DNA of 34,365 nt from Pseudomonadota bacterium. Its GTDB lineage: Bacteria > Pseudomonadota > Alphaproteobacteria > Acetobacterales > Acetobacteraceae. The notes below the pieces were generated by a model. That model saw only the letters and a list, made by a program, of their open reading frames with translations, made no database searches and was not told where the DNA came from. Both the position numbers and the translations under genes were made by a program. Location of the stretch: contig JAKBAV010000014.1 of NCBI GenBank assembly GCA_021826225.1, positions 1 through 34,365 of the forward strand, given 5' to 3'. Shown here piece by piece: positions 1 to 34,365 of this stretch (its first letter is position 1; every line of letters starts with the position of its first letter).

Positions 1-433
1 CGGCCGCCTCGGCGCCCTTGTTCGAGCCGGTCTCATGGCTGCGCGCCACGGCCTGGGCCAGCGTATCCACCGTCAGCACCGCCGTGCCGAGGCAGAGCGC
101 CTGCTCCGCCGCCACGCGCAGCAGCCCGTCCAGCGTCGAGGCGCAGATGAACTCGTAATGGTCGGTCTCGCCGCGCACGACGCAGCCGAGCACGATATAG
201 CCATCGAACACCTTGCCCGAGGCGACTGCGATGCTGAGCGCCTGCGGCAGCTCGAAGGCGCCGGATACTTCCACAACAGTTACCTCGGCATTCACCTGGG
301 CGAGCAAGGTTTTCGCCGAGTCCAGCATGCCCTCGACCACCTGCTTGTAGTAGGGCGCACTGATGGCGAGGATTTGCGGCGCCGGGCCGGTTAATACCGG
401 GGCGCGGGCCGGGGCGGCATCGGCCGTGCTCAT
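1..433 (-). CDS. ribH: 6,7-dimethyl-8-ribityllumazine synthase, C-terminal end cut off by window edge
   Basis: RibH condenses 5-amino-6-ribitylamino-uracil with 3,4-dihydroxy-2-butanone 4-phosphate to give the lumazine precursor of riboflavin. About 144 codons are visible, starting at ATG 433-431, whose ATGA overlaps the stop of the upstream ribBA-like gene. Family landmarks seen on translation are the GAFELP segment, the GCVVRGETDHYE active-site stretch with the proposed catalytic His, and a C-terminal NKGAEAA motif. The reading frame is still open at base 1. The family is usually 150-160 residues long, so only a few residues are missing. It is the last gene visible in the rpiB-glyA-nrdR-ribD-ribE-ribBA operon and is probably translationally coupled. 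The identification is secure. Confidence 0.95.
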   Translation of the reverse strand, partial: MSTADAAPARAPVLTGPAPQILAISAPYYKQVVEGMLDSAKTLLAQVNAEVTVVEVSGAFELPQALSIAVASGKVFDGYIVLGCVVRGETDHYEFICASTLDGLLRVAAEQALCLGTAVLTVDTLAQAVARSHETGSNKGAEAA

Positions 434-1551
434 GGTGTTTCCCCGATCTGGCGCTGCTCGACCACGTTGAGCCCGTAACCCTCCAGCCCGACGATGACGC
501 GCTTATGGTTGGACAGCAAAATCATGTTCTTCACCCCGAGATCGACCAGAATCTGCGCGCCTATGCCGTAATCGCGCAGTGCCGGCGCGGGCCCCTTGCC
601 TTCGGATAACGACCGGATACCAGCCGACATCGCGCCCTTGCGATGCTCGCGCAGCACCACCACCACGCCGCGCCCGGCCTCCTCGATCTGCGCCATCGCG
701 CCGTGCAGGGCGGTGAAATTCTCGCCGCCCAGGATTTCCGAGATCAGATCCATGCCATGCATGCGCACGAGCACCGGCTCCGGCCCGGAAATATCGCCCT
801 TGACCACGGCGAGGTATTCGAGCTGGTCGACCTTGCTCTCAAACGCAAACAGCCGCCAATGCCCGCCATTGGCCGCCGCCGCCATGCCCTGCTCGACGCG
901 CTTGACCAGCTTTTCCGTGGTGCGGCGATAGGCGATGAGATCGGCGATGGTGCCGAGTTTCAGGTTATGGCGCTGGGCGAAGCCGATGAGATCCGGCAGG
1001 CGCGACATGGTGCCGTCATCATTGATGATCTCGCAGATCACCCCGGCGGGGATCAGCCCGGCCATGCGGGCGATATCGACCGCCGCCTCGGTATGCCCGG
1101 CGCGCACCAGCGTGCCGCCCTCGCGCGCCATAAGCGGGAAAATATGGCCGGGGGAGACGATATCATGCCGGCCCATCTCGGGGTTGATGGCGACCGCGAC
1201 CGTGCGGGCGCGGTCGGCCGCTGAAATGCCGGTGGTAACGCCCTCTTTCGCCTCGATGGAGATGGTGAAGGCGGTTTCATGCCTTGTGCCGTTGGCCTGG
1301 GTCATCAGCGGCAGGCCGAGCGTCTCGCAGCGCGCGCGCGTCATGGCCAGGCAAACCAGCCCGCGGGCATGCTTGATCATGAAGTTGATGGCATCGGGTG
1401 TGGCGAATTGCGCGGGAATGACGAGATCGCCCTCATTCTCGCGGTCTTCGTCATCGACCAGGATGAAGATGCGTCCGGCCCGCGCCTCCTCGACGATCTC
1501 GGCGGCCGATGAGATGTAATCATGCAGGCCGGCGGTTTTCAGGGTGTCCAT
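430..1551 (-). CDS. ribB: 3,4-dihydroxy-2-butanone 4-phosphate synthase fused to a degenerate GTP cyclohydrolase II-like domain (RibBX type)
   Basis: The protein has 373 residues. Residues ~10-205 form a complete DHBP synthase (RibB) domain with the acidic DDEDRENEGD loop and the conserved GHTEAAVD segment, converting ribulose 5-phosphate to the four-carbon riboflavin precursor. Residues ~210-370 align with GTP cyclohydrolase II (RibA), but the zinc-binding Cys-rich stretch (SECLTGD...RCDCG in active RibA) is absent and the REGRGIGL-like active-site segment reads REHRKGAMSAGI. The second half is therefore probably not a GTP cyclohydrolase, and a separate ribA is expected elsewhere. Such RibBX fusions are known in Alphaproteobacteria. 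The start is supported by AAGGA eight bases upstream. The 76-base gap to ribE holds a CGGCCG inverted repeat (1567-1572/1583-1588) but no clear terminator. Automatic annotation often calls this gene ribBA. Confidence 0.92.
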   Translation of the reverse strand: MDTLKTAGLHDYISSAAEIVEEARAGRIFILVDDEDRENEGDLVIPAQFATPDAINFMIKHARGLVCLAMTRARCETLGLPLMTQANGTRHETAFTISIEAKEGVTTGISAADRARTVAVAINPEMGRHDIVSPGHIFPLMAREGGTLVRAGHTEAAVDIARMAGLIPAGVICEIINDDGTMSRLPDLIGFAQRHNLKLGTIADLIAYRRTTEKLVKRVEQGMAAAANGGHWRLFAFESKVDQLEYLAVVKGDISGPEPVLVRMHGMDLISEILGGENFTALHGAMAQIEEAGRGVVVVLREHRKGAMSAGIRSLSEGKGPAPALRDYGIGAQILVDLGVKNMILLSNHKRVIVGLEGYGLNVVEQRQIGETP

Positions 1552-1627
1552 GGAGTCTTTCCTTCACGGCCGGGCAATGTCGCGGCCGGATAGCATATTG
1601 CTGACAGGGGTTTACGCATTCTTAAAT

Positions 1628-2236
1628 CTAGGCCGGTTTGAAGCTCAACTGCCGCGCCACATAGCGCGCCAGCATGTCAATTTCCACATTCACGGCATCG
1701 CCCGGTTTCAGCGTGGCAAAATTCGTGTGCTGCTCCGTATGCGGGATGATGTTGACGCCGAACTCATGGCCGATGACCTCATTCACGGTCAGCGACACGC
1801 CATTGATGGCGATGCTGCCCTTGGGGGCGACGAACGGCGCCAGCTCCAGCGGCAGCATGAAAGTCCAGCGCGTCGAACCGTTTTCCGGCTGGCAGCCCCG
1901 CACGAAACCGATCCCGTCGACATGACCGGAGACGATATGCCCGCCGAGCTCGTCGCCCAGGCGCAAACTGCCTTCCAGGTTGATCTTGGAGCCCGGCTTC
2001 CAGTTGATCAGCGTGGTTTTGGACAGGGTTTCGGCGGAAACTTCGACCGCGAACCAGCCCGGCGCGGTGTCGATTACGGTGAGGCAGACGCCGGAACAGG
2101 CGATGGAGGCACCAAGAGCAATGTCATGCCCGGGCCAGCCCGGCGGCGTGGCGATGAGGAAACGCGCATCCTTGCCGCCCCCGGGTGGGGTGACTTCGGT
2201 GATCATGCCGATACCGGTAATGAGGCCAGTGAACAT
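1628..2236 (-). CDS. ribE: riboflavin synthase, alpha subunit
   Basis: The enzyme dismutates two molecules of 6,7-dimethyl-8-ribityllumazine to riboflavin and the pyrimidine precursor. It has 202 residues, the normal family length. The N-terminus MFTGLI is the hallmark that enters the active site. Two lumazine-binding repeats are visible: the first carries CSGVCLTV and the second INGVSLTVNEV, each following a GDELGGHIVSGHVDG- or PKGSIA-type segment. The start lies 3 bases after the ribD stop, so the two are very probably co-transcribed and coupled. No RFN/FMN riboswitch was seen in front of it, as expected for a gene inside an operon. Confidence 0.97.
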   Translation of the reverse strand: MFTGLITGIGMITEVTPPGGGKDARFLIATPPGWPGHDIALGASIACSGVCLTVIDTAPGWFAVEVSAETLSKTTLINWKPGSKINLEGSLRLGDELGGHIVSGHVDGIGFVRGCQPENGSTRWTFMLPLELAPFVAPKGSIAINGVSLTVNEVIGHEFGVNIIPHTEQHTNFATLKPGDAVNVEIDMLARYVARQLSFKPA

Positions 2237-2239
2237 GGG

Positions 2240-3331
2240 TTAAGCCTTTTGATACTCGGTCAATAGATCGGTGCCCATGCGGTGCTGCGCCAGGAGCGCG
2301 AAACGCGGCATCTGATCCAGTGTGGCGATGCCGAAAGCCTGCGCCGCCGGCCAGCCATCGGCGCCGATGACGCAAGGGGCGTGAAACCAGGCGAGCCGGT
2401 CGACCAGCCCCGCGCGCAACAGCCCGGCGGCGATGGTACCGCCGCCCTCGGCCAGTACACGGGTCAGCCCCTGCCCCGCCAGCGCCCGCATCCCGGCGAC
2501 AAGGTCCACCCCCGCCGCGGCGGCCGGCAGCTCGATGAGTTTTACGCCCGCCCCCTCCAGCGCCTTGATACGCAGCTTGTCGGCGCCGTTGCGGTGTAAA
2601 ATCCAGAGCGGGTCATGCGCGGCGGTGCTCACCAGTTGCGAGAGCAAGGGGGTGCGCAGGTGCGAGTCGATCACGATACGCACCAGCGGCGCCGCGCGAA
2701 ACCCCGCGATACGGCAGGTCAGCGCCGGGTCGTCGGCCAGCACGGTGCCGACGCCCACGAGCACGGCATCATGCCGCCCGCGCAGGGCATGGCCGGCACG
2801 GCGCGCCTCCGGCCCGGTGATCCATTGTGACTCACCCTTGCCCGTGGCGATTTTCCCATCCAGCGAGGAGGCGAGTTTCAGCGTGACCAGAGGCCGCTGC
2901 TCGCGCACCGTGAGGGCAAAGCCTGCGATCAGCTCCTCGCACGCCTCACGCAGAATATTTTCCGTAACCTCAATGCCTTCCGCGCGGAGTTTGGCAAGTC
3001 CGCCGCCATTCACCCGGGGATTCGGATCGGTCGCCCCAACCACCAGGCGGGCGATGCCCGCAGAGCGCAGCGCCTCCGTACAAGCCCCTGATTTACCAGC
3101 AAAACAGCACGGCTCTAGGGTGACATAGGCGGTCGCCCCCTTGGCCTGCGTCCCCGCCATGGCCAACGCCCGCACCTCGGCATGCGGCCGGCCGCCGGGT
3201 GCTGTGAAGCCACGCCCGACCACCAGCCCGTTTTTCACGATGACACAACCAACCGCGGGGTTGGGTGCCGTCTGCCCCAGCCCGCGCCGGGCAAGGCTGA
3301 TGGCCGCGCGCATGAAGGCCGCGTCGCTCAT
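2240..3331 (-). CDS. ribD: bifunctional diaminohydroxyphosphoribosylaminopyrimidine deaminase / 5-amino-6-(5-phosphoribosylamino)uracil reductase
   Basis: RibD carries out the second and third steps of riboflavin synthesis. It has 363 residues. The N-terminal ~145 residues form the zinc deaminase, with the HAE motif near residue 50 and a PCC...C zinc-ligand segment (CFAGKSGAC). The C-terminal ~215 residues form the NADPH-dependent reductase, with the [11 protein letters not shown] start, the SQWITG segment and the LAEGGG motif near the end. The ATG overlaps the nrdR stop in an ATGA arrangement. The loop between the zinc cysteines (FAGKSGA) differs from the common SHHGRTPP version, but the cysteines themselves are kept. 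Confidence 0.96.
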
Positions 3332-3801
3332 TCGTCCGGACGGGCCAGGGGCGCGCCCTCCATACCGCCTAAAAATGCTTCAAAATCCTTAGCTTCGCGG
3401 AAATCGCGATACACCGAGGCGAAGCGTACATAGGCCACCGCATCGACCGCCTTGAGCGCATCCATCACCGCGCCGCCGATATCGTCGCTCTTTATCTCGG
3501 TATCGCCGCTGGCTTCCAGCTTACGCACAATGCCGTTGACGATGCGCTCCTGACGCTCCTCATCCACCGGCCGCTTGTTCAGCGCGACCCGTATGGAGCG
3601 CGCCAGTTTATCACGGTCAAACGCCACGCGCCGGCCATCGGCCTTCAGCACCGTAAGCTCGCGCAACTGCACCCGCTCGACCGTGGTGAAACGCTGCCCG
3701 CAACCGGCACAGAAGCGCCGGCGGCGGATGGCGCTGCCATCATCCGTCGGCCGGCTGTCTTTTACCTGTGTATCGTCCTCGCCACAGAAGGGGCAGCGCA
3801 T
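3328..3801 (-). CDS. nrdR: transcriptional repressor NrdR (ribonucleotide reductase regulator)
   Basis: NrdR represses ribonucleotide reductase genes in response to ATP/dATP. It has 157 residues. The N-terminal zinc ribbon is shown by MRCPFC and CAGC (C3, C6, C31, C34). The ATP-cone follows, with the [16 protein letters not shown] segment, and the ending [11 protein letters not shown] is characteristic. It lies between glyA (6-base gap) and ribD (ATGA overlap), the usual alphaproteobacterial position. No NrdR box pair was noticed in this window, so its targets lie elsewhere. Confidence 0.97.
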
Positions 3802-3807
3802 CGCCTG

Positions 3808-5106
3808 TTACCGGTAGATGGGGAAACGGGCGCAGAGTTCCTTCACCCGCGCGCCCACCGCATCCTCGGCGGCGCTGTTGCCGCCATCATTGGAGCGGGC
3901 CAGACCGTCCAGCACCTGCCCGATCATCAGTCCGATCTCCTTGAACTCAGCCGTGCCGAAGCCGCGCGTGGTGGCGGCCGGGGTGCCGAGGCGGATGCCC
4001 GAGGTGATCGCGGGCTTGGCCGGGTCGAACGGTATGGCGTTCTTGTTGGCGGTGATATGCGCGCGCTCCAGGCTGGCTTCCGCCGCCTTGCCGGTCGTGT
4101 TCTTGGGACGCAGATCGACCAGCATCAGATGGCTGTCCGTGCCGCCGGTGACGATGGCGAGGCCCTGCTCCACCAGCGTCGCCGCCAGCATTTTGGCGTT
4201 GGCCACCACGGCCTTCTGATACGCCACGAAATCCGGCGTCAGCGCCTCGCCGAAGGCCACGGCTTTCGCCGCGATAACATGCATCAGCGGCCCGCCCTGC
4301 AGGCCCGGAAACGTCGCGGAATTGATTTTCTTCGCGATCGCCTCGTCATTGGTCAGCACCATGCCGCCGCGCGGGCCGCGCAGGGTTTTATGCGTGGTGG
4401 TGGTCACCACATGGGCGTGCGGCAGGGGCGAGGGGTAAATCCCGGCCGCTACCAGCCCGGCGAAATGCGCCATGTCCACCATAAAATAGGCGCCCACCTC
4501 ATCGGCCACGGCGCGGATGCGGGCAAAATCGATGAAGCGCGGATAGGCCGAGCCGCCGGCGATGATCAGCTTGGGCTTGTGCTCGCGCGCCAGGCGCTCC
4601 AGCTCCGCGTAATCGAGCAGCCCATCGTCCTTGCGCACGCCGTATTGCACGGCGTTGAACCATTTGCCCGACATGTTGGGCGCGGCGCCATGGGTGAGAT
4701 GCCCGCCAGCCGCCAGCGACATGCCGAGAATCGTGTCCCCGGGCTGAACGAGCGCTAAAAAAACCGACTGGTTCGCCTGGGAACCGGAATTCGCCTGGAC
4801 ATTGGCAAAGCCACAGCCAAATATTTTACAGGCGCGCTCGATGGCGAGGTTTTCGACGAGGTCGGAGGGGAAACAGCCGCCATAATAGCGCTTGCCGGGG
4901 TAGCCCTCGGCGTATTTATTGGTGAAGACCGACCCCTGGGCGGCCAGCACCGCGGCGGAGACGATGTTTTCGGAGGCGATCAGCTCGATACCATCCTGTT
5001 CGCGCTTCAGCTCCTCGGCAATGCAGGCGGCGATCTCGGGATCGATCTCGGCCAGCGGGGCATTGAAGAACCGTTCCAGGCGGGGGGCGAATGTCTGGTC
5101 GTTCAT
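3808..5106 (-). CDS. glyA: serine hydroxymethyltransferase
   Basis: This PLP enzyme interconverts serine and glycine and charges tetrahydrofolate with a one-carbon unit. It has 432 residues, the typical length. It shows the ELIASEN motif (residues 41-47), the [11 protein letters not shown] segment, the GGHLTHG stretch and the PLP lysine in [14 protein letters not shown] (Lys240). The start codon overlaps the rpiB stop as ATGA, and the stop is 6 bases before nrdR. All catalytic features are present and nothing is unusual. Confidence 0.98.
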
Positions 5107-5576
5107 GGCGTGGTCTCCGGCGCGGGGTTGAGTTTGGCGAGACGGCGCTCGTGCCGGCCGCCTTCAAACGGGGTGGCAAGGAAGGTTTTGAGGATGTCCA
5201 GCGCCACCTCCTCGCCGATCACGCGGGCGCCCAACGCCAGCATGTTGGCGTCGTTATGGGCGCGGGTCAGGCGGGCTGTGGTGACATCATGCACCAGGGC
5301 GCAGCGTATGGCGGGGTGGCGGTTGGCGGCGATGCTCATGCCGATGCCGGTGCCGCAGACCAGAATACCGTAATCGGCGCGCATCTGGGCCACTGCGTCA
5401 CAAACAGCATTTGCAAAGTCAGGGTAGTCGACACTCGCCGGGCCATCCGTGCCGAAATCCATCACCTGATGGCCAGCCTCGATCAACGCCGCGGCGAGAC
5501 GGTCTTTAAGGACGAAGCCGCCATGGTCGGCGCCCAGGGCAATGAGCAAAGAGCGAGGTGACATATCTGGAGTCAT
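5103..5576 (-). CDS. rpiB: ribose-5-phosphate isomerase B
   Basis: RpiB interconverts ribose 5-phosphate and ribulose 5-phosphate; the latter is the substrate of the RibB half encoded further down the same operon. The protein has 157 residues, with the family motifs GADHGGF near the N-terminus, VDYPDFA, the [17 protein letters not shown] active-site loop containing the catalytic Cys, and the HNDANML segment. I chose ATG at 5576 because AAGGGGGG lies about four bases upstream; ATG at 5564 would give 153 residues. An open frame continues upstream to 6362, but it is the antisense of the outer-membrane protein gene. It appears to be the first gene of the operon that runs to ribH. Confidence 0.93.
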
Positions 5577-5645
5577 GGCGCCCCCCTTATCATGCGGGCG
5601 GCGGCGATGGAAATGACCGGCGGCGCCGTGGCGGATATGCCGCAC

Positions 5646-5662
5646 CCGTGTAAATTGCACGG
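5646..5662. promoter_or_regulatory. imperfect 17-base palindrome between divergent rpiB and porin-like genes
   Basis: CCGTG-taaattg-CACGG forms an inverted repeat with five paired bases on each side of an AT-rich centre. It lies in the 165-base gap between the divergent rpiB operon and the outer-membrane protein gene, a natural place for an operator. No regulator can be assigned and no convincing -35/-10 pair was seen next to it. Confidence 0.25.
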
Positions 5663-5741
5663 CTGCGACGCTGACGATTATTGCGGTGGGCGAAGGTCCA
5701 CAGCTAAAACATGGAGAAGCTGTCATGGGGACTGTGTGAGT

Positions 5742-6566
5742 ATGCGTGGCTTGAGATCGGGGATCGCGATGTTTGGCGTCTCGCTGCTGGCGGCAGCGCC
5801 GGTTCTGGCGCAGCCCGTCACCACCCATGCGGAAATCGCCGCGGCGGAGACCAATCTGAACCTCTCCGTGGGCTTCCTGCATACCGATTACAGCGAGGGC
5901 CAGCCCGATTCCGAGACGGGCTTCACCCCCGGCTTCGGCATCGGCGCCAGCGTGCTGCTGCCCTCCGCCTGGTCCAATATCGATTACTACAGCGCCTTCT
6001 CCTATGCGTTCAGCGCCGGCAATATCAGCTATAGCGGGCATTATCTGTTTGCCCCCAATGTCGCGCTCAAGGCCACGGACCGTGCGGTGTTCAACCACAT
6101 CGAGGGGCGGATGGGGCTCGGCTTCCCGCTGGCTGGCGGCATCGAGGCCATTCCCTTCATCTCCGCCGGCTACCAGTCCTGGAACCGCAATATCGACAAT
6201 AAGGGCACCATCGGCACGGATGAGTATTATAGTAGCGCCATGGCCGGTGGCGGCGTGAAGCTCGATATTCCCGTCACCGCCACCCTCGTCGCCTCCGGCA
6301 CGGCGGAAATGGAAGGCATGTTCGCCGGCCATATCTCCTTCGACAGCTTCGGCATCGGCCATGCCATGGGCAATTCAGCGCAGGAACGCGTCTCACTCGG
6401 TCTGGATGAGGCTCTGTCGGGCCCGCTGCATTTCCAGGCCAGCGCCGATGTCACGCATTTCAATTATGCCGGCAGCAAGCCGACCGCCGCCACATATGGT
6501 TTGTTCGAGCCGGCGAGCACGACGACGCAGGTCGGGGTTAATCTCGGGATTTCCTACAGCTTCTAG
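5742..6566 (+). CDS. secreted outer-membrane beta-barrel protein, function unknown
   Basis: The protein has 274 residues if started at ATG 5742 (MRGLRSGIAMFG). That start gives a short basic N-terminus, a hydrophobic segment and a likely signal-peptidase site after PVLAQ. The mature part is rich in alternating hydrophobic/polar stretches with many Gly, Ser, Tyr and Phe. It ends in GISYSF, with the terminal Phe typical of proteins inserted by the BAM complex. No named porin family could be recognised. The open frame extends upstream to 5592, but that extension has Cys-rich, non-signal-like sequence and would hide the signal peptide. The gene ends 17 bases from the convergent Nramp-like gene with no obvious terminator between them. 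Confidence 0.75.
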   Translation: MRGLRSGIAMFGVSLLAAAPVLAQPVTTHAEIAAAETNLNLSVGFLHTDYSEGQPDSETGFTPGFGIGASVLLPSAWSNIDYYSAFSYAFSAGNISYSGHYLFAPNVALKATDRAVFNHIEGRMGLGFPLAGGIEAIPFISAGYQSWNRNIDNKGTIGTDEYYSSAMAGGGVKLDIPVTATLVASGTAEMEGMFAGHISFDSFGIGHAMGNSAQERVSLGLDEALSGPLHFQASADVTHFNYAGSKPTAATYGLFEPASTTTQVGVNLGISYSF

Positions 6567-6583
6567 GTTCAGCTTCGGCGCAG

Positions 6584-7831
6584 CTAGCTCAGCAGCCCGC
6601 CAATCCCGCCCAGCACGCCGAAGGCGCAGGTAATGGCGCATATGCCTATGGTCAGCCACATATATCCGCCTTTGAGCCGGTGGCTCTCGGGCAGCGTGAC
6701 CATGGCGAGGCGCACCAGAAACCCCAGCACCAGTGGCAGCAGCAGCGCGTTCATCACCTGCACCCCAACATTCAGCGAGATGAGATTGGGCGCGATACCC
6801 ACCACCGTGGCGCCGCCGATAACACAGGCGGCATAGACGCCGTAAAACCATTTGGCCTTCAGCGGATGGTATTCGAGCGAGCGGCGATACCCGGCGACCT
6901 CGCCCAGCCCCCAGGCCAGCGCCAGCGAGGCGACGATGGCGGCAATCATCGCTGCCCCCAGCACGCCGAAGCTGAAGATCAGCTTTCCGACATCGATGCC
7001 AAGATAAGGTGTCATCGCCTGGCTCATCTGGCCGATGGTCTGCAGGCTGGCTTGCGGCGCGTGCGGGCGGATCGAGGCGGCGGCGGCGATCAGCACCGCG
7101 GCCATCACGAGCTGGGTGATCACCGCGCCGATTGCCGTATCCCAGCGCGCGGCGGTGAAATGCTCGGCCCTCAGATGCTTATCCGCCACCGCCGATTGCT
7201 GGTAGAACACCATCCACGGCATGATGACGGCGCCGATATTGGCCGCCACCAGATACTCATACGAGGCGTTGAACACCGGCGGATGGAATGCATCGCTCAC
7301 CAGGAGCGAAAATTCAGGCCGGGCGGCCCAGGCGACATAAAAAAACGCCAGCTCGAACAGGCCGACGGCCAGGGCCACACGCTCAACCCGGCGGTAGGAG
7401 CCGGTGAACACGATGAGCAGCAAGGCCCCGGCGGCCAGCGGCAAGGAGATATAATGCGGTACGCCGAACAGGTCCCCCACCCCGGCCACGCCGGAGAACT
7501 CGGTGAGCAGGGCGCCTGCCGTGGCAACCGCAAGACCCGCCGCCGAGAGCCAGGCCCATTTCACCCCGAACGCCTCGCGGATCAGCTCGCCATGGCCCTT
7601 GCCGGTGAAAATGCCGAGCCGCACGGTGAGCTCCTGCACGATGTAGAGCACCGGCATGAGGATGATCTGCGGCAGGAGCAGCTTGTAGCCCCATTGCACG
7701 CCGCTCTGCCCGGCCGTGATGATGGAGCCGACATCGGTATCCGCCAGCATGACGACAAGCCCCGGTCCGAATACGGCGAGCCAGGGCAGGAGCGAGAATT
7801 TCCTTCGCACGGAAGCTGTGCCGGTGGTCAT
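6584..7831 (-). CDS. Nramp-family divalent metal transporter with atypical metal-binding motifs
   Basis: This is a polytopic inner-membrane protein of about 415 residues with 10-11 hydrophobic segments and the overall Nramp pattern (FGPGL entry to TM1, QELTVRLG after TM2, charged loop, TM6 with IMPW). Canonical Nramp proteins have DPGN in TM1 and MPH in TM6. Here the TM1 segment reads ADTDVGS and the TM6 segment GAVIMPWMVF. The substrate is therefore uncertain and could be Mn, Fe or Mg-like. ATG 7831 is preferred, giving a short cytoplasmic N-terminus (MTTGTASVRRK); ATG 7885 would add 18 residues that look non-coding. A GGAG lies 13 bases before 7831, which is rather far. It is divergent from hemB, with FNR-like and Fur-like boxes in the shared region. 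Confidence 0.85.
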   Translation of the reverse strand: MTTGTASVRRKFSLLPWLAVFGPGLVVMLADTDVGSIITAGQSGVQWGYKLLLPQIILMPVLYIVQELTVRLGIFTGKGHGELIREAFGVKWAWLSAAGLAVATAGALLTEFSGVAGVGDLFGVPHYISLPLAAGALLLIVFTGSYRRVERVALAVGLFELAFFYVAWAARPEFSLLVSDAFHPPVFNASYEYLVAANIGAVIMPWMVFYQQSAVADKHLRAEHFTAARWDTAIGAVITQLVMAAVLIAAAASIRPHAPQASLQTIGQMSQAMTPYLGIDVGKLIFSFGVLGAAMIAAIVASLALAWGLGEVAGYRRSLEYHPLKAKWFYGVYAACVIGGATVVGIAPNLISLNVGVQVMNALLLPLVLGFLVRLAMVTLPESHRLKGGYMWLTIGICAITCAFGVLGGIGGLLS

Positions 7832-7905
7832 GGTTTGGGGGTCACTCCTGCAATTCGTGGTGGCATTATTGAAAATCACTTGCATTCACTTCCAGCCGCC
7901 GGACA

Positions 7906-7919
7906 TTGATCCAGATCAA
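7906..7919. promoter_or_regulatory. FNR/FixK-type binding site, perfect TTGAT-N4-ATCAA
   Basis: TTGATCCAGATCAA matches the FNR/FixK/Anr consensus TTGAT-N4-ATCAA at every defined base. It lies in the hemB/Nramp intergenic region, 89 bases before the hemB ATG. If it acts at the usual -41.5, hemB transcription would start near 7954. Oxygen control of heme genes by FNR/FixK proteins is well established in Alphaproteobacteria; its action on hemB here is inference. It could instead serve the divergent transporter. Confidence 0.65.
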
Positions 7920-7941
7920 GGACGCCGGCTGTAACTGCTAC

Positions 7942-7956
7942 TGCAAATCATTATCA
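7942..7956. promoter_or_regulatory. Fur/Mur-like 7-1-7 box
   Basis: TGCAAAT-C-ATTATCA resembles the 7-1-7 Fur inverted repeat TGATAAT-N-ATTATCA, with the right half perfect and two mismatches in the left half. It lies between the divergent hemB and Nramp-like genes, downstream of the FNR-type box and close to where a -41.5-activated hemB transcript would begin. Iron or manganese control by a Fur-family protein fits both neighbours but is inferred. Confidence 0.45.
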
Positions 7957-7972
7957 TCTACAAACTGAGTGA

Positions 7973-9910
<1,938 letters not shown>

Positions 9911-9927
<17 letters not shown>

Positions 9928-10621
9928 GCGCCGAACGCAGCACCGCCAGCCGGTCCCACAGGCTTCGCGCATGTGGAACCTCGGTTGGCCGCGCCAGATC
10001 GCGCCGCGCGAATGCCGCTGGCAGGGCGGCGGGCAATGCCAGGCGCGGCGGCTGGATGGTGAGAAGTTTTTCCGCATGGGCGGCGAGAATGTCGGGCGCG
10101 GTACCGTCCACCGGGAGCAGCGAGCGGCCTTGCCGGGCATGATAGGCGCGCGCGCGCAAAATTCCGGCAATGGCATAGGCGGTGCCGAGATCTTCCACCT
10201 CAGGCGAATCGGCGCCGAGCCACTTGCCGGCCATACGCGCGAGCCGCCCGCCCGTACCCCGCGCATAGGCGAGAAATGCCGGAAAATCGGCGATATCATC
10301 AGCTTCCGCCATGCGCGCGGTAATCAGCCCGGCGAGATCCTCGGGCTCGAACCACCCGGCCTCCAGCGCCGCGCTGAGCGGTGTGGCGATGTCGTGCTTT
10401 TTGCGCTCGCCTTCCACCACCTCGCGCCACCATTGCAGCCGGATCAGCGCCAGCACCGGCTCCGAAGCTACTTCCCGCGCCCGCGCCAGCTCATGGTTGA
10501 ACAGATACAGCAGGGCCAGGGCTTCGCGTTTATCCGGTGGCGCAAAAATCGTGCAGAAAAAACGATCTGGATCAGCATGGCGCAGACGGGAAAGGAGCGG
10601 GGCATCGCTTGACGGGGGCAT
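9911..10621 (-). CDS. squalene/phytoene synthase-fold protein of the NDUFAF6 type, probably non-catalytic
   Basis: The protein has 236 residues and the all-alpha squalene/phytoene synthase fold: LLYLFNHELARAREVASEP, then RLQWWREVV, and a second conserved helix with DLGTAYAIAGILRAR. True synthases have Asp-rich motifs (DxxxD) in both helices to bind the diphosphate-Mg. Here the first site reads FNHELAR and the second ILRARAYHAR, so the metal ligands are lost. This matches the family that includes mitochondrial complex I assembly factor NDUFAF6, and a chaperone-like role is more likely than prenyl synthesis. ATG 10621 has GGAG five bases upstream; GTG 10627 overlaps that site. It is divergent from sodB across 53 bases. 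Confidence 0.8.
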
Positions 10622-10674
10622 CAACACTCCATAGCTGTTCCGTCACCACGAAACAAAGTGCTGGAGAGTGTCCC

Positions 10675-11283
10675 ATGGCGTTTGAACTGCCCCCCCTGAA
10701 TTTTTCCCCCAATGCGCTGGCCGAGCTGGGCATGTCCCAGGAGACCTTCGAGTATCATCACGGCAAGCACCACAACACCTATGTCGTGGCGCTGAACGGG
10801 CTGGTCGAGAAGAACCCGGCGCTGCAGGGCAAGTCGCTCGAAGAGCTGATCAAGATGTCCTACAACAATGCCGAGCTGACGCCGGTGTTCAACAATGCCG
10901 GGCAGCATCTCAACCACAGCCAGTTCTGGGACAGCCTGAGCCCCAAGGGCGGCAAGCTCCCGGGCAAGCTCGAAGCCAAGATCACCGAGGATTTCGGCTC
11001 GGTCGATGCCTTCAAGGAGGCGTTCAAGCAGGCCGGCGTCACCCAGTTCGGCTCCGGCTGGGCCTGGCTGGTGCTCTCGCCCGAGGGCAAGCTGAAAGTC
11101 ACCAAGAGCGCCAATGCCTCCACCCCGCTGGTGACCGGCGAAGGCAAGGTGCTGCTGACCTACGATGTGTGGGAGCATGCCTATTACATCGACTTCCGCA
11201 ATCGTCGTCCGGATTATATTTCCAACTTCCTGGACAAGCTCGCGAATTATGAATTCGCCGAAGCCAATCTGCTGGCGGCCTGA
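10675..11283 (+). CDS. sodB: superoxide dismutase, Fe type
   Basis: The enzyme converts superoxide to hydrogen peroxide and oxygen. It has 202 residues. Metal ligands are inferred from alignment with E. coli SodB: His28 (YHHGKHH), His81 (LNHSQFW), Asp164 and His168 (DVWEHAYY). The Gln in FNNAGQ sits at the position typical of iron enzymes rather than manganese enzymes. The start has GGAGAG a few bases upstream and gives the standard MAFELPPL N-terminus. A strong Rho-independent terminator follows 18 bases after the stop. There is no signal peptide, so it is cytoplasmic. Confidence 0.96.
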   Translation: MAFELPPLNFSPNALAELGMSQETFEYHHGKHHNTYVVALNGLVEKNPALQGKSLEELIKMSYNNAELTPVFNNAGQHLNHSQFWDSLSPKGGKLPGKLEAKITEDFGSVDAFKEAFKQAGVTQFGSGWAWLVLSPEGKLKVTKSANASTPLVTGEGKVLLTYDVWEHAYYIDFRNRRPDYISNFLDKLANYEFAEANLLAA

Positions 11284-11301
11284 ACAAGCCGCATTAGCGA
11301 A

Positions 11302-11329
11302 CCCCCTGGCGGCAGCGCCAGGGGGTTTT
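11302..11329 (+). terminator. Rho-independent terminator of sodB
   Basis: A perfect 10-bp GC-rich stem (CCCCCTGGCG/CGCCAGGGGG) with the four-base loop GCAG is followed by TTTT. It starts 18 bases after the sodB stop and ends just before the stop of the convergent GNAT gene, so it may also limit read-through from the other strand. Confidence 0.85.
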
Positions 11330-11332
11330 GCG

Positions 11333-11818
11333 TTATAATGGCCGCGAGAAATAGCGCACGGTCTTGCCGTTGGACAGTGCCGCGCTGCCGATGGGCGCAA
11401 ACCCCATTTTGGCGTGAAACGCATCCGAGCCGGGGTTTGGCGGGTCCGCGTTGACCTCGCAGGTGAGCAGGGTGTGGCCCGCCGCCCGGGCGGCGGTGAT
11501 GAGCGCGTGATACAGCGTGGCGGCATGGCCCTGGCCGCGCGCCGAAGCGGCTGTCACCACCCGGTCAATATAGGCAAAACGCGGAAAACGGGCGCGAAAC
11601 CAGAGATAGTTTTCGACATCGTAATCGGCCGTCTCGTCAAAAGCGATGATGAAGGCCGATGTCCCGACATGGCGCGCGAAAAAAGCCTGCGTCACGAGAT
11701 GCGTGAATTGCGGCGGATCGGTGAAGGAGAGTTCCAGCGCGTGCGCGTTGTTAAGGGCACGCAGGGCTTCAAGCTCCGGGCTTTCCGGTGTCAGGATCTG
11801 CATGGAGGCAATATGCAT
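11333..11818 (-). CDS. GNAT family N-acetyltransferase
   Basis: The protein has 161 residues and resembles the Gcn5-related acyltransferase fold. The acetyl-CoA pyrophosphate-binding motif A is visible as YIDRVVTAASARGQGHAATL, with RGQGHA as the Q/RxxGxG/A signature. It is followed by CEVNADPPNPGSDAFHAKMGF, the usual motif B with a conserved Asn and a late FHxKMGF. The substrate is unknown. The gene stands alone between the sodB terminator and a palindromic intergenic element. An in-frame downstream Met (MQILTPESP) is an alternative start. Confidence 0.85.
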   Translation of the reverse strand: MHIASMQILTPESPELEALRALNNAHALELSFTDPPQFTHLVTQAFFARHVGTSAFIIAFDETADYDVENYLWFRARFPRFAYIDRVVTAASARGQGHAATLYHALITAARAAGHTLLTCEVNADPPNPGSDAFHAKMGFAPIGSAALSNGKTVRYFSRPL

Positions 11819-11851
11819 GCCGCGCAGCAGGCCACAAGGCTGCGGTGCGGC

Positions 11852-11957
11852 CTAGAGCGTGATTGCCTTGCGTCACTCACGCTCTAGCTTTATTTTTTAC
11901 GATCAATTTCATTGGCTTAGCTCGAATCTGCCGATTCGATCTAAACCAATATTGATC
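11852..11957. repeat. palindromic intergenic element made of two inverted repeats
   Basis: Two adjacent hairpins fill this gap. The first is CTAGAGCGTGA (11852-11862) and TCACGCTCTAG (11877-11887), a perfect 11-bp stem with a 14-base loop, followed on the plus strand by an AT-rich TTTATTTTTT stretch. The second spans 11901-11957 and pairs GATCAAT...ATTGG.TTAG.TCGAATC with its complement around a TGCC loop; the 18-base inner arms differ at two positions. The style resembles dispersed palindromic elements of Alphaproteobacteria, some of which begin with a CTAGAGC-type box. It may also act as a transcription barrier after glnT. Only one copy is present in this window. Confidence 0.55.
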
Positions 11958-11961
11958 TAAT

Positions 11962-13263
11962 TCAGCAATCCAGCGTCGCCCGGCGCTCCCATTCCGAGAG
12001 ATGCGCCGCGAACTCATTCCATTCGGCATGCTTGAGTTTGGCGTAGGATTTCACGAAGCCCTCCCCCAGCGCCGCGCCCAGCATCGGCGAGGCCTCGAAT
12101 GCCCGCAACGCATCGAGCAGGTTCAGCGGCAGGCGCCTGGCATCCTTTACCAGATGCCCATCGGTATACATGTTGATATCGAGCCGTGGCCCCGGATCGG
12201 TTTTTCTGGCGATGCCATCCAGCCCCGCGGCGAGCAGCCCCGCCTGGAGCAGATACGGGTTGGCGGCGCCATCGGCCAGGCGCATCTCGAACCGGCCGGG
12301 CTCTGGGATGCGGATCATATGTGTGCGGTTATTGCCTGAATAGGTTACGGTATTCGGCGCCCAGGTGGCGCCCGATATGGTGCGCGGCGCGTTGATGCGC
12401 TTGTAGGAATTAACCGTCGGGTTCAGTAGCGCGGCGATAGCGCCGGCATGTTCGATGGCGCCGCCGATGAAGTGATAGCCAAGCTGGGAGACACCAAGCA
12501 CCCCAGCCTCATCCTCGAACAGATTTCTGTCTCCATCCCACATGGAAACATGAGAATGGCAGCCGGAGCCTGTAAGCCCGAGAAACGGCTTGGGCATGAA
12601 GGTGGCGCGCAGCCCATGTTTTTCCGCAATCGATTTGGCCATGAATTTGAAGAATACGTGGCGGTCGGCGGTGATCAGCGCATCATCGTAATGCCAGTTC
12701 ATCTCGAACTGGCCGTTGGCATCCTCATGGTCGTTCTGATACGCACCCCAGCCCATTGCCAGCATCGCATCGCAGATTTCCGTTATAACATCATACCGGC
12801 GCAACAAAGCGGCGGCATCATAGCATGGTTTCGCGGCGGTATCCGCGGGGTCTGAAATTGCCGAACCATCAGGCGTGGTCAGGAAAAACTCGCATTCCAC
12901 GCCACTTTTCATCTGGTAGCCCATGGCGCGCGAGGCGGCCATGACCTTCTGCAGTACGATGCGCGGACCCTGCGCCACGGGCTTGCCGTCCATCCATATA
13001 TCGGAGGCCAGCCAGCCGACTTCGGGCTTCCAAGGCAGTGGTATCAGCGTCGTGGGGTCGGGGATGGCGAACATGTCGGAATCGGCTGGCGACAAATCCA
13101 GCCAGGTTGCGAACCCTGCAAACCCCGCACCGTTCTTCTGCATCCCCGCAATCGCCGAAGCCGGAACGAGTTTGGCGCGCTGGCTGCCAAATAAGTCTGT
13201 ATATGAAATGAGAAAATACTTCAGGCCAAGTTCTTTGGCCTTGTCGGCCAGATCGATTTTCAT
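11962..13263 (-). CDS. glnT: type III glutamine synthetase (GlnT / gamma-glutamylmethylamide synthetase-like)
   Basis: The protein has 433 residues and is of the glutamine synthetase superfamily. Visible landmarks are SGVECEFF (metal-binding Glu), the NDHEDANGQFEMNW segment, the GSGCHSHVSMW motif, NSYKRIN and an RIPEPGRFEMRL segment in the ATP/glutamate site. It is shorter than the GlnA type I enzyme and fits the GlnT/GmaS group, which ligates ammonia or methylamine to glutamate. It is the last gene of a four-gene operon with glutamate-synthase-like parts, 16 bases after glxD and with GAGG nine bases before the ATG. Substrate choice (ammonia or methylamine) cannot be read from the sequence. 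Confidence 0.88.
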   Translation of the reverse strand: MKIDLADKAKELGLKYFLISYTDLFGSQRAKLVPASAIAGMQKNGAGFAGFATWLDLSPADSDMFAIPDPTTLIPLPWKPEVGWLASDIWMDGKPVAQGPRIVLQKVMAASRAMGYQMKSGVECEFFLTTPDGSAISDPADTAAKPCYDAAALLRRYDVITEICDAMLAMGWGAYQNDHEDANGQFEMNWHYDDALITADRHVFFKFMAKSIAEKHGLRATFMPKPFLGLTGSGCHSHVSMWDGDRNLFEDEAGVLGVSQLGYHFIGGAIEHAGAIAALLNPTVNSYKRINAPRTISGATWAPNTVTYSGNNRTHMIRIPEPGRFEMRLADGAANPYLLQAGLLAAGLDGIARKTDPGPRLDINMYTDGHLVKDARRLPLNLLDALRAFEASPMLGAALGEGFVKSYAKLKHAEWNEFAAHLSEWERRATLDC

Positions 13264-13279
13264 TTGTGCCAGCCTCGTT

Positions 13280-14617
13280 CTAAATATTCCTGCCAGGTAT
13301 CCAGTTCGTCCCCGCCAGCGGCACCTGCGCCATGGCGGCGGCCTCCATCGTCAGCGCCACCAAATCCTCCGGCTCCAGGTTATGCACATGGCTCTTGCCG
13401 CAGGCCCGCGCGATGGTCTGCGCCTCCAGCGTCAGCACCGCGAGATAATTGGCCAGCCGCCTTCCGGCCTTCACCGGGTCCAGCCGCGCCGAAAGCGTTG
13501 GGTCCTGGGTGGTGATGCCGGCCGGGTCGCGCCCCTCATGCCAATCATCATAAGCGCCGGCCGTGGTGCCGAGCCTGTTGTATTCCGCCTCCAACTCCGG
13601 CGCGTTATCGCCAAGCGCGATCAGCGCCGCCGTGCCGATGGCCACGGCATCCGCCCCCAGCGCCAGCGCCTTCGCCACATCGGCACCAGAACGTATGCCG
13701 CCGGAGACGATCAGCTGCACCTTGCGGTGCATGCCCATATCCTGCAACGACTGCACGGCCGGCCGGATGGCGGCGAGCAACGGAATCCCGACATGCTCGA
13801 TAAACACATCCTGCGTTGCCGCCGTGCCGCCCTGCATGCCGTCCAGCACCACCACATCGGCCCCCGCCTTCACGGCCAGAGCGACATCGTAATACGGGCG
13901 GCTCGCGCCGATTTTCACATAGATCGGCTTCTCCCAGCCGGTCAGCTCACGCAGTTCGAGGATCTTGATTTCGAGATCATCCGGCCCGGTCCAATCCGGA
14001 TGGCGGCAGGCGGAACGCTGGTCTATGCCTTCCGGTAGATTACGCATCTGCGCCACGCGCGCGGTAATTTTCTGGCCCAACAGCATGCCCCCGCCACCAG
14101 GCTTGGCACCCTGCCCCACCACGATCTCGATGGCATCGGCGCGCCGCAGATCGGCCAGGTTCATGCCGTAGCGCGAGGGCAGATACTGGTAGATCAGCGT
14201 CTGGCTATGCCCGCGCTCCTCCGGCGTCATACCGCCATCGCCCGTGGTGGTCGAGGTGCCCATAATGGTTGCGCCGCGCCCCAAAGCCTCCTTGGCGTTG
14301 GCCGAAAGCGAGCCGAATGACATGCCGGCGATCGTCACCGGGGTTTTGAGCTGGATGGGGTTTTTGGCAAAGCGCGTGCCGAGCGTCACCTCCGTGCCGC
14401 AGCGCTCGCGATACCCTTCCAGCGGATAGCGCGAGACGGAGGCGCCGAGAAACAGCAGGTCATCGAAATTCGGCACTTTGCGCTTGGCGCCGCCACCGCG
14501 AATGTCATAAATCCCGGTCGCCGCGGCACGCTGGATTTCGGAGATGGTGCCGGGGTCGAAGGTCGCCGAAAAACGTGGTTTCGTTACAGGAATACACGGC
14601 GCATGGTCCTCAGTCAT
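13280..14617 (-). CDS. glxD: FMN-binding glutamate synthase-like protein (GlxD/MgsC type)
   Basis: The protein has 445 residues and corresponds to the FMN/synthase domain of glutamate synthase: SFGSLSANAKEALGRG, GEGG-like TGDGGM, the GQGAKPGGGGMLLG stretch, VVLDGMQGGTAATQ and the phosphate-binding VSGGIRSGADVAKALALGADAV region split over the barrel. The 3Fe-4S cluster cysteines of classical glutamate synthase (CxxNxCPVGIATQ-like) are missing; the equivalent segment reads DDWHEGRDPAGITTQ. It starts 2 bases after the glxC stop. It probably forms a complex with GlxB and GlxC, which supply ammonia and structural support, making glutamate or N-methylglutamate. The physiological product is not established here. 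Confidence 0.88.
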   Translation of the reverse strand: MTEDHAPCIPVTKPRFSATFDPGTISEIQRAAATGIYDIRGGGAKRKVPNFDDLLFLGASVSRYPLEGYRERCGTEVTLGTRFAKNPIQLKTPVTIAGMSFGSLSANAKEALGRGATIMGTSTTTGDGGMTPEERGHSQTLIYQYLPSRYGMNLADLRRADAIEIVVGQGAKPGGGGMLLGQKITARVAQMRNLPEGIDQRSACRHPDWTGPDDLEIKILELRELTGWEKPIYVKIGASRPYYDVALAVKAGADVVVLDGMQGGTAATQDVFIEHVGIPLLAAIRPAVQSLQDMGMHRKVQLIVSGGIRSGADVAKALALGADAVAIGTAALIALGDNAPELEAEYNRLGTTAGAYDDWHEGRDPAGITTQDPTLSARLDPVKAGRRLANYLAVLTLEAQTIARACGKSHVHNLEPEDLVALTMEAAAMAQVPLAGTNWIPGRNI

Positions 14618-14619
14618 TG

Positions 14620-15333
14620 CTAGTAAGCCCCGGCATTATCGACATGGAAATGGTATAGCGTGCGGGCGGAACCGTAACGGGTGAATTCCTCCGGCGTCTC
14701 GTGGCATCCGGCTTTCTGCAGCAATGCGCTCAGAATTTCCTTATCCTCCGCGGTCATTTCCTTGCCCTCGCAATCAGCCCCCAGGCTTTTTACCGCGCCT
14801 TTTACGAACAGCCGCGCCTCGTAGAGCGAATCGCCCAGCGCCTCCCCGGCATCACCGCAGATAACGAGATTGCCGGATTGCGCCATGAAGGCGCTCATAT
14901 GTCCGGCATTGCCCTTCACCACGATATCGACGCCCTTCATCGAAATACCGCACCGCGCCGCCGCATTGCCATCGATGATCAGCAGCCCGCCATGCGCCGT
15001 GGCGCCGGCCGACTGGCTGGCATCGCCCTTCACATGCACGGTGCCGGACATCATGTTTTCCGCAAGCCCCGTGCCGGCATTGCCATTGATGGTGACGAAC
15101 GCGCCATCATTCATGCCGGCGCAATAATACCCCGCATGGCCCTCGATGGTAATGGCTACAGGCGCCGTGACCCCCACCGCGATGGCATGGGCGCCGCGCG
15201 GATTCACAATCGTCCAGGCGGTGCGGTTGGTTTTGCCGCCCAGGGCCTGCAGCGCCGCGTTCAGGCTACGCAGCTCTTCCGCCGCGAGGTCGAAAATCAC
15301 GGCATCCTCCGTGGTTTTGTGCACAGCGCTCAT
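14620..15333 (-). CDS. glxC: GXGXG-motif protein, glutamate synthase C-terminal domain-like (GlxC/MgsB type)
   Basis: The protein has 237 residues and consists largely of the right-handed beta-helix found at the C-terminus of glutamate synthase. Repeated G-x-x-G-x-x-x-G-type turns are visible (IEGHAGYYCAGMNDG, INGNAGTGLAENM, VKGDASQSAG, IDGNAAARCG, VKGNAGHMSA, ICGDAGEALG). It has no catalytic residues of its own and is expected to be structural, linking the amidotransferase and FMN subunits. Its ATG overlaps the glxB stop (ATGA), and glxD follows 2 bases after its stop. Confidence 0.88.
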   Translation of the reverse strand: MSAVHKTTEDAVIFDLAAEELRSLNAALQALGGKTNRTAWTIVNPRGAHAIAVGVTAPVAITIEGHAGYYCAGMNDGAFVTINGNAGTGLAENMMSGTVHVKGDASQSAGATAHGGLLIIDGNAAARCGISMKGVDIVVKGNAGHMSAFMAQSGNLVICGDAGEALGDSLYEARLFVKGAVKSLGADCEGKEMTAEDKEILSALLQKAGCHETPEEFTRYGSARTLYHFHVDNAGAY

Positions 15334-16199
15334 GCCGCGCGCTCCCAGAAATAAACCTGCCCCGGCTCGGGCTCGAACAGATGCGCCGCCTCGATGCCCG
15401 GCAAATCCGCCAGCGCCCGGTATTCCGAACCGAAGGCGACATAATCAGCGGTCTCGGCCATCACCGCCGGTTTGCATGCTACCGGATCACGCAGCACGCC
15501 GAACCCGTTCTCGGTGCCGACCACAAAGGTGTAAAAACCATCCAGCCGGTCCAACGCATTGGTCAGCGCCTCGTTCAGTTTTTTACCCTCGCGCAGCTGG
15601 TGCGAAAGATACCCGGCGGCGACTTCGGTATCGTTCTGTGTGGCGAAGGTAATCCCTTCGCGCATCAGCACGCGCCGCACATCGTTATGATTGGAGAGCG
15701 AACCATTATGCACCAGGCACTGGTCAGCGCCGGTGGAAAATGGATGCGCGCCGGCAGTGGTGACGGCGGATTCGGTCGCCATGCGCGTATGCCCGATGGC
15801 ATGGCTGCCGGACATTTTCTCCAACCCGAAACGCTTCGTCACCGCATCCGGCAGGCCAACACCCTTGAACAATTCCATGCGCGCGCCGGTCGCGACGATG
15901 GTGATTTCAGGCCGGGCTGCGAGCGCCGCCCGCACCTCCGCCTCGCGCGCCACGGGGAAGGTGATCACGGCATGGTCGTCATGCGCCGTGCAGCTCAGCT
16001 CCAGCCCTTGCGGCAGGTTGAAGCCGCCGGCCGAGCGGAGGGTGTATTTAAGCTGCCCCGGCGCCCCGGCGCCGTAAATCGCGAATCCCGCGGAGTCCGG
16101 CCCGCGATCCGTGAGCGCTGAAAGCATGCCGCTCAGCATCCGGCCGAGCGCGGGCTCCAGGCTGGGGTTTTTCAGGAACAGTCCGGCAATGCCACACAT
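15330..16199 (-). CDS. glxB: class II glutamine amidotransferase (GlxB/MgsA type)
   Basis: The protein has 289 residues. The N-terminus MCGIAGL places the nucleophilic Cys at position 2, as in Ntn-type amidotransferases. GHTRMATES and HNGSLSNHNDVRR match the glutamine-binding stretches of the PurF/GltB amidotransferase domain. It would hydrolyse glutamine and pass ammonia to the FMN subunit GlxD. The start follows AGAGGAG about ten bases upstream, and a promoter lies just before that. It is the first gene of the glxBCD-glnT operon. Confidence 0.9.
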   Translation of the reverse strand: MCGIAGLFLKNPSLEPALGRMLSGMLSALTDRGPDSAGFAIYGAGAPGQLKYTLRSAGGFNLPQGLELSCTAHDDHAVITFPVAREAEVRAALAARPEITIVATGARMELFKGVGLPDAVTKRFGLEKMSGSHAIGHTRMATESAVTTAGAHPFSTGADQCLVHNGSLSNHNDVRRVLMREGITFATQNDTEVAAGYLSHQLREGKKLNEALTNALDRLDGFYTFVVGTENGFGVLRDPVACKPAVMAETADYVAFGSEYRALADLPGIEAAHLFEPEPGQVYFWERAA

Positions 16200-16228
16200 A
16201 GTCTCGTCAACTCCTCTGTCCTGGCCCG

Positions 16229-16257
16229 AGGATAACGGGGCCGGAAGGAGGCGTCAA
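16229..16257 (-). promoter_or_regulatory. sigma-70-type promoter of the glxBCD-glnT operon
   Basis: Reading the minus strand, TTGACG (16257-16252) is followed after exactly 17 bases by TATCCT (16234-16229). This matches the -35 at five of six positions and the -10 at four of six. The glxB ATG is 30 bases downstream, with an AGAGGAG ribosome site between. The AT-rich stretch to the right (16261-16296) includes a weak AAGAAT/ATTCTT inverted repeat that may end the upstream SMP-30 transcript. Confidence 0.6.
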
Positions 16258-16306
16258 CTGAAAAGAATAAACAATTCTTACCAGGAAATTTTTTAAAGCA
16301 GCCCGT

Positions 16307-17245
16307 TTACATGGCGGAGCGCTGATGCAGCAGCTTGAGACCGGGGCGCGGCCACGCCACCTGCAGCAGCCTGCCGGTGCCGGAAAGGGTGATGTAGGCG
16401 GTCCGCATATCATCGCCGCCGAAGCATATATTCGTGCAATAGCCCTCCGGCGCCGCGTGGAATTCCAGAACCTCTCCGGCGGGGGAAAACACGGTGATGC
16501 CGCCATTCACCAGCGTCGCCACGCAAATATTTCCATTGGCCTCAACCGCCATGGAATCGAAACGTTGGTACCCGCCCGGCCCGCCCATGAATCTGCCGCC
16601 ATTGGGCGAGGGCCAGGGCTGCTTGCCCAGCTCTCCCGGCCCGGCCACCGGATAGGCCCAGAGCCGTCCCGTCTCCGTCTCCGATACGTAGAGCGTGCCA
16701 CCATCCGGAGACAGACCGATGCCGTTGGGCGTGATCAGCGGAAAGGCAACCTCCGTGATGAACGCACCATCGATCGTCGCATAATAGACCGCGCCACGAT
16801 CCATCAGCCTGTCATAGCTTTTGCCGTGATCGGTGAACCAGAAACCACCATTACCGTCGAATACGATATCGTTCGGGCCTTTCAGCGTCACCTCCCCGCA
16901 GGCGGCATAAAGCACCTCGACGGCACCGGTTACGAGGTCCACACGCTGGATGCTGCCGCCGGTATAATAATCCGCCCGGCCATGCGGGCGGGCATAACCA
17001 TCCGCCGCATGGATCCAGTTGAAGCCGCCATTATTGCACACATAGCACTTGCCATCCGGCCCGATCGCAGCACCATTCGGGCCGCCGCCAAGCTCGGCCA
17101 CGACCGATTTCACGCCATCGGCCGCCACCCGGATCAACCGCGCGCCCTCGATCTCGACCACCAGCACCGCACCATCCGCCAGGGCGACGGGTCCTTCCGG
17201 AAACTTCAATCCTTGCGTGACATCGCGTCCCTCAAGCTTCATCAT
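16307..17245 (-). CDS. SMP-30/gluconolactonase family protein
   Basis: This is a six-bladed propeller protein of 312 residues. The family metal-ligand segments are all present: FPEGPVAL (Glu), LKGPNDIVFD (Asn) and ITPNGIGLSPDG (Asn and Asp). Members hydrolyse lactones of sugars or other hydroxy acids with a divalent metal. The start is at the tandem ATGATG (17245/17242) with AAGGGAAG just upstream; a TTG at 17263 is less likely. It overlaps the preceding dehydrogenase gene by 14 bases and is the last gene of the maoC-led operon. A lactonase here suggests that a pathway intermediate can form a lactone. Confidence 0.85.
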   Translation of the reverse strand: MMKLEGRDVTQGLKFPEGPVALADGAVLVVEIEGARLIRVAADGVKSVVAELGGGPNGAAIGPDGKCYVCNNGGFNWIHAADGYARPHGRADYYTGGSIQRVDLVTGAVEVLYAACGEVTLKGPNDIVFDGNGGFWFTDHGKSYDRLMDRGAVYYATIDGAFITEVAFPLITPNGIGLSPDGGTLYVSETETGRLWAYPVAGPGELGKQPWPSPNGGRFMGGPGGYQRFDSMAVEANGNICVATLVNGGITVFSPAGEVLEFHAAPEGYCTNICFGGDDMRTAYITLSGTGRLLQVAWPRPGLKLLHQRSAM

Positions 17246-18143
17246 GCGTGCTTCCCTTTTCAATCAGTTCGATGATGGCCGGAAAATATTTATCGCCTAT
17301 CCCCTGCGCCACCGCCTCACGGTAATATTGCAGAACGAGTTGCGGCAGCTTTGGCGCCACACCGTAATTTTCCGCCAGCTCGATGCAATAGCCCATATCC
17401 TTGAGCACATAATGCGCGGGAAAGGCGCGTTCCGGGAAATGGCGCGCCGCCATGGCCTTCAGCCCATGATTACGCAGCGCGAAGCTGTCGCCCGAGCCCT
17501 TCGAGACAGCGCTGATCAGAGTCTCCGGTGCAACACCGGCGCGTTCGGCGACCACCATCATTTCCGCCAGCGCGGCGACATGCTCGAACAGCAGCGTGTT
17601 GTTGATGAGCTTCACGACCTGGCCACATCCGGCCTCGCCACAGCGTGTGACATCGCTGCCCATATAGCGCAGCAACGGCTCGATCCTGGCGAATAATGCC
17701 TCCTCCGCACCCACCATGATGCTCAGCGTGCCGGCCTGCGCCGCTTCGCGCGTGCGCGCCACCGGGGCATCGGCAAAGCGCAATCCAGCCTCCTCCGCTC
17801 GCGCACTGGCGGCCTGCGCATCGGCCACGCTGGTGGTGCTGAGGTCGATGATGATGGTACCAGGCCGCGCGGCACCGGCGATCCCGCCTTCGCCGAAACA
17901 AACCTCATGCACCTGCTTTCCACCAGGCAGGGACAACAAAACAATATCGGCCACGGCCGCAAGTTCGGTCACAGAACCTGCGATTTTCGCGCCCGCCCGG
18001 CCTGCTTCCGCAAGGGCAGCGGCGTTCATATCGAATGCATGCACGGCGGCGGGATGTTTGGTCACGACATTGCGGCACATCGGCCCACCCATGACACCGA
18101 GACCAATGAAACCGAGAACCGGAAAATCCTGTGCCATGACCAT
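17232..18143 (-). CDS. NAD(P)-dependent beta-hydroxyacid dehydrogenase (3-hydroxyisobutyrate dehydrogenase family)
   Basis: The protein has about 303 residues. The N-terminal Rossmann motif is GFIGLGVMGGPM. The substrate-binding stretch reads DAPVARTREAAQAGTL, where 3-hydroxyisobutyrate dehydrogenases usually have DAPVSGG, and the catalytic Lys lies in GCGQVVKLINN (about Lys178). The Arg-containing variant of the substrate loop suggests a hydroxyacid other than 3-hydroxyisobutyrate. The start ATG shares one base with the stop of the upstream SDR gene (TGATG); an in-frame ATG at 18137 is the alternative. It belongs to the maoC-caiB-caiB-SDR-dehydrogenase-lactonase operon. Confidence 0.87.
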   Translation of the reverse strand: MVMAQDFPVLGFIGLGVMGGPMCRNVVTKHPAAVHAFDMNAAALAEAGRAGAKIAGSVTELAAVADIVLLSLPGGKQVHEVCFGEGGIAGAARPGTIIIDLSTTSVADAQAASARAEEAGLRFADAPVARTREAAQAGTLSIMVGAEEALFARIEPLLRYMGSDVTRCGEAGCGQVVKLINNTLLFEHVAALAEMMVVAERAGVAPETLISAVSKGSGDSFALRNHGLKAMAARHFPERAFPAHYVLKDMGYCIELAENYGVAPKLPQLVLQYYREAVAQGIGDKYFPAIIELIEKGSTHDEA

Positions 18144-18895
18144 CAATCCATCAACATGCCACCGTTGACGTCCAGCGTCGTCCCGGTGATCCAGTTCGAT
18201 GCCGGCGAGGCGAGAAACAGAACCGCCTGCGCAATATCCTCGGGCTGGCCGAAGCGCCCCAGCGGCACGCTGTTATGGGCCGAAGGCGGAGCGCGCTCCG
18301 TCACATTCTGCCACATCGGCGTTTCCACCGGGCCGGGCGCAATGATATTGGCATACACGCCCTTCGGCGCACCGGCTTTGGCGGCCCATTTGATGATACC
18401 ATGCACAGCCGATTTGGCGGCGACATAGGCCGGGCCTGAAGCCACGCCGCCGATCTTGGCGGCAATGGAGCCCAGCGCCACGATCTTGCCGCCGCCCTGC
18501 CCGCACATCAGCGGAAAAATCCGCCGCACCGGATTGACCACACCCATCACATTCACGCGCCAGATGCTCTCCCACTCCTCATCGCTGGCATCGGCGATCG
18601 GCGTGTTGGCGATGGTGCCGGCGCAGAGGACAAGAATGTCGATCCTGCCGAATTCAGCGCAAATCTCCGTCACCAGCCCATCCGTTCGTGGCCGGCTGGT
18701 CACGTCGTATGGCATGAAACGGATGCCAGGCCATTCCGTGAAAGCATCGGTGGCATCAAGATCAGTCGCAATCACCGTGGCGCCGGCGGCCGCAAGGGTT
18801 CTCACCACCTCCCGTCCGATACCGCCCGCCGCTCCCGTAACGAGCGCCACCTGACCATCGAGCCTGGCCGCCGCGCTGATACGACTATTCGTCAT
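18143..18895 (-). CDS. short-chain dehydrogenase/reductase (classical, FabG-like)
   Basis: The protein has 250 residues and a complete classical SDR signature: TGAAGGIG (residues 20-27), a CAGT stretch in place of NNAG, catalytic Ser143 (ALGS), Tyr157 and Lys161 (YVAAK), the APGPVETPM segment and the GTTLDVNGG ending. It probably oxidises a hydroxyacyl-CoA or hydroxyacid intermediate. The start has a strong GGAGG seven bases upstream. It lies 27 bases after the second CoA-transferase gene and overlaps the next gene at TGATG. Confidence 0.88.
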   Translation of the reverse strand: MTNSRISAAARLDGQVALVTGAAGGIGREVVRTLAAAGATVIATDLDATDAFTEWPGIRFMPYDVTSRPRTDGLVTEICAEFGRIDILVLCAGTIANTPIADASDEEWESIWRVNVMGVVNPVRRIFPLMCGQGGGKIVALGSIAAKIGGVASGPAYVAAKSAVHGIIKWAAKAGAPKGVYANIIAPGPVETPMWQNVTERAPPSAHNSVPLGRFGQPEDIAQAVLFLASPASNWITGTTLDVNGGMLMD

Positions 18896-18922
18896 TTTCG
18901 TTCCTCCACGTCTCGTCAGGCC

Positions 18923-20119
18923 TTAGAATATAACCTGATCGTCCTGTAATTCCTGCCGCTCGGCTGTGCTCATGCCAAGCAACTCGCCATAGACATATTC
19001 CTCATGCTCACCAAGTTTCGGCGTACCGCGCGCAATGCCGATATCCCCGCCCTTGGAAAGCCGCACGGGCACCCCCACCGCGGCCCGTACGCGGCCATCG
19101 GGCTCGCGCACATTCACAATCGCGTTGCGTTCACGCAAATGGGCATCGGCGGTGATTTCCCGCGCGGTCCAGGATTCATGCGCGGCGATCCCGGCCTCCT
19201 GCAGCATGGCCTCAACCACCGCACCCGGCAATGTCGCGGTCCATACCGCAACGATATCATCAAGCGCAACCCGGTTTTCATGCCGCGCCGCTTGCGTGGC
19301 GAAACGAGGATCGCCGGCCAACCCGGGCGTACCCATTATAGAGGCGAGGCGCTGCCATTCCACATCGGTTTCAACCGCGATGGAAACCCAACGATCATCT
19401 CCCGCCGCTTTGTATACTCCATGCGGTGCCATGCGCGGATGCTCATTACCCGTGCGCGTCACAGCCTGCCCCGCGGCGGCAAGCAGCAGCGCTTCCCCCA
19501 GCAGGGAGGAGGAAACTTCACGCGCCGCGACATCGACAAGGCATCCAAGCCCCGTGGCGCGGCGACGATGCAAGGCTGCCAGCACGGCCACCGCCGCATT
19601 CATCCCCACCGTATGGTCCATCACATGGCGCATCTCAACCGGCGGCCCATCTGCATAGCCAGTCAACGCGCCAAGCCCGCCCCAGGCCCCGAACAAAGGC
19701 GCGTAACCGGCGAAATGAGAATCCGGCCCGCTCTGCCCGGACGATGAAACCGCGAGCAGAATGATGTCAGACTTCACCGCCCGCAGCGCCTCGTAACCCA
19801 GGCCCAGCCGGGTCAGCACACCGGGGCGGAAACTCTCCGCCGCGACATCGGATATCGCAACCAGCCGCTTGGCCAGAGCGATGCCCTGGGGATGCTTGAA
19901 GTTGATACGGACAGATAACTTGTTTGATGCGACCTGATCGAATGTCGCCGGTCCCATGCGGCCATAAACCGGGTGTGGCTTACGAAAAATATCCGGCCGC
20001 TGCGCGCTTTCCACCTTGATGCATTCGGCGCCAAGCTGCGAGAGCATATGCGTGCAGAACGGCCCGGCATTATGCACGGTAAAATCGGCGATACGGACCC
20101 CCTCAAGCGGCTTGACCAT
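18923..20119 (-). CDS. class III CoA-transferase (CaiB/BaiF family), catalytic Asp present
   Basis: The protein has 398 residues, the normal length. It starts with MVKPLEGVRIADFT, the usual entry of the family, at ATG 20119, one base after the stop of the preceding CoA-transferase gene. GPFCTHMLSQLGAECIKVE and NKLSVRINFKHPQG match the CoA-binding fold. The catalytic Asp that forms the acyl anhydride in formyl-CoA transferase aligns with Asp168 in RHVMDHTVGM. An open frame extends upstream to 20242 inside the neighbouring gene and is not used. The substrate is unknown. Direct adjacency to an Asp-less paralogue suggests a heteromeric enzyme. Confidence 0.87.
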   Translation of the reverse strand: MVKPLEGVRIADFTVHNAGPFCTHMLSQLGAECIKVESAQRPDIFRKPHPVYGRMGPATFDQVASNKLSVRINFKHPQGIALAKRLVAISDVAAESFRPGVLTRLGLGYEALRAVKSDIILLAVSSSGQSGPDSHFAGYAPLFGAWGGLGALTGYADGPPVEMRHVMDHTVGMNAAVAVLAALHRRRATGLGCLVDVAAREVSSSLLGEALLLAAAGQAVTRTGNEHPRMAPHGVYKAAGDDRWVSIAVETDVEWQRLASIMGTPGLAGDPRFATQAARHENRVALDDIVAVWTATLPGAVVEAMLQEAGIAAHESWTAREITADAHLRERNAIVNVREPDGRVRAAVGVPVRLSKGGDIGIARGTPKLGEHEEYVYGELLGMSTAERQELQDDQVIF

Positions 20120-20120
20120 A

Positions 20121-21254
20121 TCAGGCCGTCTCCCGTGCGGGATCATACGTGCCCAGTTGCGGCGGGCCACCACGTAATTGCAGCGGCGCGGCGCCGAACC
20201 GGAAAGGTGCCGCCAGCATGTCCAGGACCAGGCCATCGGCAATCATCACCGGGGAAAACAGGCCGCGTTCACGTTCATGCGGATCATGCAGCACCTGCGC
20301 CGGGGTGGCGTATTCCGCCAGCGGTACGCCCGCCGCCTGGCCTTTTGCAACAATATCGGCAACCAAACGCTGCTTTGCCCAGGCGCGAATATGCGCGTTT
20401 ATGGCAGGCCCCCGCCGGCTGCGCTCCAGCGCATCGGAAAGTGCGGGGTCCAGTGCCCAATCCGGCCGCCCGAGCAGTTCAACCAGCGCCGTCCATTGTC
20501 TTTGTTCAAGTGTCAGAAGTTCGACATAGCCATCCGCGCAGGGCAACACGCCGCCGTAACGGAATGACCGCTCCACGCGATGCTCGACCGCACCATCGCC
20601 ATAACGCTGTATAGCGAAGGCACCCACCGCCAAAGCGGCATCCTGGCAGGAAATATCAACATACTGCCCGCCGGTTCCAGGCCGCGCCCAAACCGCCGCA
20701 AGCGCGCCGAGCGCCGCCGCGATGCCGCCCTGCAATGCCGCAAAATGCCCATAAATTTTCACCGGCGGACGTTCCGGAAACATTTCAACAGACAACCCAT
20801 TCGGCAGCAGATTACCCTCGCCTGAAGCATGCTGCAGGTTAATCTCCGTCCCCTTCCAGCCGGCCTTCGGCCCCGAGGCACCGAATGGCAGCACGGAAAC
20901 ATGGATCAGATTTGGATGCATGCGCGCAATGGCCGCATCATCGATGCCCATGGCCGCGCGCCCGGCTACTGGCGTATCATCGATGAAAATATCCGCTTCG
21001 CTCAGAATCGCCGTATCGCGACCATCCCATACCAGGCTGCGCATGCCCGCGGTATGGTAGGCGAACAAGGCGCTGACATCCGTGCCCGCGATAAACGGCG
21101 GTTCCCAGCGCAATTGCGATCCCGCCGGCGGTTCCAGCAGAATCATCTCGGCACCCATGGTGCCGAGCAGCCGGCCGGCATAGGCCGCCGCGACACCGGA
21201 TGCGCGCACGACCACACGTAGATCACTCAGCGGCGTGTTCGCGGCATCCGGCAT
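20121..21254 (-). CDS. class III CoA-transferase paralogue lacking the catalytic Asp
   Basis: The protein has 377 residues with CaiB/BaiF fold features: LLGTMGAEMILLEPPAGSQ, SLVWDGRD, a GPKAGWKGTEI segment and TGGQYVDISCQDA. Where the family has the catalytic Asp before the GM/GG helix, this protein reads IYGHFAALQGG, so the Asp is replaced (about Ala173 by my alignment). It is sandwiched between maoC (10-base gap) and the Asp-containing paralogue (1-base gap). A structural or CoA-binding partner role is inferred; an independent enzyme with a shifted residue is possible. Confidence 0.83.
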   Translation of the reverse strand: MPDAANTPLSDLRVVVRASGVAAAYAGRLLGTMGAEMILLEPPAGSQLRWEPPFIAGTDVSALFAYHTAGMRSLVWDGRDTAILSEADIFIDDTPVAGRAAMGIDDAAIARMHPNLIHVSVLPFGASGPKAGWKGTEINLQHASGEGNLLPNGLSVEMFPERPPVKIYGHFAALQGGIAAALGALAAVWARPGTGGQYVDISCQDAALAVGAFAIQRYGDGAVEHRVERSFRYGGVLPCADGYVELLTLEQRQWTALVELLGRPDWALDPALSDALERSRRGPAINAHIRAWAKQRLVADIVAKGQAAGVPLAEYATPAQVLHDPHERERGLFSPVMIADGLVLDMLAAPFRFGAAPLQLRGGPPQLGTYDPARETA

Positions 21255-21264
21255 GGCTTAGCCC

Positions 21265-22464
21265 TTAGCGAACGACAGGGAGATCGAGGTCTAGCCTGGA
21301 GCCATCGAAGAATACCGGAATATCCACCCGGCGTGACGGCATGATCACGGTCGCGAGACCCGGCGTCGTCAACTCGCCGCGCTGGTTCTCGCCGCGGATT
21401 TCAATATCGACCAGCGCATGGCCATCCTTGATGTATTTATTGGTCACCTTGCCGCGGGCCCAGGTGCAGTCGCCCATTGTGTTGAAGCGGCGCATCTGCG
21501 TGCGAACGCGTTTCAGGAATGCCGCATCGCCCATCCAATTGGTCACCAGGCTGGCCATCCAGGCGGAGCGCTGCGGGCCGTAATCGTATACGCCGGGCAC
21601 GCCAACCTCCTTGGCGGTGGATTCACGATGATGCCCGATGCCGGTATACTCAATACCGCCGCCCGCCTCCGGATTACGAAAGAAATGCCCCGGGTGCTTC
21701 ACGGCATTTTTGAAAATCACGCCATGGGTATGGCCCCGGCCGCAGCCAACGAGGAAGCCCATCGTATCCATCAGCGAGAGTGGACCACGGACAATCTCGG
21801 GCAGCTCATCGCCAATCGCTACATCTTCCCAATAGCGCACATGCGCGCTCGTCATGCGCTCTTCCTCGCGCAGGATCGTCTCATCGATATGCGCGAACTC
21901 CTCCGGCGTATATTCATGCGTCTTGATGTCGCTATACTTGCCGGCCTCGCGTGCCGCCTTGCGCTCATGGCGCGTGCAGGTGCCAAGCGTGCGCGCCACA
22001 AGCTCGCCGCGCTGGTTGGCGTAGCTTGCCTCGACATATTGCAGCACGAGCTTGCCCGAAAACTGGCTCTCCTTCACATCCACGCCGACGACGCGCTCGA
22101 TCGCCGTAATCCGGTCGCCCGGGCGGACATGGCGGAAAAGTTCCCAGTCATTGCCGGCATAAAAACCATGCACACCGGGCAGGCCCCAGCGCGTGCGGCC
22201 GACCCAGCCGAACGCCATCGGGAACATCGGGTGCGCCAGCATACTGCCATGGCGGGTCAGGCGGCCATGCTCAAGGTCGCGGTATAGCGGGTTGAGATCG
22301 CCGATGCCGTTGCAGAAATTGCGGATCGTATCCTCCGTGGCATCCTGCAGATACGGGCCTTCCGGGCGCAGCTGCAGACCGATCATCTTCTCGGCGGCGG
22401 CAATGGCCTCATCGGTGATCTTGCCTTCGGCGGGCGCCGCGCCGACTTCGTTTTCCGTGCTCAT
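21265..22464 (-). CDS. MaoC-type (double hot-dog) hydratase/dehydratase
   Basis: The protein has 399 residues with two hot-dog regions: an N-terminal FAS1-like dehydratase half (FCNGIGDLNPLYRD, then HPMFPMAFG and HVRPGDRI) and a C-terminal half with a bulky insert, ending in WARGKVTNKYI...GENQRGELTTPG. It likely hydrates an unsaturated acyl-CoA or dehydrates a hydroxyacyl-CoA. It is the first gene of the six-gene operon. The ATG has AGGAG seven bases upstream, and the promoter at 22520-22549 carries a GntR-type palindrome. The exact substrate is not recognisable. Confidence 0.83.
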   Translation of the reverse strand: MSTENEVGAAPAEGKITDEAIAAAEKMIGLQLRPEGPYLQDATEDTIRNFCNGIGDLNPLYRDLEHGRLTRHGSMLAHPMFPMAFGWVGRTRWGLPGVHGFYAGNDWELFRHVRPGDRITAIERVVGVDVKESQFSGKLVLQYVEASYANQRGELVARTLGTCTRHERKAAREAGKYSDIKTHEYTPEEFAHIDETILREEERMTSAHVRYWEDVAIGDELPEIVRGPLSLMDTMGFLVGCGRGHTHGVIFKNAVKHPGHFFRNPEAGGGIEYTGIGHHRESTAKEVGVPGVYDYGPQRSAWMASLVTNWMGDAAFLKRVRTQMRRFNTMGDCTWARGKVTNKYIKDGHALVDIEIRGENQRGELTTPGLATVIMPSRRVDIPVFFDGSRLDLDLPVVR

Positions 22465-22519
22465 GGTCTTGCTCCTAAGGGTTGCGCGGCGCGGCTGTAT
22501 CGGCTGTACGCGGCGCTAA

Positions 22520-22549
22520 TGGATAATGCATTATGTATTTTTATGTCAA
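22520..22549 (-). promoter_or_regulatory. promoter of the maoC-led operon with overlapping ATAATGCATTAT palindrome
   Basis: On the minus strand a perfect -35 TTGACA (22549-22544) precedes, after 18 bases, a -10-like TATCCA (22525-22520). The perfect 12-base palindrome ATAATGCATTAT (22523-22534) fills the downstream part of the spacer and touches the -10. The same palindrome is found at the promoters near 25111-25187. It is proposed as the operator of the GntR regulator encoded at 23144-23851. Confidence 0.7.
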
Positions 22550-22568
22550 CCCGCCTGGCATGGAGCAC

Positions 22569-23147
22569 TCAGGAAAAGTCAAATGCGGTGCTCTTTACAA
22601 TAGCGGCATACCGCCCCAGGCAGGCAATCGCATGCATGTGCTCATCCGCCGTGGCGCCAGCGCAGCAATCTTCAAAAATCACGCATTCATAATCGCGATC
22701 ATGCCCATCGCGTGCGCCGGAATGTACCACGCCATTGGTGGAAACACCGCATAAAATCAGCCGTTCAATGCCGTTAGCGCGCAGGATCGGCTCCAGCGAC
22801 GTGCCATAAAACGGGCTGACACGATGCTTGATGATATCGAAATCCCCTTCGCGCGGGGCGAGGGCGGAATGCACCTGCGTGCCCGCCGTACCGAGCTGAA
22901 ATAATTTCCGCGTCCGCGCGCCGGAGAAAATCGGCGAGGCCGGTGGGCATTCGCGGTAATCCGGTGAAAACCCGACGCGGACATAACCAATGGCGATACC
23001 GGCCGCGCGGCAGGCGGCAATTGCCGCTGCCGTATTTTCCAGCACGCCGCGCTCGGCCACCTGCACGCCATAACCCGCGGCATTCGGCCCGGCCGGGCTC
23101 ACAATATCATTCATCATGTCCATGACGAGAAACATCGTCTTCTTCAT
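22569..23147 (-). CDS. isochorismatase-fold hydrolase without the nucleophilic Cys
   Basis: The protein has 192 residues and the isochorismatase/cysteine hydrolase fold. The N-terminal Asp (Asp10 in FLVMDMMND) and the Lys in IIKHRVSPFYGT (Lys107) of the catalytic triad are visible. The third position, Cys in TxxCV of nicotinamidase-like enzymes, reads STNGVV, with Val140 at the Cys site. True isochorismatases also lack this Cys, so activity of a different kind is possible. The ATG overlaps the GntR stop (ATGA), so it is co-transcribed with the regulator and a CoA-transferase. Confidence 0.82.
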   Translation of the reverse strand: MKKTMFLVMDMMNDIVSPAGPNAAGYGVQVAERGVLENTAAAIAACRAAGIAIGYVRVGFSPDYRECPPASPIFSGARTRKLFQLGTAGTQVHSALAPREGDFDIIKHRVSPFYGTSLEPILRANGIERLILCGVSTNGVVHSGARDGHDRDYECVIFEDCCAGATADEHMHAIACLGRYAAIVKSTAFDFS

Positions 23148-23851
23148 GCATCTTCTCCTTGCGAAACCTGTTCAGAATTTTTCAGGGCCTGCTGCAATTC
23201 CAGCCAGCCGGATTCAATATGCCGGCGCGTCGCCAGCATCGCCGCCCCGGTATCGCCGGCGATGAACGCATCCAGCAATTCATGGTGTTCAGCCGCGGCG
23301 CGCCCCACCCGGCCCGCGAGCTTGTTAATCAGGTCGAACGGATAGCGCGCCCATAATATCTGTACGAAATGCAGGGTCTGCGGCATGCCCGCGAGTTCGA
23401 ACGTACGCTGATGGAAGCGATAATTCGCCGCCCGCGCCTCCTCATTTCTGCCGGTGGCGACAGCTTTTTCAAACTCCATGGCCAGCCGCCGCAGGTCATC
23501 GACATCAGCGGTGGCGGCTCGCCCCACAGCCCCGCGCACAAGCTGCGTTTCCAGCAGAATACGCAAATTCAGCATCTCGTTATCGGCGGTTATATCGAAC
23601 GGCGCCACCGTGGCGCCCCGGTATGAATCGCCCGCTACATAGCCTTCCGCCGCGAGCAGTTTCAGCGCCTCGCGCACCGGGGTGATGCTGGTATTCAGCA
23701 GTACCGCGATCTCCTGCTGCTTCAGCCGCGCCCCGCGCGCAAAACGTCCGGCAATAATGCCTTCACGAAGAAAATCGGCGACCTGCTCCTCTTTAGTCCG
23801 GTATTCCATGCGCTGTGCGATTCCTTTGGCGGGAGGGGGCTGCATCACCAT
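23144..23851 (-). CDS. GntR family transcriptional regulator, FCD-domain subgroup
   Basis: The protein has 235 residues. A winged helix-turn-helix spans roughly residues 15-80 (EEQVADFLREGIIAGRF, RLKQQEIAVLL, TPVREALKLLAAEGYV). An all-helical FCD ligand domain follows, with the His residues expected for metal binding in YRFHQRTFELAG, AEHHELLDAF and TRRHIESG. FCD regulators usually sense carboxylic acids. It sits between a CoA-transferase gene (32-base gap) and the isochorismatase-like gene (ATGA overlap). Palindromes at the three promoters of this island are its likely operators, implying autoregulation. ATG 23809 is an alternative start. Confidence 0.9.
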   Translation of the reverse strand: MVMQPPPAKGIAQRMEYRTKEEQVADFLREGIIAGRFARGARLKQQEIAVLLNTSITPVREALKLLAAEGYVAGDSYRGATVAPFDITADNEMLNLRILLETQLVRGAVGRAATADVDDLRRLAMEFEKAVATGRNEEARAANYRFHQRTFELAGMPQTLHFVQILWARYPFDLINKLAGRVGRAAAEHHELLDAFIAGDTGAAMLATRRHIESGWLELQQALKNSEQVSQGEDA

Positions 23852-23883
23852 CTACCACGCATGGACCGCGCCCTCCACAGCGC

Positions 23884-25095
23884 TCACGCCTCGGCTTTGC
23901 GCACCGGCGCCCAGCTCAAATAGCCCGGTTTTTCCGACGCCACAGCACCCTGTTGCACAAGCCTGGCACATTGGCTTTCATCAAGGCCGAACCTGTGCAA
24001 AACCTCCATGGTATGCTGCCCGAGCGCCGGCGGCGGCAGGTTTGGCGCGGCCGCCGCGCCACCGGGAAATTCAGGCACCGTAAAATCCAGCCCGCCAAAT
24101 GCAAAATCGCGGAGCTTGCCCGGCACGCGGGCTTGCGGCGCTTCCAGCACGCGCTCCAACGGCAGCACTTCGGTAAAGCCGACACCAGCGGCGCCAAGCC
24201 GCGCCTCGGCCTCGCCACAATCCAGCGCCGCCATCGCCTCCCGCACGGCCGCCTCGACCTCCTCGCGGCGCTTCTTGCGGTTTCGCAATATCGCCAGTTC
24301 CGGATCATCGCCAAGCCCCAACGCCTGCGATAATTTGAGCCAATGCGCATCGGTCAGCACCAGCAGATACAGCCAGCGCCCGTCACGCGTCTGATAGGCG
24401 CCATAGCCCGGCATGCTGAACTCGCCGCCGCCTTCACGCTCGGGCCGACCCAGAAGCTGCATCTTCAACTGCACGCCGGCAAGATCGCGCCCGGCCACAT
24501 GCAGGCCCGTTTCATACAAGCCGATCTCGATCCGCCGCGCCTCCGGCGCCGGCGCCAGCAACGCCGCCATGATGCGGATAACTGCATAAGTGCCGGCAAA
24601 CTGGTCGTGATAGGAGGGCCCCAAGCGGCTCGGCCGGCCATTGATTACATGATCCGCCATGACTCCGGTAGCGGCTTCGGCAACCGGATTCGTTGCGAGA
24701 TCGTCCTCCTTGGGCCCAGCCGCATAACCACGGATATGGCAATAGATCAGCGCCGGGTTGATCGCCGCGGCATCCTCCGCCGTCACCCCAAGCTTGCGCG
24801 CGGCGCCAGGCGCCAGGTTGTGGATCAGCACATCCGCCCGGGCGAGCAGCACGCGGAACACCGCCGCCCCTTCCGGCGATGCCAGATCGATCGCGACACT
24901 TTTTTTGCTGTGATTATACGCGAGAAACGTGCCGCTCGGGCCACCGCGCACCAGAGCCCGGGTGGTATCGCCGGTCGGCGGCTCAACCTTTATAACCTCG
25001 GCGCCGAGCTGGGCGAGAATATGCGTGGCGAAGGGTGCCGCGACCATGGTGCCAAGCTCAATCACAAGACGGCCGGCGAGGGGGAGATGTGTCAT
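23884..25095 (-). CDS. class III CoA-transferase (CaiB/BaiF family), catalytic Asp present
   Basis: The protein has 403 residues from ATG 25095 (MTHLPLAGRLVIELG), which has AAGG five bases upstream and lies 16 bases after the predicted transcription start. ATG 25107 would leave almost no leader. APFATHILAQLGAEVIKVEPP and the NHSKKSVAIDL segment are typical. The catalytic Asp aligns with Asp164 in SYHDQFAGTY. It is the first gene of the CoA-transferase/GntR/isochorismatase-like operon and is likely to activate the inducing acid or a later intermediate by CoA transfer. It differs from the pair at 18923-21254, so the island has two separate CoA-transfer activities. Confidence 0.88.
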   Translation of the reverse strand: MTHLPLAGRLVIELGTMVAAPFATHILAQLGAEVIKVEPPTGDTTRALVRGGPSGTFLAYNHSKKSVAIDLASPEGAAVFRVLLARADVLIHNLAPGAARKLGVTAEDAAAINPALIYCHIRGYAAGPKEDDLATNPVAEAATGVMADHVINGRPSRLGPSYHDQFAGTYAVIRIMAALLAPAPEARRIEIGLYETGLHVAGRDLAGVQLKMQLLGRPEREGGGEFSMPGYGAYQTRDGRWLYLLVLTDAHWLKLSQALGLGDDPELAILRNRKKRREEVEAAVREAMAALDCGEAEARLGAAGVGFTEVLPLERVLEAPQARVPGKLRDFAFGGLDFTVPEFPGGAAAAPNLPPPALGQHTMEVLHRFGLDESQCARLVQQGAVASEKPGYLSWAPVRKAEA

Positions 25096-25110
25096 GCGCG
25101 CCTTCATCAA

Positions 25111-25147
25111 TATAATGCATTATATGGCGGCAACCCACCCCCAGCAA
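25111..25147 (-). promoter_or_regulatory. promoter of the CoA-transferase/gntR operon with 14-base operator-like palindrome
   Basis: On the minus strand TTGCTG (25147-25142) is followed after exactly 17 bases by a perfect TATAAT (25124-25119). The perfect palindrome TATAATGCATTATA (25111-25124) covers the -10. Transcription would start near 25112, leaving about 17 bases to ATG 25095. A repressor bound here would block RNA polymerase directly. The site matches those at 22523-22534 and 25174-25187. Confidence 0.75.
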
Positions 25148-25150
25148 GAC

Positions 25151-25187
25151 CTGACCAACCCAAAATCCGCGATTAAAATGCATTGTA
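25151..25187 (+). promoter_or_regulatory. promoter of the HTD2/MaoC-like gene with operator-like near-palindrome
   Basis: CTGACC (25151-25156), a 17-base spacer and TAAAAT (25174-25179) make a plausible -35/-10 pair on the plus strand. TAAAATGCATTGTA (25174-25187) differs from the 14-base palindrome at 25111-25124 in two positions and again begins at the -10. This promoter is back-to-back with the one at 25111-25147, their -35 boxes being three bases apart. Confidence 0.65.
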
Positions 25188-25238
25188 TGTAGGCTAGATC
25201 CAGGCTACTGAGCGGCGCAACACGCGAGGAGCAGACGC

Positions 25239-26063
25239 ATGAGCGAGGATTTTTCCCCATGGGCCGGACGTCGCGAAACCGCCACGGATATATTGGAGCC
25301 CGCCCGTACCAACGCCCTGCGCGCGGCATTAGGCGAAGCCGCGCCCCTATCTCTGGGCGAACCGCTCCCGCTGCTGCATCACTGGCTGTATTTCTGGGAA
25401 GTTAAACCGCCCGAAGCCCTGGGCTTTGACGGCCACCCCGCCCGTGGCGGTTTTCTCCCCCCCATCGCCCTGCCCCGCCGCATGTGGGCCGGCGGCCGCC
25501 TCAGCTTTCACCACCCACTTCGGCTCGGCGAAACCGTGACCAAAACCTCGACAATATTGAAGGTCGAGGCCAAATCCGGACGCAGCGGCCATCTCGTCTT
25601 CGTCACCATCCGCCATGAACTTGCCGGCGCCCAGGGCCTCGCCGTTACCGAGGAGCAGGATATCGTCTATCGCGAGGCCGCGGCCCCCGGCGCCATCCTC
25701 GCCGCCGGCGGCAACCCAGCCCCCGCCGCTGCCTGGCAACACGCCATCATGCCGGACCCGGTTCTGCTGTTTCGTTATTCGGCCCTCACCATGAACGGCC
25801 ATCGCATCCATTACGACCGGCCCTACGCCATGAACGATGAAGCCTATCCCGGCCTCGTCGTGCACGGCCCGCTGCAGGCGACGCTGTTGGCCGGACTCGC
25901 CGCCACCCACCGTGAAACTCCCATCAGCACCTTCAGCTTCCGCGGCCTGGCCCCGGCTTTTGACGGTGCCGCGATGCATGTCTGCGGCCAGCCCACGCAA
26001 ACCGGCGCGGAGCTCTGGACCGAGCAGGCCGGGGTGCGAAACATGACCGCCACCATAACCTAA
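25239..26063 (+). CDS. HTD2/MaoC-like hydratase (mesaconyl-C4-CoA/itaconyl-CoA hydratase-like)
   Basis: The protein has 274 residues. The N-terminal half carries the FAS1-like dehydratase region (PPEALGFDGHPARGGFLPP, RMWAGGRLSFHHPLRLGE). The C-terminal half has RYSALTMNGHRIHYDRPYA and YPGLVVHGPLQATLL, matching the MaoC active-site signature with a catalytic His in the NxHxIHYD stretch. Close families hydrate mesaconyl-C4-CoA or itaconyl-CoA, hence the tentative label. The ATG has GAGGAG upstream. It is divergent from the CoA-transferase/gntR operon and its 3' end overlaps the convergent SDR gene by 4 bases. Confidence 0.84.
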   Translation: MSEDFSPWAGRRETATDILEPARTNALRAALGEAAPLSLGEPLPLLHHWLYFWEVKPPEALGFDGHPARGGFLPPIALPRRMWAGGRLSFHHPLRLGETVTKTSTILKVEAKSGRSGHLVFVTIRHELAGAQGLAVTEEQDIVYREAAAPGAILAAGGNPAPAAAWQHAIMPDPVLLFRYSALTMNGHRIHYDRPYAMNDEAYPGLVVHGPLQATLLAGLAATHRETPISTFSFRGLAPAFDGAAMHVCGQPTQTGAELWTEQAGVRNMTATIT

Positions 26064-26914
26064 ACCGGCTGCCACAGCGGCGCGCCGCGCTCCGCCCGCA
26101 GGCTCGGGATCACCCGCCCGTCGATGTCGGTAATGCCGTATTCCTGCGCCAGCTCGGCATTGATGAAGGTGCCGCCGGTTTTTTCCATAATCTTCGCATC
26201 CGCCAGCAATGCCGCCATGATGCGCCCGGGGAATTCCGGCGAGCTTCCGGCATTGCTGTGCAGCTGTGCCGCCATGCCCGGAATGGTCTTCAAATTCTCC
26301 GTCGCCCGCTCGGTAAAGGTAAAGCCCTGCCACAACGAGACCGAGGCCACATTATGCGGCTTCAACTCAATCGCCATGTCCCGCGCCATGCGGTCCACCG
26401 CCGTCTTGGCGGTGCCAAAAATCGTGCTGTAGGTATAATTCACCCCGACATAGCCCGAGAGCCCGATAATCAGCCCGGATTTCTGCGGCACCATTATTTT
26501 CGCCGCATGCCAGGCGGCAACGAAACCGGCGCGCACGCCGATATCGAAAATCTCCCAGTTGGAAAGCGGCTTTTCCCAAAACGAGCCGGGCTGCGTCATC
26601 TCATGCGGCAAGGCGATGGCATTGTTCACCAACAGGTCCAGCCGCCCCTGCTCGGCTTTGATCCGCGCGAACAGGGCCGCCACCTGCGCGTCATCACCAT
26701 GGTCCACCGCCACGGCAATGCCTTTGCCGCCGCGCGCATCCACCAACGCCGCCGTCTCACCTACCGTGCCGGGCAGCGCATGCTCACCGGCGTTCACGGT
26801 ACGGCCGGTGACATAAACCGTAGCCCCCTGCTCGCCCAGAGCGCAGGCAATACCCTTGCCGATGCCCCGGCTCGCCCCGGTAACGAGCACCACCCGGCCG
26901 CTGAGCCTACCCAC
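26060..26914 (-). CDS. SDR family protein, DHRS1-like, with Phe in place of the catalytic Tyr
   Basis: The protein has 284 residues. TGASRGIGKGIA (residues 12-23) and NNAI mark the cofactor fold. The usual YxxxK active site reads FGTAK (Phe166, Lys170), with a Ser at 153 at the expected spacing, so the catalytic Tyr is replaced; the codon is TTT. The sequence otherwise resembles DHRS1-type SDRs (VSLWQGF segment). The start is GTG 26914, inside the end of the SnoaL-like gene (8-base overlap), with only a weak ribosome site. It may be catalytically altered or inactive. Confidence 0.83.
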   Translation of the reverse strand: MGRLSGRVVLVTGASRGIGKGIACALGEQGATVYVTGRTVNAGEHALPGTVGETAALVDARGGKGIAVAVDHGDDAQVAALFARIKAEQGRLDLLVNNAIALPHEMTQPGSFWEKPLSNWEIFDIGVRAGFVAAWHAAKIMVPQKSGLIIGLSGYVGVNYTYSTIFGTAKTAVDRMARDMAIELKPHNVASVSLWQGFTFTERATENLKTIPGMAAQLHSNAGSSPEFPGRIMAALLADAKIMEKTGGTFINAELAQEYGITDIDGRVIPSLRAERGAPLWQPV

Positions 26915-27440
26915 GGGCGAAGAATGTTTCGCTGAAATCGCCGTGCGCCCGGCCGGAGAAATATTCGGCGCTGAACGGCAGCCCCATCACACCAGCTGAG
27001 AAATCATTGGCGACGCCGAAATCATGATACCAGTCATACAGCATCGTGCGGCTGGCGATGGCCCATTTGCCACCGCGTTTTTCCAGCACATCCAGATACC
27101 GCCCGCCGACCACCGTATCATGATGCGCCGTGCCGAAATCCACGCGATGATAGGAGATCACCTGCGTCTCGACCTTCGCGGTTCCACCCTCAAGCTGGAT
27201 GAAACTCTGCCCCAGCACATGCTGCGTGCAGGGTATGGCCGGCGAACCAGGCACCACCCAGGCAAGATATGCGGCGAAATCGCCTTTGAACACGCCATAA
27301 TCGGTCACCGAATCCGGCCAATAGGCGGCGCTGATCATCGCGGCGTCGCGCCGGTCCTCGCCACGCGCCAAGCCCTCGATGCATTTGCGGATGCCGCGCT
27401 CATCCAGCAGCGCTTGCAGTCCATCATCACTATCGGTCAC
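26907..27440 (-). CDS. SnoaL-like / NTF2-fold protein
   Basis: The protein has 177 residues and a cone-shaped alpha+beta fold of the SnoaL_4 type. It has an N-terminal helix with RGIRKCIEGLARGEDRRD, then YWPDSVTDYGVFKGDFAAYL, a His in CTQHVLGQ and a late GKWAIASRTMLYDWYHD strand. Family members are dehydratases, isomerases or ring hydroxylase small subunits; the conserved Asp/His pair seen here is compatible with a lyase or isomerase. It precedes the SDR gene, which it overlaps by 8 bases, so the two form a small operon facing the HTD2-like gene. Function unassigned. Confidence 0.8.
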   Translation of the reverse strand: MTDSDDGLQALLDERGIRKCIEGLARGEDRRDAAMISAAYWPDSVTDYGVFKGDFAAYLAWVVPGSPAIPCTQHVLGQSFIQLEGGTAKVETQVISYHRVDFGTAHHDTVVGGRYLDVLEKRGGKWAIASRTMLYDWYHDFGVANDFSAGVMGLPFSAEYFSGRAHGDFSETFFARG

Positions 27441-27671
27441 TGCCGTCTCTCCCCATGATTTTGCCCGACTTTAAGCCTTGCTAAACCACGCCGCTTGACC
27501 AATTCAGCCAAACAGGCACGAACCACTCAATACAGAGACAGCAAAAGCAGCAGCTTTTTGAAAAAATCTGCCCCGAAAACTTTTTACACCAGAGCCGGGA
27601 TTTTAAAACACCACCGGCTCAGCTTACAAAAAGTCTTTTTGCTTCTTTGTCTTCAGAAAAAGAGGAACCCT
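27441..27671. other. non-coding AT-richer gap with several inverted repeats
   Basis: This 231-base gap follows the end of hpnJ and precedes the SnoaL-like gene, both on the minus strand. Its right-hand part is unusually AT-rich for this genome and contains CTTTTTGAAAAAA, AAAAAGTCTTTTTGC and CTTTTT...AAAAAG stretches, plus a 7-bp hairpin GAGCCGG (27592-27598)/CCGGCTC (27614-27620). These probably include the terminator of the hopanoid operon and the promoter of the SnoaL-like gene, but I cannot place either exactly. The open frames crossing it are not genes. Confidence 0.5.
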
Positions 27672-29114
27672 CTACTCCGCCGCCATCGGCTTGGCATTGC
27701 GCTCTTTCAGGAACGCGAAAAATTCCACACCCTCGCGCAGCCGGCGCACCAGCATCTGCCGCGAGCGCATCATCTCGTTGAGAATCGAGAGTATCTTCGA
27801 GGGCCGGAAATAGAATTGCCGGTACATCGTCTCGACCGAGGCAAAAATCTCTTCATGGCTGAGATGCGGATAATGCAGCGGCGCAATCTGCACGCCATGC
27901 TCATCAATCAGCTCGGCATGCTCAATGTCGAGCCAGCCCTCCTTGACCGCCTGATTATACAGGAAGGTACCGGGATAGGGTGCCGCCAGCGAAACCTGAA
28001 TGGTATGCGGATTGATCTCCTTGGCGAAGGCGATCGTCTCCTTCAGCGTATTCTGGTCCTCGCCGGGCAGGCCGACGATGAAGGTGCCGTGGATTTTGAT
28101 GCCAAGCTTATGGCAATCTGCGGTGAACTGCTTCGCCACCTCGATCCGCATGCCTTTTTTGATATTGTGCAGAATCTGCTGATTGCCGCTCTCATAGCCG
28201 ACGAGGAGCAGGCGCAGCCCGTTCTCCTTCAGAACTTTCAGCGTCTTATACGGCACATTGGCCTTGGCGTTGCACGACCAGGTGACGCCGAGCTTGCCCA
28301 GTTCGATCGCGATCTCCTCGGCGCGCGGCAGATTATCGGTGAACGTATCATCGTCGAACATGAATTCCTCGACCTGCGGGAACAGCTCCTTCGCCCGCTT
28401 GATCTCGGCGATCACGTTGCCCACCGAGCGCGTACGGTATTTATGCCCGCCCACGGTCTGCGGCCACAGGCAGAAGGTGCAATGCGACTTGCAGCCGCGC
28501 CCCGTATAGATCGAGATATAAGGGTGTTTGAGATAGCCGATGAAATAATCCTCGATCCGCAGATGCTTGGCATAGACATCCACCACGAAGGGCAGCTCAT
28601 CCATGTCCAACAGCAGCGGCCGGTCCTCGTTCTTGGTAAGCTGGCCGGCGGCCGCGCGCCACCAGATGCCCTGGACCTCGGCCAGCGGCTTGCCCTCGGC
28701 GATTTCCTTGATGGTGAAATCGAACTCATTGCCGCAGACGAAATCCAGCACTTTGGCACGCGCCAGCGATTCTTCGGGCTGCACCGCCACCTTCGCGCCG
28801 ATGAAGCCGACCAGCAGCGCCGGATTGCGTGCCTTAAACGCCTCGGCGACCTTCACGTCATTGCCGAATGATGGTGTTGAGGTATGGATAACCAGCAGTT
28901 GATGCGTGTCGGCATGCACCAGCACATCGTCCAGCGTAAGCTTCGCCGGGGGCGCATCGATGAGCGTGCTGTCTGGCAGCAGGGCCGCCGGCTGGGCCAG
29001 CCAGGTCGGGAACCAGAAGCTCTTGATCTCGCGCCGCGCCTGGTAACGCGAACCGGCGCCGCCATCGAAACCGTCGAAGGAGGGAGGCTGCAGGAACAGG
29101 GTTTTCATCGTCAT
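27672..29114 (-). CDS. hpnJ: hopanoid biosynthesis radical SAM protein HpnJ
   Basis: The protein has 480 residues. An N-terminal B12-binding-like domain (MKTLFLQPPSFDGFDGG, HTSTPSFGND) precedes a radical SAM domain with the CxxxCxxC cluster CKSHCTFC and the FDDDTFTDN stretch. HpnJ converts glucosaminyl bacteriohopanetetrol to the cyclitol ether in extended hopanoids, acting after HpnI and HpnK. The start at ATG 29114 has GAGAG seven bases upstream; ATG 29108 gives two residues fewer. It lies 16 bases after hpnI. No HpnK gene is seen in the window. Confidence 0.93.
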   Translation of the reverse strand: MTMKTLFLQPPSFDGFDGGAGSRYQARREIKSFWFPTWLAQPAALLPDSTLIDAPPAKLTLDDVLVHADTHQLLVIHTSTPSFGNDVKVAEAFKARNPALLVGFIGAKVAVQPEESLARAKVLDFVCGNEFDFTIKEIAEGKPLAEVQGIWWRAAAGQLTKNEDRPLLLDMDELPFVVDVYAKHLRIEDYFIGYLKHPYISIYTGRGCKSHCTFCLWPQTVGGHKYRTRSVGNVIAEIKRAKELFPQVEEFMFDDDTFTDNLPRAEEIAIELGKLGVTWSCNAKANVPYKTLKVLKENGLRLLLVGYESGNQQILHNIKKGMRIEVAKQFTADCHKLGIKIHGTFIVGLPGEDQNTLKETIAFAKEINPHTIQVSLAAPYPGTFLYNQAVKEGWLDIEHAELIDEHGVQIAPLHYPHLSHEEIFASVETMYRQFYFRPSKILSILNEMMRSRQMLVRRLREGVEFFAFLKERNAKPMAAE

Positions 29115-29130
29115 CTCATATCTCTCACAA

Positions 29131-30252
29131 CTAACGGAGCTTGCCCGCATCGGCTTGCATCATCTGGCCGCGCCAGTCCACCTGGCTGCCGGTAAAACTT
29201 GCAATATAGATGAGGGTCGAAAGCGAATCGCGCAACAGAAAAAGCCATGGGCCGCCGGAGGGCGGCAGGCGCAAGGCGGCATCGATACGCCGCGCCGCCA
29301 GCACACGCGCTACCAGCACCAAGACCATCAGCCCCCAGGACCACGGTTCCCCCGCCGAAAACAGCACGGCCAGGGCCGCCCAGAGCAGCGATATCTGCAA
29401 TACGGAAGCAGCATAGGCCGCCGGCACCAGCGCCCGGATGGTGCGGGCCCAGCGCAGCTCATGCCTGAACAGCGCCTCGAAATTCGCCTCCGGCACCGTG
29501 GTGGCGGGTACGAGTTGCGCCAGCTCCAGCCGGTAGCCGCGCGCCACGACCAGCCGGCCGAGCACCTGGTCATCGGCCAGATTATTCGCCACCGCCAGCA
29601 ACCCGCCAACCTCGGCCAGCACGGTCTTCGTCAGCGCCATGGTCACGCCCAGACAATCCCGGCGGCCAAGCCTGCGGGCCAGCAGCGCGCCGGGCAGGAA
29701 GGAGTGGTTGATCTGGTCGGCACCGAGCGCCGTGGCGAGTGCCGGCGTGCCCGGCAGCGCGGTGTAGAGCGAAGTCACGAGCCCCACTCCTTCGCCTTCC
29801 AGCGCCGCCACTACCCGGTCAAGAAAATACGGCGGCACATGGATATCGGCATCCGAGATCACCAGTATCTCATGCCGCGCCGCGCGCTGCATGTTGATCA
29901 GGTTGGAAACCTTGCGGTTGGTGCCATATTGTGTGGGGTCCACAACCAGCCTCACCGCGCGGCCGGGATAACGGGCGCGCAAGGTGGCGAGCACCTCCAG
30001 AACCGGATCGGCCGCATCCTGCACGCCGAATATCAGCTCATAATCCGGATAGTTCAGGAGAAAAAACGACTCCAGCGCCAGCCCGGTAAGCGGCTCGACG
30101 CCACAAAGCGGTTTGAGTACCGAAACCGGCGGCCGCGCCGCAGGTGCAGCCGCAGGCGTCGCGGCGAAACGCTGCACCAGCACGGCGCCCACAGCCTGCT
30201 GGCCGGCGCCGGCCAGCGCGCATAGCCCCGCAATTCCCGCCAGAAGCAGCAT
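29131..30252 (-). CDS. hpnI: hopanoid biosynthesis glycosyltransferase HpnI
   Basis: This family 2 glycosyltransferase has 373 residues, with an N-terminal hydrophobic helix, PPVSVLKPLCGVEPL, the nucleotide-sugar-binding DADIHVPP (DxD-like) motif, NNLADDQVLG and an HELRWARTIR segment equivalent to QxxRW, then hydrophobic helices near the C-terminus. It resembles ceramide glucosyltransferases. HpnI adds N-acetylglucosamine to bacteriohopanetetrol at the inner membrane. It sits between the HpnM-like gene and hpnJ in the same orientation. Confidence 0.92.
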   Translation of the reverse strand: MLLLAGIAGLCALAGAGQQAVGAVLVQRFAATPAAAPAARPPVSVLKPLCGVEPLTGLALESFFLLNYPDYELIFGVQDAADPVLEVLATLRARYPGRAVRLVVDPTQYGTNRKVSNLINMQRAARHEILVISDADIHVPPYFLDRVVAALEGEGVGLVTSLYTALPGTPALATALGADQINHSFLPGALLARRLGRRDCLGVTMALTKTVLAEVGGLLAVANNLADDQVLGRLVVARGYRLELAQLVPATTVPEANFEALFRHELRWARTIRALVPAAYAASVLQISLLWAALAVLFSAGEPWSWGLMVLVLVARVLAARRIDAALRLPPSGGPWLFLLRDSLSTLIYIASFTGSQVDWRGQMMQADAGKLR

Positions 30253-30287
30253 TCAGCCTGTTCCGCCGGGAAGCCTGGATATCATGT

Positions 30288-30914
30288 CTATGAGGCCGTA
30301 TTGCTTTGAATGGCTGCGATTTTCGCCTTCAGCGCGGCAATCAGCTTCGAGGCATCGCCGGCGGTCACCAGCGCGGCGAAATCCGATTCGTGCAGCGCCA
30401 CCTGGCTGATCGTGCCGTTCAGCAACACATCGGTAATGCCCCAGCCCGAGGCGCTTTTCTTGACTGCATAATCCAGCTCAACCGGATCGCCGCCGCCGCC
30501 GGGGGTGAGCTTGGTCAGAATGATGTAACCCTGGCCGAGCGGCTTCTCCGTGGGCGAAACCGTGAATTGCGCGCCGTCATAGCTGGAGAATTGGCTGGCA
30601 TAGGAGGCCACTGTGAACGCGCCGATCAGTGTGGTCAGCTCCTGCTGCTGCGCCGCCGGCAGGGTCGCCCACAGAAACCCAACGGAATTCTGCGTCACCA
30701 CGGCCAGATCATAGCTCTGCGCCACCACGGGGGTGAGCGCCTTGGCACGGGCGGCGAAATCCGCCCCCGCGCTGCCCGCCTTCATGGCGGCAATCAACCC
30801 GGCATCAAGCGTTTCCACCGGCATGGCCTCCGGTGTGGCGGCGAAAGCGGGGCTGAAAAAGGCCGGAATGGCCAGGGCCAGGCAAAGCAGGGAAATGGAG
30901 CTGAAGTTTTTCAT
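30288..30914 (-). CDS. hpnM: MlaC/Ttg2D-family periplasmic protein, HpnM-like
   Basis: The protein has 208 residues. It starts at ATG 30914 (MKNFSSISLLCLALAIPAFF), giving a clear signal peptide with likely cleavage after SPAFA. The rest matches the MlaC/toluene-tolerance phospholipid-binding family (AKALTPVVAQSYDL, FTVASYASQFSSYDG, KKSASGWGITDVLLNG). HpnM proteins found in hopanoid clusters belong to this family and are proposed to carry lipids across the periplasm. An upstream frame extension to 30986 runs into dxs and is rejected. It lies 16 bases after dxs. Confidence 0.87.
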   Translation of the reverse strand: MKNFSSISLLCLALAIPAFFSPAFAATPEAMPVETLDAGLIAAMKAGSAGADFAARAKALTPVVAQSYDLAVVTQNSVGFLWATLPAAQQQELTTLIGAFTVASYASQFSSYDGAQFTVSPTEKPLGQGYIILTKLTPGGGGDPVELDYAVKKSASGWGITDVLLNGTISQVALHESDFAALVTAGDASKLIAALKAKIAAIQSNTAS

Positions 30915-30930
30915 ACCGCCTGATACACCA

Positions 30931-32871
30931 TCACTGTGCCGGAATTGCGACCATGCCGAGCTGCGGATCGAGCCCCAGCGCGGCAATGGCGTTGGTTACG
31001 ATATGGCTGGCCGTCAGCCCGGCCTCGATCATCTGCGCCGCCGGCGTGTTATGGTCGATCAACCGGTCAGGCAGCGTCATCGGCCGGAATTTCAACCCCT
31101 TATCGAACGCCCCGCGCCAGGCCAGATGATGTGCGACAGCGGCGCCAAAACCGCCGGCCGCGCCTTCCTCGATGGTGATCAGCACCTCATGGTGGCGCGC
31201 AAGCTGGTCGATGAGCGCGGTATCCAGCGGCTTCATGAAGCGCGCATCGGCGATGGTGCAGGGAAAGCCGTGTGCTGCCAGCTCGGCCGCGGCCTGGCGG
31301 GCATCCGCGAGGCGGGGCCCCAGGGCCAGAATGGCGATCTTGCCGCCCTCCTGCAAAATACGCCCCTTACCGATCTCCCATACCGAACCGCGCGCCGGCA
31401 GCTCCAGCCCGAGTCCCTCGCCGCGCGGATAACGAAACGCCGAGGGCCGGTCATCGATCGCGGCGGCCGTCGCCACCGCATGCATCAGCTCCAGCTCGTC
31501 CGAAGGCGCCATGATGACCATGTTCGGCATCGGCCCGAGGAAGCACAGATCGAACGCCCCGGCATGGGTCGCGCCATCGGCCCCTACCAGCCCGGCGCGG
31601 TCCATGGCGAAGCGTACCGGCAGATTCTGCAGCACCACATCATGCACCAGCTGGTCGTAGCCGCGTTGCAGGAATGTCGAGTAGATCGCGCAGAACGGTG
31701 CCAACCCTTCGGTCGCCATGCCGGCGGCGAAGGTCACGGCATGCTGCTCGGCAATACCGACATCGAACATCCGCTCGGGAAACTTCGCCTCGAACTTATC
31801 GAGCCCGGTGCCCGGCGGCATGGCGGCGGTAATGGCCACGATGTTCGGGTTGACCTCGGCCTCGGCGATCAGCGCCTTGGCGAATACATTGGTATAGTTG
31901 GGCGGCCCGGGCGGCGCCTTCTTCTGTTCTCCGGTGATGACATTGAACTTCTGCACGCCATGGTACTTGTCCGCCGCCGCCTCGGCCGGGGCATAGCCCT
32001 TGCCCTTCTGCGTCACCACATGCAGCAGCACCGGCTCCGCCGAGTCGGATTCGCGCAGATTGCGCAGCACCGGCAGCAGATGGTCGAGATTATGCCCATC
32101 GATCGGCCCGACATAATAAAAGCCCAGCTCCTCGAACAGCGTGCCGCCGGTGAGAATGCCGCGGGCATATTCCTCCGCCCGGCGCGCCGTGCGTTCCAGC
32201 TGCTTGGGGAAACGCTTGGCCATCTTGGCCGCGAAATCGCGCAGGCTCAAAAAGCTCCGCGAGGAAATCAGCTTCGACAGATACGCGCTCATGGCTCCCA
32301 CCGGGGGCGCAATCGACATATCATTATCGTTTAGAATCACTATCATGCGGGACTTCATGGCCCCGGCATTGTTCATCGCCTCATAGGCCATGCCGGCGCT
32401 CATGGAGCCATCGCCGATCACCGCGATCACATGGCGCGGGTCGATCTCATGCTTCAGGTCGCGCGCCACGGCCATGCCCAGCCCGGCGGAAATCGAGGTG
32501 CTGGAATGCGCGGCGCCGAACGGGTCGTATTCGCTCTCGGCGCGCCGGGTAAAGCCCGACAGCCCGCCGGGCTGGCGCAGCGTGCGGATGCGGTCGCGCC
32601 GCCCGGTCAGGATTTTATGCGGGTAGGTCTGATGCCCGACATCCCAGATCACGCGGTCACGCGGGGTGTCGAACACGGCATGGATGGCAACGGTCAGCTC
32701 AACCACGCCGAGCGAGGAGCCCAGATGCCCGCCCGTCGTCGAGACGGTATCGATGGTCTCGGCCCGCAATTCATCGGCCACCTGCTTGAGCTGGTCGGTC
32801 GAAAAATTTCGCAGATCGGCTGGAATGTTAACCCGGTCCAGGAGCGGGGTCCGCGGCGGCATCAGTGACAT
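30931..32871 (-). CDS. dxs: 1-deoxy-D-xylulose-5-phosphate synthase
   Basis: Dxs is the thiamine-diphosphate enzyme that joins pyruvate and glyceraldehyde 3-phosphate in the first step of the MEP isoprenoid pathway. It has 646 residues. Present are the GGHLGSSLG and [16 protein letters not shown] segments, the ThDP motif [25 protein letters not shown], the [15 protein letters not shown] loop, the [13 protein letters not shown] Glu region and a typical C-terminal transketolase domain. It leads an operon with hpnM, hpnI and hpnJ, linking isoprenoid supply to hopanoid synthesis. The first ATG is at 32871; an in-frame ATG at 32862 is the alternative. Confidence 0.97.
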
Positions 32872-33198
32872 ACCCCAAACCGCGGCGGCAGACTATTACG
32901 CATCAAATCCCGTCCTTTATGCAACTTACTCAAGACTTCAGTACACGACCCACTCGGCACATTGGTCCGCCGGCACCTGGCAACCGCCCCCCGCCTGGCC
33001 GAATCCGGCGGGGAAAGACCTTGAGAACCTGTGCCTTTACGAGACCGTGAACGGAAAAGCCAGCCACCCCTGCTCCGCCCCCGCCCTGCGAAAACGTCAC
33101 AGGTGAAAATCAAATCTAAGCACAAGCTTGCGGATTGTGGAGCCAATGACTTATTGCTGCTGCGAGAAAGCATGACGGCGTGACACAGCGGCAACAGG
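32872..33198. other. divergent dxs/ispH intergenic region with nested complementary segments; candidate structured RNA
   Basis: No protein gene is supported in these 327 bases. Nested pairing is visible: CACG (32944-32947)/CGTG (33046-33049), GGCACA (32956-32961)/TGTGCC (33030-33035), GGTC (32964-32967)/GACC (33017-33020) and an apical CCCCGCC (32989-32995)/GGCGGGG (33007-33013) with an 11-base loop. All four pairs are correctly ordered, giving a rod about 105 bases long with internal bulges. The strand cannot be decided. A 6S-like RNA or a leader element of dxs or ispH are possibilities; no known riboswitch core was recognised. The promoters of both genes must also lie here. Confidence 0.4.
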
Positions 33199-34173
33199 AT
33201 GAGCAATATGGACGGTATGACCGGAGCAACCACGGACGCGAAAACGATGCGGGTGATCCTGGCGCAGCCGCGCGGCTTCTGCGCCGGGGTTGAGCGCGCC
33301 ATCGATATCGTCGAGCGTGCCCTGGTGAAATTCGGCCCCCCCATCTATGTCCGCCACGAAATCGTGCATAACCGCCACGTCGTCGAGGATCTGCGCGCCC
33401 GCGGCGCCGTGTTCGTGGACGAGCTGGACGAGGTGCCGGAAGGCGCCTGGACCGTGTTCTCCGCCCATGGCGTGGCCCGCAAGGTGGTCCAGGCCGCCGC
33501 CGACCGCACCCTTCCGGTGATAGACGCCACCTGCCCCCTGGTCGCCAAAGTCCATGCCGAAGGCCGCCGCTATGCCGGCCAGGGCCGCGAGATCGTGCTC
33601 ATCGGCCATGCCGGCCATGCCGAGGTCGAGGGGACGATCGGCCAGATCGACGGCACCGTATACCTCGTCCAAACGGTCGAGGATGCCGAGCGGCTCGAGG
33701 TCCGCAACAAGGCCAAGCTCGCCTATATCACCCAGACCACCCTTTCGGTCGACGATACGCGCAGCATCATCGCCGCCCTCAAAACCCGCTTCCCCGCCAT
33801 TATCGGCCCGGACGTGAAGGATATCTGCTACGCCACCCAGAACCGCCAGGAGGCGGTGCATCAGCTCGCCGGCCAGGTCGAGCTGATCCTGGTGGTCGGC
33901 AGCAAGAACTCCTCCAACTCCAACCGGCTGCGCGAAATCGGCGCCGAGCTCGGCCACCCCGCTTTCCTCATTGACGATGCCTCCGCCCTGAAGGCCGAAT
34001 GGTTCGAAGGCATCTCCATCGTCGGCCTCACCGCCGGCGCCTCCGCCCCGGAAGTTCTGGTGCAGGGGGTGATTGAAGGCATAAGACAATTCGGCCAGGT
34101 TAAGGTGGAGCTTCTCGCGGGCACGCCGGAAGACGTCAAATTCAAGCTGCCGGCCGAAGTGGCAAGCATATAA
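33199..34173 (+). CDS. ispH: 4-hydroxy-3-methylbut-2-enyl diphosphate reductase
   Basis: IspH is the last enzyme of the MEP pathway, making isopentenyl and dimethylallyl diphosphate with a 4Fe-4S cluster. It has 324 residues. The three cluster cysteines are in [17 protein letters not shown] and DICYATQ. The conserved His/Glu segments ([27 protein letters not shown]) and the [11 protein letters not shown] stretch are present. ATG 33199 is used; ATG 33208 has AGGA at better spacing and is equally possible. It is divergent from dxs and followed 16 bases later by hpnH. Confidence 0.97.
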
Positions 34174-34189
34174 TAGATCGGATGCGCGT

Positions 34190-34365
34190 ATGGTACCGTT
34201 GAATCAGGCTGTTACAGTCGCCACCTACATCATGAAGCAGAAGCTGAAGGGCAATAAGCGCTACCCGCTTGTGCTCATGCTGGAACCTTTGTTCCGCTGC
34301 AATCTCGCCTGCTCCGGCTGCGGCAAGATCGACTATCCCAATGAAATACTGAACCAGCGTATCTC
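34190..34365 (+). CDS. hpnH: hopanoid biosynthesis radical SAM protein HpnH, N-terminal part only
   Basis: ATG 34190 opens a frame that continues past the window end, with 58 complete codons visible. Translation gives an MVPLNQAV start, a [18 protein letters not shown] stretch and the radical SAM cluster motif CNLACSGC, followed by GKIDYP, all characteristic of HpnH. HpnH joins an adenosyl group to the hopene skeleton as the first step toward C35 hopanoids. It starts 16 bases after ispH, so the two are probably co-transcribed. Confidence 0.93.

Follow-up and report, generated by a model that had tools for sequence, protein, structure and literature searches.

A TGCA-centred palindrome as candidate operator of a putative autoregulated GntR/FCD regulon of catabolic genes in Acetobacteraceae and other Alpha- and Betaproteobacteria

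The window, a 34,365-nucleotide stretch of an Acetobacteraceae contig, carries two predicted operons on the minus strand and, next to them, one gene on the plus strand. The gntR operon encodes, in order of transcription, a family III CoA-transferase (CaiB408; 23884-25110), a GntR/FCD regulator of 235 amino acids (23144-23851) and an isochorismatase-fold hydrolase (22569-23147) that overlaps gntR by 4 bp. The reading frame of the CoA-transferase opens with TTG at 25110, but the ATG at 25095, which has AAGG upstream, appears to be the more likely start; with this start, operator 2 (see below) sits 17-28 bp upstream of the coding region. The maoC operon begins with a MaoC/FAS1-type hotdog dehydratase (21265-22464), followed by two further family III CoA-transferases (CaiB377, 20121-21254, and CaiB439, 18923-20242), an SDR oxidoreductase (18143-18895), a 3-hydroxyisobutyrate dehydrogenase-family protein (17232-18146) and an SMP-30/gluconolactonase-family protein (16307-17263) whose gene is probably the last one of this operon. 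The plus-strand gene (25239-26063), divergent from CaiB408, encodes an HTD2-like hotdog protein.

Each of these three units is preceded by a palindrome, and the sequence-only reading, which had placed three such sites at three readable promoters, was borne out by a check of the sequence. Operator 1 (ATAATGCATTAT, 22523-22534) is located between the -35 and -10 elements of the maoC operon promoter (TTGACA-18-TATCCA, 22549-22520, minus strand) and has on either side a box with one mismatch to ATGCAT (ATGGAT and ATGTAT), each exactly 7 bp off. Operator 2 (ATAATGCATTAT, 25112-25123) covers the -10 element of the CoA-transferase/gntR/isochorismatase operon promoter (TTGCTG-17-TATAAT, 25147-25119, minus strand), and operator 3 (AAAATGCATTGT, 25175-25186), a weaker copy with two mismatches, overlaps the -10 element of the HTD2-like gene (CTGACC-17-TAAAAT, 25151-25179, plus strand). 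All three promoters were recovered by a script; the rules of the consensus scan list only that of the HTD2-like gene, which leaves the remaining pair as less certain readings. Operators 2 and 3 form a pair 63 bp apart. The spacings of such paired divergent sites in relatives range from 85 to 138 bp with no single phase, so that helical phasing was rejected and no DNA loop is claimed.

In the host assembly (2,593,087 bases, 86.9% complete), the exact 12-mer is present in exactly two places, operators 1 and 2 (0 for the reversed control), and ANAATGCATTNT in exactly three, which are the three operators (2 for the control). The other places with one mismatch (C17 and C71) have no close homologue of the cluster genes adjoining. 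Looser matching is less discriminating: with up to three mismatches, the window contains 11 matches against 7.4 expected, and this threshold was rejected because the sites are not separable from chance. With up to two mismatches, there are 33 places in the assembly compared to 17 for the control, so operator 3 is not conspicuous by mismatch count alone; it is singled out by its intact AATGCATT core, its position and the presence of sites before HTD2 orthologues.

In relatives, AATGCATT ranks first among all 256 palindromic 8-mers upstream of MaoC (41/53), CaiB408 (28/33) and HTD2 (11/33) orthologues, that is, at all three regulated units. The palindrome is confined to the cluster in its own genome and top-ranked before orthologous genes, which goes against the refuting outcome named in the sequence-only reading, a motif widespread in the genome and lacking conservation before orthologous genes. 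The core is outside the top four before the orthologues of the isochorismatase, CaiB377, CaiB439 (n = 8 only), SDR, 3-hydroxyisobutyrate dehydrogenase and SMP-30 genes. Among 90 stretches fetched from relatives, 115 matches with at most one mismatch were found, whereas none of 59 other permutations of the half-site gave more than 2. Conservation falls to 0.00-0.20 bit at positions 15-28 counted from its centre, which leaves the site as a conserved island. The whole genomes of 22 relatives, chosen from the 80 named loci, contain 35 exact sites, versus none for the reversed control. Within the stretches examined, 27 of 34 exact sites lie 8-349 bp upstream of CaiB408, MaoC, HTD2 or gntR orthologues, including dispersed genes that lie on a different contig or at a distance of 29 kb, whereas for two of the 34 the fetched stretch contains no cluster gene. 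The common form of the operator in betaproteobacteria is AGAATGCATTCT. Many operators are accompanied by a further box at a distance of exactly 7 bp, as counted with only the four independent bases, since two of the six box bases lie within the palindrome.

Around gntR itself (3.7 kb, approximate in a few loci), a site with at most two mismatches is present in 44 of 72 orthologue loci. There are exceptions: 4 of 53 MaoC upstream regions contain nothing similar to the palindrome, and no site within two mismatches is found in 22 of 33 HTD2 and 64 of 82 GntR upstream regions. In the five homologues of lowest similarity (41-47% identity, L038-L042), no site lies near gntR; in L041 and L042, one copy each with two mismatches is found about 5.7 kb from the gene. 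Twenty stretches of 3.3-3.6 kb around more remote FCD paralogues are devoid of sites with up to two mismatches. These exceptions notwithstanding, the operator is present at the regulator's own and at target promoters and is conserved with the orthologues, as in autoregulated regulons, and the confinement and conservation of the palindrome support the interpretation of the cluster as a gntR regulon.

It is unlikely that only operators 1 and 2 are real and that operator 3 is a chance match, with HTD2 outside the regulon in this genome. In favour of this reading are the 33 places with up to two mismatches in the assembly, against 17 for the control, and the presence of the core in only 11 of 33 HTD2 upstream regions; against it, operator 3 retains AATGCATT in full, belongs to the only three ANAATGCATTNT places in the genome and overlaps a -10 element, and paired sites between divergent HTD2 and CaiB408 genes recur in four relatives (L045, L049, L052 and L072).

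That the palindrome belongs to another regulator encoded elsewhere, for example of the TetR or BoxR type, with gntR a mere neighbour, appears quite improbable. The exact 12-mer does occur before KshA-like Rieske genes adjacent to a TetR-like gene in steroid-type clusters of two genomes from a single genus (where one TetR-like match falls just under the Pfam cut-off) and, in another genome, upstream of boxC and close to a benzoate-CoA ligase gene of a box (benzoyl-CoA) cluster. These genomes lack this gntR, so the sequence alone cannot name the binding protein, and proteins other than this GntR probably read the 12-mer elsewhere. Furthermore, the relative loci were selected for carrying gntR, and a LysR gene is located near gntR in L077. 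In a sample of 385 genomes of the class, co-occurrence finds no support: the exact 12-mer is absent from both other gntR carriers yet present in 33 non-carriers; one of these carriers has degenerate sites only, at gntR, and the other, with two copies (52% and 47% identity), has no site in two 11-kb stretches. Within the genus, however, the two co-occur: gntR orthologues are found in 5 of 38 genomes, and the exact 12-mer in four of these five compared to 3 of the 33 non-carriers (Fisher p 0.002). Double sites immediately precede gntR in Bradyrhizobium and Azorhizobium, a site with one mismatch precedes gntR in a relative from the genus whose MaoC homologue is only 37% identical, and gntR is the sole regulator among the profiled window genes (15330-27440). 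Finally, although operators 2 and 3 overlap a -10 element, it is highly implausible that the palindromes are merely symmetric -10 boxes (TATAAT...ATTATA) kept as promoters, which was rejected as the sole explanation because the conserved part is AATGCATT rather than TATAAT, the betaproteobacterial AGAATGCATTCT is no -10 element, operator 1 lies within a spacer and the 12-mer does not occur elsewhere in the 2.6 Mb assembly.

The regulator scores above the gathering threshold for both PF00392 (6.3e-13) and PF07729 (3.5e-21) and accordingly belongs to the FCD subfamily of the GntR superfamily. Its sequence matches include the VanR-group entries 3c7j, 4p9f, 3fms/3sxy and 6z74; proteins of this group lack an additional helix where the FCD domain begins (PMC7797058). 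Asn143, His147 and His189 are invariant and His211 is nearly so in A2; in the orthologue set, the counts are 88/88, 88/88, 87/88 and 87/87 in the order Asn143, His147, His189, His211. At the level of residue conservation, this is the three His plus Asp/Asn pattern of the FCD metal group, and these four residues likely form a metal site. As placed by the alignments, Ile56 occupies the position of Arg45 of FadR and Atu1419 in 87 of 88 orthologues; at this position, 7xp0 and 3c7j have Arg, 3fms has Phe and 4p9f has Ile. The Arg45 that reads the G of GT in the FadR subfamily is therefore missing here, and the conserved core is AATGCATT, not a GT...AC palindrome.

The palindrome is very probably the binding site of the cluster's GntR regulator. 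What began as a palindrome spotted by eye becomes a regulon with good support, for which the operator is defined, a candidate regulator can be named and the member genes are conserved in many Alpha- and Betaproteobacteria. In the mechanism that we consider highly likely, with the binding, repression, inducer and oligomeric state all predicted, the regulator would be an autorepressor of a small catabolic regulon acting via AATGCATT. A dimer, or possibly a tetramer, would bind the TGCA-centred core at sites overlapping the -10 element or the -35/-10 spacer of the maoC operon, CoA-transferase/gntR/isochorismatase operon and HTD2 promoters and would thereby keep RNA polymerase out. Its release would be brought about by a pathway intermediate, a carboxylate or a CoA ester, that probably occupies the putative metal site of the FCD domain. 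Such a regulon fixes the membership of one uncharacterised catabolic pathway, including dispersed genes and those on other contigs, and the operator, repressor and probable inducer class provide a direct handle toward its substrate. More tentatively, the orthologous group could possess a separate GntR/FCD recognition code, with the usual Glu34 and Arg45 replaced by Gln45 and Ile56, for TGCA-centred operators, many of which two dimers or a tetramer would jointly read as palindromes that overlap at a constant 7-bp register, and might control a substituted succinate/itaconate pathway, so far uncharacterised, common to Alpha- and Betaproteobacteria. The joint departure of the operator from the GntR consensus and loss of the hallmark arginine make this code testable.

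The regulon itself is new whereas its kind, the autoregulated GntR regulon, is already known. A putative VanR operator, ATTGGATCCAAT, turned up in a single literature search, and none of the comparisons rests on it. Atu1419 of Agrobacterium fabrum (PMC7797058), an FCD regulator of the VanR group matched through 6z74, has three identical 10-bp palindromes, ATGTATACAT, at its own and neighbouring catabolic promoters, located, as here, over a -10 element or within a spacer, and a similar metal site, formed by three His together with Asn or Asp; its operator, in contrast, is of the GT/AC type with the G read by Arg45, compared to the TGCA-centred AATGCATT and Ile56, and its pathway is that of hydroxycinnamates. 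AlkR of Pseudomonas aeruginosa (GntR/VanR), also matched by sequence (9isw), likewise has a palindromic operator over -10 regions, regulates alkB2 and is released by long-chain acyl-CoA, but its operator ATTGTCAGACAAT retains GT...AC (PMC12042122). The FadR-subfamily regulons of Suvorova et al. (2015; PMC4494728) are similarly conserved, with palindromic sites, double sites at divergent promoters and additional half-site boxes centred on neither half but placed 7-12 nt from the middle of the site; the operator described here departs from their common consensus TKGT/ACMA, as do those of BioR and NanR. McbR/YncC (4p9f) has, as aligned, the same SITPVREAL recognition-helix residues but is reported to bind numerous AT-rich sites that contain an ATATAT motif (PMC13343897). 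Literature searches with the exact 12-mer returned only unrelated papers, judging by titles and abstracts; GntR together with ATGCATTAT returned nothing; papers on AATGCATT with operator and repressor were, by title and the start of the abstract, not on GntR; no GntR paper with the core was among the best 20 of 48 matches for GntR/FCD/AATGCATT; and the combinations of cluster gene names tried gave nearly no matches. The excerpts of PMC6134199 and PMC10057887 contain nothing bearing on this regulon.

With respect to the pathway, the best PDB match of CaiB439 is one subunit of benzylsuccinate CoA-transferase (9fn0_B, 2e-58), and CaiB377 matches the other subunit (9fn0_A, 9e-20), with a better match to 4ed9 (2e-27); the HTD2-like protein is close to itaconyl-CoA hydratase (8khg, E 3e-72). 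These similarities suggest a substituted-succinate/itaconate pathway. The itaconate pathway (Ict/Ich/Ccl) combines a CoA-transferase, itaconyl-CoA hydratase and citramalyl-CoA lyase. No HpcH/HpaI-type lyase is present among those genes of the cluster in the window that were profiled; the relative L077 encodes an HpcH/HpaI lyase that matches 8khl at 8e-49.

The gene for the GntR/FCD protein (23144-23851, minus strand) directly follows that of the family III CoA-transferase CaiB408 (23884-25110) and is itself followed, with a 4 bp overlap, by a gene for an isochorismatase-fold hydrolase (22569-23147). The sequence-only reading held that this GntR protein binds an operator common to three promoters, and both the three palindromes (operators 1, 2 and 3; 22523-22534, 25112-25123 and 25175-25186) and the three promoter readings are confirmed at their positions. 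Operator 1 lies upstream of the MaoC399-CaiB377-CaiB439-SDR-HIBDH-SMP30 genes (from 22464 down to 16307, minus strand), and operator 3 upstream of the HTD2-like gene (25239-26063, plus strand). At up to 3 mismatches, the window contains 11 palindrome matches vs 7.4 expected; such loose matches carry no information, whereas exact ones do. The exact 12-mer ATAATGCATTAT occurs at 2 places in the genome's own assembly (2,593,087 bases in 161 contigs, 86.9% complete, the window being one entire contig), both within the window, and its reversed pattern at none; the core ANAATGCATTNT occurs at 3 places, all in the window, and its reversed pattern at 2. With up to 2 mismatches allowed, there are 33 places vs 17 for the control, so that the third site counts only through its intact core and its context.

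With the GntR protein as query, one scan of named genomes yielded 86 loci encoding a relative, of which 80 were kept; searches in Acetobacteraceae added ten stretches, for a total of 90 at 88 distinct places, all selected for the presence of gntR. The cluster genes are found again in most of these stretches, from sphingomonads, Bradyrhizobium/Azorhizobium, Burkholderiales and others, often in a different order, and some stretches contain close homologues of gntR alone. At up to 1 mismatch, ATAATGCATTAT has 115 matches in the 90 stretches, and the 59 other half-site permutations have at most 2 each. The palindrome is conserved upstream of the orthologous MaoC, CaiB408 and HTD2 genes: among all 256 palindromic 8-mers, with no motif presupposed, AATGCATT ranks first for MaoC (41/53 regions), CaiB408 (28/33) and HTD2 (11/33). 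It is outside the top four upstream of isochorismatase, CaiB377, SDR, HIBDH, SMP30 and GntR, as well as CaiB439, for which there are 8 regions only. Of the 82 GntR upstream regions, 18 contain a site when up to 2 mismatches are allowed; many gntR genes that lack their own are located after CaiB408, the promoter of which has the site, or behind other genes. Twelve MaoC regions lack a site at this threshold: eight of them have a partial match (3-5 mismatches), at -59 to -69 in six cases, and four have no resembling sequence at all. In 20 stretches surrounding more distant FCD paralogues, the palindrome is absent even with 2 mismatches allowed.

The motif travels with the genes, which fits the expectation for a trans-acting regulator. 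The genomes of 22 relatives, chosen by us from the named loci and searched as a whole, contain 35 exact sites and no reversed ones. Among the 34 exact sites in the examined stretches, 27 precede CaiB408, MaoC, HTD2 or gntR by less than 400 bp, another five are 1.4-2.1 kb from cluster genes, and for two the fetched stretch contains no cluster gene. HTD2 with a site is found on a separate contig (L155), CaiB408/HTD2 pairs with a site are encoded apart from gntR (L158, L162), and in L159 the MaoC operon with its site lies 29 kb away from the gntR operon. The two exact sites that lack a close cluster homologue nearby, at 4482 of L156 and 4870 of L157, could mark further regulon members or be chance occurrences.

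A symmetrised profile of 78 distinct sites, in which the core is fixed by construction because the sites were selected for AATGCATT, shows A (92%) at -6, T (63%) at -5, A/G (96%) at -8, a weak T at -9 and a weak A at -10, and only 0.00-0.20 bit at positions 15-28 from the centre. Of the 96 flanks with AT at their own +5/+6, 34 agree with GCAT at 3 or more of the next four bases and 14 at all four, vs 0-10 and 0-2, respectively, for 13 other starts, so that many operators have a second box at a distance of exactly 7 bp. Operator 1 has such boxes, with 1 mismatch, on either side; operators 2 and 3 have none. PMC4494728 describes additional half-sites in GntR families, at 7-12 nt from the centre.

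Of 38 genomes of the genus, 5 have gntR and 7 contain the exact 12-mer, which occurs in 4/5 genomes with gntR vs 3/33 without (Fisher p 0.002). A genus relative with gntR and a MaoC homologue of merely 37% has AAAATGCATTAT upstream of gntR. In one genus relative lacking gntR, the 12-mer is the centre of a perfect 30-bp palindrome (L126 around 1501, G312:C14:28764). In a class sample of 385 genomes, there are only two other gntR carriers, neither with the exact 12-mer, which is present in 33 other genomes; one carrier has ACAATGCATTTT and ATTTTGCATTAT at gntR, and the second has no site within two 11-kb stretches. In a genome that encodes a 62% MaoC but gave no gntR match, the 16 kb retrieved contain no site.

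Three of these 33 genomes were inspected for gene context. In two, from one other genus, the 12-mer lies upstream of Rieske/KshA-like genes adjoining a TetR-like gene (L175, 2143 and 4839; L177, 4948) and, in L175, also upstream of an acyl-CoA ligase gene; apparently, this is a separate conserved regulon with the same palindrome. In the third, it precedes boxC and is also found close to a benzoate-CoA ligase gene (L178, 5742-5763 and 10274, doubled at one place), where it may be a BoxR-type operator. TGCA-centred palindromes probably serve other regulators too, and the assignment to GntR rests on association, not on the sequence letters. As far as comparative genomics reaches, the GntR-regulon interpretation is supported, and we consider it highly probable; that the palindrome is the operator of some other regulator appears improbable, the selection of the relative loci by gntR having shifted both estimates slightly towards another regulator. 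The regulon and the operator are new, the regulator being of a known kind.

Lys44, Gln45, Ser55, Thr57 and Pro58 of the regulator are invariant across 88 homologues, and Ile56 is retained in 87. In the PDB alignments, 4p9f also has Ile at this place, 3fms has Phe, and 7xp0 and 3c7j have Arg. According to PMC7797058, Arg45 of Atu1419 reads the essential G of ATGTATACAT; in contrast, the window GntR lacks this Arg and the candidate operator lacks GT/AC. Given that McbR likewise has Ile at this place, we only infer that the two absences are linked. As we read the alignments, Gln45 would stand opposite Glu34. The conserved Asn143, His147, His189 and His211 match the metal site of three His plus Asn/Asp that the same paper describes for Atu1419, TM0439 and PS5454, and these putative ligands suggest a carboxylate-type effector.

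The cluster likely encodes a pathway acting on substituted succinate or itaconate: HTD2 matches itaconyl-CoA hydratase 8khg (3e-72), CaiB439 and CaiB377 match different subunits of benzylsuccinate CoA-transferase 9fn0 (2e-58 and 9e-20; CaiB377 scores better against 4ed9), and an HpcH/HpaI lyase adjoining gntR in the relative stretch L077 matches 8khl (8e-49). In a tree of 91 rows, the window GntR belongs to a well-supported, mostly sphingomonad set of 34, with a Sphingobium row nearest by path and a Novosphingobium row as the best by identity (78%); three genus relatives, one titled Acidocella, group together inside the Novosphingobium group. The system thus likely entered this genus at least twice. 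The GntR phylogeny also suggests entry of the cluster (16307-27440) from sphingomonads. Beside the cluster, at 11962-16199, a type III glutamine synthetase and glutamate-synthase-like and GATase proteins are encoded in one block, and the hopanoid genes hpnJ and hpnI are located shortly past the cluster, at 27672-30252.
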